From a virus: DNA of 64,000 nt. Positions 1-64,000 of this stretch are shown piece after piece. A program made the position numbers and the translations under genes. The stretch covers positions 17,290 to 81,289 of the IMG/VR virus record IMGVR_UViG_3300027759_004238. One strand, 5' to 3'. The notes beneath the pieces were generated by a model, which made no database searches, had not been told where the DNA came from, and saw only the letters and a list, made by a program, of their open reading frames with translations. How positions within the stretch are numbered: position 1 is the first letter of the stretch; the number at the start of each line of letters is the position of its first letter.

Positions 1-405
1 AAGGGGTTTTAGAAATAAACGAGCTGGATATAAGAGATATGCATAATATTTGCGATAGTATGCATCAGTTCCTGGATTGGACAGAGCATAGAAATAATTA
101 AATTGTGGTCCAAAATTATAATTTTTGCGGTGAGAGGTTAAATCCCATACAAACTTAGAGTTTGGAGTGGTGTCTATTGCATATTGACTAACTATTGGAG
201 AAAAGTTGTAAGTTATGCCAGAATAATTTACAGTGTGAAAAGAGTCTGTTTCATTCAAGGAATTGTTTAAATACCGAAACATATTTTCCGCGGGTAAAAA
301 CCCAGCATTTGGATCTATGTATTGATCCAACGGATTTATTTGATACGTTTCATTAGGCCAGATGCCTATGGTCTGTATATTAAAAGCTTGAATGCTGTTA
401 GACAT
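1..405 (-). CDS. Unknown virion-type protein, N-terminal part
   Basis: An open frame starts with ATG at 403-405 (MSNSIQAFNIQTIGIW...) and runs off the left edge of the window, giving 135 codons with no stop. I do not recognise the protein. It is rich in Asn, Tyr and Pro and has no membrane segment, like the baseplate and fibre proteins around it. It lies directly downstream of the PKD/propeller protein on the same strand. A GCTAAATA box ends 6 nt before the ATG, so it probably has its own late promoter. A baseplate or tail role is inferred from position only. Confidence 0.6.
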   Translation of the reverse strand, partial: MSNSIQAFNIQTIGIWPNETYQINPLDQYIDPNAGFLPAENMFRYLNNSLNETDSFHTVNYSGITYNFSPIVSQYAIDTTPNSKFVWDLTSHRKNYNFGPQFNYFYALSNPGTDAYYRKYYAYLLYPARLFLKPL

Positions 406-411
406 GACTAA

Positions 412-419
412 TATTTAGC
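412..419 (-). promoter_or_regulatory. T4-type late promoter box
   Basis: The minus strand reads GCTAAATA (T4 late consensus TATAAATA). Six nt separate it from the ATG at 405, so transcription by T4 spacing would start about one base before the ATG. Confidence 0.45.
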
Positions 420-426
420 AAACAAG

Positions 427-3400
427 TTAATCGTTCAAGAGATTTAAACCTTTATAGAGTTCGTAACCAAAAACTGTTTCTAAAATTCCTTCATGTCCTG
501 ACCAAACATTGGAGGAGGAATTAGAAAAACTAATAGTTGTTTGAGGATTATTCCAGTCTATTATACCTTCTAATTGATCCCCCTCTGTTGAAGGCACGTA
601 GGTATAAAATTCATATTCATTTCTCCACGGATAAGGAAGACCTAGGTAATCTGCCAATACGTCTATGTCATAATACCGTTTGCCTCCTATTCTCCCGGTG
701 TATATCAATTTATAAGGATTGTATGTTGTTTTGTTTCCTAGGACCAAGGGAATACCACCAGAAACTCTATAGGAAAAGGATGATATAAGAGTGCCTCTAT
801 TGAAGAATCCAGATTGATTGCGGGCATTAAATTCTAACCCAGCAGAATCTGTTGAACCTCTCAATCTACTTTGATTGATACTAGCAAGATCCATCAACCT
901 TTGAATAGAAGCTGGATATTTTAAACGAAAATCATCTGTTAATAAATCTACCATTTCAGAATTACTATATAATTGATCAATATTGCAAGTATCTATGTCA
1001 TTGTGGTTGGATACAAAATTTGCAATTTTTTGATAAGTTTCAACTCCAGGATCATTAGGCTTAAATGGATACTGACCATATAAGGAACCAAAAAATTTAT
1101 CAAACAATTCCGGACTTTCATTCAATTTGGGTGTAAAGGCATAGCCTTTTAGCGTCTTGGCTAGATCATAATTTTCATTCACCTTTAAAAAATTATAATT
1201 TGTAGCAGTGTCTACATAAAAATCTAAAGGTTCTGAATTGCCATATATGGTTTTATAAGTTTCTTCCACAGAAAATTCAGGGATAGAAGCACCATATTTG
1301 TTAATCCAATTAAATCCAGTCCAATCTCCCACCGCACAAGAAGAGGCTTTTATATAAAACGTATCTTCTATAACCATAGAATCATTAACTACATATACTA
1401 AATTTTCATCTGAATTAATGGCATATATCTTACCACTAAAATTAGAAGCCAGGCCGGTAATAGCATATCTGCTTTCTGGAACAATTGGTGATAATTCGCT
1501 GATTAATTCTATGCTAGAAATTTCATATGTAATTGAAGATATTTTATATAAACTTTTATTGTTACAGGTAAACCACAAATTTTGATGTTTGTCTAATGTT
1601 AAATAATTTACATTATTATACGGCCCAAATTGAGCAGCACTGGTGGCACTGGCTGCTGTGTAATATACTAAATTGCCTTCTGCAGATTTTTTTTCTATTA
1701 TGTCAAAATTATTTACTGGATCCAAAGAATGTACAAACCAAACATGATTTGAATTATCACATTTTATATGATTGCACTTGGCTACAGGTTCTAAAAAATT
1801 TCTAGTTTCACATATAGTGCCGTCTGGAAAGTACTTTACCACAAAACCCGAAACCTCGGAAGAGTTTGTATAAGACACATATAAATTGCTCTGAGTGTCT
1901 GTTTCAACATTAACCGGCTTAGTGTGCTCTCGATATCCTCCGGAAATAAATGGATTGGTTGCTGTTAAAAAATTTCCAAAAGAATCCAATTTAAAAGAAG
2001 ATATGCCATTCTTTAAAGAAACCCAGAGATTTTTATCCCTGTCAGTTATTAAAAAAGAGGGGGCGAGATAATTTTCAGCCAAACCAGACAAAGAAATAAT
2101 CAGAGAATTTTCTAGTAATTTGGGTATATCTATTGATGTTAAAATTTGACCAAAGGAAGATACTCTATGTATTTTTTTAAATTTTTCATCTAACACCCAA
2201 GCATGATAATCCGGTAAAAGATTTGCTGCAATTGTATAGTTATTAGAAGCTGGAGTACTGGATAGAAATACTGTGCGAGTATAGACTGGGTCATTACTTG
2301 ATATGTTGCGCAGTTCTGGAAATTTTTGATGTTCTGAAATATATAATTGATTTTTACAGGGCGTAGACAACCACAACAATGGACTGTAATAATTGCCGGA
2401 TAGTGGTGGTATATTGAATGTTAACCCTGCATTTATTTGTAAATTAGTAGCACTAACTTCTTGTAGGTTATAAACTCCTTTGTAGTATCCAGGTGTCTTA
2501 TAATAAGAACTATCTGTCCATTCTAAAGAGGGTTCAGGAAAAAATGCTACATTATGATTAGGACTTTGAAGATTTAAATATAAAGAATCTCTGTTGTCTA
2601 CAGGAAAATTATGAACGAAAAATGAATCTGGGTTTATTACTTTAACACCGTTACCTTCTTTAAATGGATCATAAACCTCCGTATTGAAATTGGAATTTAC
2701 CATTATAGGCACATTGCTAGATGTCCATCTAGGATTGGAGTGTTTGCGTATTCCATTTTCAGATATTTTTAAATAATCTGGAGTTCTCCATAAAAAAACA
2801 TGAGGACAAGTAACAGATGCTAAACTATTTGCGAAGCTCGGGAGAAGGTTCTGTGAATCTGATTGTAAAGTAAAGTCTTTTGAATCTAAAGTGTCTAGGG
2901 TGGCTATAATTGTGGTGTATGGTTGATTGCTAGTCGCTAAATCAAAATTGTATATATCATCAGTGAAGTAAAAATCAGCATATCCAGAAACTCCTATTAC
3001 ATTGGTGCCTAGAGGGTCTATATTACCTGCACTGTTTGCCTTTATAAGTGTGTCTATTGTTTTGATTTTTTGAACTGGATTTCCTTTGACGTCAAAAAAT
3101 CTCCACTGTGGCCTTAAGAAAGACCATTTATTCGGTATATCTTGAGGGGAGTCGGATCGAGAAAATTGGCACCCAAGATTTACATAATGGTCTTGTACAT
3201 CAGGAGAGGTTATATTGACTCTAAACGGATATCTATTATAATGTCCAGCAAATGTTGGAGGGGGTATAAAACTAAAACATATAGAATTGTTTAAATTTAA
3301 AGATATTTCAACTTCTTTTTGTAAAAACACAGGTGCATCAGAGCCGTGATATATTATTGAAGAAATTATATATTTTCCAGGAGATGTATATGTATGAGAA

Positions 3401-3546
3401 GCTTTAAGCCCAGAGAAGGTGCTTCCGTCACCAAAATACCAAGTGACTTTGTAAGATGTATCTACAATACCAGAATCTAATTCAAAATTTGTGACCCCGG
3501 ATTCACCGGAGGATGGACTAATAGAAAAGTCGGTAGGAGTTATCAT
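427..3546 (-). CDS. Large tail/baseplate protein with PKD domain and beta-propeller-like repeats
   Basis: 1039 residues. An N-terminal PKD-type Ig domain (about residues 10-85) carries the typical WYFGDGS and HTY...PGKY motifs. The middle (roughly 440-740) has six or so repeats of the pattern N-x-W/Y-x-(aromatic or Val) followed by an Lys-Ile/Phe turn, e.g. NLWVSLKNGISSFKLDSFGN and NLWFTCNNKSLYKISS. This resembles virginiamycin-B-lyase or NHL-type beta-propellers. The C-terminal 250 residues are unrecognised. It follows gp6 with a 2-nt gap and is the third gene of the gp25-gp6 operon, which argues for a baseplate or short-fibre component that touches the host surface. No T4 homologue is recognisable by eye. 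Confidence 0.6.
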   Translation of the reverse strand: MITPTDFSISPSSGESGVTNFELDSGIVDTSYKVTWYFGDGSTFSGLKASHTYTSPGKYIISSIIYHGSDAPVFLQKEVEISLNLNNSICFSFIPPPTFAGHYNRYPFRVNITSPDVQDHYVNLGCQFSRSDSPQDIPNKWSFLRPQWRFFDVKGNPVQKIKTIDTLIKANSAGNIDPLGTNVIGVSGYADFYFTDDIYNFDLATSNQPYTTIIATLDTLDSKDFTLQSDSQNLLPSFANSLASVTCPHVFLWRTPDYLKISENGIRKHSNPRWTSSNVPIMVNSNFNTEVYDPFKEGNGVKVINPDSFFVHNFPVDNRDSLYLNLQSPNHNVAFFPEPSLEWTDSSYYKTPGYYKGVYNLQEVSATNLQINAGLTFNIPPLSGNYYSPLLWLSTPCKNQLYISEHQKFPELRNISSNDPVYTRTVFLSSTPASNNYTIAANLLPDYHAWVLDEKFKKIHRVSSFGQILTSIDIPKLLENSLIISLSGLAENYLAPSFLITDRDKNLWVSLKNGISSFKLDSFGNFLTATNPFISGGYREHTKPVNVETDTQSNLYVSYTNSSEVSGFVVKYFPDGTICETRNFLEPVAKCNHIKCDNSNHVWFVHSLDPVNNFDIIEKKSAEGNLVYYTAASATSAAQFGPYNNVNYLTLDKHQNLWFTCNNKSLYKISSITYEISSIELISELSPIVPESRYAITGLASNFSGKIYAINSDENLVYVVNDSMVIEDTFYIKASSCAVGDWTGFNWINKYGASIPEFSVEETYKTIYGNSEPLDFYVDTATNYNFLKVNENYDLAKTLKGYAFTPKLNESPELFDKFFGSLYGQYPFKPNDPGVETYQKIANFVSNHNDIDTCNIDQLYSNSEMVDLLTDDFRLKYPASIQRLMDLASINQSRLRGSTDSAGLEFNARNQSGFFNRGTLISSFSYRVSGGIPLVLGNKTTYNPYKLIYTGRIGGKRYYDIDVLADYLGLPYPWRNEYEFYTYVPSTEGDQLEGIIDWNNPQTTISFSNSSSNVWSGHEGILETVFGYELYKGLNLLND

Positions 3547-3548
3547 TT

Positions 3549-5348
3549 TTAAAATTCAGGTACTTTGATGGAATTAGACAAATCTACAATTTCTATACGA
3601 TTTGATAGATTGGCTATTTCATTAAATAGAGGAAATTGAAAATAATCTAACCGTATGGATTGAGTATACACATTTACGTCATCTGAAGGGTATTTGGAAT
3701 TCCAAGCCATCAAAGAAATTTCGTTGACTCCACTGTCTATATCAGCTCTATAAGTTTCCAAAGATTTGATTCCGTCTATGGATAGAATGTCTGTTGATAA
3801 TTGATGAGTATTAATGTCTTGACCTAAGGATGATGTGCTTTTATTAAAGGCTTGGGTTATTACTTGAATAACATCATATAAAATGGCAGAATTAGATCTT
3901 CTGACATTTGAATTTTTGTATATTCTCAATTTGCTTTGTTTTATATCGCTCGTGTCAAAAGAACCGTCTGCCCTTTTGGTGTAAAAATCAAAAAGTATGT
4001 ATTCTGGATCCATAAAAACTATTTGAGAGGTAATAGTTTTTAAATTATTGATTTCATTTAAGATGTATTCTTTTTGAGGTGAAGATAGGTATAATTGATC
4101 TCTGACCGGTACAGAATATACGTAAATGTTATTAAAGTTACAACTGTTAGCAAATTTGACTTGATTGAATAACACCAAAGTTTCTGATTGAGGCTTGTTA
4201 AGTCCTATGTTATACAAATACCTCATATGCCCCCTCAAATATTCATCATTACTGGCAATATGAGAAGTGGATATTAGATTGTTAAAATTTGTTTTAACAA
4301 AATATTGATAATCTTGAGAGGAAACTAATCTATGTTGAGATCTAAAAGTTTTAGGTGAATTGTTTCTTATAGAGTCTACGGTTTCTTCGGGGGAATAATC
4401 AGAAGAGGGAAACGTATTAGACATCTGGATGAAATTAAATTGATTAGCAGCTAGGTAGTTGCCGTAAGAATTTGCGGTATCATATAGAATTTCTTGAAAT
4501 TGTATAGAATTAAACGGTATTAATCTGGCTCCGTCCAAAGCTCCAGCTCCGATGTTGATTGCAAGGGGGTCAATATTTAAATAATATACTGCTACCAGAT
4601 CTCCTTGTTTGAGTTGTGAGCCGTTTATTCCATCACCAAAAGATAATTCATATCGTTTATTGGCATTAAATCTTGCTTCAAATAAGTTATCATTTGCTGT
4701 GTAGGTAGATCTGTCTTCAACTCGGGTATATTCTCTCCAGATTTTGTCCGTAGACTTTACATAGACGAAAATATTGAAGTGATCTATTTGAATAGACTCA
4801 TTTAATGATAAAAATATTACTTCATTTTCAACTCCAATTGAGTTATACAGCGGATATTCTTCTATAGAGCCTTGATGCAATAAATAATTGTTGTTAACAT
4901 CTGCTATTGTTTCTGCTGCATTGGTTAATTTAGAAAATGCTAAATCTGAAGTCAATGAAAATGTGGTATTTCCTGATGTGATGGAGCTAAAACGCGGAAT
5001 AATATATGCGGCAGAATTTAAAAATTCATAGGCTAATAAATTAAAAGGTACATTTTGGGTTAATCTTCCAATAGGCTTATAATTGATTAATTTTACTATA
5101 CGATTCATGTTTTCGTATATTTGGGACTCTGAAAACATGGACTCAGCGGATGTTTTGCTATTATAATACATCAATGTGCCGAAAACATACCCCAATATAT
5201 CTATAATAGCAGATAAATTAGATCCCTGATAGTTTTGATCCGTAAAAACCTGGCCTTGGTTCAATCTATCAATAATTTTATTGCGCAATTCAGATGGATC
5301 AAACGCTATATTGGGATTTAAGGTGGTTGGTTGAATAAAATTGGCCAT
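3549..5348 (-). CDS. gp6: Baseplate wedge protein gp6-like
   Basis: 599 residues, close to T4 gp6 (660). The N-terminal part has the arrangement seen in gp6/gpJ-like wedge proteins: a DQNYQGSNLSAIIDILGYVFG segment near residues 38-58, then a MYYNSK...ESMFSESQ stretch, then NMNRIVKLINYKP. The centre contains an ELSFGDGINGSQLKQGD motif, typical of this family. The gene lies 4 nt after gp25, as in T4-like baseplate clusters. In the virion, gp6 dimers form the inner ring of the baseplate and hold the wedges together. I am confident of the family, less so of every domain boundary. Confidence 0.82.
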   Translation of the reverse strand: MANFIQPTTLNPNIAFDPSELRNKIIDRLNQGQVFTDQNYQGSNLSAIIDILGYVFGTLMYYNSKTSAESMFSESQIYENMNRIVKLINYKPIGRLTQNVPFNLLAYEFLNSAAYIIPRFSSITSGNTTFSLTSDLAFSKLTNAAETIADVNNNYLLHQGSIEEYPLYNSIGVENEVIFLSLNESIQIDHFNIFVYVKSTDKIWREYTRVEDRSTYTANDNLFEARFNANKRYELSFGDGINGSQLKQGDLVAVYYLNIDPLAINIGAGALDGARLIPFNSIQFQEILYDTANSYGNYLAANQFNFIQMSNTFPSSDYSPEETVDSIRNNSPKTFRSQHRLVSSQDYQYFVKTNFNNLISTSHIASNDEYLRGHMRYLYNIGLNKPQSETLVLFNQVKFANSCNFNNIYVYSVPVRDQLYLSSPQKEYILNEINNLKTITSQIVFMDPEYILFDFYTKRADGSFDTSDIKQSKLRIYKNSNVRRSNSAILYDVIQVITQAFNKSTSSLGQDINTHQLSTDILSIDGIKSLETYRADIDSGVNEISLMAWNSKYPSDDVNVYTQSIRLDYFQFPLFNEIANLSNRIEIVDLSNSIKVPEF

Positions 5349-5352
5349 GATA

Positions 5353-5868
5353 TTATAGTATTTGTATAGAAGAGTGGGTGGTGGTATTAAAGTTCATTTG
5401 TAATGTGTCTACTAACCCATGATCAGGAATATCATAAGAAACATATATTTCATATTGTAAATCATTATAATTAGCATGTACCAACACTTTAGTCACATTT
5501 ATACGAGGTTCATATTTTGTGAGATTGTTTAAAATTAAATTTCCTATGATATTAGCTTTAAATTCAGACAAACTTTCAAATAAAAATTGTTCTAAAGAAC
5601 TACCAAAACCGGGAGATAGTATTTTCTCGCCTGGTTTTGTAGTAAAGATGTTGTAAATAGAATTACGTATGGCTTGGATGTCATAATCTGCCGATATGTC
5701 TTTAGAATTTACCTCATTTAACCCGTTGCCGATGTTTTTAAATATCTCTAAGTCTAAATGTAAGTCCCTGTATGTGTAATGTAGGGGCTCGGGTTCTGTG
5801 GCAATATTTGTAAATTGCGATTGGACCTTTTGAGGTTTAATCAAATTATCTAAATAAATAGTCGCCAT
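5353..5868 (-). CDS. gp25: Baseplate wedge protein gp25-like (lysozyme-like fold)
   Basis: 171 residues. The gp25/W-like signature is clear: AIRNSIYNIFTTKPGEKIL followed by PGFGSSLEQFLFE (about residues 64-96), then the YEPRINV strand. T4 gp25 is 132 residues, so this one has an N-terminal extension of about 40. The protein connects the sheath to the baseplate wedge and initiates sheath polymerisation. It is first in the operon with gp6 and the PKD/propeller gene, and is preceded by an AATAAATA late box. Confidence 0.85.
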   Translation of the reverse strand: MATIYLDNLIKPQKVQSQFTNIATEPEPLHYTYRDLHLDLEIFKNIGNGLNEVNSKDISADYDIQAIRNSIYNIFTTKPGEKILSPGFGSSLEQFLFESLSEFKANIIGNLILNNLTKYEPRINVTKVLVHANYNDLQYEIYVSYDIPDHGLVDTLQMNFNTTTHSSIQIL

Positions 5869-5873
5869 ATTAA

Positions 5874-5881
5874 GGTAAATA
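5874..5881 (+). promoter_or_regulatory. T4-type late promoter box (plus)
   Basis: GGTAAATA ends 24 nt before the ATG at 5906. It shares bases with the minus-strand box that serves gp25. Confidence 0.35.
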
Positions 5882-5887
5882 TTTATT
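5880..5887 (-). promoter_or_regulatory. T4-type late promoter box (gp25 operon)
   Basis: The minus strand reads AATAAATA. Eleven nt lie between it and the gp25 ATG, predicting a 5' leader of about 6 nt. Confidence 0.5.
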
Positions 5888-5905
5888 AGACAAACTCTAT
5901 ATTAT

Positions 5906-6475
5906 ATGAAACAAAAATTTAACAAATTCGAAACTTTATTTGAAACTGCTTTTTCTCACTTTTCAAATGGAGGATTTAGAGAGGGTTCTGCCGTGGTACT
6001 CAAACCTTCATTTTTAAAACATGCTTATTTTAAAAAGCATTATTCCGGCAGTGCTGCTTTTGCTAAATTTTTAAAAGAACTCATAGCAGATCAAGTTTTA
6101 TTCTTCATAAAAAGAGTCGTTGCAGATGGTGCCAAACAAAATGTAAAAGATGCTAATGATAACGAGGGTGCTGGAGATTGCTATTTGGTTCTTCGGACTG
6201 ATCCTCGTAAAGTTGAATGGCCTACAGAATTCAATGAATTTACTGTGCCAGGTGATTACGACTCCGTGGAGGTAAAAGATTATGGTATCAATCTTCCACC
6301 GTTAGAAAGTGTTCCAAACAGATATGAAAGACCTGTAGGGGATGTAACCGCTAAGGTCTATCGCATGGAATCTAAACTAGACAATCATTCTGTAGACAAT
6401 TCTTTGCCTACAAAAAATGTTACTTTGAAAAACTCTAAAGGAGCTTCTTCCGCTTCCTTTAAGAGGGTCAAATAA
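5906..6475 (+). CDS. Conserved-looking phage protein of unknown function
   Basis: 189 residues. The N-terminus (KFNKFETLFETAFSHFSNGG) is amphipathic and followed by REGSAVVLKPSFL. That head-to-strand arrangement recalls small T4-like virion-associated proteins that begin with a helix and an SH3-like barrel, but I cannot name a family. The C-terminal 50 residues are polar and Ser/Lys rich (disordered). The gene stands alone on the plus strand between minus-strand gp25 and gp44, with its own putative late box, and converges on gp44 with no gap. Confidence 0.6.
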   Translation: MKQKFNKFETLFETAFSHFSNGGFREGSAVVLKPSFLKHAYFKKHYSGSAAFAKFLKELIADQVLFFIKRVVADGAKQNVKDANDNEGAGDCYLVLRTDPRKVEWPTEFNEFTVPGDYDSVEVKDYGINLPPLESVPNRYERPVGDVTAKVYRMESKLDNHSVDNSLPTKNVTLKNSKGASSASFKRVK

Positions 6476-7417
6476 TTATTTGAGATGATTTTCTAAGGAG
6501 GCAATACACATATAAAAATTAATCTCGTGGTCTAGTACTGTGCAGTCTCTAAACATGTACTCTCCTATATCACACATTGCCATCTTTTTGGTCACCTCTT
6601 TTACATTTTTTGAATTGTAAAAGACCTCAAATAATTCCTTCATTAGAGTTTGATAATCACCGTTGAAAGTTTTTTCATTTTCAATAATTTTAGCTCGAAT
6701 TTCTAAGCTTGAAGTTTTGCAAAGAAGATTATCATAAACATAATTTACTATGTCTGATATTTGATGCTGCTCTTTCATGATCAACTTTCCTGAAGTTGAA
6801 AACTTTTGCAAATCATTAATGATCCTTCTTAAATCTGGATAATTGGTTTCAATGTGTGCAAGAAGAGCAGATTTTTGAGATTCTTCTACTGTTATTTTTT
6901 CTGCCTGAAGAATGTGTATACACCTAATAACTATCTCTTTGAGATCTGGTTGTAATTTAAATAACAAACACCTTGATCTAATAGGTTCAATAACTTTGTT
7001 AAAGTAATTTGCTGTTAGAATGAACCGAGTGGTGCCTTCATAGTCTTCCATGACATTACGAAGTATACGGAGACTATCTCCTGTGAGACCATCAGCTTCT
7101 TCTAAGATGACTACTTTCTTCTTTCCATCCACGGAGCGAGTTTGAGCAAAGCTGATGACTTTGTTTCTAATAGTATCTACTCCATTTTCATCTGAAGCAT
7201 TAATGTAAAGGTATTGACACTTTAAAATGTCATTAACAATGACTTTTGCCATTGTACTTTTACCAGTTCCTGGTGATCCGTAAAATAAAAGATGAGGGGT
7301 GTCATCATTCAGGGATTCAAAATGCTCTTTGACCTCTGCGGAAAGAACCACATCATTTAAATTTTTGGGACGATATTTTTCTACCCAGAGTTTGTTGTAA
7401 TGATTTGCTTGACTCAT
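6476..7417 (-). CDS. gp44: Sliding-clamp loader large subunit gp44-like
   Basis: 313 residues from MSQANHYNK (T4 gp44 is 319). An AAA+ ATPase with Walker A GSPGTGKST (residues 47-55), Walker B VVILEEAD (102-109) and an SRC sensor/arginine finger PIRSRC (145-150). Together with gp62 it would load the gp45 clamp onto primer-template DNA. I chose the ATG at 7417 rather than the upstream in-frame ATG at 7450, because 7417 falls 1 nt after the dUTPase stop and leads into the canonical WVEKYRP start of the family. Confidence 0.9.
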   Translation of the reverse strand: MSQANHYNKLWVEKYRPKNLNDVVLSAEVKEHFESLNDDTPHLLFYGSPGTGKSTMAKVIVNDILKCQYLYINASDENGVDTIRNKVISFAQTRSVDGKKKVVILEEADGLTGDSLRILRNVMEDYEGTTRFILTANYFNKVIEPIRSRCLLFKLQPDLKEIVIRCIHILQAEKITVEESQKSALLAHIETNYPDLRRIINDLQKFSTSGKLIMKEQHQISDIVNYVYDNLLCKTSSLEIRAKIIENEKTFNGDYQTLMKELFEVFYNSKNVKEVTKKMAMCDIGEYMFRDCTVLDHEINFYMCIASLENHLK

Positions 7418-7418
7418 A

Positions 7419-7880
7419 TTATTTTCCCGAATTGCCAAACCCCTTATCACCCCGGTCCGTGTTTTCTACTTCATCTGACCATTCTGGCTCTAGAGCCAGA
7501 AGAGGAAAGTATGCTATCTGTGCAATGCGATCTCCTTTAGATATCTGGTAGTCTTTATCTGAAAAATTATACAACTTTACAGACAGGTCTCCTCTATAAG
7601 GATTATCAATAACTCCTAGATGAGGTTGAATGCCGTGCTGGAATCCCATTCCGGATCGAGGCAAGATCAGGAACCACACCCCGAATGGAACCTTTGCTAC
7701 GGTAATTCCGGTTGGAACTTCTGCATCTCCTTTTGCCGGAATTAATACGTCACTAATTGAAAATAAATCATATCCAGTATCATTGGTTCTCTTCCTGAAA
7801 GGAAGTTGGGCGTCTGGGTGGGACTTTTTAAAGGCAATCTTAGGAGCTTTGAGAATGTTTGGTTGTTCCATATTAGCCAT
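7419..7880 (-). CDS. dut: dUTP pyrophosphatase (dUTPase)
   Basis: About 153 residues. All five trimeric dUTPase motifs are visible: TGYDLFS, LPRSGMGFQHGI, GVIDNPYRGDL, KGDRIAQIAY and the C-terminal RGDKGFGNSG that closes over the active site. It hydrolyses dUTP to dUMP and PPi, limiting uracil in phage DNA and feeding dTMP synthesis. The start is either ATG 7880 (MANMEQP) or ATG 7871 (MEQP). Earlier in-frame ATGs overlap the small upstream gene. The stop sits 1 nt before the gp44 ATG, implying co-transcription. Confidence 0.92.
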   Translation of the reverse strand: MANMEQPNILKAPKIAFKKSHPDAQLPFRKRTNDTGYDLFSISDVLIPAKGDAEVPTGITVAKVPFGVWFLILPRSGMGFQHGIQPHLGVIDNPYRGDLSVKLYNFSDKDYQISKGDRIAQIAYFPLLALEPEWSDEVENTDRGDKGFGNSGK

Positions 7881-8034
7881 TAATAAGTTGATTGCCATTG
7901 ATTGCTTGAAGATTGACAACTTCACCAATAGAAGGATTTATATAATTTGCTTGTAGCCATTTAATCAATTCTCCAACTTTGTTTTGGTCTATAAAAAATG
8001 TTCCGTAATTTTCTATCGTTATTTTTGTAGTCAT
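7873..8034 (-). CDS. Small unknown protein upstream of dUTPase
   Basis: A 53-codon frame from ATG 8032-8034 to TAA 7873-7875. The product begins MTTKITIENYGTFFI, continues through KVGELIKWLQAN and ends INGNQLING. It looks like a genuine globular sequence (strand-turn-strand, then an amphipathic helix with a WL motif). Its stop overlaps the dUTPase start region (ATGGCTAATATG), as in translationally coupled phage genes. Small T4-like proteins with a strand then ...ELLxWL are familiar to me but have no assigned role. Confidence 0.6.
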   Translation of the reverse strand: MTTKITIENYGTFFIDQNKVGELIKWLQANYINPSIGEVVNLQAINGNQLING

Positions 8035-8037
8035 ATA

Positions 8038-8045
8038 GCTAAATA
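8038..8045 (+). promoter_or_regulatory. T4-type late promoter box
   Basis: GCTAAATA, 27 nt before the ATG at 8073. Confidence 0.35.
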
Positions 8046-8072
8046 ATATAGTACCTTCAATTTAAAAGCAAC

Positions 8073-8540
8073 ATGGAATCCAATTCAGAAATAGATAATA
8101 TCATCAGTGAGCTAAAAAGTACATCAGCTCCTGCTATGCTAATGGCTGTGCGGCCAGAACCGGAAATAATAACAGATAACAATGTAAATACCTATGTATA
8201 TCAAAAAACTGCAGAGATTATACAAGCGGGATTGGATGCTATAGCCACATTGTCTAATAACATATCCATGGGAGCAGATCCTAAAGAAATATCTGCGATG
8301 GCTTCTTTAATGGGTGCTACCACTAAAGCTATAGATTCTTTAAATAATATTAATCTACAGCAAAAACAAGCCACGGTGGCAGTTGAATTAAAGAAAATGG
8401 ACATAGCCGGTAAAAAGGAAATTGTTTCCAAATTACCAGCAGCCAATAACATCCTTATTGCTACGAGGGATGAAGTAATTAATCGCTTTGTAGATGGAAA
8501 ATCTAAAAGGAATCAATTAGATATACTAGAAGGCTGTTAG
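8073..8540 (+). CDS. gp16: Putative small terminase subunit (gp16-like)
   Basis: 155 residues, size and layout of T4-like gp16 (164 in T4): an acidic N-terminus, a helical core (YQKTAEIIQAGLDAIATL... then DPKEISAMASLMGATTKAID), and a C-terminal Gln/Lys-rich helix. The core resembles the AQD-x-h...DPRxxEVxxxLhKxxxDxxx pattern of marine T4-like small terminases. gp16 oligomers recognise the concatemer and stimulate gp17. The gene is isolated on the plus strand with its own late-type box. A terminator-like hairpin lies just beyond its stop. The family call rests on pattern only. Confidence 0.5.
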   Translation: MESNSEIDNIISELKSTSAPAMLMAVRPEPEIITDNNVNTYVYQKTAEIIQAGLDAIATLSNNISMGADPKEISAMASLMGATTKAIDSLNNINLQQKQATVAVELKKMDIAGKKEIVSKLPAANNILIATRDEVINRFVDGKSKRNQLDILEGC

Positions 8541-9004
8541 TCTTGAGGATCAGGAGGTAGAGGGATGCCTCTTTTTTTAGCAACACTTTGCATTTGAGAT
8601 AGATATTGGCTCATAGAAACCGGTCTTTTTCCTCCGTGTTGAAAATCATTCTTTCTATGAACTAAATCTTTATAGACAGCCACAAATTTGTCCATTGGTA
8701 AATCATTTAAATCTATATCCTTATCTTCTTCCACAAATTTGAGTTTATTCAATTCTAAATAATCAAGAAAATGTTCAAATTTTTGAGCACTTTCTATGGA
8801 ACTATTCTTGTAACCCAATTTTGTCATTCGGGTCCAGTTTGCCACTCTTCCAAAATTAGCAGAAGAGGGATTGTCTATTAAAAATTTCTTGACATGAGAT
8901 ATCTTAGTATCTACATCTTTAATTTTCTTTGCTTCTTCTCTAGTAACCTGCCATTCTGTGTTAAATTTATTAACCGCTTCTGAGTAAAATTGCACAAAAT
9001 TCAT
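8537..9004 (-). CDS. Unknown protein, 155 aa
   Basis: Starts MNFVQFYSEAVNKFN and is mostly alpha-helical and charged. It ends in a Pro-rich tail (GIPLPPDPQD). I recognise no catalytic motif. The last 4 nt overlap the convergent gp16-like gene. A GATAAATA box ends exactly 5 nt before the ATG, so it is probably expressed late from a leaderless or near-leaderless mRNA. The short amphipathic N-terminal helix resembles those of T4-like internal or scaffold proteins, but no firm role can be given. Confidence 0.6.
   Translation of the reverse strand: MNFVQFYSEAVNKFNTEWQVTREEAKKIKDVDTKISHVKKFLIDNPSSANFGRVANWTRMTKLGYKNSSIESAQKFEHFLDYLELNKLKFVEEDKDIDLNDLPMDKFVAVYKDLVHRKNDFQHGGKRPVSMSQYLSQMQSVAKKRGIPLPPDPQD
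8559..8578 (+). terminator. Terminator-like hairpin for the gp16-like gene
   Basis: AGAGG, a 4-nt loop GATG, CCTCT, then seven T on the plus strand, starting 19 nt after the stop at 8540. It is embedded in the 3' part of the convergent minus-strand gene. The stem is short (5 bp). Confidence 0.45.
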
Positions 9005-9008
9005 ATTT

Positions 9009-9542
9009 TTATTTATCCTTGAAGAAGTAAGGCACTTCTCTTTTAGTCCAATTTGCCTTTACAATTTTATTACCAAATTTAAATTCTCTTTTGGCAGCAT
9101 TATAATAATTTTGATATCCTTGGACTGGATCGCCAGGCACAATACACTGAGGAAAAGATACCGCAAAACATTGTGGATGTTCTGTCATTTCATCGTGAGG
9201 CAACTCTGGAGGATTATTCCACACCCAATCTATAAAGTCTTTGCTAAAATGTTCTTTTTCAAATCTATACAATCTTTCTTGATACAAACCATCTAAATGA
9301 TTTAGAGTCCATACAAAATTTGTCATATTTGTCCTTACCCATTTAGTCATAGGATGATTGTAATGTCCATGTTTACGTGGTGTGCCTTTTTGGGTACGAG
9401 GACAATCATCTTGTGACAGTCTATCAAGAGGATATGCAGCAGCTAATAGCTGTGTTCCTTCAATGATAATTTTATTTATATGAAGGTCTTGGTAGTAATT
9501 GGCCGCTTTTTTAGGATCTAAATCAAGAATGAATAAGTTCAT
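9009..9542 (-). CDS. Phage protein with DenV/pyrimidine-dimer-glycosylase-like N-terminal pattern
   Basis: 177 residues. The start MNLFILDLDPKKAANYY followed by H-x-NKIIIEGTQLLAAA, then NHPMTKWVR and NFVWTLNHLDGLYQE, matches a phage family related by pattern to pyrimidine-dimer DNA glycosylases (MNIFVLD...AA..HCDKHV.KMILE..QLL). The catalytic Thr2 of true DenV is absent: residue 2 is Asn. Glycosylase activity is therefore doubtful. It overlaps the upstream NTPase gene by 20 nt. The function is best treated as unknown. Confidence 0.55.
   Translation of the reverse strand: MNLFILDLDPKKAANYYQDLHINKIIIEGTQLLAAAYPLDRLSQDDCPRTQKGTPRKHGHYNHPMTKWVRTNMTNFVWTLNHLDGLYQERLYRFEKEHFSKDFIDWVWNNPPELPHDEMTEHPQCFAVSFPQCIVPGDPVQGYQNYYNAAKREFKFGNKIVKANWTKREVPYFFKDK
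9010..9017 (-). promoter_or_regulatory. T4-type late promoter box
   Basis: The minus strand reads GATAAATA, then AAAAT, then the ATG at 9004. The 5-nt gap puts the T4-style start site on the A of the ATG. Confidence 0.5.
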
Positions 9543-10074
9543 GGATATATTTTAACACAATATTCTTACGTTCTTCACGACTTCCTTTGAGTACGGTGAC
9601 ATTATTATAACTTGTTAGAGTGTTGGACATATAACTATCTATTTCCTTCTGATATTCTATGTCATCTTTTCGTACTACGTCACTTTCCATTTCAAATTCA
9701 ATAGGAACATAGAATATCTGTGTGTATAAAGGAGTGAAAAACCTCATCATACTGGACACAGCATCCCTACACTGAGGATCAATTATTCCCTTTTGATCCG
9801 AAGCATTCATATAAGCCCATCCATCAACAACACATCGGTCAGCGAACCAATTTTCTTCTGCAAAACGACTAACGTGGCTGGCTTGTACTACATATTGTAC
9901 AAAATTTCCACCTTTATCATTTAATTCTTCTCCTAATTTGAACAATTTGCGTGCATTGCTAGTGTTAAAAATGGGTTTAATGTTGTAGACGTCTAGGAGA
10001 TCATTTGATATATCCTTTAAAACTGTGGTTTTACCTGTTCCGTGAGTTCCACAAAGAGCAAATCTTAAATTCAT
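9523..10074 (-). CDS. AAA_28-type P-loop NTPase / nucleotide kinase-like
   Basis: 183 residues from MNLRFALCG. Walker A is GTHGTGKTT near the N-terminus. DRCVVDGWAYMN is the Walker-B-like DxxxxD/NA segment seen in NadR/AAA_28 phage ATPases. These enzymes are thought to bind or phosphorylate small nucleotides, but the substrate is not known. The ATG at 10074 was chosen over 10125 because the longer form would run through the strong terminator that precedes it. A second relative lies at 30064-30696. Confidence 0.7.
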   Translation of the reverse strand: MNLRFALCGTHGTGKTTVLKDISNDLLDVYNIKPIFNTSNARKLFKLGEELNDKGGNFVQYVVQASHVSRFAEENWFADRCVVDGWAYMNASDQKGIIDPQCRDAVSSMMRFFTPLYTQIFYVPIEFEMESDVVRKDDIEYQKEIDSYMSNTLTSYNNVTVLKGSREERKNIVLKYIHELIHS

Positions 10075-10115
10075 ATGCCTATAATAAGGTGTAAAACCGG
10101 GAAATCCAAGCAAAA

Positions 10116-10146
10116 AAATACCCATCCCTTGTGAGGATGGGTATTT
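10116..10146 (-). terminator. Rho-independent terminator after gp23
   Basis: A 12-bp perfect stem (10116-10127 with 10135-10146, core CCCATCC/GGATGGG) with a 7-nt loop. On the minus strand it is followed by a run of seven T. It sits 18 nt after the gp23 stop and insulates the head operon from the NTPase gene. Confidence 0.85.
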
Positions 10147-10164
10147 AAAGACTAACTCAATGGT

Positions 10165-11655
10165 TTACATATAGAGCTTACCACCGTTGCCGTTTACATT
10201 GTCTGTGCCAAGGCCCTTGATAATGATGGTGTGGTAGTAGAGGGAAGCACCGAAGATGTAATCAACCACGCCGTAGCGGGTCATCAACCCAACGCGTGGG
10301 CTGAAATCGGTAGGTCCAACTGTACGTTGAATCATAACTGGGATATATGGACAATAGACGATACCTGTATCATAATACTCGGTACCTTTGTAACCTAACA
10401 AGGCATACTCTAGTGTAGTGTTATTAGCTGCACGGGTCGTAAGATTCTGGGCTTCTGTACGTGTATCACGATAGACGGTGAAACGACCACCGAGAGTACC
10501 GACTTTGGCAATGCCAGAGCCTTGGGTATTCACGTTGCCATTCACGGGCATCCATTGAAATTCAGGTAACATTTCCATGATTGCACAAACCTTCGGAGTC
10601 GCGATAATAAAATTAGCGGAACCACGGCGGTTACGAATTGCAATACGGTTGGCTTCCACGATAACCTTGGCGTAGAAGTCGCGGTTGCGTTCTCCTAACC
10701 AACGGGCATCAGCGGAAGCTGCATACCAGAAACTATATCCAGTGCCTTTACCAGCGTTAAGTGAGATCTGAAGCATTCTGATAATCATTTCACGGTCGAT
10801 TTCGGCCTGAATTTCATAGCTCATCGCATTTGTCAATTCAGAATCGATATCCAATCCGTTCATGTTCTTCAAATCCTGTTCCAATTCAATGGACCAACGA
10901 GCTGCGAGACGGCGTGTGCCGGCTTCAACTGCGGTCTTAGAGAATTCAACAGTGACCTGAGGAATATTACCAGTAAGTTCATACTGACTGAGAATAGCGG
11001 CGATACCAGTGTCTTCTGGGCTGATGTAGACGCCATCTCCGGCGGCACCATTCAACCAAGTTGCACTTGTACCAGTGAAGCGTGTATCAAGGTATTGATA
11101 ACCCATTTCACCTGTAACTGCTCCTGGAATGGTAGATTGGGAGGCGGTTCCGGCAACACGAGGTGTTGCTTCTCTGCCTACTCCACCGTAGTTGCCTACG
11201 GATGTACCACCAGGGTTAGCTTGGCCATCTTGGCCAAGAGCTGCATTCTCATACTTATAACGCAAAGCAAATGCTAATCCAACGGGCCCACTCATAGGTT
11301 GAACGCCAACGATTTCGTTAGTGATCAATTCTGGGAAGGTACGTCTTACCATCGGTATTAATACCTTAGGCATACGGGCGTCGCCGCCTGCATACCAGTC
11401 TGATGCGCTTTGAGCACCACCGTAAGCGCCAGTGGAATTACCACCAAAAACGCCGCCGCCGATGCTGTTGCCGCCTTCATTAATGCACCATTGCTCTTGG
11501 TTTTCCATCAACATGGCTGTGGCCAAACGTTGATGTTCACCTTCGATGGGTGCTACTTTGTCGCTTGAAAAATCAAGCATAGGTGCCCACTTCTCAAGGA
11601 GCTGTGATGCACGGTTTGTGTTGATATAACCGGGTGCGGAACTTACATTACTCAT
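10165..11655 (-). CDS. gp23: Major capsid protein gp23-like
   Basis: 496 residues (T4: 521). T4-like features include the N-terminal propeptide (LLEKWAPMLDF, then HQRLATAMLMENQEQW), the PKVLIPMVRRTFPELITNEIVGVQPM segment near residues 94-120, and a C-terminal half with the VGLMTRYGVVDYI motif. A likely gp21 cleavage site is INE/GG after residue 60, close to T4 position 65. The gene is visibly richer in G+C than its neighbours, as expected of the most highly expressed late gene. It is preceded by AGTAAATA and followed by the strongest terminator in the window. Confidence 0.95.
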   Translation of the reverse strand: MSNVSSAPGYINTNRASQLLEKWAPMLDFSSDKVAPIEGEHQRLATAMLMENQEQWCINEGGNSIGGGVFGGNSTGAYGGAQSASDWYAGGDARMPKVLIPMVRRTFPELITNEIVGVQPMSGPVGLAFALRYKYENAALGQDGQANPGGTSVGNYGGVGREATPRVAGTASQSTIPGAVTGEMGYQYLDTRFTGTSATWLNGAAGDGVYISPEDTGIAAILSQYELTGNIPQVTVEFSKTAVEAGTRRLAARWSIELEQDLKNMNGLDIDSELTNAMSYEIQAEIDREMIIRMLQISLNAGKGTGYSFWYAASADARWLGERNRDFYAKVIVEANRIAIRNRRGSANFIIATPKVCAIMEMLPEFQWMPVNGNVNTQGSGIAKVGTLGGRFTVYRDTRTEAQNLTTRAANNTTLEYALLGYKGTEYYDTGIVYCPYIPVMIQRTVGPTDFSPRVGLMTRYGVVDYIFGASLYYHTIIIKGLGTDNVNGNGGKLYM

Positions 11656-11674
11656 AATTTGTTATTTGTTTTTC

Positions 11675-11682
11675 TATTTACT
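11675..11682 (-). promoter_or_regulatory. T4-type late promoter box for gp23
   Basis: The minus strand reads AGTAAATA, 19 nt before the gp23 ATG. Confidence 0.5.
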
Positions 11683-11726
11683 GCATATATTTTCGAGAAT
11701 ACGCCGTGTATTACTCCAACTTAAAA

Positions 11727-12617
11727 TTACCGAACTCTTTTCAATCCAGATAAATAATCATTTACTGAACTAGAAATAGGTGATTGGACAGATTCGGTCA
11801 TCACCTGAGGGTAAACTACTTTAGCATCCTTGGAGACAGCTGTCTTGGATGCTTCTTTAACTAATTCATTTGATGAGACTCTATCTTCTCTTTCAAACAT
11901 ATTAGTTACATAACTAAAATTTTCTTTGATGTACTCAACTGACTTATCACTTAATATTTTAGTGATAAATTCTTTTTTAGAAGAGGCCATGCCCTTTGTT
12001 TTTTGTTCAATCAAAAGGGATGCTTTAGCAGCCTTTGCTTGTTCATTTAAAGCAATGTTCTCTTTATAGGTTTCATTGAGTTGAGCTTGGAGATTATCAA
12101 TCTTGGACTTTCCTTGGAGAACAATTCTCTTGAAATCTTCATTAAGAGCGGAAGGATCCATCGATATAATCTTTTTGATTTGTTCTAATTGTTGCTTGGC
12201 GGAAGTATTTGCCACTGCTTCACTCAATTGTTCTCTTGGAATCACCTTGTCCAAATACAAGTCTAAATAATTGCTCATTTCCGCAACAATCTTGTTGCTG
12301 AATGTGCCGGCCTTTTCATTAATGGCCTTGCGGTAATGAGAAACAACCTTTTGAAGCTTGGCTGCATGATTAGTGCTAACTGCTTCCACAACCTTTTGAA
12401 GTTTGGAAGAGTGATCAGCATCAATGGTTTCGAGTAAAGTTTTAAGTTTTACAGAATGGTCTACGTCTTGCTCATTTAAAGCCTTTTCAATTTCAAGACC
12501 AATACGAGTTGAAACCTTTTCATTAACGGCAGATTCAAAAGCTTCAGCAATTGCTGTTGCAGATTCTTCGTTTAAAACTTCTTTGTCAATATTCTTAAGA
12601 ATAGCGGCTATGTTCAT
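11727..12617 (-). CDS. gp22: Prohead core scaffold protein gp22-like
   Basis: 296 residues, almost wholly alpha-helical, charged and coiled-coil, as in T4 gp22 (269). It sits between gp21 and gp23 exactly as in T4. Six [LI]NE tripeptides (VLNE, ALNE, AINE, ALNE, QLNE, ALNE) match the (L/I)xE cleavage rule of the T4 prohead protease, expected for a scaffold that is chopped up after assembly. It would form the inner core on which gp23 polymerises. It starts 15 nt downstream of an AATAAATA box. Confidence 0.85.
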   Translation of the reverse strand: MNIAAILKNIDKEVLNEESATAIAEAFESAVNEKVSTRIGLEIEKALNEQDVDHSVKLKTLLETIDADHSSKLQKVVEAVSTNHAAKLQKVVSHYRKAINEKAGTFSNKIVAEMSNYLDLYLDKVIPREQLSEAVANTSAKQQLEQIKKIISMDPSALNEDFKRIVLQGKSKIDNLQAQLNETYKENIALNEQAKAAKASLLIEQKTKGMASSKKEFITKILSDKSVEYIKENFSYVTNMFEREDRVSSNELVKEASKTAVSKDAKVVYPQVMTESVQSPISSSVNDYLSGLKRVR

Positions 12618-12631
12618 ACAATTGTTATAAT

Positions 12632-12886
12632 TTATTTATTCTTTCCAGATGCCCCTTTAGAGTTTTTTTTACTTTTTGCCATTCTGGCAAGAAATTCTTT
12701 CTTTTTATCTGCCTTAGACTGAGCCTTGGCTGGCGTTTTTTTACCTGAAAGTTTCTTTGCTTCCTTTTTGATCTTTTCTTTTAACTTCGCTTCAACGATA
12801 GTTCCAAGAGTGGAATTAGCAAATGCAAATTGCTTTTCACAAAGCTGTGCTATAAATTTTGAAATTAATTGGTTAGTGGAATGCAT
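12632..12886 (-). CDS. Small basic prohead core protein (gp67/gp68-like)
   Basis: 84 residues. The first half, NQLISKFIAQLCEKQFAFAN followed by a VEAKLKEKI helix, matches the short core proteins that T4-like cyanophages encode between genes 21 and 22. The second half is a very Lys/Ala/Ser-rich tail that could bind DNA or capsid. Its position in the 20-21-22-23 cluster supports a role as a minor scaffold component. The exact gp67/gp68 assignment is uncertain. Confidence 0.55.
   Translation of the reverse strand: MHSTNQLISKFIAQLCEKQFAFANSTLGTIVEAKLKEKIKKEAKKLSGKKTPAKAQSKADKKKEFLARMAKSKKNSKGASGKNK
12633..12640 (-). promoter_or_regulatory. T4-type late promoter box for gp22
   Basis: The minus strand reads AATAAATA, 15 nt before the gp22 ATG. 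It overlaps the stop region of the upstream 84-aa gene. Confidence 0.5.
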
Positions 12887-12898
12887 AAAATATAATGA

Positions 12899-12906
12899 TA
12901 TTTATC
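12899..12906 (-). promoter_or_regulatory. T4-type late promoter box
   Basis: The minus strand reads GATAAATA, 12 nt before the ATG of the 84-aa core protein. Confidence 0.45.
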
Positions 12907-12918
12907 TAGTAGTTGTCC

Positions 12919-13593
12919 TTAAGCGGATTTAAGTGCATTAATAAATGCAATTATTTGTTCTTTTAAAAAGGCGTTTGTGTTTTTAAGAGGCAAAGAAGCA
13001 ATGCTCTTTTCAAATTTTTCATAAGAAGGTTCAAAACTTCCGTCTTCTGCCAATACCCATTGCTTTGATTCCAAGATCCCATTTACAAAGGCGGTGGGCA
13101 CTGAAGGATCGGCAACAACATCTACTGCTACCAATTTAAAATCTGAAACTCTGTTGGTGCCATTGCTGCCGGGTTCTAATTTTCCCAACGCTCTGCTTGA
13201 AACTCCAAGCTTGACTCCATCTAATATTAAAGAGCGAACCAATTGACCCATCGGGTTTGAGAGAATTTTAGATTTGCCTTCAAATATGTTACCGTTTTGT
13301 TTCATCTCAGTAACCATGTGACACACCCTTTCAAGATTAATGTCTGGAGTTTGAGGATGATTTAATTCACCAGTGGCTCGATGATTATCAATCATCTCTG
13401 AAGTATATCGGTTAACTTCCTTCACCATTTCTTCTAGGGGATAAACTCTCTTGTTTTTATTAGCCTCATTGGCCATGAGAAAGGGGCCGTGAATAAACAT
13501 GTTAGAAGGGGTATTACGATTTTTCTCTTCTATTAGATACTTTACCTCGTAAGTGGGTTCTTCAACCAATAAACGGTACATGTTGTTACTCAT
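12919..13593 (-). CDS. gp21: Prohead core maturation protease gp21-like
   Basis: 224 residues (T4: 212). The herpesvirus-assemblin-type serine protease layout is visible: catalytic His in TGELNHP (about residue 79), Ser in LGVSSRALG (about 136), and a downstream FKLVAVDVVADPSVPTAFV segment typical of the S77 family. It would cut gp22, gp23 and other core proteins at (L/I)xE sites during head maturation. The perfect late promoter sequence TATAAATA lies 17 nt upstream of the ATG. Confidence 0.9.
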   Translation of the reverse strand: MSNNMYRLLVEEPTYEVKYLIEEKNRNTPSNMFIHGPFLMANEANKNKRVYPLEEMVKEVNRYTSEMIDNHRATGELNHPQTPDINLERVCHMVTEMKQNGNIFEGKSKILSNPMGQLVRSLILDGVKLGVSSRALGKLEPGSNGTNRVSDFKLVAVDVVADPSVPTAFVNGILESKQWVLAEDGSFEPSYEKFEKSIASLPLKNTNAFLKEQIIAFINALKSA

Positions 13594-13610
13594 ATATGAA
13601 TTATAAAAGA

Positions 13611-13618
13611 TATTTATA
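13611..13618 (-). promoter_or_regulatory. T4 late promoter, exact consensus, for gp21
   Basis: The minus strand reads TATAAATA exactly, 17 nt before the gp21 ATG, giving a predicted leader of about 12 nt. Confidence 0.65.
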
Positions 13619-13686
13619 CCTGAAAGATGTCATATTAAGAAAATCATTTTTTAATCTCAAAATAAAAGAGATTTTAGATGCATTAA

Positions 13687-13920
13687 ATGTATAATTATAT
13701 TCAGATGCAATCTATATCTTCCGTTAATCAATATGAAACACTCCAGCCTTTAATGGCTGCCATGAAAAGTCAGACAGATCATTTGCCCAAGAATGATTTA
13801 CCAGTGGATACAATGGGCACTATACAAGAAAATGCTCATAATATGCCTGCAGTAACCCTTTATAATGCTCATGGTATTTTAAGCAAAACTTCTCCTAATT
13901 CTCTTATAGGGTATGCTTAG
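13687..13920 (+). CDS. Unknown small protein, 77 aa
   Basis: A plus-strand frame between the divergent gp21 and convergent gp4 genes (4-nt overlap with the gp4 stop). The product (MYNYIQMQSISSVNQYETLQ... ending SPNSLIGYA) is polar and has no recognised domain. An internal ATG at 13705 (MQSISS) is an alternative start. A terminator-like hairpin sits about 90 nt beyond its stop inside gp4, which supports real plus-strand transcription. Confidence 0.5.
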   Translation: MYNYIQMQSISSVNQYETLQPLMAAMKSQTDHLPKNDLPVDTMGTIQENAHNMPAVTLYNAHGILSKTSPNSLIGYA

Positions 13921-14384
13921 TCTTTTAGGTGTTTTTCTGTGAGTATTATGAATGTATAATCATTCTTGTCACACCAAGCCCTAGCAGCTTCCCACTTAGC
14001 AGTATTAATTAAAAACTGTGTCTGTTCATACAGCACAGTTTTTTTTCCTTTACGAGGACTGTAAGTGGGAGCAGATACTTGTTTATGTGGTTTAACTTCT
14101 ATTAATAATTTTTTAATAGTACCATCTTTACTTTTTAAGTGAGCCACCAAATCCACAAAATATCTGTGGATTTTTTTTTCTAATTCGATAGGTGAATAAT
14201 ATGGTATTATTACAGACTCAGAACCCCAACTAATAATGTTAGGATTTCTGTCCATCCACCTAAATGATTTAAGTTCTAAACTAGATCTGTATATAATTGG
14301 CAAAGATCCTTTGTATTTGCCAATATTTTGAGGATGGAATTTGCCTTGATTGTATCTAGAATCTTTATGAAGGTGTTTACGCAT
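13917..14384 (-). CDS. gp4: Head completion protein gp4-like
   Basis: 155 residues (T4 gp4: 150). YRSSLELKSFRWMDRNPNI is followed by the YFVDLVAHLK...LLIEVKPHKQ region. This gives a PD-(D/E)xK nuclease-like pattern: Asp in YFVD, then E-x-K in LIEVKP. T4 gp4 (also called 50/65 in head completion) acts on filled heads before tail joining. It lies 1 nt after the neck protein gene in the portal-neck-gp4 run. Confidence 0.85.
   Translation of the reverse strand: MRKHLHKDSRYNQGKFHPQNIGKYKGSLPIIYRSSLELKSFRWMDRNPNIISWGSESVIIPYYSPIELEKKIHRYFVDLVAHLKSKDGTIKKLLIEVKPHKQVSAPTYSPRKGKKTVLYEQTQFLINTAKWEAARAWCDKNDYTFIILTEKHLKD
14011..14046 (+). terminator. Plus-strand terminator inside gp4
   Basis: A 10-bp perfect stem, AAAAACTGTG (14011-14020) with CACAGTTTTT (14034-14043), with an inner CTG/CAG pairing in the loop. 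An 8-T run at 14039-14046 overlaps the end of the stem. It points in the direction of the small plus-strand gene ending at 13920. Confidence 0.55.
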
Positions 14385-14385
14385 A

Positions 14386-15768
14386 TTAACCTACGAAAAA
14401 TCTTGTAGGCATGGAGTCAACGTGTTTGTTCATTAATTCATCTTCTAGCTTATCTCTTTCGGATATGCCCTGAGACATAAGATCTTGATAAGACACCACC
14501 TGGCCACCAAATAAATTGGTGCCGCCAAACTTAGATCTTACATGAGCTGTGGTCATTTTAACCAATGCCATTGCATATCTATAAACCCATAATTGATTGA
14601 CTATGTCTTTAATGGGTTTTTGTAAATGACATCCAACTAAACCGTAATATGCAGCAGAGTTTTGGCTAGGCTCGGGAATAATTCTCAACATTTGAGTATC
14701 TGGATTAAACCTCAATAGAGGAGTGAGGGCCAACACTTTATCTCTCATATCTAACCATCCTTTTAAAGATTGCCATGTAATTAAATCATAACCCACATTA
14801 CCCAACAAATGTCCAAAATATGCTTGTTGAGCCACTGTGTGTTCTATTGAGAATAAAGTGTTAATACCTGAATTATTTCCTTCAGCAAAGGAATATACAT
14901 CAACTACTTTGCGGTAACAATTTAAATCAAGATCCCATCCAGCACTGTGGGTCTTTGCAAAAATAGGATTAACTCCTGGTGAGGCAGCACTGACCAACAT
15001 AACAACTCTGTAAGCATTCAATGCAATGGGGTGTTTAAAGGACACCAAGCTCTGATTAGGAGAAATGTTTGATATAGAAGGATACACCAATTCATTTGTT
15101 ACTTGGTCATATACCTGTATTATTATGTTTTGAGAATTTAAATTATGTGATATTACGAACACATTGTCTACTCCATTACCTAATAGAGACATATAGGTTG
15201 ACGCAGATATACCAGAAAAAATAACAACCCTAAAAGAATTGACATTAATGGCTTCGTTAAATATTATCCGACAAATTGTAGGTGAAACAATTACAACTTC
15301 CGTAAACACCACTTCATTGGTAACATTATCATATACTTGAACAATAATATTTTCTGTGTTTAGATTATGTAACACTTCATAAGATTCTCGAATTCCGTCA
15401 CCTATTATAGCTGTGTATTGTGATCCGTGGTTGGCACCTATTTGTTGATATATCTGAGGAAATTGTTGTTGATCCGGATTTTCGGCATTTGTTAATTCGG
15501 GAGTAATATTAAGTAAACGGCCAATAGGAAGACCGTTTCCGGGTATATACAAATCTGAGCGGAATATTAAAAATTCTTCAGTAGTGCCTGCAAATTTAGT
15601 AAAAAATTCACAGGCAGTGTCTATGCATTCATACATCTGAGCGTCACTTATTTCCACTTGTATCAGTGGTTCTCCTAGCATGTGTTTTATACGAGAAGAT
15701 AATAAGTCGTAACTAGAGATTCTATTATTAAAAGTGGTGCTTCCGAAGTTGACGGGTAGAACAGACAT
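14386..15768 (-). CDS. Neck / head-tail connector protein (gp13-like) with duplicated inserted domain
   Basis: 460 residues. The N-terminus (ISSYDLLSSRIKHMLGEPL, then a DAQMYECIDTACEFFTKFAG helix) and the C-terminal half (LDMRDKVLALTPLLRFNP, then TQMLRIIPEP) fit T4-like gp13 neck proteins. T4 gp13 is 309 residues. The excess comes from residues about 118-262, two tandem copies (72-residue period) of a beta domain with a HNLN-S/T-x-NII-V/I-QVYD core. It follows the portal by 19 nt. No separate promoter is seen, so it is probably read with gp20. Confidence 0.65.
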   Translation of the reverse strand: MSVLPVNFGSTTFNNRISSYDLLSSRIKHMLGEPLIQVEISDAQMYECIDTACEFFTKFAGTTEEFLIFRSDLYIPGNGLPIGRLLNITPELTNAENPDQQQFPQIYQQIGANHGSQYTAIIGDGIRESYEVLHNLNTENIIVQVYDNVTNEVVFTEVVIVSPTICRIIFNEAINVNSFRVVIFSGISASTYMSLLGNGVDNVFVISHNLNSQNIIIQVYDQVTNELVYPSISNISPNQSLVSFKHPIALNAYRVVMLVSAASPGVNPIFAKTHSAGWDLDLNCYRKVVDVYSFAEGNNSGINTLFSIEHTVAQQAYFGHLLGNVGYDLITWQSLKGWLDMRDKVLALTPLLRFNPDTQMLRIIPEPSQNSAAYYGLVGCHLQKPIKDIVNQLWVYRYAMALVKMTTAHVRSKFGGTNLFGGQVVSYQDLMSQGISERDKLEDELMNKHVDSMPTRFFVG

Positions 15769-15787
15769 ATAAACTACTACTTATCCT

Positions 15788-17665
15788 TTAAGTAGCAGGA
15801 CTAGGAGGAGCAGCAGCTACTGGAGTTCCTCCGGGAGCGGCACCAGCTTCTGGAGTTTCTCCGGCTTCTGGAGTGGCGGCCGGTGTGCCACCTGCTGAAC
15901 CAAATTCTGGTATAGCTGATGATCCACCTCCGCCGCCTCCTCCGCCTCCGCCTGTGTCGGCAGCGACGCCACCCGCAGAAGCTGCCTGTTGAGCCGCTTC
16001 TATCTGCTCCCTCCAATTAGGTCCTGCATTTTGAATTTGAGCAAGCTCCCATTTAAAGGCCGCTTCTTTGCGCTGCCATTCCATATTTTCACTAATTTTA
16101 GCATCACTGAATTGGAGATAGTGTCTTTGAGCAAATATATTAGATATCCCTTCATTTAGAGACATGTCAGAGAAATTCTTCTGTTTAAGTTCTACCATTT
16201 GCTGCTGTCTAATAGCAAAATAGTTTGATGGCGGATTAAATTCAAAATTTAAATAGGACTCGTGTAATTTATATTCATTCCACCATCCTTTAATTTTTAA
16301 GTGACTAATGAAAGCATTTTTAATGCCTGCGGCTACTTGATTCTGCAACCTGACAATAAATTTTGCAAATCTTAATTCTTCTTTAAGAATTTCACCACCG
16401 TCTTTGAATGCTTCATTGGGGTTGAGTCTTGAAATAGGAACTTTAAGGCTCTTATATAATTTGCCCACAAAGTACATCAAATCATCTAACTTACCCAAGT
16501 TGTCGCCACCTTGTAGCACTGATACATCAGATCCGGTTTCACCTGGTTTCCTTGCAAACCAGTAGCTATCTAACATAGACTGTGGATTATAAGAATTACT
16601 AACCGGACCAGTAGAGTTTGCTCCACCGTCATACACTTGTTTGGAGTAATACTGCTGCATTAATCCCTTCATATAGGATTCTGCTTTGGCGGGTGGCATG
16701 TTGCCTACGTCTATAGTGAATTTTAACCTTTCGGGTGCTCTTACTAGACGATATATAATGATGGCATCTTCACAAAGAGAAAGCATCTTATATGCTCTTC
16801 TACAATTTTCAATAAACGGAATACGGATGCTATGATCTTCGTTCCATAAACCAGAATGCATATAAGTTACCTGGTTTGATTGAAGAGTAACTATTTGTTG
16901 CTGAAGAGCATTTACTGGACTCTTGTTTGCTTGCATCTGAGACAAAGGAGTCGCCGCGGTTTGCTGTAAATTAATGGGTTTTTGAAATGTAAAATTTTCT
17001 ATAACATTGTTTTGAATGTTATCATATGCCGGATTGATCAATTCTCCTGGAATGGTCAATACACCTATAATGCCATATTCATGCTTGTCTTTATAAGTGA
17101 TATTTTCAAAGAATAACTCACCCTCTACAAGCAGTTGTCTACAATATCCCCATCCCTTGTGTTCTAAATCATATATGGTAACAAATTTTTCAAATTCTTT
17201 TTGCAATTCAATCTTTTCTTCAGAAGCCAAGTCGCAGAAATTAGAAAAATCAAAGTGTAATATATGATTGTTTTCATCCTTGACGATAAATTCATCACAT
17301 ATTTCATCTAAACAATCTGCAACTTCTGCAAAAGAAGCCATTCTTCTGTATTCAGATATTCTTCTGATTTTGTCTGTATCTATATTTGCATACAAATACT
17401 TGTGATATGGGCTGTGAGAAGTAATAGATCCATGTCCACCCGGACCAGATCCATATTCACTCTGCATGGCCCCGCCGGTTATGACTGATTGTTTTAGTAA
17501 ACGATATTCAGTTCTTTTAGAAAGTCTATCAAATAATTCATATTTTGGATTATTTGTATCTGTCTCTATTTCTGTAGAAACGTAAGGTAATCTCTGTAAT
17601 ATACTGGATATAAAATTACGATTAGAACTAGCATTTCTATTGGATGAAGCAAGAAGGTCGGCCAT
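15788..17665 (-). CDS. gp20: Portal vertex protein gp20-like
   Basis: 625 residues (T4: 524). A T4-like portal with a conserved N-terminal region (KYLYANIDTDKIRRISEYR, then ADCLDEICDE), the clip/wing segment (LKFTIDVGNMPPAKAESYM) and the SRLNPNEAF loop. The dodecameric portal is the packaging gate and head-tail joint and initiates prohead assembly. The C-terminal 80 residues are low complexity (a run of ten Gly, then Ala/Pro/Thr repeats), an extension absent from T4. It opens the 20-neck-4 run. Confidence 0.92.
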   Translation of the reverse strand: MADLLASSNRNASSNRNFISSILQRLPYVSTEIETDTNNPKYELFDRLSKRTEYRLLKQSVITGGAMQSEYGSGPGGHGSITSHSPYHKYLYANIDTDKIRRISEYRRMASFAEVADCLDEICDEFIVKDENNHILHFDFSNFCDLASEEKIELQKEFEKFVTIYDLEHKGWGYCRQLLVEGELFFENITYKDKHEYGIIGVLTIPGELINPAYDNIQNNVIENFTFQKPINLQQTAATPLSQMQANKSPVNALQQQIVTLQSNQVTYMHSGLWNEDHSIRIPFIENCRRAYKMLSLCEDAIIIYRLVRAPERLKFTIDVGNMPPAKAESYMKGLMQQYYSKQVYDGGANSTGPVSNSYNPQSMLDSYWFARKPGETGSDVSVLQGGDNLGKLDDLMYFVGKLYKSLKVPISRLNPNEAFKDGGEILKEELRFAKFIVRLQNQVAAGIKNAFISHLKIKGWWNEYKLHESYLNFEFNPPSNYFAIRQQQMVELKQKNFSDMSLNEGISNIFAQRHYLQFSDAKISENMEWQRKEAAFKWELAQIQNAGPNWREQIEAAQQAASAGGVAADTGGGGGGGGGGSSAIPEFGSAGGTPAATPEAGETPEAGAAPGGTPVAAAPPSPAT

Positions 17666-17685
17666 ATATACTATGTATAATTACA

Positions 17686-17693
17686 TATTTAAG
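17686..17693 (-). promoter_or_regulatory. T4-type late promoter box for gp20
   Basis: The minus strand reads CTTAAATA, 20 nt before the portal ATG. Two mismatches to the T4 consensus lie in the variable first two bases. Confidence 0.35.
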
Positions 17694-17710
17694 TCAATAT
17701 ACAACTGTTA

Positions 17711-19981
17711 TTAGTCTCTGCCACCAGTAGAAACGTTCCAGGCTCCGTCTGTAAAGATAGCTGTGGTTATTGTTGGAAGTATGTCATAGACCGGATCTAG
17801 GCGATGATCACGAAGTATCCAGGGAACCCAATAAATGGATGAAGAGACCGCAAATTTGTGTCCCAGTCCGTCTATAATCCAATATCGAGCATTTGGGATA
17901 TAAACCTGAGTGGAAGTGTCTCCTACAGAATTAGTCTTGGGTACAAAATACATAATTTGGCCTTCGGAGCCGTTAGACAGTCTATATATTCCTGAATTTA
18001 ATTTTTGTACAGATAAAGATAAGTCTAATTCTATAGGGCTTACATAAGGACCCCCGTTTGCTGCGGCACTTGAAAATATTAAAGTGCCGGGCAGAGTTAA
18101 TTGCCCACTACAATCAAAAGACCATGTTTTTGTGTTGATTGAATCACTAGTTTGAATTAACAAATTACTAGAGGGTGATATAGTTAAAGATCCTCTCCCG
18201 AGTATTTCATCCGTTAAAAAGTTAATGTGACTGTCCAATATACCAGTAGCAGAAATGAGGTCTACAGTGACTGATAAAGAATTTAAACCCAAAACATTTC
18301 CGCTCAGAGAAATAATATTTGCACTTAAAGATAAAATATCACTGGAGTTTAACAAGTAACCAGCACTTAGAGAGGTGTTGTTTGCACTTAAAGTTAGAAT
18401 GTCACCAGTGTTTAACAAGTAACCAGCACTTAAAGATGTATTGTTTGCACTTAAAGTTAGAATGTCACCAGTGTTTAACAAGTAACTAGCAGTTAAAGAT
18501 GAAACATTTGCACTTAAAGATAAAATATCACCAGTGTTTAACAAGTAACCAGCACTTAGTGAGGTAATATCAGAATACATGGAAGATGAAGTTGAACTAA
18601 CTGCATCTATTTGAGTTTGTAACCACTGAATGGTGGGGTTTGTGGGTGATGTAAAGTCTAAAGAATCTACCCAGGCACTTAAAAAAGATGTTCCAGATTC
18701 CAGTTTTAAATAACTGGAACTCAGGGTTAGAATGTCGCCGGAGTTCAACAAGTAACTAGCACTTAAAGATGCATAGTCTGCACTTAAAGTCAAAATGTCA
18801 CTCGTGTTTAACAAGTAACTAGCACTTAAAGATGAAATATCTAAACTCTGGGAATATCCCATTGAACTTAAAGCATCATTCCATGAGGATAAATTTAATA
18901 TTACAGAATCATGAGTTGAACTAACAGCATCTATTTGAGTTTGTAACAACTGAATGGTGGGATTTGTGGGTGATGTAAAGTCTAAAGAATCTACCCAGGC
19001 ACTTAAAAAAGATGTTCCAGATTCTAACCTTAAATAGCCAGAGCTTAAAAACAAAATATCACCTGTGTTTAACAAGTAACCAGCACTTAGAGAGGTGTTG
19101 TTTGCACTTAAAGTTAGAATGTCACCAGTGTTTAACAAGTAACTAGCAGTTAAAGATGAAACATTTGCACTTAAAGTTAGAATGTCACCTGAGTTTATCC
19201 AGTAACTAGCACTTAAAGATAAATTGTCAGCACTTAGGGATAAAATGTCAATAGAATTCAACAAATAACCAGCACTTAAAGAAGCATTGTCTGCACTTAA
19301 AGTTAGAATGTCACTAGAATTTAACAAATAACTAGCACTTAAGGATGAAACATTTGCACTTAATTCAGTTGTAGAAGTGATTAACAAATCTACAGAAGCA
19401 CTTAAGGTGTGATAAAATCCACTAAGAGAATTAATATCAGATGCAAATTCCTTGCTGCTGAGGTGCAATGTTTCACTATCAGCACTTAAGGCGTCTAAAT
19501 ATGTATTATTGTAAAGGATGGTCGCAAGGAGGGTCTCTTTTACAGCAGTTACTTGATCTTGAAGAGTTATTATATTGCCAGAAGAGTTATTCTTAAATAA
19601 AATATAATCTGTATTTAATAGATCAATATTTGAGCTTACGTTTAAAACATTAGAATTTAATGAAACAATATCTAAATGTTCTAGAGAACTTAATCTCAAT
19701 ATATTAGCATTTATTAATGTGCTTTCATCCTTTAAAGAATTAATATCAGCACTTAAAGTTAAAACATTGGAACCTATAGTGACTGTGTCTAGATGTTCTA
19801 GCGCACTTAATCTAGAAATGTTGGAATTTATTGAGTTGATGCTGCCTGATATTAAAGAATTTGTATACAATGCAACCGTGTTAAGGCTCATATTAGCTGT
19901 CATCCCACTATGGCTTATTAAAAGTAGGTCTGTTGGTAACGGAACATTAACCGTAGGAAATTCAGATATCTGTTTTTGCAT
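17711..19981 (-). CDS. Repeat-built fibre/whisker-like protein
   Basis: 756 residues. About 14 copies of a 21-residue unit of the form SLSAxYLLNTGDILTLSANx fill roughly residues 200-560. Heptad-like spacing of Leu/Ile suggests a trimeric coiled or beta fibre. A 110-bp block (GTSFLSAWVDSLDFTSP...) is duplicated inside. The N-terminus (KQISEFPTVNVPLPTDLLLI) resembles the attachment domain of phage appendages. The C-terminus is a non-repetitive, presumably globular tip (about 620-756, PGTLIFSS... to FTDGAWNVSTGGRD). The last segments are typical of T4-like fibre tips. It is followed by the portal and preceded by gp15. Confidence 0.65.
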   Translation of the reverse strand: MQKQISEFPTVNVPLPTDLLLISHSGMTANMSLNTVALYTNSLISGSINSINSNISRLSALEHLDTVTIGSNVLTLSADINSLKDESTLINANILRLSSLEHLDIVSLNSNVLNVSSNIDLLNTDYILFKNNSSGNIITLQDQVTAVKETLLATILYNNTYLDALSADSETLHLSSKEFASDINSLSGFYHTLSASVDLLITSTTELSANVSSLSASYLLNSSDILTLSADNASLSAGYLLNSIDILSLSADNLSLSASYWINSGDILTLSANVSSLTASYLLNTGDILTLSANNTSLSAGYLLNTGDILFLSSGYLRLESGTSFLSAWVDSLDFTSPTNPTIQLLQTQIDAVSSTHDSVILNLSSWNDALSSMGYSQSLDISSLSASYLLNTSDILTLSADYASLSASYLLNSGDILTLSSSYLKLESGTSFLSAWVDSLDFTSPTNPTIQWLQTQIDAVSSTSSSMYSDITSLSAGYLLNTGDILSLSANVSSLTASYLLNTGDILTLSANNTSLSAGYLLNTGDILTLSANNTSLSAGYLLNSSDILSLSANIISLSGNVLGLNSLSVTVDLISATGILDSHINFLTDEILGRGSLTISPSSNLLIQTSDSINTKTWSFDCSGQLTLPGTLIFSSAAANGGPYVSPIELDLSLSVQKLNSGIYRLSNGSEGQIMYFVPKTNSVGDTSTQVYIPNARYWIIDGLGHKFAVSSSIYWVPWILRDHRLDPVYDILPTITTAIFTDGAWNVSTGGRD
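18591..18700 (-). repeat. 110-bp duplicated block, copy 1
   Basis: This block recurs at 18915-19024 with only a few base differences (for example ACTGC/ACAGC and ACCACT/ACAACT). Both copies lie in the same frame of the fibre gene. Confidence 0.8.
18915..19024 (-). repeat. 110-bp duplicated block, copy 2
   Basis: Partner of the block at 18591-18700. It encodes the same LSAWVDSLDFTSPTNPTIQ segment. Confidence 0.8.
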
Positions 19982-19992
19982 ATGCTATGATA

Positions 19993-20000
19993 TATTTAGA
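19993..20000 (-). promoter_or_regulatory. T4-type late promoter box for the fibre gene
   Basis: The minus strand reads TCTAAATA, one mismatch from consensus, 11 nt before the ATG at 19981. It overlaps the end of gp15. Confidence 0.45.
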
Positions 20001-21255
20001 TCCAAATTACATCATTTCCGTATTCATCTATAATGGTTGTATGATCTTCTGAATATATTTGACCCGCAATTGGATCTATTTCGGTAACTTCATATACAGA
20101 AACCACAATTCCCTGTACATAAGGAGGCTGTTCTAATGTCCATCCACACCAGGAACTCAAAGGAGGTCTCAGACTGCCTAATGTTAATTTGCCGTATCCA
20201 GCTTCATTTTCTGCTATTACATCAATTGTGCCACTTTTATTAGGTATTTGGGGCATTTTAAATGATATATAGTGATCAGAATCTAAATTAAAATTTGAAA
20301 GTTTTACACCGTAAAATGGAGGGTTGTCTGCAGAGAGTCGTGGTCTATCGCTAAACAGATCCCACCTCTCTGTGTTGTCTAGCATGTCTATCTTTGAAGC
20401 GCTTAAGTATATATTCTTTATATCAAAGAAATATTTGCCGTATATGTCAATGTCAAAGTAATTGGTACCTGAAAGATTGCCAATACCTGTCCAAAAAGAC
20501 ATATTATAAGGACTGACACTCTTTATTAAAGGAGTGGCGGATAAATGGAAAGTTTCTGTTTGTAAATCTTCTAGTAAAAAATTTTGATCTATTGGAGTAA
20601 AGTCACTGTCTATATAATAAATCTTTTTATATATTTCCTCCATGCTCTTAAAGAGCCATCCTTTTATGGTAAAGGATGTATCTGCAGTCATCCTGTATGG
20701 CTGATTGGCATTTAATTCTGTGGGGTAAGTGGTTCGTATATTACCATCCCATAAAACCTCAGAACGAATTTCATAAGGTACACTAGAATCTTTTAAACCT
20801 GGGCACTTCCAAGAGATTATAATATAAGGATCACAATAAGGAACAAAATTACTAATAATTTGATCCATGTGTTCCTGGTATTTTGTCATTATAGACATGT
20901 TTACAGTTAGGTTAACTGGAACCGGCTGAGGAATATTCTTAATTAATTGATCTGGATTCTCTAAAGTGTGAAAAGGAACCGTAAATCCTTGGTTTTTATT
21001 AAAGACCCGAGTTTTGTCTCTGGTCAATGCTGCCATACTTATAGAAACAACTGGAACAGAAATACCACCGGGTCCTGGGGTGTTGAGAGTTTCATATACT
21101 CTTTGTTTAGGAGCATATACAAATCGAACTTTTTTGTTACTATCTGCTATAACACTTCCATTTTTATCATATCCCTTAATAATAATATCATTAAAAGCAG
21201 CGGTAAACTGCTCTATCATGGTCATTATCTCCGCATGATATGTATATTGCTTCAT
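19996..21255 (-). CDS. gp15: Tail sheath stabiliser / completion protein gp15-like with Ig-like extension
   Basis: 419 residues (T4 gp15: 272). The T4 family layout is visible: a tail-binding N-terminal helix (YHAEIMTMIEQFTAAFNDI), the KVRFVYAPKQR strand, the VSIS...LTRDKTR segment, and PVNLTVNMSIMTKYQEHMDQIISNFVPY, the conserved core helix. gp15 hexamers cap the tail tube and sheath and bind the neck. The C-terminal 150 residues form an extra IPT/TIG-like Ig domain (FDIDIYGKYFFDIKNIYLSA, then TIDVIAENEAGYGKLT) not found in T4. Confidence 0.75.
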   Translation of the reverse strand: MKQYTYHAEIMTMIEQFTAAFNDIIIKGYDKNGSVIADSNKKVRFVYAPKQRVYETLNTPGPGGISVPVVSISMAALTRDKTRVFNKNQGFTVPFHTLENPDQLIKNIPQPVPVNLTVNMSIMTKYQEHMDQIISNFVPYCDPYIIISWKCPGLKDSSVPYEIRSEVLWDGNIRTTYPTELNANQPYRMTADTSFTIKGWLFKSMEEIYKKIYYIDSDFTPIDQNFLLEDLQTETFHLSATPLIKSVSPYNMSFWTGIGNLSGTNYFDIDIYGKYFFDIKNIYLSASKIDMLDNTERWDLFSDRPRLSADNPPFYGVKLSNFNLDSDHYISFKMPQIPNKSGTIDVIAENEAGYGKLTLGSLRPPLSSWCGWTLEQPPYVQGIVVSVYEVTEIDPIAGQIYSEDHTTIIDEYGNDVIWI

Positions 21256-21267
21256 TTATTATATTAC

Positions 21268-22962
21268 TTACATAAATCTATCTAAAAAGTATTTAGGTAA
21301 ATGATCTTTATTTGTTGTTATTGCCTTGACCGCTGATCCATCAAGAATATAAGTGACTGAATGGTCGTCTTTTGAACGAGTACACCTGCCAGACATTTGT
21401 ATTAATGTGTCTAGCATAGACATACTGTAATGTCGAGGACTTTTATCAAACATTTTTTTGATTCTCTTAGAACCCAAAGGCAGATAAGGGGCTTTAATAA
21501 TGATTTGAAATCTACCCAGGTCATCATCTAAGCTCACTCCTGTGTCGAGAGAAGGACTTACAAGAACAGTGTCTTCGTCTACTCGGATTCGGTGTTCAGA
21601 TATAATGTCTTGATTAGACACACCAACCTCTCGGAACAAAAATCTTTTGTTTTTACCTAATTTTCTCCGAACTACTTCTGTAATCTGATTGGTGTGTGTG
21701 TGAATTAGTCCTTTCTGACCCTTGTGCAACTCACATATCTTTGATACCATATCTATAACCTTAGGAAGATTGGCTTCTAGGGTTTTAAATGACAGACTAT
21801 ACTTGGAAGAACAGTAGATGGGTGATTTTAAAGGATCAAATATAGAAGATATGTCTACAACTGCATATTCACTCTTCTTAATACCCAAGCTTTTAGCATA
21901 TTCTTCTGGATCACTGATTGTTGCAGACGTGAGGATAATTTTTTCTGCTCTGCTAAAAATGCGTTGAGCAATTGGTTTGATATTAAAAGGAACAAAAATG
22001 ACAGATTTGGCATCTTTGCTTTCTACTAGATATTCACACTCATGCCAATTGTCCACTACATCCCAAACCGAGTTGTATAAATTATTTAATTTTCCAAGTC
22101 TCTGTACGGTTTTATATACAATGCCTTCTAATGCACTTCCTTTATTATTCATTAACGACAATTTATGCTTGAGGTCTGCGCATTGATTTTTAAGCTGTAG
22201 AAAAATATCCTGTAGCCACAAAAAAGCTTCCTCGCTGTCGTCTGATATGATTTTTTTAAAAGAAATCTCTTCTGCTAGTAATTGAGCATAATTAAGTGTA
22301 ATTGAATATTGACCCACCAGTTCTTTTTCTATCTCCTTGGCCTCATCACAAATAATATATTCTCTTCTCTGAAGAAATTTGGGAAGATTAAAAAATACCC
22401 TATAATTTAACACAGAATCTTGAGAGGCGATGGCGTTTTTGCGGGCCTTGTGATACGGACATCTGTCTAATTTGAGACACTCTTGTTTTAGTTCTGGAGT
22501 AAATAAGCAAGGCGCAAAATCAATGGTTAAATTTTTATCAACGGCACATTGGTAATTGTTTTGTCCCTTAACCGCTAATTGATCCGGAAACAGGTCCAAA
22601 TATTGATCCTGCAATGATCTAGTTATTGTCAGAATATAAGCTCCAAATGCAGGAGCTTCCTCAAAGGTGTTTTCGTGGAGCCATGTTCCGTTTTTATCTT
22701 TGCGAAACGCTTCATAACTTTCCAGTAAACCTCTACATTGGGGGTTTACTGGTCTGGAGGAACGAGCAATGGCTGTTGCCATATGAGATTTACCAGACCC
22801 CGTAGGAAGACGGGCTATGACATATTTTTTACCGGCATCAAATGCCTTTCTAATTGCATTCAGTCCTTCAATTTGTTGTCCGCGAGGCGTCTCACCTTTG
22901 GCTGAAGGAAAGTAATCAAGAAAGTTTGGTGTGTTTGTTTTCAATCTTCTTAAGAATATCAA
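21268..22962 (-). CDS. DinG/XPD-like superfamily 2 helicase
   Basis: 564 residues. Walker A ARLPTGSGKSHMA is near residue 50. The motif II variant is ICDEAKE (DEAx). The motif III/IV region is ILTSATISDPEEYAKSLG. The C-terminal helicase domain ends with QMSGRCTRSKDD (motif VI). Cys residues in the 160-185 region (CPYHK, upstream CAV and CLF) may be remnants of the XPD/DinG Fe-S cluster. Such enzymes unwind DNA 5' to 3'. In a T4-like phage it could replace Dda-type activity. It overlaps the next gene (22916-23176) by 47 nt. Confidence 0.8.
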   Translation of the reverse strand: MIFLRRLKTNTPNFLDYFPSAKGETPRGQQIEGLNAIRKAFDAGKKYVIARLPTGSGKSHMATAIARSSRPVNPQCRGLLESYEAFRKDKNGTWLHENTFEEAPAFGAYILTITRSLQDQYLDLFPDQLAVKGQNNYQCAVDKNLTIDFAPCLFTPELKQECLKLDRCPYHKARKNAIASQDSVLNYRVFFNLPKFLQRREYIICDEAKEIEKELVGQYSITLNYAQLLAEEISFKKIISDDSEEAFLWLQDIFLQLKNQCADLKHKLSLMNNKGSALEGIVYKTVQRLGKLNNLYNSVWDVVDNWHECEYLVESKDAKSVIFVPFNIKPIAQRIFSRAEKIILTSATISDPEEYAKSLGIKKSEYAVVDISSIFDPLKSPIYCSSKYSLSFKTLEANLPKVIDMVSKICELHKGQKGLIHTHTNQITEVVRRKLGKNKRFLFREVGVSNQDIISEHRIRVDEDTVLVSPSLDTGVSLDDDLGRFQIIIKAPYLPLGSKRIKKMFDKSPRHYSMSMLDTLIQMSGRCTRSKDDHSVTYILDGSAVKAITTNKDHLPKYFLDRFM

Positions 22963-23176
22963 AATTTAACACTTTATGCACGCACAAACACGGGGAATAG
23001 GTGAGATTGACAGAATCTCTTCCGCTGTATCCCCTGTTGTAACACTTATTACATTTTTTAGGCTTTCCGGTTAACGGAAGATGGCCAACTTCTAGTAAGC
23101 TTGCATCAGATTCTGGCAGATCATAAAAAGAACCAGAAAAAACACTATAAATTAAAATAGAATTAATTGTTTGCAT
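22916..23176 (-). CDS. Small Cys-rich putative zinc-binding protein
   Basis: 86 residues. It contains CNKCYNRGYSGRDS and, 20 residues on, SPCLCVH. This CxxC...CxC pairing and the RGYxGRD core resemble a DnaJ-like or rubredoxin-like zinc knuckle found in T4-like phage small proteins. The function is unknown. It overlaps both neighbours (the 118-aa gene upstream by 14 nt, the helicase downstream by 47 nt), so the three are probably translated from one transcript. Confidence 0.6.
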   Translation of the reverse strand: MQTINSILIYSVFSGSFYDLPESDASLLEVGHLPLTGKPKKCNKCYNRGYSGRDSVNLTYSPCLCVHKVLNFDILKKIENKHTKLS

Positions 23177-23519
23177 TAATTGTTAATATGGTATCCCAGT
23201 ATTTGTTTCCGATTACTTTGGTTGGATATATTTTTAAATAATTTTCCATGTCAGGGGCCAATTTACTTAAAGTTTTAATTCTGTAATCAAAATAAATTAG
23301 ATCATCTTCTATGTGCATTTCTGTGTCATAGGGTATAGGTATTTCTACCTTATCTCTTTCCTTTTTATTTGAATTTAATACAAAAGTTAAAAAGAAATTT
23401 TTCTGGTAAAACAATAACATTTTTCCAGACTTAAAAATTTTATTGTTAATTTCTAGTGATATATTTTTTTGTAAAAGAAATTTACAGGCTTCTTCTAAGT
23501 TGGTGTTGTTAATATTCAT
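23163..23519 (-). CDS. Unknown protein, 118 aa
   Basis: Lys/Asn/Phe-rich with no recognised motif. The start (MNINNTNLEEACKFLLQKN) is a helix, followed by alternating strands. The ATG overlaps the TAA of the upstream gene (TAATG arrangement), implying translational coupling with the WYL_2-type gene. Confidence 0.5.
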   Translation of the reverse strand: MNINNTNLEEACKFLLQKNISLEINNKIFKSGKMLLFYQKNFFLTFVLNSNKKERDKVEIPIPYDTEMHIEDDLIYFDYRIKTLSKLAPDMENYLKIYPTKVIGNKYWDTILTINANN

Positions 23520-23953
23520 TATTGATCCATGAAAGCTGCTTTTTGTGAAGAGGACATTTTAGCAAGAGAGACTGAAAAATACTCCCAGAAATCTGAAACT
23601 GGGTCTGAAGGTAATACTCTTATTACTTCAGTTTTATCTATTGGTATAGCTCTCCAATCTTGCATAAACAAGTCAAAGACTACTAATAAATTGTAATTAC
23701 TGGCGGTATAAGGAGGTGTACCAATTGGTGGCTTGAAGTTTAAAATTGTTCTGCCTAAATCAGAATCTAATATAGAAGAATTTAAAGATGCTATCATTCT
23801 TCTGGTTGTTGGTCTATTTTTAATAGGATGTTTCCTTACAAATTTTAATTCTACAACATTTGCTTGTAGAAGAGAAGCAAGACCAGAAGAAGATAAATTC
23901 ACTTTATTCGGGTTTGGGGCTGCAGATGCCGAAGATGCGATCTTCGTTAACAA
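23519..23953 (-). CDS. WYL_2 (formerly DUF2693)-like small phage protein
   Basis: 144 residues. The pattern VELKFVRKH...TTRRMIASLNSSIL, then NYNLLVVFDLFMQDWRAIPI, fits the WYL_2 family: a strand with ExxFxKxxGxxR, a CTL-like strand, then (V/F)DLxxxxWRxI. Members are common in T4-like and other phages, of unknown function, sometimes proposed to bind nucleic acid. The first 50 nt overlap the co-chaperonin gene in another frame, so an alternative start slightly downstream is possible. Confidence 0.6.
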   Translation of the reverse strand: MLTKIASSASAAPNPNKVNLSSSGLASLLQANVVELKFVRKHPIKNRPTTRRMIASLNSSILDSDLGRTILNFKPPIGTPPYTASNYNLLVVFDLFMQDWRAIPIDKTEVIRVLPSDPVSDFWEYFSVSLAKMSSSQKAAFMDQ

Positions 23954-24290
23954 ATGCTACATTCTTAAGACCATTGAGATTGGCTACCTGTAATCCTCTG
24001 TCATTAGGAAATACTACGTAATTGCCTTCCTCAACTAGCTTACAATCAGGACCCGCTTTGATCACTCGAGCAACTCTCCAGGTGTGCTGAACTGCACCAA
24101 GTGGTACCCAAATACTGCCTCTTTTGACTTCAGTGCCTGCATCATTAACATCCACATACTGAACCATAAGAATATTATCCAATACCTTATCTAAAAACCA
24201 ATCTTCCATTTCAAATTCGCCGCCAACATAGTGTTCAATTTGAACCTTTCCTCCGATACGATCTTCTAAATTACTGGGTCTATCTATCAT
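23904..24290 (-). CDS. gp31: GroES-like co-chaperonin (gp31 type)
   Basis: 128 residues. The GroES fold pattern is clear: DNILMVQYVDVNDAGTEVKR, SIWVP, WRVARVIKAGPDCKLVEEGN, YVVFPNDRGLQV and VNEDRIFGI. The mobile loop expected between the first strands lies in AGTEVKRGSIWVPLGA. It would replace host GroES on GroEL to fold the capsid protein, as T4 gp31 does. It is preceded by TTTAAATA ending exactly 5 nt before the ATG. Confidence 0.85.
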   Translation of the reverse strand: MIDRPSNLEDRIGGKVQIEHYVGGEFEMEDWFLDKVLDNILMVQYVDVNDAGTEVKRGSIWVPLGAVQHTWRVARVIKAGPDCKLVEEGNYVVFPNDRGLQVANLNGLKNVAFVNEDRIFGICSPKPE

Positions 24291-24295
24291 AAAAT

Positions 24296-24303
24296 TATTT
24301 AAA
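24296..24303 (-). promoter_or_regulatory. Late-type promoter box for the co-chaperonin
   Basis: The minus strand reads TTTAAATA with a 5-nt gap to the ATG at 24290. It overlaps nothing coding. Confidence 0.35.
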
Positions 24304-24693
24304 TTAAAACTTCAATAAATCAAGGGTTTGATTATACATCTCTATCTCTTTTTGTGACATTTCTAAATTTTTGGCTAGATTGGAAATGTCTTCACAATCT
24401 TTGGAACTGTCTGCTGTGGGTTTCTTAATATAAGAAATTCTTTTATTATTAAAAGGCATTAATGTTCTATAGAATTTTCCTGCCATTAAATTATCTGAAC
24501 TAAATGCTTTGTTTATCAACCACCTATTAAATGTTACATTAATAATATTGGCTGTACTGGCATCTACCATAGACAGCCACCTATTAGTTATGTAGGTAGA
24601 TGGAGTGTTTTGAACTTGTAATTCCTTAACTGGTTTTTTAAGGATCCAGTTAAGGTACACAAATAGATCATCATTATACTTTTTCTTAACCAT
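24304..24693 (-). CDS. gp62: Probable clamp-loader small subunit (gp62-like)
   Basis: 129 residues. The core NRWLSMVDASTANIINVTFN, then FYRTLMPFNNKRISYIKKP, parallels the T4 gp62 order (ALSQFPECM...AMN, then YLMAAVPRGKRYGKWAKL): a short helical core ending in a Pro-x-x-(K/R)R-(F/I/Y) motif and a basic patch. gp62 joins gp44 in a 1:4 clamp-loader complex. It is shorter than T4 gp62 (187) but similar to marine relatives as I remember them. The call is tentative. Confidence 0.42.
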   Translation of the reverse strand: MVKKKYNDDLFVYLNWILKKPVKELQVQNTPSTYITNRWLSMVDASTANIINVTFNRWLINKAFSSDNLMAGKFYRTLMPFNNKRISYIKKPTADSSKDCEDISNLAKNLEMSQKEIEMYNQTLDLLKF

Positions 24694-24720
24694 TAAATTT
24701 TATTTCAAATATTAAAAAAT

Positions 24721-24789
24721 TCACAAAATAGTTGTGCCACTGTTATAGAGAGTTCTGCTAGTAGGGTATATAGGGTTACTATCATAATA
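24721..24789 (-). other. In-frame extension after the DUF366 stop codon
   Basis: After TAA at 24790-24792 the same frame continues for 22 codons (YYDSNPIYPTSRTLYNSGTT...) to TGA at 24721-24723. It has no start codon of its own. Composition is protein-like, so readthrough or a recent stop mutation is possible. A 26-codon ATG frame also overlaps here in another phase. Confidence 0.3.
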
Positions 24790-25383
24790 TTAAATTACTT
24801 TGGTGGTTGCTGTAAAACAATCCCGAACAATTTCATAAAAAATGTCATCAATTTTGCTAGCCAACTTTTCAACCAACTCATCTGTTAAGAAAAGAGAAAA
24901 TGCAAAACTAGGTGCTCTTTCACCCGCACTAATATTGATTCCAAAATGACCCAAGGCAACTGTGTCTGTTACTTTGGTAATGCTTACACTAGCTTTGCCC
25001 CATTCTTCTCTATTATTCTCCCCCATGCCCTTTTTGCGAAGCATTAAATCATCTCCATTTACTTCAACATCATAAAGACCAAACTTGTCTGTTCTGAAAA
25101 GGTTAGCAATTTCTTGCACAAATAGACGCTGAAAGAATACAGCTCCGATAGCATTCATGTTAGGAATCTCCCAGCAAATGCTCAATGCATCATCAGAATA
25201 AATAAAATCATCAGATAGTTTATCCTCTAAATCAATCAGATTATCTTTAACGTCCATATTGCCTCTGGTAATATAAAGGACACCAAGTGGATTGTATTCT
25301 TTACGAAAGATTCTGTAACCAAATCGTTCGTGGATCAAAGATCCGTCATAGTCTTCATCATTATAAATTCTAGATCTGCTCAT
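24790..25383 (-). CDS. DUF366 family protein in the 7-deazaguanine gene cluster
   Basis: 197 residues from MSRSRIYND. The DUF366 hallmarks are present in order: YDGSLIHERFGYRIF, a DVKDNLIDLEDKL segment, SDDALSICWEIPN, QRLFVQEIANLF, then the ASVSI...VALGHFGINIS strand. The biochemical role of DUF366 is not established to my knowledge. It is the last gene of the run queC, amidotransferase, glycosyltransferase, DUF366, so a step in base modification is plausible. The ATG at 25383 is preferred, since 25476 would overlap the glycosyltransferase by 70 nt. A 22-codon in-frame extension follows the TAA. Confidence 0.75.
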   Translation of the reverse strand: MSRSRIYNDEDYDGSLIHERFGYRIFRKEYNPLGVLYITRGNMDVKDNLIDLEDKLSDDFIYSDDALSICWEIPNMNAIGAVFFQRLFVQEIANLFRTDKFGLYDVEVNGDDLMLRKKGMGENNREEWGKASVSITKVTDTVALGHFGINISAGERAPSFAFSLFLTDELVEKLASKIDDIFYEIVRDCFTATTKVI

Positions 25384-25405
25384 ATTTTTATTATATAGTT
25401 TGTTT

Positions 25406-26104
25406 TTAATTTGTACCGTAGGTTTGCTTGAATATTTCAGCACTGATCTTCCAATCTTCAGAAAGCATACTATCACCTAGACCGTGGTGGATTGCTCTTA
25501 TAGGCAACACACCAATTTTTACTTTTGCTTTATTACACTCAAGACAGAAGGCTAAATCATAATGATGAAATTCAAACTTTTCATTAAATTTAACAGATTT
25601 ATCCCTTAAAGCTTTGACGTCTACTGCAATAAAAAGTCCGTCTATCAAAAGGGCTCTGGAATCTGTGGATCCAAAACTAGTTGTCCAAACATTTTTTTTG
25701 CCCTCTTTAATTTCTGCATGAGCCACTTCCCCAACCCAATCTTCTTTGCCACTCATTAAATGCCAACCAGAAGGTTTACTCAAGTCTGCCTTTTTTGTTC
25801 CTGCCAGACCAGTTACCTCATAAGGAGATTCTCTCAATTTTTCAATTAAAAACACATCTTCTAGTTCAACATCATCATGTACAAACAAAAGTATATCCTT
25901 TGAATACTTTGGGTCTTCTAAAAATTTGTTATAAACCTTAGACAAACCTTCTTTGTTGTTTTTTACGACAACAAAATCAAATTTATTCAAAGTAAAAAGA
26001 TCTTTAGAGTCATAATGTCTCTGTAGAGATTTAAAAATTGGACGTTTTTCAAATTCTTGCATTGACTTGGCTTCTGTTGCAATAATTGCAGTTACTTTTT
26101 TCAT
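25406..26104 (-). CDS. Glycosyltransferase (StrF/GT2-like) in the queC operon
   Basis: 232 residues. DILLFVHDDVELED carries the DxD-type motif of GT-A enzymes. The end FEFHHYDLAFCLECNKAKVKIG followed by IRAIHHGLG is typical of the StrF-domain GT2 family (Glyco_tranf_2_5). It overlaps the amidotransferase stop by 4 nt (ATGA), so it is co-transcribed with queC and the amidotransferase. It may act on surface glycans like the other glycosyltransferases here. Its place in this operon also allows a role in decorating a modified base, which is speculation. Confidence 0.78.
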   Translation of the reverse strand: MKKVTAIIATEAKSMQEFEKRPIFKSLQRHYDSKDLFTLNKFDFVVVKNNKEGLSKVYNKFLEDPKYSKDILLFVHDDVELEDVFLIEKLRESPYEVTGLAGTKKADLSKPSGWHLMSGKEDWVGEVAHAEIKEGKKNVWTTSFGSTDSRALLIDGLFIAVDVKALRDKSVKFNEKFEFHHYDLAFCLECNKAKVKIGVLPIRAIHHGLGDSMLSEDWKISAEIFKQTYGTN

Positions 26105-26742
26105 ATAAAATAAGTGTTGGTGTACGGAAAGGTTCCACTCTTTTCAAATTTTCCGTCTTTATAATCAAATATAACACCATCATCTTCCACACATTCTGCA
26201 CCTTCAAACTTGGAAGAAGAAAAGGAATTTTCATCCATCCATAGAGAACTGCCCGCTTTAACTAATTGTATTCTATCCCTGTTTACTATCCAACAGGTAA
26301 ACAATCCTTCGTATTTTGAAAATGTTTCAACAATGTTTTGAGTTTTCGATAGATGTTCTGGAATTATTTGAGAATCTATTGTTAGATGTTTACTTTCTTC
26401 AAAAGAAGAAAAATTTGTTATAATTCCATTATGTGCTACGAGATAATCTGGGCCACTGGAAGACGCAAACGGGTGTGTAGTTTCTTGGCTCCAGGTTGTT
26501 ACTGTACTATTTGTAGGAGCCCTGGAATGGAATAAAAAATAATGATAGTTGAAAGGGCTTTGAGCAAATTGTTTTTTAAAATGAGATATATAATCCTCAT
26601 CATATGTATTTGCTATTCTGCTTACATTGGATCCTCTGGAGCCAACTGCTAGCATACCCGAGGACTGGGCACCTCTTTGTAAATTAAGTTTATAAAGAGC
26701 AAACGCCTTTTCTAAATTGTTAGATCCACTAATTGCACACAT
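26101..26742 (-). CDS. Stand-alone class II glutamine amidotransferase
   Basis: 213 residues. The N-terminal nucleophile Cys2 (MCAISG) and all glutaminase motifs are present: RGAQSSGM, FHSRAPT, THPF, AHNGIITNF and DSQIIPEHL. There is no synthase domain. It starts 3 nt after queC. In archaea and in some phages a Gat-QueC fusion of these same two domains is linked to the amidino base of archaeosine (G+). This looks like the unfused form, supplying ammonia from glutamine to a preQ0- or CDG-derived base. Confidence 0.82.
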   Translation of the reverse strand: MCAISGSNNLEKAFALYKLNLQRGAQSSGMLAVGSRGSNVSRIANTYDEDYISHFKKQFAQSPFNYHYFLFHSRAPTNSTVTTWSQETTHPFASSSGPDYLVAHNGIITNFSSFEESKHLTIDSQIIPEHLSKTQNIVETFSKYEGLFTCWIVNRDRIQLVKAGSSLWMDENSFSSSKFEGAECVEDDGVIFDYKDGKFEKSGTFPYTNTYFI

Positions 26743-26745
26743 ATC

Positions 26746-27489
26746 TTAATATAATGGTTCACAATTCCAATTTTGCCACGGTATATCTCTAGAATATTTT
26801 AGAGGATCAATTTTTTTGGAGTGAATAAACCCTGCAATTCTTGCTGAACAACTAGGACACTCTCCACAGGATTTTTCGTGTTCTGTGTAACATGTCCTCG
26901 TCAGTGCAAACTCAACTCCTAATTCAATACCGTATTCTATAATTTCTTTTTTTGTTTTATCTATTAGAGGTGTTTTAATCTCTATTAAATTCCTACGATT
27001 TAAGGATAAAATGGTATTTAGATAATTTCTAAAGTCAGCTGTACAATCCCAGAACCCTGATGTATCATCTGCTTTTGCTGCTCCGTATAGTACGTGAGTT
27101 GCACCCACACTCTCTGCCATTCCAACGGCCAATGATAAAAATATCATATTTCGATTGGGTACATAAGCATTATTTTGAGGATCTCCAATAACCTCTTTCA
27201 TTTTAGGCACCTCTATCTCATCATTTGTTAATGCTGAATTAAAATTCAATAGCTTAACTGGAAGGGGCAAGCGTGAATATTTGATTTTTTCTGCATATGA
27301 AGATTTTAAAATGTAACTGGTAAGATAATCTTCTGCATTTGTTAATTCTCTAATATTACGTTGCCCATAATCAATAGCTAAAGCATACACTTTATCATAA
27401 TTGGCTAATGCATGATGCAGTACAACGGTACTGTCCATGCCTCCGCTAAATAAAACTACACAAGACTTCAATGTATTTGTACTGTCCAT
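26746..27489 (-). CDS. queC: 7-cyano-7-deazaguanine (preQ0) synthase QueC
   Basis: 247 residues, the family length. The PP-loop is LFSGGMDSTVVL (about residues 13-24). IDYGQRN, VPNRNMIFLSLA and the zinc site (CYTEHEKSCGECPSC) are all present. It turns 7-carboxy-7-deazaguanine into preQ0 using ATP and ammonia. With queE (60739-61491) it gives two steps of the pathway from GTP. It heads the minus-strand run of four genes and is divergent from the plus-strand gene at 27512. Confidence 0.93.
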   Translation of the reverse strand: MDSTNTLKSCVVLFSGGMDSTVVLHHALANYDKVYALAIDYGQRNIRELTNAEDYLTSYILKSSYAEKIKYSRLPLPVKLLNFNSALTNDEIEVPKMKEVIGDPQNNAYVPNRNMIFLSLAVGMAESVGATHVLYGAAKADDTSGFWDCTADFRNYLNTILSLNRRNLIEIKTPLIDKTKKEIIEYGIELGVEFALTRTCYTEHEKSCGECPSCSARIAGFIHSKKIDPLKYSRDIPWQNWNCEPLY

Positions 27490-27491
27490 GA

Positions 27492-27499
27492 GGTAAATA
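27492..27499 (+). promoter_or_regulatory. Late-type promoter box
   Basis: GGTAAATA, 12 nt before the ATG at 27512 on the plus strand. Confidence 0.35.
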
Positions 27500-27511
27500 T
27501 ACTATAAATCA

Positions 27512-28087
27512 ATGAAGAATTCAATCAAAAACACGAAAAATAATTCAAATGTGCATGCCAAAGAGGTTGCAAGAATTCTAAAAGCTAATCAGGCAAGCTG
27601 CGAGTATGATGAATCATATGTTCCGTTTTTGAAAAGTTTTATATCTCACTTAGTAAGAGAAGCCGAAGGGGATGTGGCCGCCGCCGCCCAAGCGGTGGAT
27701 CCAAAGACTCCAGAAGATTTTACACCAGACCAAAATCAAAAAGATTTTGGTGATTCTTTAGAAAAAGAAACTCCAGGGGATAATTTTGACACAGAAGGCA
27801 CTGATCCTAATGTAACCGCCAATGCTATCACGGCAATAAGAGAATGGTCCAAGAAATTAGATGATTTTGCAGACTTCATGAACAACCCTGACAGCCAGTC
27901 CTTGCACAAAATACTTGCAGCAGAAGACCGGCCGGGTTCTTTATTACGCGGAGTCACTCGTAAGGCCTCCGACAGTATTACTCGCATTGCTGGTGAAATT
28001 GAAAAGTTGAAAGAAGTTCTTAACTCTTTCATTATTATGGCACCCAAAAAACAAAGAGATTTTGAACAAACTCAGGTTGGTGGTTAG
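27512..28087 (+). CDS. Unknown protein, 191 aa, helical ends and acidic middle
   Basis: No recognised family. It has a basic N-terminus with many Asn, a helix (YVPFLKSFISHLVREAEGDVA), then an Ala/Asp/Glu/Pro-rich acidic linker, then a helical C-terminal third (ANAITAIREWSKKLDDFADFM... and AGEIEKLKEVLNSFI). The layout resembles internal head or scaffold-associated proteins of T4-like phages, but that is a guess. The last 4 nt overlap the end of the primase gene, which converges. Confidence 0.5.
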   Translation: MKNSIKNTKNNSNVHAKEVARILKANQASCEYDESYVPFLKSFISHLVREAEGDVAAAAQAVDPKTPEDFTPDQNQKDFGDSLEKETPGDNFDTEGTDPNVTANAITAIREWSKKLDDFADFMNNPDSQSLHKILAAEDRPGSLLRGVTRKASDSITRIAGEIEKLKEVLNSFIIMAPKKQRDFEQTQVGG

Positions 28088-29043
28088 TATAAAGAATTTA
28101 AAATAAAATCAATAGGTATTTCGTTGATTCCTTCTTTAACCGCCCATTCATTGAAATCTTTATAGGGCTTGTCGAGAGGCCACCGGAATACCTTTTGTTT
28201 TGTGCTTAACAAGCTAAAAAGCTTCTCTTTGGAGGCCTTGTCTATTCTTGGATTGTCTAATACCCATATTTTGTCATGAAAAGGAAATTCTGATAATTGT
28301 TTCTCTTGGGTATTGGTGAGGGAAAGGCCGGCTAAAGATACTCCATTCTTTACAAACATGGCATCAATAGGTCCTTCAAATAGAAAAATTTTATCCAACT
28401 CACTATCAACTCTGTCTATACCAAAAACAGTTTTGTCATATCCTATTTTATTTAAATAACGAGGTTCTGAACCGTCTAAAGATCTTGTTTGATAGAATAC
28501 TATTTTACGATTGCGATCAAAATAGGGAATACATAACCTATTTTTATGAAAGTGGTCTGTTAAACTTATATAAAAATTAACACTTCGGTTGATTGCTACA
28601 TCTAATTTTCTACTTTTTAAGTATTCAAGAGCATTATTAAAGTGATTAGAAGATCTATAAAATTTTTGTTGTTGTAAATCACTCAAATTAACTGAATCAT
28701 GAGGAAGATTTGGTTTTTCTTTGCGAATTTGTTTAACTAATCCTATATGATCAGTGACATCTGTTGAGGTGTTGCCATTGAATGCTTCTATTTCAATCTC
28801 TTCTCTAGTAAGACCAGAGGATTCAGTGATCCATCTCCAGGCATTCCATGATTTATTGCAATTGAAGCAATAAAAAGAGCTGGTTGAAGGATAGAAGAAA
28901 AGTCTTTTCTTTTTCAACCAGCTCTTACCTTCACGACATATTGGACAAGAGGCATTATAATTGCCGTCAAATTTACGAAAAGAAGGTTCTCCTGCTAAGG
29001 TATAGAATTTGCTTAAAACATAAGTTCCCGGTAGAGCCCTCAT
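28084..29043 (-). CDS. gp61: DNA primase gp61-like
   Basis: 319 residues (T4 gp61: 342). The N-terminal zinc ribbon has CPIC and, after a Lys/Phe-rich stretch, YCFNC (pairs about residues 33-36 and 58-61). A TOPRIM domain carries FLFEGPIDAMFVKNG (motif E-x-x-x-D), followed by KIWVLDNPRID (DxD-type). It would lay RNA primers with the gp41 helicase. A 14-bp perfect inverted repeat lies inside the zinc-ribbon coding region. Confidence 0.85.
   Translation of the reverse strand: MRALPGTYVLSKFYTLAGEPSFRKFDGNYNASCPICREGKSWLKKKRLFFYPSTSSFYCFNCNKSWNAWRWITESSGLTREEIEIEAFNGNTSTDVTDHIGLVKQIRKEKPNLPHDSVNLSDLQQQKFYRSSNHFNNALEYLKSRKLDVAINRSVNFYISLTDHFHKNRLCIPYFDRNRKIVFYQTRSLDGSEPRYLNKIGYDKTVFGIDRVDSELDKIFLFEGPIDAMFVKNGVSLAGLSLTNTQEKQLSEFPFHDKIWVLDNPRIDKASKEKLFSLLSTKQKVFRWPLDKPYKDFNEWAVKEGINEIPIDFILNSLY
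28875..28926. repeat. 14-bp perfect inverted repeat inside the primase gene
   Basis: AAGAGCTGGTTGAA (28875-28888) and its exact complement TTCAACCAGCTCTT (28913-28926), separated by 24 nt that contain a further AGAAAAG/CTTTTCT pairing. Confidence 0.85.
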
Positions 29044-29070
29044 GTAACCAGTATAACGGATTTTTAAGTA

Positions 29071-30048
29071 TTACTCACGACTTTTTGCCTTAAAGACATC
29101 TACAAAAGATTTCATAATGTCATAATTCTCAAATTGTGACCCGAATTCTTGCTTATCTCCGTAATGAGATGCATATTTAGATATGGTGTCTTTGGCACCA
29201 TAATCTTCTCCTCCTTCTTCTCTATCAAAAACGGCTTCAGAATCAGCAGATTCTTTTTCTTTGATGGACCAGCCGGTGTCGCCTCTGCTAATAAGGCCTT
29301 CTCGGGCCATTTTTCCTAAAACTTCTCTCAATTTAGAAGGATCATCTCTTAATTTGAAAGGGGTCGAAGAATCCGCCAAAATTTGTTTATTAGAAACTTC
29401 ATTACCTCCTAAATTTTTAATTACATCCAACAAAGTTTCTTCATCAGGGTTCAAGTTTAATTCAGCAGTGGCCTCCAAGTCTTTATCTGCGGAAGGAGAT
29501 TCTTGTTCTCCTTCAACGTGTTCTTCATCAGACTCTTCTGATTCTGGAGTACCTTCTGTTTCTGCCTCTTCTCCTGAAGGTTCTTCTCCCGATGGTTCTG
29601 TGGATGCTTCCGGTGCCACATTAATAGGAGATTTATCTGATGAATCATTTGTAATTGCAGGATTACTGTCTGGTGCCTTTGAAGCTGCATTAACTCCTTT
29701 TAATAATTTAAACAAGACATCTGATAAATGCTGAGTCCATTTATCAGCAAAAGTTGGTCCCATGCCCATTCCTCCGCGTTCTTTGCCTTTTAGTAAAATG
29801 TTTTTAATAGCTGTTGAAACTTCTGCATATGTAATTTTCTTATTATCTCTAGATAGGAAGTCCTGCACAACTGCTTGAAAGAATGGTTGGACATCTGAAT
29901 TTTGATGCCTGCCAAAACGATTAGCTGTTCCTCTGCTCGGGACTGCTTTGCTGGGGAAGTCTTCTGGCACACTTCCAAAATCTGCAACATCTGAGGATCT
30001 TGCCATTTCTTCCAATTGCTCAGTATAAAGAGAATTAAATAAATTCAT
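29071..30048 (-). CDS. Unknown acidic protein with possible winged-helix region
   Basis: 325 residues. A helical N-terminus (MNLFNSLYTEQLEEMARSS) and a globular part (FFQAVVQDFLSRD, then AEVSTAIKNILL) are followed by a disordered Glu/Ser/Pro-rich stretch (about residues 140-200). A compact domain near 215-275 follows (LLDVIKNLGGNEVSNKQIL, then LREVLGKMAREGLI). The latter reads like a winged helix. It may be a virion-internal or DNA-associated protein; no named family recognised. A GGTAAATA box ends 6 nt before the ATG. Confidence 0.55.
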   Translation of the reverse strand: MNLFNSLYTEQLEEMARSSDVADFGSVPEDFPSKAVPSRGTANRFGRHQNSDVQPFFQAVVQDFLSRDNKKITYAEVSTAIKNILLKGKERGGMGMGPTFADKWTQHLSDVLFKLLKGVNAASKAPDSNPAITNDSSDKSPINVAPEASTEPSGEEPSGEEAETEGTPESEESDEEHVEGEQESPSADKDLEATAELNLNPDEETLLDVIKNLGGNEVSNKQILADSSTPFKLRDDPSKLREVLGKMAREGLISRGDTGWSIKEKESADSEAVFDREEGGEDYGAKDTISKYASHYGDKQEFGSQFENYDIMKSFVDVFKAKSRE

Positions 30049-30054
30049 ATCTTT

Positions 30055-30062
30055 TATTTACC
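30055..30062 (-). promoter_or_regulatory. Late-type promoter box
   Basis: The minus strand reads GGTAAATA with a 6-nt gap to the ATG at 30048. Confidence 0.4.
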
Positions 30063-30063
30063 A

Positions 30064-30696
30064 TTAATATAGTTCAGATATAAGACTTTGTTCTTCACCA
30101 AAGGCTTTACCTTCTTCATTAAGGTATAAAGCGGTCAAAGACAAGCGCTGTTCTGGACTTCCGTAAATTTCTATAATCGGGGGACTGTCACCTTTAGGAA
30201 ACACTCTCCCGTCTTCTTGATGATAGGACTTTAAGAAAGCTTTAAATATGTTGTCTATTTCTTCCCTATATACGGGATCTGTGTCTCTCACACCGTCTTC
30301 AACTAAAGCAACTGGTGACATCTTTGTAATAGGCAAAAAGAAAATGATGTCAAACATCTTTAAAGTTTCTCTTACCAATAGTCGGGACTTGTCTAAAAAT
30401 TTTTCTGATACTTTATCATTAAGATGAAGCCAGGAAGAGTATGCTAGATTGTCTAATATACAACGATCGAATATTACATTTTCAGTTTTAGAACAAGACA
30501 TGGCCTGATCAATCAGAAAGTCTAATATAATTTGTTGTGATTCTTCATCTCCTAATCTGTTAATCGGTATGTTTTTTTCTTTGACTACATCTCTGTATGT
30601 TTTTTCAGGAGTTGTATACATTTTCCACTTATTTAAAAAATCTTTAATGTAAGTGCTTTTGCCTATGCACTGAGTGCCTACTACTGCTAATTTCAT
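30064..30696 (-). CDS. AAA_28-type P-loop NTPase / nucleotide kinase-like
   Basis: 210 residues. Walker A is VVGTQCIGKST at the N-terminus. VIFDRCILDNLAYS is the D-R-x-x-x-D-N segment shared with NadR-type and phage AAA_28 ATPases. IFFLPITKMSP, then DTDPVYREEIDNI, continues the family pattern. The likely role is in nucleotide or cofactor metabolism; the substrate is unknown. It is a paralogue-level relative of the protein at 9523-10074, with only the core motifs shared. Confidence 0.75.
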   Translation of the reverse strand: MKLAVVGTQCIGKSTYIKDFLNKWKMYTTPEKTYRDVVKEKNIPINRLGDEESQQIILDFLIDQAMSCSKTENVIFDRCILDNLAYSSWLHLNDKVSEKFLDKSRLLVRETLKMFDIIFFLPITKMSPVALVEDGVRDTDPVYREEIDNIFKAFLKSYHQEDGRVFPKGDSPPIIEIYGSPEQRLSLTALYLNEEGKAFGEEQSLISELY

Positions 30697-30700
30697 ATGT

Positions 30701-30952
30701 TTATATAATTTGTATTTCTGGAAAGAATTTTAATAATTCATGAGTGAATTGTGAAGTGAAAGGATTTTCCTTAACAAATGTAATATTTGATACAGGAATT
30801 TCCTGGTGTAATAGTCTCAACCTGATTGCTAATTGAGATATTTCAATAAGATCTTCACAATACTGAGAGTGATCGAAGTCTGATGAAGCACAGTACAATA
30901 GAGATTCAAGTGTTAATTGAATCTCTTTTTTAGAAAGGCATACATCTGGCAT
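30701..30952 (-). CDS. Unknown small protein, 83 aa
   Basis: MPDVCLSKKEIQLTLESLLY..., mostly helical, followed by a hydrophobic strand. No motif recognised. It ends 4 nt before the NTPase gene and is probably co-transcribed with it. Confidence 0.5.
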   Translation of the reverse strand: MPDVCLSKKEIQLTLESLLYCASSDFDHSQYCEDLIEISQLAIRLRLLHQEIPVSNITFVKENPFTSQFTHELLKFFPEIQII

Positions 30953-30973
30953 GACTTATTTTAGTCATTTATA

Positions 30974-31684
30974 TTATATAGTCAAGTCTGCAGATGGAAG
31001 AATATCGTTATTTATTTTTTGGATAATTTCACCGGCAATTTTAACGGCCGCTGCCGGATCTGACTGTTCTATGGGTTTTATTTGTGATAATAAAGTTCCT
31101 ATGCTATCTATTACCCCTCTCAATGAATCATTATTTTGGAGAATTTTATCTTTAGAGATGAACAAAACTTTAACTATTAAATTTGTTATTGCATCATTGG
31201 CCGCTGGATCAAATTTGTCTATAAAATTTTGATTTATGTCAAAATTTACAGTATTGCCTCCTAATTTTACAATTTTTAAGATTTTTTGCAAGACTTTTAT
31301 ACTATCTTCTCCTCCTGTGACTCCACTATTTTTTAGTCTAGATAAAAATATTTCATCTTGCCTCATTTCTTCGTGGTCCTCCACCACCTTGTCCATATTT
31401 GTTAATAAAGCTAATGCTGCTAGTTTGGCTAATTTGATTTGAATATCTGCATTTTCCGGCGGCAATTCTGTTTGATCATCTGCTTGGGGCATTATTGGGT
31501 TATTATTGGGTACCGTTGGGGGTCCACCGGCTGAAGTGTCAGGGGGAGAAGATACCGTACCAGTGGCTATCTCATCTTCTCTTAAAATGTGTTCCAACAA
31601 CGTATCAAATTTAGAATTAATTCTATTTTTGGCTATGCTGATTTGTTCTTGAATAAGTTTTTGTACAAAAGAGGCCTGAGACAT
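30974..31684 (-). CDS. Unknown helical protein with Pro-rich linker
   Basis: 236 residues. An N-terminal helix (SFVQKLIQEQISIAKNRIN) is followed by a Pro/Thr/Gly-rich linker (about residues 42-75), then a long all-helical domain rich in Leu/Ile/Asn. This is the shape of a T4-like internal head protein or portal-associated protein, but no specific family is visible. The exact late consensus TATAAATA ends 5 nt before its ATG. Confidence 0.55.
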   Translation of the reverse strand: MSQASFVQKLIQEQISIAKNRINSKFDTLLEHILREDEIATGTVSSPPDTSAGGPPTVPNNNPIMPQADDQTELPPENADIQIKLAKLAALALLTNMDKVVEDHEEMRQDEIFLSRLKNSGVTGGEDSIKVLQKILKIVKLGGNTVNFDINQNFIDKFDPAANDAITNLIVKVLFISKDKILQNNDSLRGVIDSIGTLLSQIKPIEQSDPAAAVKIAGEIIQKINNDILPSADLTI

Positions 31685-31689
31685 ATTTT

Positions 31690-31697
31690 TATTTATA
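31690..31697 (-). promoter_or_regulatory. T4 late promoter, exact consensus
   Basis: The minus strand reads TATAAATA, then AAAAT, then ATG. The 5-nt gap puts the T4-style start on the A of the start codon. Confidence 0.55.
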
Positions 31698-31715
31698 GGA
31701 AAACTGAATGTTTAA

Positions 31716-31723
31716 CGTAAATA
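31716..31723 (+). promoter_or_regulatory. Late-type promoter box
   Basis: CGTAAATA, 18 nt before the ATG at 31742. Divergent from the minus-strand promoter 19 nt away. Confidence 0.35.
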
Positions 31724-31741
31724 AATTATTAACCCTATTAT

Positions 31742-32359
31742 ATGAGCATTAGATTTCTAAACAACATAGATGCTACGACCGGGCCAGAAGATTTCTCGGC
31801 TTTTGATGATATTATAGTCGATAATGATTTATTTGTAGGAAATACCCTAACTGCTAAATACATAAACGGAACTGAATATGATTATATAAATGCAGAGGTG
31901 CCTGCGGCCACCGGCATAAGGATGGTTTTAAATTATTTAATTTATACATTACATCATGCTATAATGACAGATAATATATTTGCAAGGGAAGCAACACTAG
32001 AAAACACCAGTGTTAGAACTGTAAATTATTCAGAAACAACTACCTACCTTCCTATATTAAACAATACAGTTACTTTAGATCTTTCTAAGGGTAATACATT
32101 TCACATTGATTTAAATAATAATATTACAAGCTTTGTATTAATTCATACACCACAGGAAACTTATACCTTTAGCTTAATAATAAAACAACGAGGTCTACGA
32201 AGTGTTAGTTGGAATTTTGACAACAATGTTGTTAAGTGGTCAAATAATGATATACCTCAAATGTCTCAGGATGCTTACACAGAAGACATATACTCATTTA
32301 CAACTTTTACGGGCGGTGGCTCTTGGTACGGATTTGTAGGAGGACAAAATTTTGTTTAA
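31742..32359 (+). CDS. Tail-fibre-type virion protein
   Basis: 205 residues. The C-terminal half (SKGNTFHIDLNNNITSFVLI, then YTFSLIIKQRG, SWNFDNNVVKWS and GGGSWYGFVGGQNFV) matches a recurrent domain at the ends of T4-like and cyanophage fibre and virion proteins: an N-x-F-x-(I/V)-x-L-N-x-N-(I/V) strand pair and a WYGFVGGQNF ending. It opens the plus-strand stretch leading into the first glycosyltransferase island, with its own late box. Confidence 0.65.
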   Translation: MSIRFLNNIDATTGPEDFSAFDDIIVDNDLFVGNTLTAKYINGTEYDYINAEVPAATGIRMVLNYLIYTLHHAIMTDNIFAREATLENTSVRTVNYSETTTYLPILNNTVTLDLSKGNTFHIDLNNNITSFVLIHTPQETYTFSLIIKQRGLRSVSWNFDNNVVKWSNNDIPQMSQDAYTEDIYSFTTFTGGGSWYGFVGGQNFV

Positions 32360-32372
32360 TACAGTCGGAAGA

Positions 32373-32501
32373 ATGAGTATGATAAGAACCAAGCAATTGG
32401 TAAAAACTATAAATCCTCATTATTATGGAGCCAATAGTCAAAACACACCTCAAATTGTAAAAAATATTAGAAAGTCTGGAATAACCATTGTTAAAAAATG
32501 A
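32373..32501 (+). CDS. Small basic protein, 42 aa
   Basis: ATG 32373-32375 to TGA 32499-32501. The product starts MSMIRTKQLVKTINPHYYG and ends with a Lys-rich helix. The stop overlaps the next gene's ATG (ATGA), a coupling often seen for real genes, and the frame fills an otherwise empty 138-nt gap. No family recognised. Confidence 0.45.
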   Translation: MSMIRTKQLVKTINPHYYGANSQNTPQIVKNIRKSGITIVKK

Positions 32502-33571
32502 TTACAGAAGAAGAACTTTTAAAAGAAATTAAAAAAGGAGTTGAAGACTGTAGAACTTTACATTATGTGATAATAGACTCTACGGTGTGCAAGGATTCTA
32601 ATATCAATATAGCAGAAGAATTATTAAGTGATAAAAATTTAGCCTGGTTAGAGCCACAAGATGGTGTTTATGTTATAAACACCCATTTATTGTCACATTT
32701 TATCAATTATTTTGACAATTTATTTGGCTTGATACAAAAATTGGTAAATTGTGGATATGTTGTAAACTCTTTGCGTTTTGGAAGAGTAATGTCTCAAAGA
32801 AAATTTAATTTTGAAGATAAACCAGAAGATTCTCTGGTTCGTATTGCTATTGTTACAATGTTTTCCAATAAAGCATTTGTAGAATATTGGAAAACCTTTT
32901 TAAGAGAAACTTGTCTACCAGAAAATATCATAGTAGATGTAATTCTAGGAGATAATAGTGATGATAATAAAATTAGAGATTTATTATATGATGTAATGTC
33001 TCAATGTGGTCGCAAATATAACAACTATTATATTTGTGATTTAGGAAAATCTTATCAAATAAAAGAAGGAGAACACTATCTGGCTATAGATAAACACGTT
33101 CATGTAGCAGTTAATTATTCAGAATTGCTTAGAGAACCTTCTTTACATTATGATTATATATTGAAAATAGAAGATGACATGGAGCCACCTAATGATGGTT
33201 TTCAAAAATTATATAAACACATGAAAAATTTGAAAAAACAAAAAAAGAAAGTGGCATGTGTGGCTGGATATTATCCACAAAAATTAAATCCATTAACTAC
33301 TTGCATATCAATGCAGCCCGAATTGTGGGGTAAAATTCCTAGAGTTGATGAAATGCAACCTCGATTGATACGAGTAGAGATGCAAGGCGGTGGCTTTGCT
33401 TTATATAATTGCAAGGCACTTCAAGAGGTTCTTCCTTATAAATTAACCTATAAATTGCCTCACGGAAATTATTATATGACTGGGTGGGATGGAACTATAG
33501 GTGAAGAGTGGGCTGAAGATGGCTGGGAACAGTATGTAGACGGGTCAATGTATTGCGCACATCATTTTTAA
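32498..33571 (+). CDS. GT2-like glycosyltransferase
   Basis: 357 residues. A non-standard N-terminal 110 residues (VIIDSTVC..., LSHFINYFDNLFG) precede a GT-A core: VRIAIVTMFSN, VDVILGDNSDD, YDYILKIEDDMEPP (DDxE metal motif) and a C-terminal GWDGTIGEEWAEDGW acceptor/base region. It is the first gene of a six-gene plus-strand glycan island and 1 nt from the next. Soluble, no membrane helices. Confidence 0.7.
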   Translation: MITEEELLKEIKKGVEDCRTLHYVIIDSTVCKDSNINIAEELLSDKNLAWLEPQDGVYVINTHLLSHFINYFDNLFGLIQKLVNCGYVVNSLRFGRVMSQRKFNFEDKPEDSLVRIAIVTMFSNKAFVEYWKTFLRETCLPENIIVDVILGDNSDDNKIRDLLYDVMSQCGRKYNNYYICDLGKSYQIKEGEHYLAIDKHVHVAVNYSELLREPSLHYDYILKIEDDMEPPNDGFQKLYKHMKNLKKQKKKVACVAGYYPQKLNPLTTCISMQPELWGKIPRVDEMQPRLIRVEMQGGGFALYNCKALQEVLPYKLTYKLPHGNYYMTGWDGTIGEEWAEDGWEQYVDGSMYCAHHF

Positions 33572-33572
33572 T

Positions 33573-33920
33573 ATGTCAGAAGAATCATTAGAAGATATAG
33601 ATTGGGAATTATACAAATTGTATAACGAAGACCTCTCTCATATGAATGAAGAACAATTGATTATACACTACACCAGATTTGGTGTGCACGAAAATCGTAA
33701 ACATAAACACATTTTACCTGAAAAATTTGACTCTAATAATTACAAAATAATGAATAATGATTTGGAAAAATTAACAGATTTAGAACTTAAAAAACATTAC
33801 ACATTACACGGTAAAAGAGAACAAAGGTCTTATTTGTTAACAGATGAACCTAATAGAAAAGTTTCTACCAGAACTGTTGAAAATGTAAAAATTCAGGGAA
33901 TTACATACGTTAGTGTATAA
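33573..33920 (+). CDS. Tandem-repeat protein of the HYxxxGxxExR type
   Basis: 115 residues holding two copies of a 45-residue unit: DWELYKLYNEDL...HYTRFGVHENRKH and FDSNNYKIMNNDL...HYTLHGKREQRSY. Units with a D/N-W/Y-x-x-Y-x-x-x-N/Y-x-DL start and H-Y-x-x-x-G-x-x-E-x-R end are common as accessory domains of phage and bacterial glycosyltransferases. Here the repeat stands alone between two of them and may serve as a docking or targeting protein. Confidence 0.6.
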   Translation: MSEESLEDIDWELYKLYNEDLSHMNEEQLIIHYTRFGVHENRKHKHILPEKFDSNNYKIMNNDLEKLTDLELKKHYTLHGKREQRSYLLTDEPNRKVSTRTVENVKIQGITYVSV

Positions 33921-33925
33921 TTTTT

Positions 33926-34711
33926 ATGGAATATCTTTCTCTTACAACCTGTGTTAAAAACGAATCTCATTACATCCAGGAATGGTTGACCTATTACAAG
34001 ACCCTTGGCGTTGAAAAATTTTATGTTTTTAATGATAAGAGTACTGATGACACAGAAGATAAAATAAATGATCTATCTTTCCGAGATGATATACTTTTAA
34101 TAGATTTTGATTCACCAAGCCCAGATAGACAGGGTTATGCTTATCAAGTTTCTTATAAAAATTACGGAAGAAACAACACTGAATGGATGATATATTGTGA
34201 TGCAGATGAATATTTCATGCCAGAAGAACCAACAGATTTAAGGACTTTTCTAGAAGATTATAAAAATTATTCCGGGCTGGGTGTCAGCTGGCGTATATAC
34301 GGTTCTTCCGGAAATATATTAAGAAAACCTGGTACTTGTTTAGAAAATTTTTTATACAGAGCTCGTGATGACTGGCATCCTAATACTCATGTAAAAGTAA
34401 TAGTTAAACCCAATGAAATAAAAGGTTATATGACACCTCATATGTTTTCTACCACCAAAGGAATAGTAAATGAAAACGGCGATTTAATAGATGAAACTCA
34501 AGAAGGTAGAATAGAAAAATCAATAGCAAATAAAATAAGAGTTAATCATTATTTTAACAGATCTTATGAAGACTGGATAGAAAAAAGACGAAGAGGAAGA
34601 GCCACTGTTAATGAAAAAAGGCCTATAGAAATGTTTGATACATATGATAAAAATGATGTCTATGATGACCTAGCTCTTAAATATGTAGAAAAAGTTAAAA
34701 AATTGTTATGA
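33926..34711 (+). CDS. GT92/GT2_4-like glycosyltransferase
   Basis: 261 residues. The start (SLTTCVKNESHYIQEWLTYY, then GVEKFYVFNDKSTDDT) is the hallmark of the Glyco_tranf_2_4/GT92 group. MIYCDADEYF provides the DxD metal site, then YKNYSGLGVSWRIYGSSG and the CPNTHVKVIVKP-like acceptor strand. Shares a 4-nt ATGA overlap with the next gene. Confidence 0.82.
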   Translation: MEYLSLTTCVKNESHYIQEWLTYYKTLGVEKFYVFNDKSTDDTEDKINDLSFRDDILLIDFDSPSPDRQGYAYQVSYKNYGRNNTEWMIYCDADEYFMPEEPTDLRTFLEDYKNYSGLGVSWRIYGSSGNILRKPGTCLENFLYRARDDWHPNTHVKVIVKPNEIKGYMTPHMFSTTKGIVNENGDLIDETQEGRIEKSIANKIRVNHYFNRSYEDWIEKRRRGRATVNEKRPIEMFDTYDKNDVYDDLALKYVEKVKKLL

Positions 34712-35502
34712 AAAAAATAAATTGGTTTTTTTGTTTGAATGAAAATAGGTCCGGGGCCTTTATGGACATGGCTAAAGTTGCAGTTCTAAGTTCATTGAGT
34801 TACAATTTTAATGCTTACTGCTTATATGATGGTGATAATAAAGAATTCATTAATTTTCTAAAAGAAAATGGAGTGACTGTAATATTACACGAATCTTCTT
34901 TTAAAAATAAAATAACAGAAATGGTTGAAGAGGTTGCTCACAAAACTTTTTATGGGGCCTTTTTGCGCATAGATATACCTTTAATAATTAAACAGCTAAA
35001 CTTGGATATAGAGTATTATTTGTATACAGACTGTGACGTTATTTTTACCAGAGATCCTACAGATTTTTTATTGAAACTTACTCCAGAAACCATAGCAGCC
35101 ACTGGAGAATTTAATCAAAATGATGTAAAGATGTTCAACTCCGGTGTAATGTGGTGTAATACCAAAAATATGCTTGATACATATCAGGAATTTTATGATT
35201 TTGTAATTTCCAAACAATTTAAATTTGTAGCGACAGATCAAGGAGCATTAAATGAATTTTATAAACATCAAAAAATATCAGATGAAATAAATTGGAAACC
35301 TTATTGGGGCATAAATGAAAGTGCCTATTTAATTCATTTCCACGGACCTAAACCCTATCATTTTAAAATATACCTTAATGAAAGTAGAAAATTAACAAAC
35401 CCTCACATTAAAAACTACGGTAGTTTTCTTAATGAAAAGCATGAGCTAGAATACAAATACTGCGTTAATCTATACAACGGCTTTTTAAGACAGACCTATT
35501 AA
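34708..35502 (+). CDS. GT8/GT32-like glycosyltransferase
   Basis: 264 residues. YGAFLRIDIPLIIKQLN, then EYYLYTDCDVIF (DxD motif), FNSGVMWCNTKN and ATDQGALN follow the order of GT8-type retaining transferases. It sits 5 nt from the next gene. The donor and acceptor are unknown; a role in glycan attached to the virion or to host surface polymer is inferred from the neighbours. Confidence 0.75.
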   Translation: MKKINWFFCLNENRSGAFMDMAKVAVLSSLSYNFNAYCLYDGDNKEFINFLKENGVTVILHESSFKNKITEMVEEVAHKTFYGAFLRIDIPLIIKQLNLDIEYYLYTDCDVIFTRDPTDFLLKLTPETIAATGEFNQNDVKMFNSGVMWCNTKNMLDTYQEFYDFVISKQFKFVATDQGALNEFYKHQKISDEINWKPYWGINESAYLIHFHGPKPYHFKIYLNESRKLTNPHIKNYGSFLNEKHELEYKYCVNLYNGFLRQTY

Positions 35503-35507
35503 ACATT

Positions 35508-36509
35508 ATGAAAAAAACAAAATACTTTGATAAATCCTCTAGTTTGCACTTTCAACCAGATCCATATTTTTTATATGAGCTTCCTAAAGGATCTTTTATG
35601 TCCATGGATGGGGATATAGATGTAGCTAAAGACTCTTTTGGAGAAATAATACGTTCGTGTTCTGGTAATAGGATTAAAGATAGTAAAAAAGAAGCTATAC
35701 CGGAAAAAATTCCAAAACATACTATAAAGAGTGATAAAAATTTGCTTCAGTTAAATACTGGTAGCCATTACTGGCATCTTCATCATGAGACTATCGGGCA
35801 ATTTTTGCTTTATAAAGATTTGGGTGTTCTTGAAAAATATACACCAGAGAACACTGCCATACTTATGACGTGGTGCAGAGCAGGTAACGTTTTAAAAGAA
35901 GTCCTGCGACACATTTTTAATTTTAATATAGATAGTTATGAGCTAATTTTTGCGGAACGTGATGTTCTATATACTACAAAAGAAAATCTTGTAATTTCAA
36001 CCAAAACATCCACGGCTGGGTGCCTACCTTTATCCTATTTTTCAGAAAAATTAGAAAAATACTTAATTCCTGAAGAGAACCCAACAGATTTTATATATGT
36101 AGGCAGGGATGACTCCGATTGCAGGCTTTTGCTAAATCAAGAAGAAATACTACAGTTTTTAAATGAAAACGATATACCAATTAGAAAAATTACATTAACC
36201 GGAATGCCTTATATAGAACAAGTACAACTATTCAGAAACGCAAAATTTGTAATGGTTATCGGCGGTACAGGAAGTACAAACCAAATATACTGCAACCCAA
36301 ACAAAGCTAAAATACTATTTGTATCTCCTAAGAACGGAGCTTTACAGTGCAGTCAACGCACAGCAAAGGGGATGAATATGGCCTATAGTGGCCTTGAGAT
36401 CGGAGAAAATTTTACTCCCACTAATAAAGCCAGAGCCTCGGATCCTACTTGTGCAAATTTTAAACTCAGAAAAGAGGATGTACTCAAAAAAATACAAAGT
36501 TTGTTATAA
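35508..36509 (+). CDS. GT61-like glycosyltransferase (DUF563)
   Basis: 333 residues. The C-terminal half carries the GT61 pattern: FIYVGRDDSDCRLLLNQEEI, then PYIEQVQLFRNAKFVMVIGG, TGSTNQIYCNP (the G-A-x-x-T-N-x-x-F-x-x-P type site). The N-terminal half has the HHETIGQFLLY motif. GT61 enzymes transfer pentoses or hexosamines to glycans. The family was first known from eukaryotes but is widespread in bacteria and phages. Confidence 0.8.
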   Translation: MKKTKYFDKSSSLHFQPDPYFLYELPKGSFMSMDGDIDVAKDSFGEIIRSCSGNRIKDSKKEAIPEKIPKHTIKSDKNLLQLNTGSHYWHLHHETIGQFLLYKDLGVLEKYTPENTAILMTWCRAGNVLKEVLRHIFNFNIDSYELIFAERDVLYTTKENLVISTKTSTAGCLPLSYFSEKLEKYLIPEENPTDFIYVGRDDSDCRLLLNQEEILQFLNENDIPIRKITLTGMPYIEQVQLFRNAKFVMVIGGTGSTNQIYCNPNKAKILFVSPKNGALQCSQRTAKGMNMAYSGLEIGENFTPTNKARASDPTCANFKLRKEDVLKKIQSLL

Positions 36510-36516
36510 ATCCAAT

Positions 36517-37494
36517 ATGAAAAAAAATAAAATATGTCTAATATTTCACATGCACGGACAACTGCATCCGTTTTTTAATTTATTTTTGTACAGCTTGGCA
36601 CAAAATAAGAATATAGACTTTTTGTTTATCAATGACATAAAAAATAAACCGGAACTACCTTCTAATGTAATAGATAAATTTTTAACTGCTGAAGATTTAA
36701 ATCCCATGTTAACTGCTACTTTAAAAGATTGGTTTGATTTAGATATCCCGGATCCTTTGCTTTTAAACGTTAGAGAAAAAGAAACTGTATTTAAAGCAAA
36801 AACTCCAATGTATAAATTTGCCGATTATAGGTGTTATTTTGATGACATTTTTAAAAAAGACTTAGAGGGGTATGAATATTGTGGTTATTTTGATAATGAT
36901 ACCATAATGGGTGATATTGAAAATATAATACAACCTTTAATGGATAAAAACTATAATTTTATAGGTTCTAGAGGGCATTTTTGTCTATATAAAAATGATG
37001 GGTTTATTAAACAAATTCTCACAAATATTGGTGTTTGGCCTGAAAATGGGCATAAAAATTATTTAAACCTTAGTTTAAATAAACATAAAGATGAACTTAT
37101 TAACAAAAATCATAAACATCTTTTAACTTGTGAAGGGTGGTCACAGGGCACTGTAAAGGTGTATTCTACGTTGATTCCAACTTATAAATTTTATAAGTTG
37201 ACGGAAAACGGTGAAATGTGTGATTTGTTTAACCCCGCAGAAAATGCTTCTTATAAAGATGTTTTCATACCAAGACATTTTGAAGAAAATAATATTAAAA
37301 ATTACACCAACCAGTATTTTTCTTATCAAAAAGGAAAATTATTTAGAATTCAGGACGAGCGGGGCATTAAAACCGAACATCTGTATTTGCACTTAATAGG
37401 CAGAACCAAGCTCATGATTAACAACATTAACATAACTAGTTATAATGAGGGACTGAGTTTTAACATAAAACCTAATTATTTTGAATTAATATGA
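36517..37494 (+). CDS. Glycosyltransferase-like protein, DUF6625 type
   Basis: 325 residues from ATG 36517 (MKKNKICLIFH). KFADYRCYFDDIF, then YCGYFDNDTIMGDIENII (DxD), is the core of the DUF6625/TcdA-TcdB-pore-like GT-A group common in capsule clusters. An in-frame ATG at 36388 would overlap the GT61 gene by 120 nt, so it was rejected. It closes the first glycan island. Confidence 0.7.
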   Translation: MKKNKICLIFHMHGQLHPFFNLFLYSLAQNKNIDFLFINDIKNKPELPSNVIDKFLTAEDLNPMLTATLKDWFDLDIPDPLLLNVREKETVFKAKTPMYKFADYRCYFDDIFKKDLEGYEYCGYFDNDTIMGDIENIIQPLMDKNYNFIGSRGHFCLYKNDGFIKQILTNIGVWPENGHKNYLNLSLNKHKDELINKNHKHLLTCEGWSQGTVKVYSTLIPTYKFYKLTENGEMCDLFNPAENASYKDVFIPRHFEENNIKNYTNQYFSYQKGKLFRIQDERGIKTEHLYLHLIGRTKLMINNINITSYNEGLSFNIKPNYFELI

Positions 37495-37535
37495 ATCCAA
37501 TGATGATTCTAAAGTGCAAGAGAATGAACTAAATT

Positions 37536-37543
37536 AATAAATA
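37536..37543 (+). promoter_or_regulatory. T4-type late promoter box
   Basis: AATAAATA, 7 nt before the ATG at 37551. Confidence 0.45.
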
Positions 37544-37550
37544 TAACTAT

Positions 37551-38603
37551 ATGGAAAATTATACAATAAAACAACTTGATGAATTGATTAAAGAAAAAAG
37601 TAAATTGATGCATGAAATAAGTGATCAGTTTACCGCCACTTTGACACCGGAACAACAAATACTTAGAGCAAATATTCACATAGTTCGATCTAGAGATGTA
37701 GAAGATTTACATAAACAAAGAGAAGAATTGAGAATACAAGAACTTATTAAGAAGGCAAAGGAAGAAGATCCTCTTATTAAAGAAATTATTAAAGAAGTGT
37801 CTTCACCTTTGGCGGCTACTTTGGAGATTAAACCAGACAAAGTTCGTCATCACTATTTATTTCCCCTTGTTACAAAAGTATTAAATGCTCGTTGTCATGT
37901 GTGGCTTGTGGGGCCGGCTGGAAGCGGAAAATCTACCTTAGCTGCCGCTACTGCTGCTAAATTGAATCTACCATATGCTGCCTTAAGTGTGTGTAGTCAA
38001 ACTACTAAAACAGATCTCTTGGGATATATGGACGCCCAGGGTGTTTATAGGTCTACTAGTTTTAGGCAGGCCTATGAAAATGGTGGTATATTTTGTCTCG
38101 ATGAAATAGACAACGGCAATGCTAATGTTTTGGCGGTACTTAATAGTGCGTTGGCCAATGATTCAAATGAGTTTCCTGACAGAGCAGTTAAACGCCATGC
38201 AGATTTTGTGGTTATTGCATGTGCTAACACTTTTGGTTTAGGAGCAACCAGTGGATATGTAGGCAGAGTTCAGATAGATGCCGCAACGCTGGATCGTTTC
38301 TTTTTTATTGAAATGCCGTATGATGATGGATTAGAATCTCATGTTGCTGGTTACCCAGGAATTTCTTCACCTCAATGGGATAATGCTGGTCAAAAAGTTC
38401 CAACAGTAGAATCCTGGCTTGAAACTGTTAAGAAAACACGAGATACAATAGTAGAATTGGGTATTAAGGCTATTATTTCGCCGAGAGCCACTTATATAGG
38501 AATTGCTTTAATTAAGCAGGGAGTTCCTATTCAATTTTTAGAAAAGGGTCTTTTGTATAAAGCCATGTCACCAAATACAATTGACAAAATACGTCAGGCT
38601 TAA
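37551..38603 (+). CDS. MoxR/CobS-type AAA+ ATPase
   Basis: 350 residues. An N-terminal coiled helix (about 1-90) precedes an AAA_5 module: Walker A VGPAGSGKSTLAAA (about residues 120-133), CSQTTKTDLLGYMDA, Walker B GIFCLDEIDNGNANVLAVLN, sensor FVVIACANTFG, and an arginine region AATLDRFFFIE. T4-like cyanophage homologues are often called CobS, but there is no cobaltochelatase here. MoxR ATPases act with vWA-domain partners as assembly chaperones. The next gene, 4 nt downstream, may be that partner. Confidence 0.82.
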   Translation: MENYTIKQLDELIKEKSKLMHEISDQFTATLTPEQQILRANIHIVRSRDVEDLHKQREELRIQELIKKAKEEDPLIKEIIKEVSSPLAATLEIKPDKVRHHYLFPLVTKVLNARCHVWLVGPAGSGKSTLAAATAAKLNLPYAALSVCSQTTKTDLLGYMDAQGVYRSTSFRQAYENGGIFCLDEIDNGNANVLAVLNSALANDSNEFPDRAVKRHADFVVIACANTFGLGATSGYVGRVQIDAATLDRFFFIEMPYDDGLESHVAGYPGISSPQWDNAGQKVPTVESWLETVKKTRDTIVELGIKAIISPRATYIGIALIKQGVPIQFLEKGLLYKAMSPNTIDKIRQA

Positions 38604-38607
38604 TTGC

Positions 38608-39393
38608 ATGGAAACTATTCTCAACTTTGAATCTACACAAGATCTTATAGATTTTATAGATTATGGTAGTGACTCATCTGTTCTGAGTAATGCTCGGGGT
38701 GGGTGGTCTGATGGGATGTCCTATATAGTTGATTTACTTCAAAATCTGCCGCTACAAATAGAACCAGAAAAATTCTGGAAGGAATTTTTTCCTGCTACAG
38801 CTGGCTTATTTTTTGATATAGGTTTAGTTTGTTCTGGTGCGCCAGAGTGCTGGCTTGATCCTCAGCAATCTTTTAATAAGGGATCTTTTATATCTAAAGA
38901 CCCGGATGATGAAAGAAAAATCATTAAAATAGGAATAAACTCCACCGCTCCTTCTGGTTTCTCTAAAAATGCCATGATTGAAAGGGGTGCTATTGTTGCG
39001 GTGTTGGCTTATTTGATAGAACAGTCGGGGCGGGCGGTTTCTATAACTCAATATTGTTCAATATCAAAAAATAATCATACATTTCGGGGTTCTGTAATTC
39101 TCAAAACCGCCGAACAGACCCTGGATATGAATTTATTATCTTTTTGGTTAGTTTGTCCGGACGCGTTTAGACAATGCTGGATGAGAGTTATTGAAAGTTT
39201 ACCTAATGCAGCTGCGTTGGGTGTTATTCATGGTAGGTATGGAACACCGGAAATTAATTTTGGTGAAAATTTCTCCGATGTGTTTATTAAAGGAATTCGC
39301 ACTAAAACTCAGGAGTGGACTAGAGATGATAGTGTTGCGTGGGTATGCGATAGTCTGTCCAAGTTAAAAATTAATTTCTTTTATGAAGAGTAA
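38608..39393 (+). CDS. Putative vWA-like / DUF7192-type partner of the MoxR ATPase
   Basis: 261 residues from ATG 38608 (METILNFEST). After ARGGWSDGMSYIVDLL comes a beta-alpha domain (AGLFFDIGLVCSGAPECWL, then KIIKIGINSTAPSG, with VAVLAYLIEQSGRAVSITQY). The layout resembles a degenerate vWA fold without a clean DxSxS site. Similar proteins follow CobS-like ATPases in actinophages and cyanophages. The upstream in-frame ATG 38581 overlaps the ATPase gene and is unlikely. Converges on the DUF1501 genes. Confidence 0.5.
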   Translation: METILNFESTQDLIDFIDYGSDSSVLSNARGGWSDGMSYIVDLLQNLPLQIEPEKFWKEFFPATAGLFFDIGLVCSGAPECWLDPQQSFNKGSFISKDPDDERKIIKIGINSTAPSGFSKNAMIERGAIVAVLAYLIEQSGRAVSITQYCSISKNNHTFRGSVILKTAEQTLDMNLLSFWLVCPDAFRQCWMRVIESLPNAAALGVIHGRYGTPEINFGENFSDVFIKGIRTKTQEWTRDDSVAWVCDSLSKLKINFFYEE

Positions 39394-39395
39394 AA

Positions 39396-40763
39396 TTAAG
39401 AAATAATTTCTTTAACCACGTTTCCAAAGTTATCAGTTAATCGAAACTCTCTTCCGTTATAATTGTAAGTCAATTTTTTATGATCAAATCCCATAAGGGC
39501 TAAAATTGTAGCATGTAAATCATGAATATGTACTACATCTTTAATTGATTTGGAGCCGGTTTCATCTGTTTCGCCATATCGCTGGCCGCCTTTAACACCT
39601 CCACCAGCCATCCACACAGAAAATGCCTTACCATTATGATCTCTTCCAGGGGCACCCGCGCCGCCGCCTGCCGTGACAGTACGACCAAACTCTCCACCCC
39701 AGATTACAAGAGTGGAATCTAGCTGTCCTCGCTGTTTAAGGTCAGTAAGAAGAGCAGAGAAGGCTTGGTCATATCTACCAGCGGTCCGGGTCATAGCTGT
39801 TTTTATATCCATATGATGATCATAACCACCAACTTGGACTTGAACATACCGAACTCCTCTCTCTACCAGGCGCCGAGCAACCATCATTTTATTTCCTTCT
39901 TCGTTTTTGCCATATAACTCATGGGTAGCTTCTGATTCTTTAGATATATCAAAAGCGTCTGTTGCTTCTGTTTGCATCTTAAATGCAGTTTCAAATGTTT
40001 CGATTCTAGATTCCAGCTGAATGTCCTTCTGTAGGCGACTCATGTGATCATAATTCATCATCTTGGCTAAATCTAACTGCCGGCGCTGGCGGTCTAATGT
40101 AGAAAACTGACTGGTTAGATTAGAAAGGATCTGATCTGACTTCATGTTATTTTTATATTGAACATTGCAACCCTGAAACATTCCGGGTAAAAAAGCACAC
40201 TGTCTCCATTCTGGACTCCCATTTAAAGAAATGAATGCCGGCATATTTTGATTAGTGGTTCCTAGTCCATATGCCAACCAACTTCCTAAACTAGGCTTGG
40301 GCAATTGTGCTGATCCGGTATTAAACATTTTTTGGGCAATGTTGTGATCAGGAATTTCGGTAAACATGGAATTGATGATCGCCATATCATCAGCATGAGC
40401 TCCTAACTTGGACCATACTTCAGAAATGTGCAATCCAGATTTACCAAATCGAGGAAACTCGAAAGGTGAAGCAAGAAGATTGCCATTGTCTCCTTTTTGG
40501 CCATCTCTTTTTTGCAGTTCGGGTTTGTAATCAAACGTATCAACATGGCTTGGAGCACCACTTGCTACTAGTTGAATGACTGCTCTTGCCTTTACAGGAA
40601 AGTGTGGATTTTTTGCTGCAAGAGGAGATACGGCTTCGGCTGTATTAGGACATACTCCCAACAAAGAAGCTAAAGACAATCCTCCCATACCCCACCCAAA
40701 ATTAGTTAATAATTCTCTCCTAGTAGTAGGAACGGACTCGATATGATTACCACAGTCTTTCAT
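39396..40763 (-). CDS. DUF1501 protein with Tat signal (second of a pair)
   Basis: 455 residues. A twin-arginine signal is visible near the N-terminus: TTRRELLTNFGWGMGGLSLA, then a hydrophobic stretch to residue 50. The mature protein has the alkaline-phosphatase/sulfatase-superfamily DUF1501 pattern: VDTFDYKPEL near the start, PGRDHNGKAFSVWMAGGGV, and the HDLHATILALMGFDH...YNGREFRLTD ending. That ending is typical of planctomycete and verrucomicrobial members. The substrate is unknown. It follows the other DUF1501 gene by 1 nt and is somewhat richer in G+C than its neighbours. Confidence 0.88.
   Translation of the reverse strand: MKDCGNHIESVPTTRRELLTNFGWGMGGLSLASLLGVCPNTAEAVSPLAAKNPHFPVKARAVIQLVASGAPSHVDTFDYKPELQKRDGQKGDNGNLLASPFEFPRFGKSGLHISEVWSKLGAHADDMAIINSMFTEIPDHNIAQKMFNTGSAQLPKPSLGSWLAYGLGTTNQNMPAFISLNGSPEWRQCAFLPGMFQGCNVQYKNNMKSDQILSNLTSQFSTLDRQRRQLDLAKMMNYDHMSRLQKDIQLESRIETFETAFKMQTEATDAFDISKESEATHELYGKNEEGNKMMVARRLVERGVRYVQVQVGGYDHHMDIKTAMTRTAGRYDQAFSALLTDLKQRGQLDSTLVIWGGEFGRTVTAGGGAGAPGRDHNGKAFSVWMAGGGVKGGQRYGETDETGSKSIKDVVHIHDLHATILALMGFDHKKLTYNYNGREFRLTDNFGNVVKEIIS
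39398..39412. terminator. Weak hairpin at the 38608/39396 convergent junction
   Basis: AAGAAA, TAA, TTTCTT right between the two convergent stops. Six AT-rich base pairs. It could act in both directions but is weak. Confidence 0.25.
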
Positions 40764-40764
40764 A

Positions 40765-42036
40765 TTATGCTATAAGTTCTTTTACTGCTGTTCCGTTATA
40801 AACAACCGCAACGGGCCGGCCATCTTGTGTCATAAGCTTAGAATCTGGATCAATTCCAAGCTGAGTATACAGAGTTGCCGCTAGGTTTTCAATAGTTAGA
40901 GGTGAATTATCCACATCTCCTCCAGTTGCATCAGAAGCACCGTGAATATATCCACGTTTAAAGCCTCCACCCGCAAATACTACTGAAAATACTCGAGGCC
41001 AATGATCTCTTCCGCCGTCTTTATTAATTTTTGGAGTACGACCAAACTCAGAAGATACCATTACAATGGTGTCATTAAGCATTCCTCTTTGATCTAAGTC
41101 GTTAATTAAAGTAGAATAAGCCTGATCAAAGGGAGGCAATGTCTTGCTGATCCCTGAACCAATACCAGTATGCATATCCCATCCTCCATATGTTACAGAT
41201 ACAAATCGAACTCCTGATTCAACTAGGCGGCGAGCCATTAACAAACGCTGGCCGGCTTGATTGCGGCCGTAAGCGTCTCGGAGCATATCTTTTTCCTGGG
41301 TCAGATCAAAAGCTCCTCTTGCTTTCGGCGAAGCAATAAGATCATACGCCTGTTGGTAGAACGTATCCATGGCAGTAAGATTGTCACTCTTTTCTAGATA
41401 TTTAAAGTGACTATCAACTGTGTCAAGAATTCCTAGTCTTTTGCTAAAGCGCTCATCACTAACTGTGGTTTGAAGATCTCTTACTTTAAATCCAGGAGCT
41501 GCAGGGTCACTGCCTAAGCTAAAAGGACCAAATGCATTAGAAAGATATCCGGTCCCTGCCACATCGCTACCATTGTTGTCTAATTTTTGTGGAATACAAA
41601 CGTATGCTGGCAAATTATTTTTGCTACCAAATTGATGAGACGTAACTGCACCAAAAGATGGGTAGTTAACTGCTGGAGAAGGCCTATATCCGGTAAACAT
41701 GGTACTGGTTCCTCTCTCGTGAGCGGCATCACCATGGGTCATAGATCGAACTACTGTAATCTTATCTGCAATCTTTGCTGTCTTGGCCAAGTGTTCAGAA
41801 AAATGTACACCAGGAATTACAGTTTGTACGGAACCTAAGGGTCCTCTATACTCTGCAGGTGCTAATGGTTTTGGATCCCACATTTCTTGAGCGGCAGCTC
41901 CGCCGGGCAAATAGATATGTATTACTGACTGTGCCTTCGGAACCAACCCAGACTGCGCTTGCAGTTTGAGCATGTCACCCGTAGCTAAACCCAAACCCCC
42001 AAACAACCCAGTGTATAAAAAATCACGTCTGTTCAT
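40765..42036 (-). CDS. DUF1501 protein with Tat signal (first of a pair)
   Basis: 423 residues. MNRRDFLYTGLFGGLGLA is a twin-arginine signal (R-R-D-F-L) followed by a hydrophobic core. Family motifs follow: HIYLPGGAAAQEMWDPKP, MTHGDAAHERG, FTGYRPSPAVNYPS, GTGYLSNAFGPFSLGSDP and a C-terminal GRDHWPRVFSVVFAGGGF. Mature DUF1501 proteins are exported through Tat, probably acting in the periplasm. A late-type box ends 5 nt before this ATG, so the pair is likely expressed late. Not a known T4-like gene. Confidence 0.9.
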   Translation of the reverse strand: MNRRDFLYTGLFGGLGLATGDMLKLQAQSGLVPKAQSVIHIYLPGGAAAQEMWDPKPLAPAEYRGPLGSVQTVIPGVHFSEHLAKTAKIADKITVVRSMTHGDAAHERGTSTMFTGYRPSPAVNYPSFGAVTSHQFGSKNNLPAYVCIPQKLDNNGSDVAGTGYLSNAFGPFSLGSDPAAPGFKVRDLQTTVSDERFSKRLGILDTVDSHFKYLEKSDNLTAMDTFYQQAYDLIASPKARGAFDLTQEKDMLRDAYGRNQAGQRLLMARRLVESGVRFVSVTYGGWDMHTGIGSGISKTLPPFDQAYSTLINDLDQRGMLNDTIVMVSSEFGRTPKINKDGGRDHWPRVFSVVFAGGGFKRGYIHGASDATGGDVDNSPLTIENLAATLYTQLGIDPDSKLMTQDGRPVAVVYNGTAVKELIA

Positions 42037-42041
42037 ATAGG

Positions 42042-42049
42042 TATTTAGT
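42042..42049 (-). promoter_or_regulatory. Late-type promoter box for the DUF1501 pair
   Basis: The minus strand reads ACTAAATA with a 5-nt gap to the ATG at 42036. It overlaps the TAA of the upstream gene. Confidence 0.35.
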
Positions 42050-42326
42050 CCGCGCTAGGAACTTTTAGAATATATTGAGCCCCATCTTCTTTCATGGTTT
42101 CAAAAAACTTCATAGTCATTTCATAAAATTCTATTTGTTTATCATCTGGAACACATCCAGTATATCTGTCTAGAACCAAATACATTACTGCTGCAACCCA
42201 CATAGGATCTATATCATGTGTGGCTTCATCTTTCAAACAAGGCATCCACATGTTTTCCTTTTCGGAAAAAATTCTACCTATGCTAACGATGGTTTCAACT
42301 GTTTCAGGATTTATATCTTGGCTCAT
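42045..42326 (-). CDS. Unknown small protein, 93 aa
   Basis: Acidic (MSQDINPETVETIVSIGRIF...), with a PMWVAAVMYLVLDRYTG segment that is helical but too polar for a membrane span. No recognised family. Its ATG overlaps the stop of the upstream heptosyltransferase-like gene (ATGA). Confidence 0.5.
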   Translation of the reverse strand: MSQDINPETVETIVSIGRIFSEKENMWMPCLKDEATHDIDPMWVAAVMYLVLDRYTGCVPDDKQIEFYEMTMKFFETMKEDGAQYILKVPSAD

Positions 42327-43219
42327 AATTTACAATATTCTAAAAATTCTTTTTCATCAAAAATGTGATTAATGTCTTCATAAGGACATTCGTGATATCT
42401 TTTTCCAGTCCAATCCAACTCTTCCATGTAAGAATCAATGGAATGTCTAAAGGCAGGTCTTTGTTGTGGTGGTACATTTGTGTGAATTTTATGCCCAAAT
42501 ACATTTGGAGAATTGCCTATCCATCCAACCACCGCTGGTTTGTTTAAAGCTGCTGCTATATGCTGAATCATAGAGTCCATGGCTATGATCTTATCTGAAA
42601 GATGAACATAACAAAATAAATTTCTCAAATTGTCTGTTACACTTACAGTATTTTCTAATAAAATCTGCTTATCTCTCCTTACTTGAAGAACTTTATCGAA
42701 TTGTTTGTACAACTTGTTAACCAGGGATTGAGCAAATGCTGGTGGTAGATCTCTGGCCCATGAATAGGAATTTGGTTCATTATCTCCCCCACCAAATGGA
42801 TGAATCATTAATATAGATTTCTTTTTGTCAAGTACACTTTGAGCATTTACAATTTCTCTTTGAGACAACACTATAGTGGGTTGTAGAGTCGAGCAAGGAA
42901 TGTGCAGTAAATCACACCAGATTTCAATTAAAGATTTAGATTGATGTACAAAATCATGAGCATGATAGGGCTCTAGTCGAAAAATTAAAGAGTCTTTATT
43001 TTTAATAAAATCTTCATAAAAATATGCAAAATTACCAGCTTTATAAACTCTATAAATTAAGGGATTGTGTAAAAATACTTCTGGCCACGCAGAAATAACA
43101 ATTAATTTTCTGTTTGGATGAGCTGCTTTTATAGAAGTGCAAACTGCGGTGGCTAACACACTTTTGCCTACACCACCATCTATGTGAAATATAATATATT
43201 TTTCAGACATGTTAATCAT
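42323..43219 (-). CDS. GT9-like (heptosyltransferase-type) glycosyltransferase
   Basis: 298 residues. The N-terminus (YIIFHIDGGVGKSVLATAV) has a P-loop-like look, but the body follows GT-B GT9: LIVISAWPEVFLHNP, then ILMIHPFGGGDNEPNSYSW, LRNLFCYVHLSDKIIAMDS, and MIQHIAAALNKPAVVGWIG (the DSxxxHxAAAxxxP site). It probably transfers a sugar to a lipid- or polymer-linked glycan. It overlaps the next upstream gene by 8 nt. Confidence 0.72.
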   Translation of the reverse strand: MINMSEKYIIFHIDGGVGKSVLATAVCTSIKAAHPNRKLIVISAWPEVFLHNPLIYRVYKAGNFAYFYEDFIKNKDSLIFRLEPYHAHDFVHQSKSLIEIWCDLLHIPCSTLQPTIVLSQREIVNAQSVLDKKKSILMIHPFGGGDNEPNSYSWARDLPPAFAQSLVNKLYKQFDKVLQVRRDKQILLENTVSVTDNLRNLFCYVHLSDKIIAMDSMIQHIAAALNKPAVVGWIGNSPNVFGHKIHTNVPPQQRPAFRHSIDSYMEELDWTGKRYHECPYEDINHIFDEKEFLEYCKL

Positions 43220-43685
43220 TTGTTAGTTTAACTAGGAATTCCAACTCTTCACCAGTTAAAACTCCGCATTTTATATTTTTAAAACTTTTTTCAGATGGTT
43301 TAAAATAAATATTTTTGGGTATATTTTTAATAAAATATTTTCCACACACTTTGTTGAAGGTTTTTAAAACTTTTTTAATTACACAATTGTCTAAAGATAA
43401 AAATTCTTGATTTGTTTCAGAAATATTACATTTAATATAAAAGGTAAATATTTTAAGGTTTAAATCTTTGTAAACTATTTTAATTTCAGAAAGAATGTCT
43501 AATATTTCTTTTTCTAAAAAATGATTAAAATATTTTTCTTTGCCAGAAATTTTTTTGCTAGTGTGTATATCCCATTCATACAATCTATTTAACACCCTTG
43601 TTATTAGTGAATTAATGTATAGATGTAGGGGAAACATGATGATTCTCTGGGGGAGGTAAACCACCAGAGAATCTTTAATCTTCAT
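43212..43685 (-). CDS. Unknown Lys/Ile-rich protein, 157 aa (or 141 aa)
   Basis: No family recognised. Phe/Lys/Ile/Asn-rich and helical. The ATG at 43685 would include a 10-bp perfect hairpin (43641-43673) in codons 5-15. An in-frame ATG at 43637 (MFPLHLYINS) lies just downstream of the hairpin and is an equally good start. Overlaps the GT9-like gene by 8 nt. Confidence 0.5.
   Translation of the reverse strand: MKIKDSLVVYLPQRIIMFPLHLYINSLITRVLNRLYEWDIHTSKKISGKEKYFNHFLEKEILDILSEIKIVYKDLNLKIFTFYIKCNISETNQEFLSLDNCVIKKVLKTFNKVCGKYFIKNIPKNIYFKPSEKSFKNIKCGVLTGEELEFLVKLTND
43641..43673. repeat. 10-bp perfect hairpin at the start of the 157-aa gene
   Basis: GATTCTCTGG (43641-43650) pairs with CCAGAGAATC (43664-43673) across a 13-nt loop that has an inner GGT/ACC pair. 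On neither strand is it followed by a long T run. Confidence 0.8.
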
Positions 43686-43723
43686 GCCTAATATTATTAG
43701 GTTTTTGTTAAAAAATCAACTCT

Positions 43724-47629
<3,906 letters not shown>

Positions 47630-47635
47630 ATACTA

Positions 47636-47643
47636 TATTTATT
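47636..47643 (-). promoter_or_regulatory. T4-type late promoter box for the collagen-like fibre
   Basis: The minus strand reads AATAAATA with a 6-nt gap to the ATG at 47629. It overlaps the stop of the upstream gene. Confidence 0.5.
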
Positions 47644-48178
47644 CCTGAGCGGATATAATAGCATCTAATATAGTTTCTTCTACAAGTTCTGGAGTGATGC
47701 TTAAACTGGCATCTTTAATCACTTCTCTTAAATTTTCAAGAATTTGCACAATTTCCATCTTTAATTTATAAGCCTTTATTAAATGAGATTTTTCTACTGA
47801 AGAATAAACTGGAGTTTCTTGTAAAGAAAGAGCTTCCATTAAAGGTTCAGAAGTGTGTGATATTATGTACGAAATTCTTTTATAAAATCTGTCTAGAGGA
47901 GATAAATAATCTAAAGAATTCTCCTGTGTTATTTGGTCTGTTATATAATTTAATATTAAAGCCCTTTCTGCCTGTATATTAGATCTATTTAAAAATTCCG
48001 GCCCTCTGGTGTGTATTTTATTATAAGGATTATACAAACAACCACTTCCAACAGAGGTTGAACCACAGTATATACATTTAGAAGCTTCTCCCATATGTAC
48101 ATGAGTATTAGTAGGAGAAAACAAACAAGGAACTCCAAAAGAATCTGAATTGCAGTATATACAGTGTGATTGTGACAT
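47639..48178 (-). CDS. Protein with two zinc-ribbon-like repeats
   Basis: 179 residues. The N-terminus holds two copies of a CxxC...C...H-x-H unit: HCIYCNSDSFGVPCLFSPTN ending THVH, and KCIYCGSTSVGSGCLYNPYN ending HTRG. Both keep the C-I-Y-C-x-S-x-S-x-G-x-x-C spacing. The rest is helical. This knuckle is common in small T4-like and cyanophage proteins. Its role is unknown but may be structural or DNA-related. Same strand and neighbourhood as the fibre gene. Confidence 0.65.
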   Translation of the reverse strand: MSQSHCIYCNSDSFGVPCLFSPTNTHVHMGEASKCIYCGSTSVGSGCLYNPYNKIHTRGPEFLNRSNIQAERALILNYITDQITQENSLDYLSPLDRFYKRISYIISHTSEPLMEALSLQETPVYSSVEKSHLIKAYKLKMEIVQILENLREVIKDASLSITPELVEETILDAIISAQE

Positions 48179-48179
48179 A

Positions 48180-48605
48180 TTAAGTTGTTAAATTTTTAGG
48201 AGGTGAACCAATTCTTAAGTTTATAATACCATTGTAATAATTTTTTTGAAAGAGAACATTGCGATCAAATTGTTCTTTAGCCTCATAATACGCTAATTCC
48301 CACTTACAGGTGCCTGTTCTAATTATTTTGAATGTAAAATTTTCTTTTCCTAGGCGTAAAATATCATTATTTAAATTTTCCGAAGAACTTGTATAGGTCT
48401 TCCAATCTGATTCTTTATAATCTATTCTATTTCTAGTTTTTCCTTTTAATGGTTTTCTTTTAATTCTAGAATTACATTGTTTTTTACCAATATATATTTT
48501 ATTTTCTATATTATTAGTAATTTCATATATAAAGCCAAAGGTTAATTCATTTATTATTATTCCATCGGATAATATCCAATGTCCTGTGGTTTCTTCCGTT
48601 GCCAT
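48180..48605 (-). CDS. GIY-YIG-like nuclease-domain protein
   Basis: 141 residues. FGFIYEITNNIENKIYIGKK gives the GIY-YIG pattern (F-I-Y-x-I-T-N...Y-I-G-K). A later W-x-x-Y-x-S-S-x-x-L segment and FTFKIIRTGTCKWELAYYEA complete a small phage GIY-YIG domain as in Seg-like proteins. T4-like phages have many such stand-alone genes; whether this one is an active homing or repair nuclease cannot be said. Its ATG overlaps the next stop. Confidence 0.62.
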   Translation of the reverse strand: MATEETTGHWILSDGIIINELTFGFIYEITNNIENKIYIGKKQCNSRIKRKPLKGKTRNRIDYKESDWKTYTSSSENLNNDILRLGKENFTFKIIRTGTCKWELAYYEAKEQFDRNVLFQKNYYNGIINLRIGSPPKNLTT

Positions 48606-48820
48606 TATAAAGATCTATTCAAATTTCTTTTTATCAACGGAAATTTTTTCTTTTTTTCTTTTTTTCCTTTTCCCCAGTTTACCACAGACATAGTGGCTCT
48701 TGTGTCATTATTGGGGATATTTTCGGGAGACCATGCGTCATTGGGTCCAAAAGCACCTCCTGGAGCCGCTGAGTTGTCCTCCATGAGTTGTAAAAATAAT
48801 TGTTGAAATTTTGTGGACAT
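48605..48820 (-). CDS. Unknown small protein, 71 aa
   Basis: MSTKFQQLFLQLMEDNSAAP, a GPNDAWSPENIPNND middle and a Lys-rich tail (GKGKKEKKKK). No recognised family. It begins the minus-strand run and is divergent from uvsY, preceded by a CATAAATA box. Confidence 0.5.
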   Translation of the reverse strand: MSTKFQQLFLQLMEDNSAAPGGAFGPNDAWSPENIPNNDTRATMSVVNWGKGKKEKKKKFPLIKRNLNRSL

Positions 48821-48833
48821 AAGGGATTATAAT
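48803..48833 (+). promoter_or_regulatory. Possible early (host sigma-type) promoter for uvsY-uvsW-55-47
   Basis: TTGAAA (48803-48808), 19 nt, then TATAAT (48828-48833), with the uvsY ATG at 48851. The spacer is longer than the usual 17, so the call is weak. Confidence 0.3.
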
Positions 48834-48845
48834 AAAAGATATTAA

Positions 48846-48853
48846 TATTTATG
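48846..48853 (-). promoter_or_regulatory. Late-type promoter box
   Basis: The minus strand reads CATAAATA, 25 nt before the ATG at 48820. It overlaps the uvsY start codon on the other strand. Confidence 0.4.
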
Positions 48854-49249
48854 TTAGATTTTGATAAACTTAGTCAAGAACTTAAAGAAGACACCAGAAT
48901 TGATGAATTAAATCTTTCTCAGAAGCAATTGACTCTTCCTTCAATTAAGCATAAATGGGTTTTTCGCTTGATTGAACAAAAGCGATACCTTAATGGTTTA
49001 GAAAGAAAAAAAAGAATGTCTAAACTAGCTGTATTTTCTTCTTTAGAAGAACAAGGCATTCCCAACGGAATTCCTAAAGCCTCTTTAGAAAAGAAGATAG
49101 AAAATTCAGATACTATACAAAAAATCAATCAGGACATAGAAGAAACAGAACTCTTGATTGAATATCTTGAAAAAGTGGAGACTATACTCAGATCTATGAC
49201 CTATGATATAAAAAATATCATAGAAATTAATAAATTGGAGACAACCTAA
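48851..49249 (+). CDS. uvsY: Recombination mediator UvsY
   Basis: 132 residues (T4: 137). FDKLSQELKEDTRIDELNLSQ, a basic KHKWVFRLIEQKRYLNGLER helix and a C-terminal YLEKVETILRSMTYDIKNIIE helix match UvsY order: N-terminal EELKKD...ID, middle KW..., C-terminal ...A-I-K...I.. . UvsY loads UvsX recombinase on gp32-coated ssDNA. The gene is followed immediately by uvsW (ATGA overlap), as neighbouring genes also in T4. Confidence 0.75.
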   Translation: MLDFDKLSQELKEDTRIDELNLSQKQLTLPSIKHKWVFRLIEQKRYLNGLERKKRMSKLAVFSSLEEQGIPNGIPKASLEKKIENSDTIQKINQDIEETELLIEYLEKVETILRSMTYDIKNIIEINKLETT

Positions 49250-50688
49250 TGATTGAATTCTCTCTTGTTAATAAAGATAAACAAATTCAAATAATTTGTG
49301 AAAAGGATATTCTCTCTTTAATTAGAGAGAATTTTTCTATTTCTAACCCCTCATACAGGAGGGGATGTTCACACTTTACACCAACTCGTTTATATTCAAT
49401 TACTCCACAGGGAAAATTTGATACTGGTCTTTTAGGAGAACTTTTATCATTTTTAGATCTAAATCATTATCAGTATAAGGTTAGCCAGGAAATAAAATAT
49501 ATATACAACCCAGGATTTGAATTTCCTATGATTTTATCTTTTGATAATAAACAATACAGAGATTATCAAGAAAAGAGCATTTATACATCATTAAAACAGG
49601 GCAGGGGAGTAACAGTCATCCCAACAGCGGGAGGAAAAACTTTAATAATGGCGGGTGTTATTAAAAGTATAACACCTTTAATAAAAGAGGTAGTTAAAAC
49701 ATTAGTTTTGGTGCCTTCTATACAACTTGTAGAGCAGACCACTAATGACTTTTTAGAATATGGATTAAAAAATGTTTCTAAGTGGTCAGGTGATAATGAA
49801 TATAATTCTTTTTCAGATATAGTAGTTGCGGGCACACAGATTTTAATGTCAGAAAAAACAGATTTATCAGTTTTAAGTGATTTTAATGTTTTATTAGTAG
49901 ATGAAGTTCATTCTTTAAAAAGAGGCAATAAAATAAATGATGTTTTAAAATTTATTAATACACCATTTAAATTTGGATTTACAGGAACAATGCCATCCTC
50001 TAAAATCGATCAATGGAATATAGTGGGCAAGATAGGTCCTATTACCTATGAACAAAAAACCCACACCTTAAAGGAACAATCTTATATTTCTAATTTTAAG
50101 ATTATTATATTAAAAGTTATTCATTCTGTATTACCTAATATAGAATTAGATTTAACACAACCGGCTCTTGCTTTTCAGCAAGAATTAGAATTTTTACAAG
50201 CTAACGCAAGACGTAATGAAATTATTACAAATTTATCTCTCAAGTTAAAGGAAAACACTTTAATAATGGTTGACCGTATTGAACACGGCATTAACCTTTA
50301 CAATAAACTACTAGAACTCACGACACCTACATCCACTCCATTGAGACCAGTGTATTTTATTCAAGGTTCCACAGAGATGGAGGACAGGGAAAAAATAAGA
50401 ACACTCATGGATGATCGCCGTGATGTTATAGTTATTGCAATTTCTAAGATTTTTAGTACGGGTATTAATATACCTAATTTACACAACATTATTTTTGCAT
50501 CGGCCGGGAAAGCTAAGATAAAAATTATGCAATCCATTGGTAGGGTATTGCGCCTTCACCACACCAAATCAGAAGCTGTAATATTTGATATTGCAGATAA
50601 TACCAAATACGGCAAAAAACACGTTGAAGAAAGAAAGAAAATATACAAATTAGAAAAATATGAATACACCGAAACGGAAATCTCGTAA
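49249..50688 (+). CDS. uvsW: Recombination/replication helicase UvsW
   Basis: 479 residues (T4: 503). Walker A PTAGGKTLIMA (about residues 124-134), motif II LLVDEVHSLKRG, motif III GFTGTMPSS, motif VI QSIGRVLRLHH. UvsW is an SF2 helicase that reverses replication forks, unwinds R-loops and promotes branch migration. It switches the phage from origin-dependent to recombination-dependent replication. Overlaps the start of gp55 by 29 nt. Two adjacent hairpins lie in its first 40 codons. Confidence 0.9.
   Translation: MIEFSLVNKDKQIQIICEKDILSLIRENFSISNPSYRRGCSHFTPTRLYSITPQGKFDTGLLGELLSFLDLNHYQYKVSQEIKYIYNPGFEFPMILSFDNKQYRDYQEKSIYTSLKQGRGVTVIPTAGGKTLIMAGVIKSITPLIKEVVKTLVLVPSIQLVEQTTNDFLEYGLKNVSKWSGDNEYNSFSDIVVAGTQILMSEKTDLSVLSDFNVLLVDEVHSLKRGNKINDVLKFINTPFKFGFTGTMPSSKIDQWNIVGKIGPITYEQKTHTLKEQSYISNFKIIILKVIHSVLPNIELDLTQPALAFQQELEFLQANARRNEIITNLSLKLKENTLIMVDRIEHGINLYNKLLELTTPTSTPLRPVYFIQGSTEMEDREKIRTLMDDRRDVIVIAISKIFSTGINIPNLHNIIFASAGKAKIKIMQSIGRVLRLHHTKSEAVIFDIADNTKYGKKHVEERKKIYKLEKYEYTETEIS
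49309..49364 (+). repeat. Two adjacent perfect hairpins near the uvsW start
   Basis: Hairpin 1: ATTCTCTCT (49309-49317) with AGAGAGAAT (49324-49332), 6-nt loop, then TTTT. Hairpin 2: CCCCTC (49347-49352) with GAGGGG (49359-49364), 6-nt loop. Hairpin 1 has the form of an intrinsic terminator. Confidence 0.7.
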
Positions 50689-51298
50689 GAAGGCCTCTCT
50701 AGAAAATGAAGACGTCACAGAAATTGTTTATACCCAAGAAGAGGCTGAATTTTTAGGATATGATCATCCTTCTTCACACGATGAAGAAGATGATGAAGAT
50801 GATAATGATGAGGATATAGAAGAAGATGAAGAGGAAGAAGAAAAAATAATAGTTAAAGAGGTCATTAAAAAGAAAAAACCAACTGATAAGGAAAAATTCT
50901 ACGTAAATCCCGTTGAATTTGACACCGAGATCATTGATTATTATAAGTCTGGTCATATGTCAGATAATTTGGCATTGATGGTTAGTAAAATTGCCAACAA
51001 ATTAAGTTATGCACCAAATTTTATCAACTATACATACAGAGAAGAAATGGTGGGAGACGGCATAATACGCATGTTTAAAGCATTAACTTCTAAAAAATAT
51101 GATCACGCCAAGGGCTCAAATCCATTTTCTTACTTTACACGCATTGCTTTTAATGCTTTCCGTAATAGAATTAAAAAAGAAAAACACTTGAGAGATACCC
51201 ATGAAAAGTATCAAAATGAATTAATGTTATTTTCTGAAAACTATAAAACAGTTGTTAAGAACAATCAATTAAGAATATCTCAAAGCAACAATTATTAA
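50660..51298 (+). CDS. gp55: Late sigma factor gp55-like
   Basis: 212 residues (T4: 185). The C-terminal 130 residues carry the sigma region 2-like pattern: ALMVSKIANKLSYAPNFINY, MVGDGIIRMFKALTSKKYDH, GSNPFSYFTRIAFNAFRNRI. In T4 gp55, with gp33 and the clamp gp45, directs host RNA polymerase to TATAAATA. Its presence fits the NNTAAATA boxes in this window. An extra acidic tract (about residues 33-60, 22 Asp/Glu among 28) follows a basic start, absent from T4. The start at 50660 overlaps uvsW. Confidence 0.85.
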   Translation: MNTPKRKSRKKASLENEDVTEIVYTQEEAEFLGYDHPSSHDEEDDEDDNDEDIEEDEEEEEKIIVKEVIKKKKPTDKEKFYVNPVEFDTEIIDYYKSGHMSDNLALMVSKIANKLSYAPNFINYTYREEMVGDGIIRMFKALTSKKYDHAKGSNPFSYFTRIAFNAFRNRIKKEKHLRDTHEKYQNELMLFSENYKTVVKNNQLRISQSNNY

Positions 51299-51300
51299 AT

Positions 51301-52359
51301 ATGAAAATTAAGGGGTCACGTATAGGAATATTTTCCGACATACACATAGGTTTGGGTCAAGACAGCCTTGCGTGGCACTCTAACATATTAAATTTTGCAA
51401 CCTGGGCTTCAGAAGTTTATAGTAAAAATGGAATTAATGAAATTTTAATCCCGGGAGATATTTTTCATAATAGAAATGAAATATCTGTTAACACTTTAAG
51501 TACTGCAAAACAATTTTTTGACATATTAAGTGATTTTAAAATTTTTATCTCTACGGGTAATCATGACTGCTATTACAAAGAACGTAGCGACGTTAATTCT
51601 ATATCTTTATTTGATGGTTGGAACAATATTACAGTCATTGATAAAATTCCTCACATTTTTCAAGTAGTTAATTCCACAAAACAACTGTGTATGGTTCCTT
51701 GGGGCACCGACATCAAATCCATACCAGGAGATATGGATTATATTGTAGGCCATTTTGAAATTAAAAGTTTTAAGATGAACAATCACTCTACATGTGATCA
51801 CGGTATGTCATCTGCAGATCTTTTAAATAAATCAAAATTTGTAATAACTGGTCATTTTCATAAAAGAACTCATCGTGAATATGAAAATGGAGAGATTCTA
51901 TATTTGGGTAGTCCTTACCAACAAAATTTTGGAGATGTTGATGAAGAAAGGGGCATTTATATTTTAGATCTTATTACCAATAAATTTGAATTTATAGAAA
52001 ATACAGTATCTCCTAAACACATCAAATTATCTTTGGCAAAAATTCTATCTAAAGAATTACCATCTGATTATATAAAAACTAATGTAACTGGAAATATTGT
52101 ATGTCTTTTAATTGATGTAGATATAACCCCAGAAGAAATTAGTCTAATATCTTCTAAATTGCAAAAACTTAAACCTCAATTTTTTAGATTAGATTATAAA
52201 ATTGCAGATAAAGATTTAACTTTAAATGACTCAGATAATTCTTTTGATTCTGTAGACATTACTAAAAATATTTTAGATTTTATTCAAGCATTAGATATAT
52301 CTCATAAAGATGAGACTTATGAATACTTGAATGAACTTTATCTCAAACTTGCATCTTAA
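51301..52359 (+). CDS. gp47: Recombination endonuclease subunit gp47 (SbcD/Mre11-like)
   Basis: 352 residues (T4: 339). Calcineurin-like phosphoesterase motifs in order: FSDIHIG, PGDIFHNRNE, STGNHDC and TGHFHKRTH, plus GSPYQQNFG. It forms the Mre11-Rad50-like complex with gp46 for end resection and repair. In T4 genes 47 and 46 are neighbours. Here a 6.5-kb glycan island separates them. Confidence 0.92.
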   Translation: MKIKGSRIGIFSDIHIGLGQDSLAWHSNILNFATWASEVYSKNGINEILIPGDIFHNRNEISVNTLSTAKQFFDILSDFKIFISTGNHDCYYKERSDVNSISLFDGWNNITVIDKIPHIFQVVNSTKQLCMVPWGTDIKSIPGDMDYIVGHFEIKSFKMNNHSTCDHGMSSADLLNKSKFVITGHFHKRTHREYENGEILYLGSPYQQNFGDVDEERGIYILDLITNKFEFIENTVSPKHIKLSLAKILSKELPSDYIKTNVTGNIVCLLIDVDITPEEISLISSKLQKLKPQFFRLDYKIADKDLTLNDSDNSFDSVDITKNILDFIQALDISHKDETYEYLNELYLKLAS

Positions 52360-52365
52360 AAATAT

Positions 52366-53283
52366 ATGAAAATTTACATTTTAAATCAAGATAAGTTAAC
52401 GCCGGAAAAGTTATCAGATTGGCATAGTTCTTTTTGTGTTATTCCTTTTATTAAAATTGAAACTTATCAAGAAATAAAAAAAGTACAATTATCAGATTTA
52501 ATTTATGAAAACATAATCCATTCTCTTTTTTTAAATGGTAAAAATTGTGATCATATTTTAGTGGAAGACCCATCTCTAGCAGATGTGATTATAAATCCGT
52601 TTAAATTTAATTTAACAGACATTGAACCTTTTTTAGAATTATCTAATAAATTGAACATAAAAATAATTAATTTTTATTTTGATGATAATTCTGGCATGTT
52701 TAATTTGCCGGATAATGTTATTTTGTATAGATCTTCTTTGTATAAATCAGTTAGACACAAAAATGAAAGAATTTTACCCTTCATATCACCTGATCAAAAA
52801 TATAGTAATTTAATTCCAGAAAAGGCTGTGGGATTTTGTGGAAGGGTTCAACACGGAAGACATAAAATATTAGATTCAATAAAAGAAATTGGATGTAAAA
52901 CAGATTTTATAATAAGAGAGGCCTATTGGCATCACTGGGCAGATAACAATGATAAATTAATACAATCACGAAGAGAATTTAATAAAAATTTAACAGAAAA
53001 TATGTATCATTTTTGTTACAGGGGTCATGGTAATTTTTCTTACAGATTTTATGAAACTTTATCCTTTGGAAGGGTTCCAATATTAATTGATTCTGATGTT
53101 AATTTGCCGTTTGAATCAATTATAAATTGGGAAGATTATATAATCTTTATTAAAGAAGGGGATATTAATAAATTACCATCTATTATTGAAGAAAGGACAT
53201 TTAATTTAGACAAAAATAGAAAATTGTGGGAAGATTACTTTTCGCCTATTGGATATTTTAATAACTTTTTAAAAGACTTATGA
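52366..53283 (+). CDS. Exostosin-like (GT47-type) glycosyltransferase
   Basis: 305 residues. The GT47/exostosin C-terminal pattern is visible: AVGFCGRVQHGRHKIL, then RREFNKNLTENMYHFCYRGH, NFSYRFYETLSFGRVPILID, and DINKLPSIIEE. The N-terminal half is unrecognised. GT47 enzymes move hexuronic or galactose-type sugars. It starts the second glycan island right after gp47 (6-nt gap). Confidence 0.75.
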   Translation: MKIYILNQDKLTPEKLSDWHSSFCVIPFIKIETYQEIKKVQLSDLIYENIIHSLFLNGKNCDHILVEDPSLADVIINPFKFNLTDIEPFLELSNKLNIKIINFYFDDNSGMFNLPDNVILYRSSLYKSVRHKNERILPFISPDQKYSNLIPEKAVGFCGRVQHGRHKILDSIKEIGCKTDFIIREAYWHHWADNNDKLIQSRREFNKNLTENMYHFCYRGHGNFSYRFYETLSFGRVPILIDSDVNLPFESIINWEDYIIFIKEGDINKLPSIIEERTFNLDKNRKLWEDYFSPIGYFNNFLKDL

Positions 53284-54029
53284 ATTTAACAGAAAAAATA
53301 GGAATAGGTATAATAGATGTATACAGTCAAACAGAGTTAAACAACTGTTTAGAATCTATTCCAAAAGAATTGACTAATAATATATTTGTCGTATCAAATA
53401 CTAAAAATACACTCCCTTCTTACAGTGTCCGTCATGAAAAGGAAATTTCTTTTGCTTCCATTAAGAATAGAATATTGACTCATTTTAGATTACAAAAAAA
53501 ACAATTTTTATTTTTAATTAATTCTAATTATGCATTAACAGATCCAGAATTTTTTAATAAAACCATAATAACTGCTTCTAATTTTGGAACATGGATGATG
53601 ACGGGTCCCGGATCTGATACATTAGTGATTGATGATGAAGAAAAGAAAATTTCATTAAACATTTCTCCCGAATTAAATGCAGATGTTATATTCTTATATT
53701 CTAATTTAATAAAAAGATACGGTTACTTTAATGAACAACTTTACAGTAATAATCAATTAGATACTTTAGATTATATATTAAGACTTCGAGCAGATGGTAC
53801 ATATCCCCCAAATCATTTCAATCCATGTGTTAGTCCTGGATTATATAAGTCTGTGGTTAAAATGAATAAAATTAACACTACAGAACAAAAGTCTGCAGAA
53901 ATTAGTTTTGGTCTTTTCTATAACAAACATCAATTTATTCCTGGTCAAAATGATCCTACAGGTGTTTCTGCTGATCAGATGTTTAAATCCATGGAATTAA
54001 TACAGAAAAATTATGCAAGAACCCTTTAA
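53280..54029 (+). CDS. Degenerate GT2-like protein (metal site lost)
   Basis: 249 residues. It aligns by eye with the next two genes: IGIGIIDVYSQTELNNCLES parallels their GVAIITCDRPEFFKQC. FLFLINSNYALTDPEFFNKT stands where they have FILEDDIEIIDD and FLIEDDILIKDP. The EDD metal-binding motif has become NSN, so catalysis as a normal GT2 is unlikely. It may be a partner or pseudo-enzyme. Overlaps the neighbours by 4 and 17 nt. Confidence 0.6.
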   Translation: MNLTEKIGIGIIDVYSQTELNNCLESIPKELTNNIFVVSNTKNTLPSYSVRHEKEISFASIKNRILTHFRLQKKQFLFLINSNYALTDPEFFNKTIITASNFGTWMMTGPGSDTLVIDDEEKKISLNISPELNADVIFLYSNLIKRYGYFNEQLYSNNQLDTLDYILRLRADGTYPPNHFNPCVSPGLYKSVVKMNKINTTEQKSAEISFGLFYNKHQFIPGQNDPTGVSADQMFKSMELIQKNYARTL

Positions 54030-54843
54030 TATTGGCGTAGCAATTATCACATGTGATAGGCCTGAGTTTTTTAAACAATGTGAAGCGTCCCTAGTTAAAA
54101 TAAAGCAGGCTTACAAAAACATTTACACAGTTGTGGTAGATGATGGACTGGAGAGTGTGGTTGTCTCACCTTTTCTTAATTGGTATATTAAAACTGAAGG
54201 CAAGATTGGTGTAGGTAAAGCCAAAAATTTGGCTTTAAAATCTCTTATAGACAAGGGATGTGAACATATATTTATTTTAGAAGATGATATAGAAATTATT
54301 GATGACAATGTTTTTAATTTTTACATAGAAGCCAGCAAAACAACCGGTATAAAACATTTTAATTTTGGGCTACACGGAAATCATAATTTGGATCCACAAG
54401 GACAACCAATTATAAGAAAGAGTGTTAATTACCCAGACGGAACCATAATAGATCTTTATCCTAATATTTTAGGGGCATTGAGTTATTTTCATATAGACGT
54501 TTTAAAAGATGTAGGATTAATGGATGAATCTTTTTATAATGCACTCGAACACGTAGACCATACCTTGCATATATCATTAAAGGGATATCATCCTCCTTTT
54601 AGATGGTTTGCAGATGTTAAAAATTCTTCATTGTATGTAAAGGATATAGTAGCAAACCATGGTCAAAGTAAAATAAGATCTGAGCAAGATTTTATGGAAA
54701 ATTTTAAAAAGAATTTAGATATTTTTATATCTAAAAATAAATTTTCAATAGTAACCAATTATGGTCCTCCGGAAAGGTTTACTTCTGAAAAAGATATGTT
54801 AGAATCTTTAAAGCAGATATGGAAATCTCACCATCAGAAATAG
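54013..54843 (+). CDS. GT2 glycosyltransferase (paralogue A)
   Basis: 276 residues. IGVAIITCDRPEFFKQCEAS, VVVDDGLES, KAKNLALKSLIDKG and HIFILEDDIEIID form a GT2 core. The acceptor side has the LEHVDHTLHISLKGYHPPF region. It is a clear paralogue of the first half of the next gene. A 10-bp palindrome lies in the KAKNLAL coding region. Overlaps the previous gene by 17 nt and the next by 25. Confidence 0.8.
   Translation: MQEPFNIGVAIITCDRPEFFKQCEASLVKIKQAYKNIYTVVVDDGLESVVVSPFLNWYIKTEGKIGVGKAKNLALKSLIDKGCEHIFILEDDIEIIDDNVFNFYIEASKTTGIKHFNFGLHGNHNLDPQGQPIIRKSVNYPDGTIIDLYPNILGALSYFHIDVLKDVGLMDESFYNALEHVDHTLHISLKGYHPPFRWFADVKNSSLYVKDIVANHGQSKIRSEQDFMENFKKNLDIFISKNKFSIVTNYGPPERFTSEKDMLESLKQIWKSHHQK
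54216..54237. repeat. 10-bp perfect palindromic hairpin in the GT2 gene
   Basis: TAAAGCCAAA (54216-54225) and TTTGGCTTTA (54228-54237) with a 2-nt centre. Confidence 0.8.
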
Positions 54844-56294
54844 GAGTAGGTATATTAACCTACAATAGACCTGATTATTATCAGCAAGTTCTTGCAAGTG
54901 TTCCTAGAAATAAAATAGGAACACTTGTTGTTGTTAATGATGGAGAAAATAGTTATGCTACTCCTCAGTGGGATGTAGATCATATAATCCTAAACAAAAA
55001 ACAAAAAGGAGTAGCCAAAAGCAAGAACATACTCCTAAAATATCTCATTGATAAGGGATATAAACACTTATTTCTCATAGAAGATGATATTCTAATTAAA
55101 GATCCGGGTGTGTTTAATGCTTACATTAAAGCCGCAAATTCTACAGGAATACATCATCTGTGTTTTGAAAAGGTGGCAAATAATGAAAAGACCTTAAAAT
55201 TTGTTCTTGAACAACCAGACGGCACTAAACTTGGGTTTTACCACAACCCTCAAGGAGCATTTATGTACATACATTCTAATCTGGTAACTAAATTAGGATA
55301 TTTTGATGAAACTTATATAAATGCATTTGAGCATGTAGATTTTGCATACAATTTAGTTACCAATAATGTAGCACCTCCTTTTTGGTATTTTCCAGATTTA
55401 TTAAACAGTCAAGATTATATAACAGATATACTAGGAAGTAATGAAGAATCTTCTATAACCAATAAAGACAAATACAAAGAAAATTGGGACGTTTCTGCTA
55501 AACATTTTACTAATAAATGGGGCAAATTTACAAACAGTATAGAAGATGAGGGTATTAAAAATTTATGTTATTCTTTAATGTTTTTACAAAATAATTATAG
55601 CAGAAAAAAAGAAATTAATAAAGACAAAAAACTTTCTATAATAATTCCATACAGAGATCGCAAGAATGCTTTAGAAAAAATTATTCCATCTCTTCATTCC
55701 TATGTTTCCAGACAAGTAGAAAATTATGAAATTATTGTTGTGGAACAAGATAACAACAAGCCCTTTAATAAGGGCTTGTTGAACAATATAGGGTACACCA
55801 AGTCTTCTGGTGATTATATATGTTTTCATGATGTGGATCTATTACCCGAATATGCAGACTACAGTTATCCTTCCGTTCCATCCCACATTAGTAGTCATTG
55901 TAGTCAGTTTAATTATGTTAATATCCCGGACAAAATCATGGGAGGGGTTGTTCTCTTTAATAAAGATCATCTAATCAAGGTCAATGGGTACAGTAATCAG
56001 TATGAAGGATGGGGCAAAGAAGATGATGATTTATATGAAAGATGTGTAAGAGAGGGATTAGTTCCTTACAAACACCCCTTTGGTAAATTTTTTAGTGTGT
56101 CTCATATACACCGGTTAAATGATCCTCAAGAAAATATATGTCATGAAATTAATGGGAAAAAATTTAATGCATACAAAAATAGTAATTTAGAATCTCATAA
56201 AATAGATGGCATAACAAATTGTTTAGATAATATAAAACAAGTTGTTTTATCAACTTCTGTAGATAACTATATACATTACTTGGTTTCTTTTTAA
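54819..56294 (+). CDS. Bifunctional GT2-GT7 (beta-1,4-galactosyltransferase-like) protein
   Basis: 491 residues. Half 1 (about 8-230) is a GT2 paralogue of the previous gene (GVGILTYNRPDYY, VVVNDGEN, HLFLIEDDILIKD). Half 2 (about 268-470) follows GT7/beta4GalT order: LSIIIPYRDRKNALEKIIPS, EQDNNKPFNKGLLNNIGY, CFHDVDLLPEYADYSYP, GGVVLFNKDHLIKVNGYSNQ, GWGKEDDDLYERC, then HIHRLNDP for the metal His. The family is best known from animals; bacterial and phage members are less studied. Two long perfect hairpins lie in its coding DNA. Confidence 0.78.
   Translation: MEISPSEIGVGILTYNRPDYYQQVLASVPRNKIGTLVVVNDGENSYATPQWDVDHIILNKKQKGVAKSKNILLKYLIDKGYKHLFLIEDDILIKDPGVFNAYIKAANSTGIHHLCFEKVANNEKTLKFVLEQPDGTKLGFYHNPQGAFMYIHSNLVTKLGYFDETYINAFEHVDFAYNLVTNNVAPPFWYFPDLLNSQDYITDILGSNEESSITNKDKYKENWDVSAKHFTNKWGKFTNSIEDEGIKNLCYSLMFLQNNYSRKKEINKDKKLSIIIPYRDRKNALEKIIPSLHSYVSRQVENYEIIVVEQDNNKPFNKGLLNNIGYTKSSGDYICFHDVDLLPEYADYSYPSVPSHISSHCSQFNYVNIPDKIMGGVVLFNKDHLIKVNGYSNQYEGWGKEDDDLYERCVREGLVPYKHPFGKFFSVSHIHRLNDPQENICHEINGKKFNAYKNSNLESHKIDGITNCLDNIKQVVLSTSVDNYIHYLVSF
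54895..54927. repeat. 12-bp perfect hairpin in the GT2-GT7 gene
   Basis: CAAGTGTTCCTA (54895-54906) and TAGGAACACTTG (54916-54927) with a 9-nt loop. Confidence 0.85.
55754..55781. repeat. 12-bp perfect hairpin in the GT7 half
   Basis: CAACAAGCCCTT (55754-55765) and AAGGGCTTGTTG (55770-55781) with a 4-nt loop TAAT. It spans codons for the conserved KPFNKGLLN motif. Confidence 0.85.
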
Positions 56295-56295
56295 T

Positions 56296-56841
56296 ATGTC
56301 AAAAAAACTTTCCATTTTAACCGCCACGCTCACCAAGAGGTCTTTAGTTTTTCATAATCTAGCACGGATTCTCAATGCTCAATCTAATAATAGTGTTGAA
56401 ATGTTGGCAAATATAGATGACGGGGAAAAAACCATAGGAGCCAAGAGAAATGAACTCTTGAATGCTGCTCAAGGAGATTACATCGTATTTGTAGATGATG
56501 ATGATATGGTGTCTCCTTATTTTATATCTAGTATATTAGAAGCCATAAAAGATCAACCAGATTGTGTTGGAATAGAAGGAATTATTACCCAAAAACATCT
56601 AGGATCCCGCAAATTTATTCATTCTATAAAATATAAAGAATGGTATGAAGAAAATAACATATATTATAGATGTCCAAATCATCTCAATCCAGTAAAGAGA
56701 GAAATTGCTTTAAAGGTAGGATTTCCTGATTTATCATATCAGGAAGATAAAGATTATTCTCTCCGTTTAAAAGAAGAATTAGTTACAGAAGTTTACATAA
56801 CAGATCCTATTTATTTTTATTATCCATCTACAACAGGTTAA
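56296..56841 (+). CDS. Short GT2 glycosyltransferase
   Basis: 181 residues. KLSILTATLTKRS, GEKTIGAKRNELLNAAQGDY, IVFVDDDDMVSPYF (DxDD) and a C-terminal YQEDKDYSLRLKE (E-D acceptor site) make a compact GT2 core with no extra domains. It starts 1 nt after the GT2-GT7 gene. Confidence 0.78.
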   Translation: MSKKLSILTATLTKRSLVFHNLARILNAQSNNSVEMLANIDDGEKTIGAKRNELLNAAQGDYIVFVDDDDMVSPYFISSILEAIKDQPDCVGIEGIITQKHLGSRKFIHSIKYKEWYEENNIYYRCPNHLNPVKREIALKVGFPDLSYQEDKDYSLRLKEELVTEVYITDPIYFYYPSTTG

Positions 56842-56845
56842 TTAT

Positions 56846-57535
56846 ATGAACTCTTATAAAATTTTAATTAAATTTCCAACTCGTGGAAGATCTGAAAAAT
56901 TCTTTGAAGTTTTGGATTTATATATTGAAAAGGCATTTAATATATCCAAAATAGCATTTTTGATTTCAATGGATTCAGATGATCCTCTTATGAATAATGA
57001 AGAAATTATTTGTAAATTGAAGAAATATCAAGAAAGAGTAAAATTAATTTATTTTTATGGAGATAGTAAAACCAAAATACAAGCCGTAAATGCAGATTTA
57101 GAAAAAGTATCTGGTTGGGATATATTACTATTGGCGTCTGATGACATGATTCCTATAATTATGGGGTATGATGAAATTATTCGTCAAGACATGAAGAATA
57201 ATTTTGAAGACACAGATGGTGTATTATGGTACCACGATGGTGCTCAAGACAGGTTAAACACTCTTAGTATATTAGGCAAAAAATATTATGAAAGATTTAA
57301 TTATATATACCATCCAGATTATATTAGTTTGTGGTGTGATAATGAATTTACGGAAGTTTCTATTCAGTTAAAAAGAGTTTATAAATCATCTAAAGTTATC
57401 ATAGAACACCAACATCCAGCATGGCAAAAATCTACATACGATGAATTATATGTCCGCAATGAAGCGTATTATTCTATAGATCAAATAAATTATAACAAGA
57501 GAAGTAAAAATAATTTTAATTTAAAATTAAAATGA
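56846..57535 (+). CDS. GT2-like glycosyltransferase
   Basis: 229 residues. KILIKFPTRGRSEKFFE, FLISMDSDDP, LIYFYGDSKTKIQAVNADL and ILLLASDDMIPIIMGYDEII (SDDM at the metal site) define a GT-A protein of a type common in marine phages and capsule clusters. Overlaps the next gene by 4 nt. Confidence 0.7.
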   Translation: MNSYKILIKFPTRGRSEKFFEVLDLYIEKAFNISKIAFLISMDSDDPLMNNEEIICKLKKYQERVKLIYFYGDSKTKIQAVNADLEKVSGWDILLLASDDMIPIIMGYDEIIRQDMKNNFEDTDGVLWYHDGAQDRLNTLSILGKKYYERFNYIYHPDYISLWCDNEFTEVSIQLKRVYKSSKVIIEHQHPAWQKSTYDELYVRNEAYYSIDQINYNKRSKNNFNLKLK

Positions 57536-58239
57536 AAACAACCTATATTTATCATCACTTGGGATTAGGAGATCATATAATTTGTAACGGGTTAGTAAGA
57601 AAACTTATTAAACTTTATCAAATAGATGAACCCCACATTGCAGTAACTCCTCAAAATTTAGAATCTGTTAAATTTATGTATAGAGACATAAATGGTGTAA
57701 AATATTTGAGCGGACAATATCATCAAATTGATAATTTTATTTCAAAAAATAATTTGACACATCCCTCTTTATTAAAAATAGGATTTGACCATTTGCGTTC
57801 CTTGCAAAAAGATCCTAACAATGTTTTAACCTGGGATGAAATTTTTTACAAACAATATGAGATAGATTTTAACATTAGATGGGAAGGATTTAAATTTAAT
57901 AGAGATAAAGAAAGAGAAAATAATCTATATAATATTTTAAACCCCGACAATCAAGAATATATTTTAATACACAAAAACGGAAGTTCTGGTGGTGATCGTA
58001 TAGTGTATGAAAGTTTGAGAACAGATATAAAAAGAATTTTTGTTGAACCCATAACTCCTATAATTTTTGATTATTGTAAACTCATAGAAAATGCAAAAGA
58101 AATACATGCAGTTGATTCTTGTTTTCATTTACTAGCTGATAGTATATCTACAAACAGTAAATTATTTCATCATGATTTAAAATATTGTAGAAATCCCGAA
58201 GAACCACACAGAACTAAAAATAATTGGATAAAAATATAA
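57532..58239 (+). CDS. Minimal GT9/GT-B-like protein
   Basis: 235 residues. YHHLGLGDHIICNGLVRKL is the GT9 N-terminal glycine-rich loop (GLGD). EYILIHKNGSSGGDRIV and AKEIHAVDSCFHLLADSIS supply the C-terminal sugar-nucleotide site (D-S-x-x-x-H-L-A). It is much shorter than bacterial heptosyltransferases (about 320) and may be a reduced GT-B. Confidence 0.6.
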   Translation: MKTTYIYHHLGLGDHIICNGLVRKLIKLYQIDEPHIAVTPQNLESVKFMYRDINGVKYLSGQYHQIDNFISKNNLTHPSLLKIGFDHLRSLQKDPNNVLTWDEIFYKQYEIDFNIRWEGFKFNRDKERENNLYNILNPDNQEYILIHKNGSSGGDRIVYESLRTDIKRIFVEPITPIIFDYCKLIENAKEIHAVDSCFHLLADSISTNSKLFHHDLKYCRNPEEPHRTKNNWIKI

Positions 58240-58240
58240 T

Positions 58241-58882
58241 ATGGTAGACAACTATGAAAAATTCAAAAACGGTTTAATAAAACAGAAAAATTTTTTTAAA
58301 CACAAAAAAGAATATAATATAGATTATATTAAACAAAGATATGATGTATATAAGGAATTATCTATTAATATGTCATACTTGCGATTGGGTTATTTGATAG
58401 GCTCGTTGGACAAAGTTCCAACGAGTATATTAGATGTTGGTTTCGGAAATGGTGATTTTTTAAATGCAGCTAAATCCAAGATTCAAAACTGTTTTGGTTT
58501 TGAGGTCAATGAATATATAACACCAAGTGGCTGCATTTGTGTAGATGATATCTACAAAGACTCGTATGATGTTGTTTGTTTTTTTGATGTGTTGGAACAT
58601 TTTGAAGACATATATGAAATTAAGAAATTAAAAACAAAATACATTTATATATCTGTCCCAGAATGTCATTATAATTCAGATGAATGGTTTTTAAATTGGA
58701 AACATAGAAGACCAGATGAACATTTGTGGCATTTTAATTTGTCTTCTTTAACCAATTTTATGAATGAAATTGGTTATCATTTAATAAATTCTTCAAATGT
58801 AGAGGATTGTATTAGAGTTCCGTCTGACAATCAAACAAATATATTATCAGCTGTTTTTAAAAACACCTCATTTTTGGTGTAA
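58241..58882 (+). CDS. Class I SAM-dependent methyltransferase
   Basis: 213 residues. TSILDVGFGNGDFLNAAKSK is motif I (D-V-G-x-G-x-G), VVCFFDVLEHFEDI motif IV, then YIYISVPECHYNSDEWF and HLWHFNLSSLTNFMNEIGYH, as in Methyltransf_23 proteins of sugar-modifying clusters. It may methylate a sugar made or attached by the neighbouring enzymes. A 9-bp perfect hairpin lies at 58402-58425 in its coding DNA. Confidence 0.8.
   Translation: MVDNYEKFKNGLIKQKNFFKHKKEYNIDYIKQRYDVYKELSINMSYLRLGYLIGSLDKVPTSILDVGFGNGDFLNAAKSKIQNCFGFEVNEYITPSGCICVDDIYKDSYDVVCFFDVLEHFEDIYEIKKLKTKYIYISVPECHYNSDEWFLNWKHRRPDEHLWHFNLSSLTNFMNEIGYHLINSSNVEDCIRVPSDNQTNILSAVFKNTSFLV
58402..58425. repeat. 9-bp perfect hairpin in the methyltransferase gene
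   Basis: CTCGTTGGA (58402-58410) and TCCAACGAG (58417-58425) with a 6-nt loop. Confidence 0.8.
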
Positions 58883-58888
58883 TTTTCA

Positions 58889-58907
58889 TTAGTTTGAGTT
58901 AAACTAA
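58889..58907. promoter_or_regulatory. Inverted repeat just upstream of gene 46
   Basis: TTAGTTT (58889-58895), 5 nt, AAACTAA (58901-58907). It ends 1 nt before the TTG start of gene 46 and could be an operator or a translation-controlling hairpin. Confidence 0.35.
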
Positions 58908-58908
58908 A

Positions 58909-60729
58909 TTGGTGAAGCAAATTTTATTTAAAAAAATAATTATACAAAATTTTCTCTCAGTTGGTGAAGAGTCTCTGGAGTTATGGTTTAATTCAGGCAT
59001 AAGTCTTATTACTGGGGAAAATAGAGACAAGGGTGGTCGCAACGGTGTAGGAAAAAGTACCCTAATTGAATCAGTTTACTGGACATTATTCGGAAATACC
59101 ATAAGAGACATTAAAAGAGATAAAATTATCCACAATCAATCCAAAGGTGGGTGTTGTGTTGTTTTAAATTTTGATGTTATTACTTCAAAGAAAATAGACA
59201 GTTATATACTAACACGAAGGGCCGAACCCAACAAAACAGAATTATTATGTAATGGAGTTGACATAACACGATCCTCCTTACCCAAAACAGACGAACTCAT
59301 AAAAGAAATTATAGGAGCCAGTGAAGAAGTGTTTCAGAATGCAGTTATTATGACTGCTAATAACACACTACCTTTTATGGCTCAGAAGAAGGTAGACAAG
59401 CGTAAATTTGTTGAAGGCGTTTTGCATCTAGGCATCTTCGGCGAAATGTTATTGCAGGTTCGCTCAGATCTTAATGAGTGTAAGAAACAAAATGAACAAG
59501 ACAGTTTTAATTTTTTAGACAATCAAAAAAACCTAGAAACTTACAAAAATCAATCCAAAAAATGGAAAGACAATCTAGATTTAAAAGTATTTTCCTTGCA
59601 GAAAAAGGTTAATGAAAATTTAGAAACTATCAAAAATTTAGAAGAAAAAAATGCAGATATTAAAGGAGTTGAAAATGCTCAACAAAATTTAAAAGAACTA
59701 ATTGATAAGAAAGAATTTAAAATATCTCAACTCCAAACTCTGTCTTTAGAATGTTCCGAAAAGATTTTTGATATAAATTTAAAAATAAATGCATTAAATC
59801 TTTCCGTAAAAACAAACAAAGAAGAAATTTTAAAACTACAGCAAACCACAAAAACTTGTCCGGTGTGTAAAAGAGATTTTGAGAATGTAGATGAAATACA
59901 TATTAAACAGCTCATTCAAGAATTTGATTCTAATATAAAAATTGATCAAGAATTAATTAAGTTTACTTCTAAGGAATTACAAAGTCAGAAAGAAAATTGC
60001 AATATAATATCTGATGCTATTAATAATTTAAATTTAGATATTAAGAAACATGGGAAAGAATTAAATTCTTTAAATTTGGTCTCCCAGGAAATAAATCAAT
60101 TTAAAGGCCGTAATGAAGAAATTCACAATGAAATTTTAGAAATACAGAACGAACCCAACCAATTTACTCTTTTAATAGACACCGCTTCTTCAAAAAATGA
60201 AGAACTGGAAACAAAACTATCTAACATTCAAAAAAGGATAAATGTTTTAGAATCTGCCAAGTATATCGTGTCAGAAGAAGGTGTAAAAACCTTCATCATT
60301 AAAAAGATGTTAAATATCCTCAATTCAAAACTTAATTTCTATCTACAAGCTCTAGAAGCTCCTTGTAAGTGTGAGTTTAATGAAATGTTTGAAGAGACTA
60401 TTTATAACGAGAGAGGAATAGAATGTTCTTACTTTAATTTTAGCGGAGGAGAACGGAAGAGAATAGATCTAGCCATCCTCTTTATGTTCCAAGATGTATT
60501 ACGCATGCAGGCTGGAACCTCTTTCTCCTTGAGTATGTATGATGAATTATTTGATTCCGCCCTAGATGAAAAGGGAGTTGACAAAATTCTTAATATTCTT
60601 CGGACTCGGGTAGAAACCTACCAGGAAAGTGTGTATATCATATCACATAACAAAGCCACGGACAGAGCCGGAATAGATCAAGTCATTCTTTTAGAAAAAC
60701 AAGATGGCGTTACTAGAATTTTGCAGTAA
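58909..60729 (+). CDS. gp46: Recombination endonuclease subunit gp46 (SbcC/Rad50-like)
   Basis: 606 residues (T4: 560). The ABC-type N-terminal half has SLITGENRDKGGRNGVGKST (Walker A with an insert). Long coiled coils carry a zinc hook CPVC (TKTCPVCKRDFEN, about residue 318). The ABC signature is FSGGERKRIDLAI and Walker B is LSMYDELFDSALD. It works with gp47 in end processing. No ATG is available: the frame starts at TTG 58909 or GTG 58912, right after a 7-bp inverted repeat. Confidence 0.9.
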   Translation: MVKQILFKKIIIQNFLSVGEESLELWFNSGISLITGENRDKGGRNGVGKSTLIESVYWTLFGNTIRDIKRDKIIHNQSKGGCCVVLNFDVITSKKIDSYILTRRAEPNKTELLCNGVDITRSSLPKTDELIKEIIGASEEVFQNAVIMTANNTLPFMAQKKVDKRKFVEGVLHLGIFGEMLLQVRSDLNECKKQNEQDSFNFLDNQKNLETYKNQSKKWKDNLDLKVFSLQKKVNENLETIKNLEEKNADIKGVENAQQNLKELIDKKEFKISQLQTLSLECSEKIFDINLKINALNLSVKTNKEEILKLQQTTKTCPVCKRDFENVDEIHIKQLIQEFDSNIKIDQELIKFTSKELQSQKENCNIISDAINNLNLDIKKHGKELNSLNLVSQEINQFKGRNEEIHNEILEIQNEPNQFTLLIDTASSKNEELETKLSNIQKRINVLESAKYIVSEEGVKTFIIKKMLNILNSKLNFYLQALEAPCKCEFNEMFEETIYNERGIECSYFNFSGGERKRIDLAILFMFQDVLRMQAGTSFSLSMYDELFDSALDEKGVDKILNILRTRVETYQESVYIISHNKATDRAGIDQVILLEKQDGVTRILQ

Positions 60730-60738
60730 TATAAATAT

Positions 60739-61491
60739 ATGTCTGAAGAAAATTATCTATTGATCAGTGATGATGGACCTGGTTTTCATACCATTGAAGG
60801 TGAAGGAAAGTTTATTGGTTATCCGAGTGTATTCATGAGGCTGTTTGGGTGCAACCTAACCTGCCGCGGATGGGCATCACCAGATTCTCCGTGGGGTTGT
60901 GATTCTTATATCTCTTGGTCTAAGAAAAATAAGTATAGTTTTGAACAATTGTTCAAATTTTATAAAGAAAATGGATTAGCTGATAACCTCCGTCGAGGTG
61001 ATATATGGAAAATTACTGGAGGAGAACCCATGCTCCGGCAAGAACCTCTATTAAAGTTTGTAGAAGCCTTTAAAAATCACTTTGGATTTCTTCCTCGTAT
61101 AGATTTTGAGACCAATGGTACCATTCTACCGGATCCAAAATGGGTAGAAGAATATAATGCAACTTTTACAACGTCTCCAAAATTATCCTCTAACGGAGAT
61201 TCTAAACAAAAGCGTTATAATTTACAGGCTTTAAAATTTCATGTAGATCACAATTCCTGTTTTAAATTTGTCATCAAGGATGAAACTGATATGCAAGAGT
61301 TGTTTATAGATTTTATTAATCACCCTGGTCTTATGATTCCTCGGGATCTTATATGGATTATGGTATGTGCCGGTTCAAGAGCAGAACATATAGATAATGC
61401 AGAACCAGTGGCAGAATTGTGTAAGCAGTATGGATTTAAAATGTCTCCTCGTTTGCATTTAATGGTTTGGGATAGAGCGTTAAGAGTCTAG
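60739..61491 (+). CDS. queE: 7-carboxy-7-deazaguanine synthase QueE
   Basis: 250 residues. A radical-SAM QueE: HTIEGEGKFIGYPSVFMRLF, then the cluster region CNLTCRGWASPDSPWGCDS, KITGGEPMLRQEPLLKF, RIDFETNGT and LIWIMVCAG. It converts CPH4 to CDG. The cluster cysteines read C-x3-C-x11-C instead of the usual C-x3-C-x2-C, with a loop before the third Cys, a form I associate with phage QueE. It follows gp46 by 9 nt and pairs functionally with QueC at 26746. Confidence 0.88.
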   Translation: MSEENYLLISDDGPGFHTIEGEGKFIGYPSVFMRLFGCNLTCRGWASPDSPWGCDSYISWSKKNKYSFEQLFKFYKENGLADNLRRGDIWKITGGEPMLRQEPLLKFVEAFKNHFGFLPRIDFETNGTILPDPKWVEEYNATFTTSPKLSSNGDSKQKRYNLQALKFHVDHNSCFKFVIKDETDMQELFIDFINHPGLMIPRDLIWIMVCAGSRAEHIDNAEPVAELCKQYGFKMSPRLHLMVWDRALRV

Positions 61492-61522
61492 TGACATTTG
61501 AAAAATTTTTCTATTTATTTCA

Positions 61523-62842
61523 ATGGCCTTAAAATTAAAATCTTCAGACAATTCATCTCATAATTTAGATGATAAAATAGTTTACGAATATTCTTCTGTG
61601 GAACATGGTATTCCAAATTTACCATCTGGACATTATCAATCTTTTTTACCCAAGAACCGATACATCTCATCTGTTCCTATTCGGATTCCAGTGCAGGCAC
61701 CTGTAGTAATGCAAGAAGCCAACTTACCACGAGCATTAAACTATTATGCAGATTACGGTGGTTGTGGTTTCTGGCGTATGATATGGCCCGAAATTTCTCT
61801 CAATGCTTATCATAAGGCTTGTGTATCTGGATTAACTAGTATGGTTTTAGATTTGCGTTTTTATCAAAACATTAAAACTATAAGAATGCAAAGACAGGCA
61901 ACTCCGGTACAAAAAAGTTTTATACAAGAACTTCACAAACATAAAGATCAAATTGGTTATAAATTGGTGTATGAAATTGATGATGTGGTCTTCCGAAATG
62001 ATATTCCAGATTATAATAGATGCAAGGAAGCTTTTGCATCCTCAGAAGTGGAAAACACTATTTTAGAAATTATGGAATTGATGGACGAGATGACAGTCAC
62101 CTGTCAATATATGAAAGATTATTATATTGAAAAAACTGGTTCGAAGAAAGTAACAGTCATTCCTAATTATGCTCCAAAACAATGGTTGGGACATTACTAT
62201 TATCCAGATAGAATAGCAAAACTTTATGATCAACATAAGAGGAGACCACGAGTATTGTATGCTGGTTCCGGCACTCATATAGATGTTGCCAATAAAACTG
62301 GACTAAAGGATGATTTTGCTCACGTTGTTGATGAAATTATTAAGGCTCGCAAGAAATTTAAATTTGTTTGGAAAGGAACATTTCCACTTTCGGTTAAACC
62401 CTTTATTGATAATGGTGAAATGGAATTTTTACCGTGGTCTTCTTTGTTTGATTTACCCAAAGCCATACACGATGCAGCATGTAACGTAAGTTTTGCACCC
62501 TTGCAAGATAATATTTTCAATAAATCTAAAAGTAACATTAAAATTGTTGAATCCGGTGCATTTGGCATGCCAGGAACCTTTCAAAATCTCTGTACATATA
62601 AAGATGCAGAGTTAAAATTTGATAAAGGTGTTGATCTGATAAGCCAATTAGAACACATTACATCAGATTATGACAGATATATGAAACTTTCTAAAAATAT
62701 TCACGATTTTACGGACAAATTGTGGTTAGAAGATCATTTGGATGAATTTGAGGCAATGTATTTTACTAATTGGGGATCTAAAGAGCGAAATTTAAAAAGT
62801 CCTAATTTAATTAAACTAAATCAAGATCAGTTATCCAAATAA
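61523..62842 (+). CDS. GT4-like (GT-B) glycosyltransferase
   Basis: 439 residues. YKLVYEIDDVVFRND and MDEMTVTCQYMKDYYIEKTG followed by KKVTVIPNYAPKQW are the N-terminal half of a GT-B enzyme. RPRVLYAGSGTHIDV and CNVSFAPLQDNIFNKSKSNI, then KIVESGAFGMP, form the donor-binding E-x7-E half. Proteins of this type are frequent in T4-like cyanophages near replication genes, of unknown acceptor. It could act on phage DNA or on surface polymer. Lies between queE and gp43. Confidence 0.78.
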   Translation: MALKLKSSDNSSHNLDDKIVYEYSSVEHGIPNLPSGHYQSFLPKNRYISSVPIRIPVQAPVVMQEANLPRALNYYADYGGCGFWRMIWPEISLNAYHKACVSGLTSMVLDLRFYQNIKTIRMQRQATPVQKSFIQELHKHKDQIGYKLVYEIDDVVFRNDIPDYNRCKEAFASSEVENTILEIMELMDEMTVTCQYMKDYYIEKTGSKKVTVIPNYAPKQWLGHYYYPDRIAKLYDQHKRRPRVLYAGSGTHIDVANKTGLKDDFAHVVDEIIKARKKFKFVWKGTFPLSVKPFIDNGEMEFLPWSSLFDLPKAIHDAACNVSFAPLQDNIFNKSKSNIKIVESGAFGMPGTFQNLCTYKDAELKFDKGVDLISQLEHITSDYDRYMKLSKNIHDFTDKLWLEDHLDEFEAMYFTNWGSKERNLKSPNLIKLNQDQLSK

Positions 62843-62845
62843 AAA

Positions 62846-63496
62846 ATGAAAAAATTCGAAAATGTTTTAATTTATGTAGGAGGCCATCACGGAAATGGTG
62901 TTTCTGGTTTGATTGATGATTATGAAAAAGTTTTTATATTTGAAGCCAATCCAAATTTTTGTAGAATTTTATTTCAAAGATTTAACTCCCACCCCCATGT
63001 AAAAATAATTAATGCTGCTGTGTGTGATAGACATAATGAAAGTATGTATTTCTACATATCAAGCAACAACGGTGATTCTAGTTCATTGTTAGAACCTAAT
63101 AAAGAAAGTAATTTATATCATTTAATTAAAACCCAAGAAAAAATTGTGGTGCCTACTGTAAATTTAATAAATTTTTTAGAAGAAAATGATATTAAAAGTG
63201 TTAAAACTTATATAAGTGATTTACAGGGGTGTGATTTTTTAGTTTTAACCACTTTAAAATTGCTAATAGATAACAAATCTATAGAAACAATACAATGTGA
63301 AGTAGAAAAAGACGGAAGACCTAATATCTACACAAATAAATCTAAAACATTTCAAAACAAATTAAGTAATTTTGAAGTCTTCTTGGATGATAATTATAAA
63401 AAATGCTCATCTGGATGGGGAGTTTTAACAGAAAATAAATTTGAAGATGTTCCAGAAGATTGGAGCGAGTTTGATGTTAAATGGAAAGTAAAATAG
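62846..63496 (+). CDS. FkbM-family methyltransferase
   Basis: 216 residues. VLIYVGGHHGNGVSGLIDDY replaces the usual motif I glycines partly (G-G-x-H-G-N-G). VFIFEANPNFCRIL, VKIINAAVCDRHNE, then VNLINFLEENDI and YISDLQGCDFLVL give the FkbM order (EANP; IDxEGxDxxVL). Such enzymes methylate sugars or other hydroxyl groups. Together with the GT4-like gene it may form a two-gene sugar-decorating unit. Confidence 0.7.
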   Translation: MKKFENVLIYVGGHHGNGVSGLIDDYEKVFIFEANPNFCRILFQRFNSHPHVKIINAAVCDRHNESMYFYISSNNGDSSSLLEPNKESNLYHLIKTQEKIVVPTVNLINFLEENDIKSVKTYISDLQGCDFLVLTTLKLLIDNKSIETIQCEVEKDGRPNIYTNKSKTFQNKLSNFEVFLDDNYKKCSSGWGVLTENKFEDVPEDWSEFDVKWKVK

Positions 63497-63532
63497 AGTG
63501 ACATTCCATCACATTGATATGAAAATATTGAG

Positions 63533-64000
63533 ATGTATCGAAATGTCTTTTATGATTCCGCAAAACAGTGTGTCCATCTGTGGACGTGGAATGAAAATGG
63601 TAAACGAATCAAATTAGAATCCAGTTATGAACCGCATCTGTTCGTAGAATCTGCATACGGCACAGATGCGGTCTCTATTTTTAATACACCTCTAAAAAAA
63701 GTTAAGTTCAAAAATCAATTTGAACGTAATAAATTTGTAAACGAGACGGCCATTAAAAGAATATTTCACAATCTCAGTTGTGAACAAGAATTTTTGTTGT
63801 CTTCATTCAAAGATGATATCCATAAGCCAGAAGCACTGGCAAATCCTTTAAAGATTTACTTTTGGGACATTGAAACATTTTCACCTAAAAACTTTCCAGA
63901 ACCAAAATTAGCAAATGATACAATCAATTTAATTACAATTTTTGATTCCATCAGTCAAAAATTTTATTCTTGGGGATTGAAACCCTATAAACCTAAAGAA
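63533..64000 (+). CDS. gp43: DNA polymerase gp43, N-terminal part
   Basis: ATG at 63533 (MYRNVFYDSAKQCVHLWTWN), continuing to the end of the window without a stop (156 codons). The sequence aligns with T4 gp43 order: the N-terminal domain, then IYFWDIETF (exonuclease motif I, D-I-E), then NLITIFDSI (T4: AITHYDSI). Family B polymerase with 3'-5' exonuclease. No gp32-type or RegA control site was recognisable at this start. Confidence 0.9.
   Translation, partial: MYRNVFYDSAKQCVHLWTWNENGKRIKLESSYEPHLFVESAYGTDAVSIFNTPLKKVKFKNQFERNKFVNETAIKRIFHNLSCEQEFLLSSFKDDIHKPEALANPLKIYFWDIETFSPKNFPEPKLANDTINLITIFDSISQKFYSWGLKPYKPKE

Follow-up and report, generated by a model that had tools for sequence, protein, structure and literature searches.

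A clade-wide glycan gene cassette slot between recombination genes 47 and 46 of T4-like phages

Hypervariable, glycosyltransferase-rich islands at a fixed genomic address have been described in T4-like phages. The host recognition cluster of pelagimyophages and cyanomyophages is one such island, and is located between vrlC and gp14 together with tail fibre genes (PMC7029224). The cassette slot described here is instead located in the recombination operon, between genes 47 and 46, and has a fixed anchor gene, O2. By this location, and with no tail fibre family among the matches listed for its islands, it does not classify as a host recognition cluster.

T4, RB43, cyanophages, Melnitz and HTVC008M share this 55-47-46 neighbourhood, which in the marine phages is preceded by uvsY-uvsW. 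Genes 47 and 46 are adjacent or nearly so in T4, RB43, cyanophages and Melnitz, and the distance between them in named T4-likes is 0 to ~700 bp (no gene, one or two small genes, or a 2OG oxygenase), compared with 4-17 kb here. The preliminary description of this DNA called the two genes adjacent in T4, which is nearly the case: two tiny genes, 46.1 and 46.2 (~450 bp in total), lie between them.

The flagellin glycosylation islands of Pseudomonas and Erwinia (fgt1/fgt2 type) share several components with the phage cassette: homologues of the cassette gene O3, distant homologues of d1 (a glycosyltransferase gene downstream of gp46) and methyltransferases. They encode soluble enzymes acting on a surface protein, as is proposed below for the phage. 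In Pseudomonas syringae, Fgt1, encoded beside fliC, transfers rhamnose onto a flagellin serine (PMC3927599). The flagellin islands are bacterial chromosomal loci next to fliC, whereas the phage cassette has no recognised acceptor gene.

Genes of the 47-46 interval

The window (the whole stretch of DNA analysed, 64,000 nucleotides) spans positions 17290-81289 of a virus record 81,289 bases long. It encodes UvsY, UvsW, a late sigma factor, gp47 and gp46 in order and on one strand (uvsW and the sigma factor gene were named from position and homologous order), an arrangement equal to that of HTVC008M, Melnitz and Synechococcus phages. The interval and its surroundings contain the following features.

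51301..52359, + strand: gp47, SbcD-like recombination nuclease subunit, left flank (phrog_100, E-value: 2.7e-63; Metallophos)
52366..53283, + strand: o1, exostosin-type GT47 (PF03016, E-value: 4e-13)
53280..54029, + strand: O2, GT-A fold protein, clade-signature gene (weak PHROG match; AlphaFold2 model)
54013..54843, + strand: O3, GT-A glycosyltransferase with intact EDD motif (alignment and fold)
54819..56294, + strand: o4, O3-like/GT2-like domain fused to GT7, galactosyltransferase-type (PF13733, E-value: 3e-20; PF02709, E-value: 7.5e-18)
56296..56841, + strand: o5, short GT2 glycosyltransferase (PF00535, E-value: 2.8e-9)
56846..57535, + strand: o6, glycosyltransferase (phrog_14945, E-value: 6.8e-16)
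57532..58239, + strand: o7, cassette protein without a family (relatives in other islands, 26-45% by tblastn)
58241..58882, + strand: o8, class I methyltransferase (PF13489, E-value: 1.1e-14)
58909..60729, + strand: gp46, SbcC-like subunit, right flank (phrog_77, E-value: 7e-89)
61523..62842, + strand: d1, glycosyltransferase downstream of gp46 (phrog_7162, E-value: 8e-21)

The gap between gp47 and gp46 is 6,549 bp and holds eight ORFs, all on the + strand (starts at 52366, 53280, 54013, 54819, 56296, 56846, 57532 and 58241). These are tightly packed, neighbours lying up to 6 nt apart or overlapping by up to 25 nt (+6 to -25), with a spacer of 26 nt before gp46, confirming the eight-gene, same-strand block of 6.5 kb, with overlaps, that the preliminary description had reported. 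Its assignment of the block to glycosyltransferases and a methyltransferase was also borne out by Pfam, PHROG and fold matches for seven of the eight genes: six encode glycosyltransferases or glycosyltransferase-fold proteins and one a methyltransferase. For the eighth, o7, Pfam gave nothing over the cut-off and the PHROG search gave nothing. The o4 product is 36% identical to that of O3 across 239 aa. The substrate of o8 is presumed to be a sugar (O-methylation). Judging from the start codons of its relatives, gp46 more likely begins at the GTG at 58912 than at the TTG at 58909. A QueE-like gene (60739-61491) separates gp46 from d1 in the window and is so placed only in some relatives.

O2 and O3 are both predicted to adopt a GT-A fold (AlphaFold2 models, pLDDT 92 in each case). 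The O3 model matches B4GALNT1, chondroitin polymerase, TarS and WrtF, and the acidic metal motif EDD (E90 D91 D92) is invariant in the alignment. The O2 model matches POMGNT1 and GnT-I. In all 23 O2 sequences the acidic metal motif is replaced by x-S-N, with S82 and N83 invariant, and O2 may be inactive or perform other chemistry.

Distribution and history of the slot

Searches of viral contigs gave 52 loci for gp46 and 80 for gp47. The slot was filled in all 27 records carrying both genes (gap of 6.8-16.7 kb); the gaps of L088 and L102 are 3.9 and 5.7 kb. Of the gp47 relatives at 44-100% identity for which the DNA beyond gp47 could be read, O2 lies downstream in 51 and is absent in one (L104). 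At 36-41% identity, 47 and 46 are contiguous in all 21 readable relatives. The gp47 tree likewise splits occupied from empty loci (island clade 96/98, empty clade 98/88). Around the empty site, the order uvsY-uvsW-55-47-46-d1 is preserved in the loci examined, and d1 is conserved in the island and empty-site clades alike.

Because essentially the whole of this large, uncultured T4-like clade fills the slot, starting with the same gene, the occupied state is ancestral to the island clade, most simply through a single gain at its base. The preliminary description had proposed an insertion hotspot in an otherwise conserved operon, which implies a recent interruption. The content of the site is indeed variable, with strong turnover between relatives, and this phage has gained o1 locally. 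The recent interruption of the operon is refuted by the occupied state that the whole clade shares, with O2 in first place, and a recent insertion hotspot in an otherwise intact 47-46 operon of this phage is very improbable. A fixed island in relatives, which the preliminary description had set against its own proposal, was found with respect to address and left anchor but not content. Foreign composition was rejected as a mark of recent gain: the islands and their flanks have similar GC contents, and base composition thus does not point to a recent foreign source.

A true empty site is found only in the sister clade, in other T4-likes and in one apparent secondary loss, L104. The gp47 of L104 (53% identity) borders an empty junction, and its placement is unsettled in the gp47 tree; in a five-gene FastTree phylogeny it nests within the island clade (local supports of 0.94 and 0.98). 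Its linker of ~35 bases carries TTGATT-N16-TATAAT six bases before gp46, arranged as in the occupied loci. L104 is regarded, with moderate confidence, as having lost the cassette secondarily.

In four of the seven empty-site records that were searched, a single O3 homologue is present at a different place, within a separate glycan cluster. In this sister T4-like clade (L164-L167) the cluster has a similar enzyme mix but a different address and no full-length O2, which was found only in the island clade; the O3 homologue adjoins a thymidylate-kinase-like gene in three records and is a few genes away in the fourth. Since the sister clade has glycan clusters of its own, the modules belong to a wider group, and it is the 47/46 address and O2 that are particular to the island clade. 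Descent of the slot from a common thymidylate-kinase site was rejected, as no similar cluster is present there in the eight island-clade records examined; use of that site is thus confined to the sister clade.

Megablast against named phages gave no match, and O2, O3 and d1 had no match at an E-value of 1e-5 in 50,697 named phage records; the lineage is therefore essentially unstudied. A Nitrotoga MAG contig (L168), which carries an O3 relative at 56%, was rejected as a phage contig because its other genes are unlike those of this phage, and no host is therefore claimed.

Turnover of contents and a probable gp46 promoter

The 313 predicted proteins of 24 islands fall into 115 families, 59 of which are restricted to one island. 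Only O2 (24/24) and O3 (21/24) are present in half or more of the islands, and conservation declines from the gp47 end toward the gp46 end. O2 is the first slot gene in 23 of the 24. The exception is this phage, the only one of the 24 with o1 between gp47 and O2; an o1 relative occupies position 4 in L073. The record near-identical to this phage (L001/L084) likewise has o1 between gp47 and O2, and in nearly all relatives at 44-100% gp47 identity O2 directly follows gp47.

Close relatives differ in their interiors. L056 and L060 have flanks that are 83% and 85% identical and largely unrelated interiors; one breakpoint is close to the O2/O3 junction and the other is 15 bases inside gp46. In L064 and L066, with flanks 93-94% identical, the middle has been replaced. 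Exchange boundaries lie on the left in O2/O3 or the next core genes and on the right at or before gp46. The slot is thus a hypervariable island at a fixed address, with conserved flanks and contents that differ among close relatives, and we infer that contents are exchanged through homologous recombination in these flanks. The slot architecture and its history in the clade are proposed with high confidence. A second cluster in the window (32498-37494, + strand), with a GT61, a beta-1,4-glycosyltransferase-like protein and a DUF6625 protein, is missing from the equivalent position in L195, the nearest relative, and marks another variable site.

A TTGANN-N16/17-TATAAT-like motif usually ends 3-12 bases upstream of gp46. 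In a promoter scan, 16 of 24 island loci scored at least 9 of 12, compared with 2.3 in shuffles (maximum 6); in further loci the count was 10 of 19 versus 2.0. Some of these loci are related, which makes the counts partly dependent on one another. Ahead of other island genes, 27 of 309 sites (9%) scored at least 9. At empty-site junctions 7 of 17 scored 9, mostly in one common stretch at the end of the gp47 coding sequence, so the contrast between occupied and empty sites rests on the position and form of the motif. The same scan found no recognisable promoter motif before gp46 in the window itself. In most members, gp46 probably has its own sigma70-like promoter, as predicted from sequence. 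In most island loci and in L104, a -10-like hexamer often precedes the gp46 start codon by six bases, which suggests, if the promoter is real, that many gp46 messages are near-leaderless, starting at or near the start codon. In L054 (gp47-gp46 on the + strand) a strong hairpin lies ~60 bases before gp46, and a T run comes after it, immediately ahead of the gp46 start; lying 3' of a promoter-like motif, these are a possible attenuator.

Candidate functions of the cassette

Protein O-glycosylation is favoured because the bacterial relatives of O3 lie largely in flagellin-glycosylation loci. In the genome collection, O3 has relatives at 27 bacterial loci, 14 of which carry flagellin or other flagellar genes (Pseudomonas, Erwinia, Lonsdalea, Tatumella, Brenneria, Pectobacterium, Mixta and Winslowiella; 36-43% identity to O3). 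The remaining half lie outside flagellin loci, which counts against this assignment, as does the sister clade's glycan cluster, which has another address and includes nucleotide-sugar enzymes typical of O-antigen. D1 is 20-26% identical to part of the large glycosyltransferase of the flagellin loci (best E-value: 6e-16). A simple hydropathy scan found a transmembrane-like segment in only 5 of the 313 island proteins, and this scarcity of membrane proteins fits soluble acceptors. By analogy with the bacterial loci, protein glycosylation is a plausible, though tentative, assignment for the cassette.

The main rival remains remodelling of the host lipopolysaccharide or O-antigen during infection, which would block co-infecting phages. 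The islands hold GDP-mannose dehydratase, RmlD and epimerase families, GT10, GT25, GT8 and heptose-related PHROGs. The host recognition cluster that pelagimyophages carry has been proposed to play the same role (PMC7029224). The near absence of membrane proteins argues against such remodelling, however, as does the location of the nearest cultured bacterial relatives of O3, mostly in flagellin loci; flippase, polymerase and ligase families are not among the matches listed. Host remodelling is considered possible but doubtful.

A third candidate function is glycosylation of phage DNA, as performed by the T4 alpha-glucosyltransferase, whose gene a-gt is two genes away from gene 47. A 2OG oxygenase separates 47 from 46 in HTVC008M, and o4 weakly matches TAGT and a beta-glucosyl-HMC glucosyltransferase PHROG, although the TAGT match was never over the cut-off. 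T4-type glucosylation of hydroxymethylcytosine needs a hydroxymethylated base, made by dCMP hydroxymethylase or a Tet/JBP enzyme. This route was rejected because no such enzyme was found in 30 records, some of which exceed 200 kb: neither a thymidylate-synthase-fold family (which includes dCMP hydroxymethylase) nor a Tet/JBP enzyme. The result is limited by the fragmentary records and by the Tet/JBP search, which was silent in control genomes too. The window also encodes QueC (26746-27489), which with the QueE-like gene forms part of the 7-deazaguanine pathway, but DpdA-type deazaguanine insertion was rejected because no TGT/DpdA family was found in 17 records. The sugar and methyl genes of the cassettes are also more numerous and variable than known DNA glycosylation requires, and a DNA target is disfavoured and judged quite unlikely.

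Elsewhere in the window, a 1301-aa collagen-repeat protein (43724-47629) reaches 56% GC in a genome of 30-35% GC, and similar repeats occur in three other clade records only. A collagen-like fibre was rejected as the common glycosylation target, such proteins being present in only 4 of 30 records. A 460-aa protein (14386-15768) matches head decoration/head-tail adaptor PHROGs and is a candidate glycosylated surface protein. Two adjacent DUF1501 genes (39396-42036), unusual in a phage, are present in some relatives (L196 and L197) but not in L195.

The proposed model for protein glycosylation by the cassette is as follows. Soluble cytoplasmic glycosyltransferases and sugar-modifying enzymes would assemble a short, variable, partly methylated glycan on an acceptor, putatively a virion-exposed phage protein or a host surface protein. 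The cassette would function in the manner of the bacterial loci for flagellin O-glycosylation, which contain relatives of O3 and d1, and the resulting phage or host surface would differ between close relatives. As gp46 has a predicted promoter of its own in most members, its expression would not necessarily be lost when the cassette changes. This account as a whole (a clade cassette slot, exchanged interiors and O-glycosylation of surface proteins) is considered reasonably probable. More speculatively, and on the unlikely side, the slot could be a phage serotype locus whose exchangeable cassettes coat virion proteins with variable O-glycans, with O2, its metal site lost, serving as anchor and maybe as adaptor or chaperone for the first transfer step.

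No description was found in the open-access literature of a clade-wide slot of this kind in the 46/47 recombination operon, in which the first gene is fixed, the exchange boundaries are sharp and gp46 probably has a promoter to itself. As far as found, the clade-wide slot is ordinary in kind, given the glycan hypervariability of T4-likes, and new in place and organisation. Cassette exchange probably alters the sugars on phage or host surface proteins, and near-identical phages that differ mainly in their cassette provide a natural comparative system for the purpose of phage glycans.
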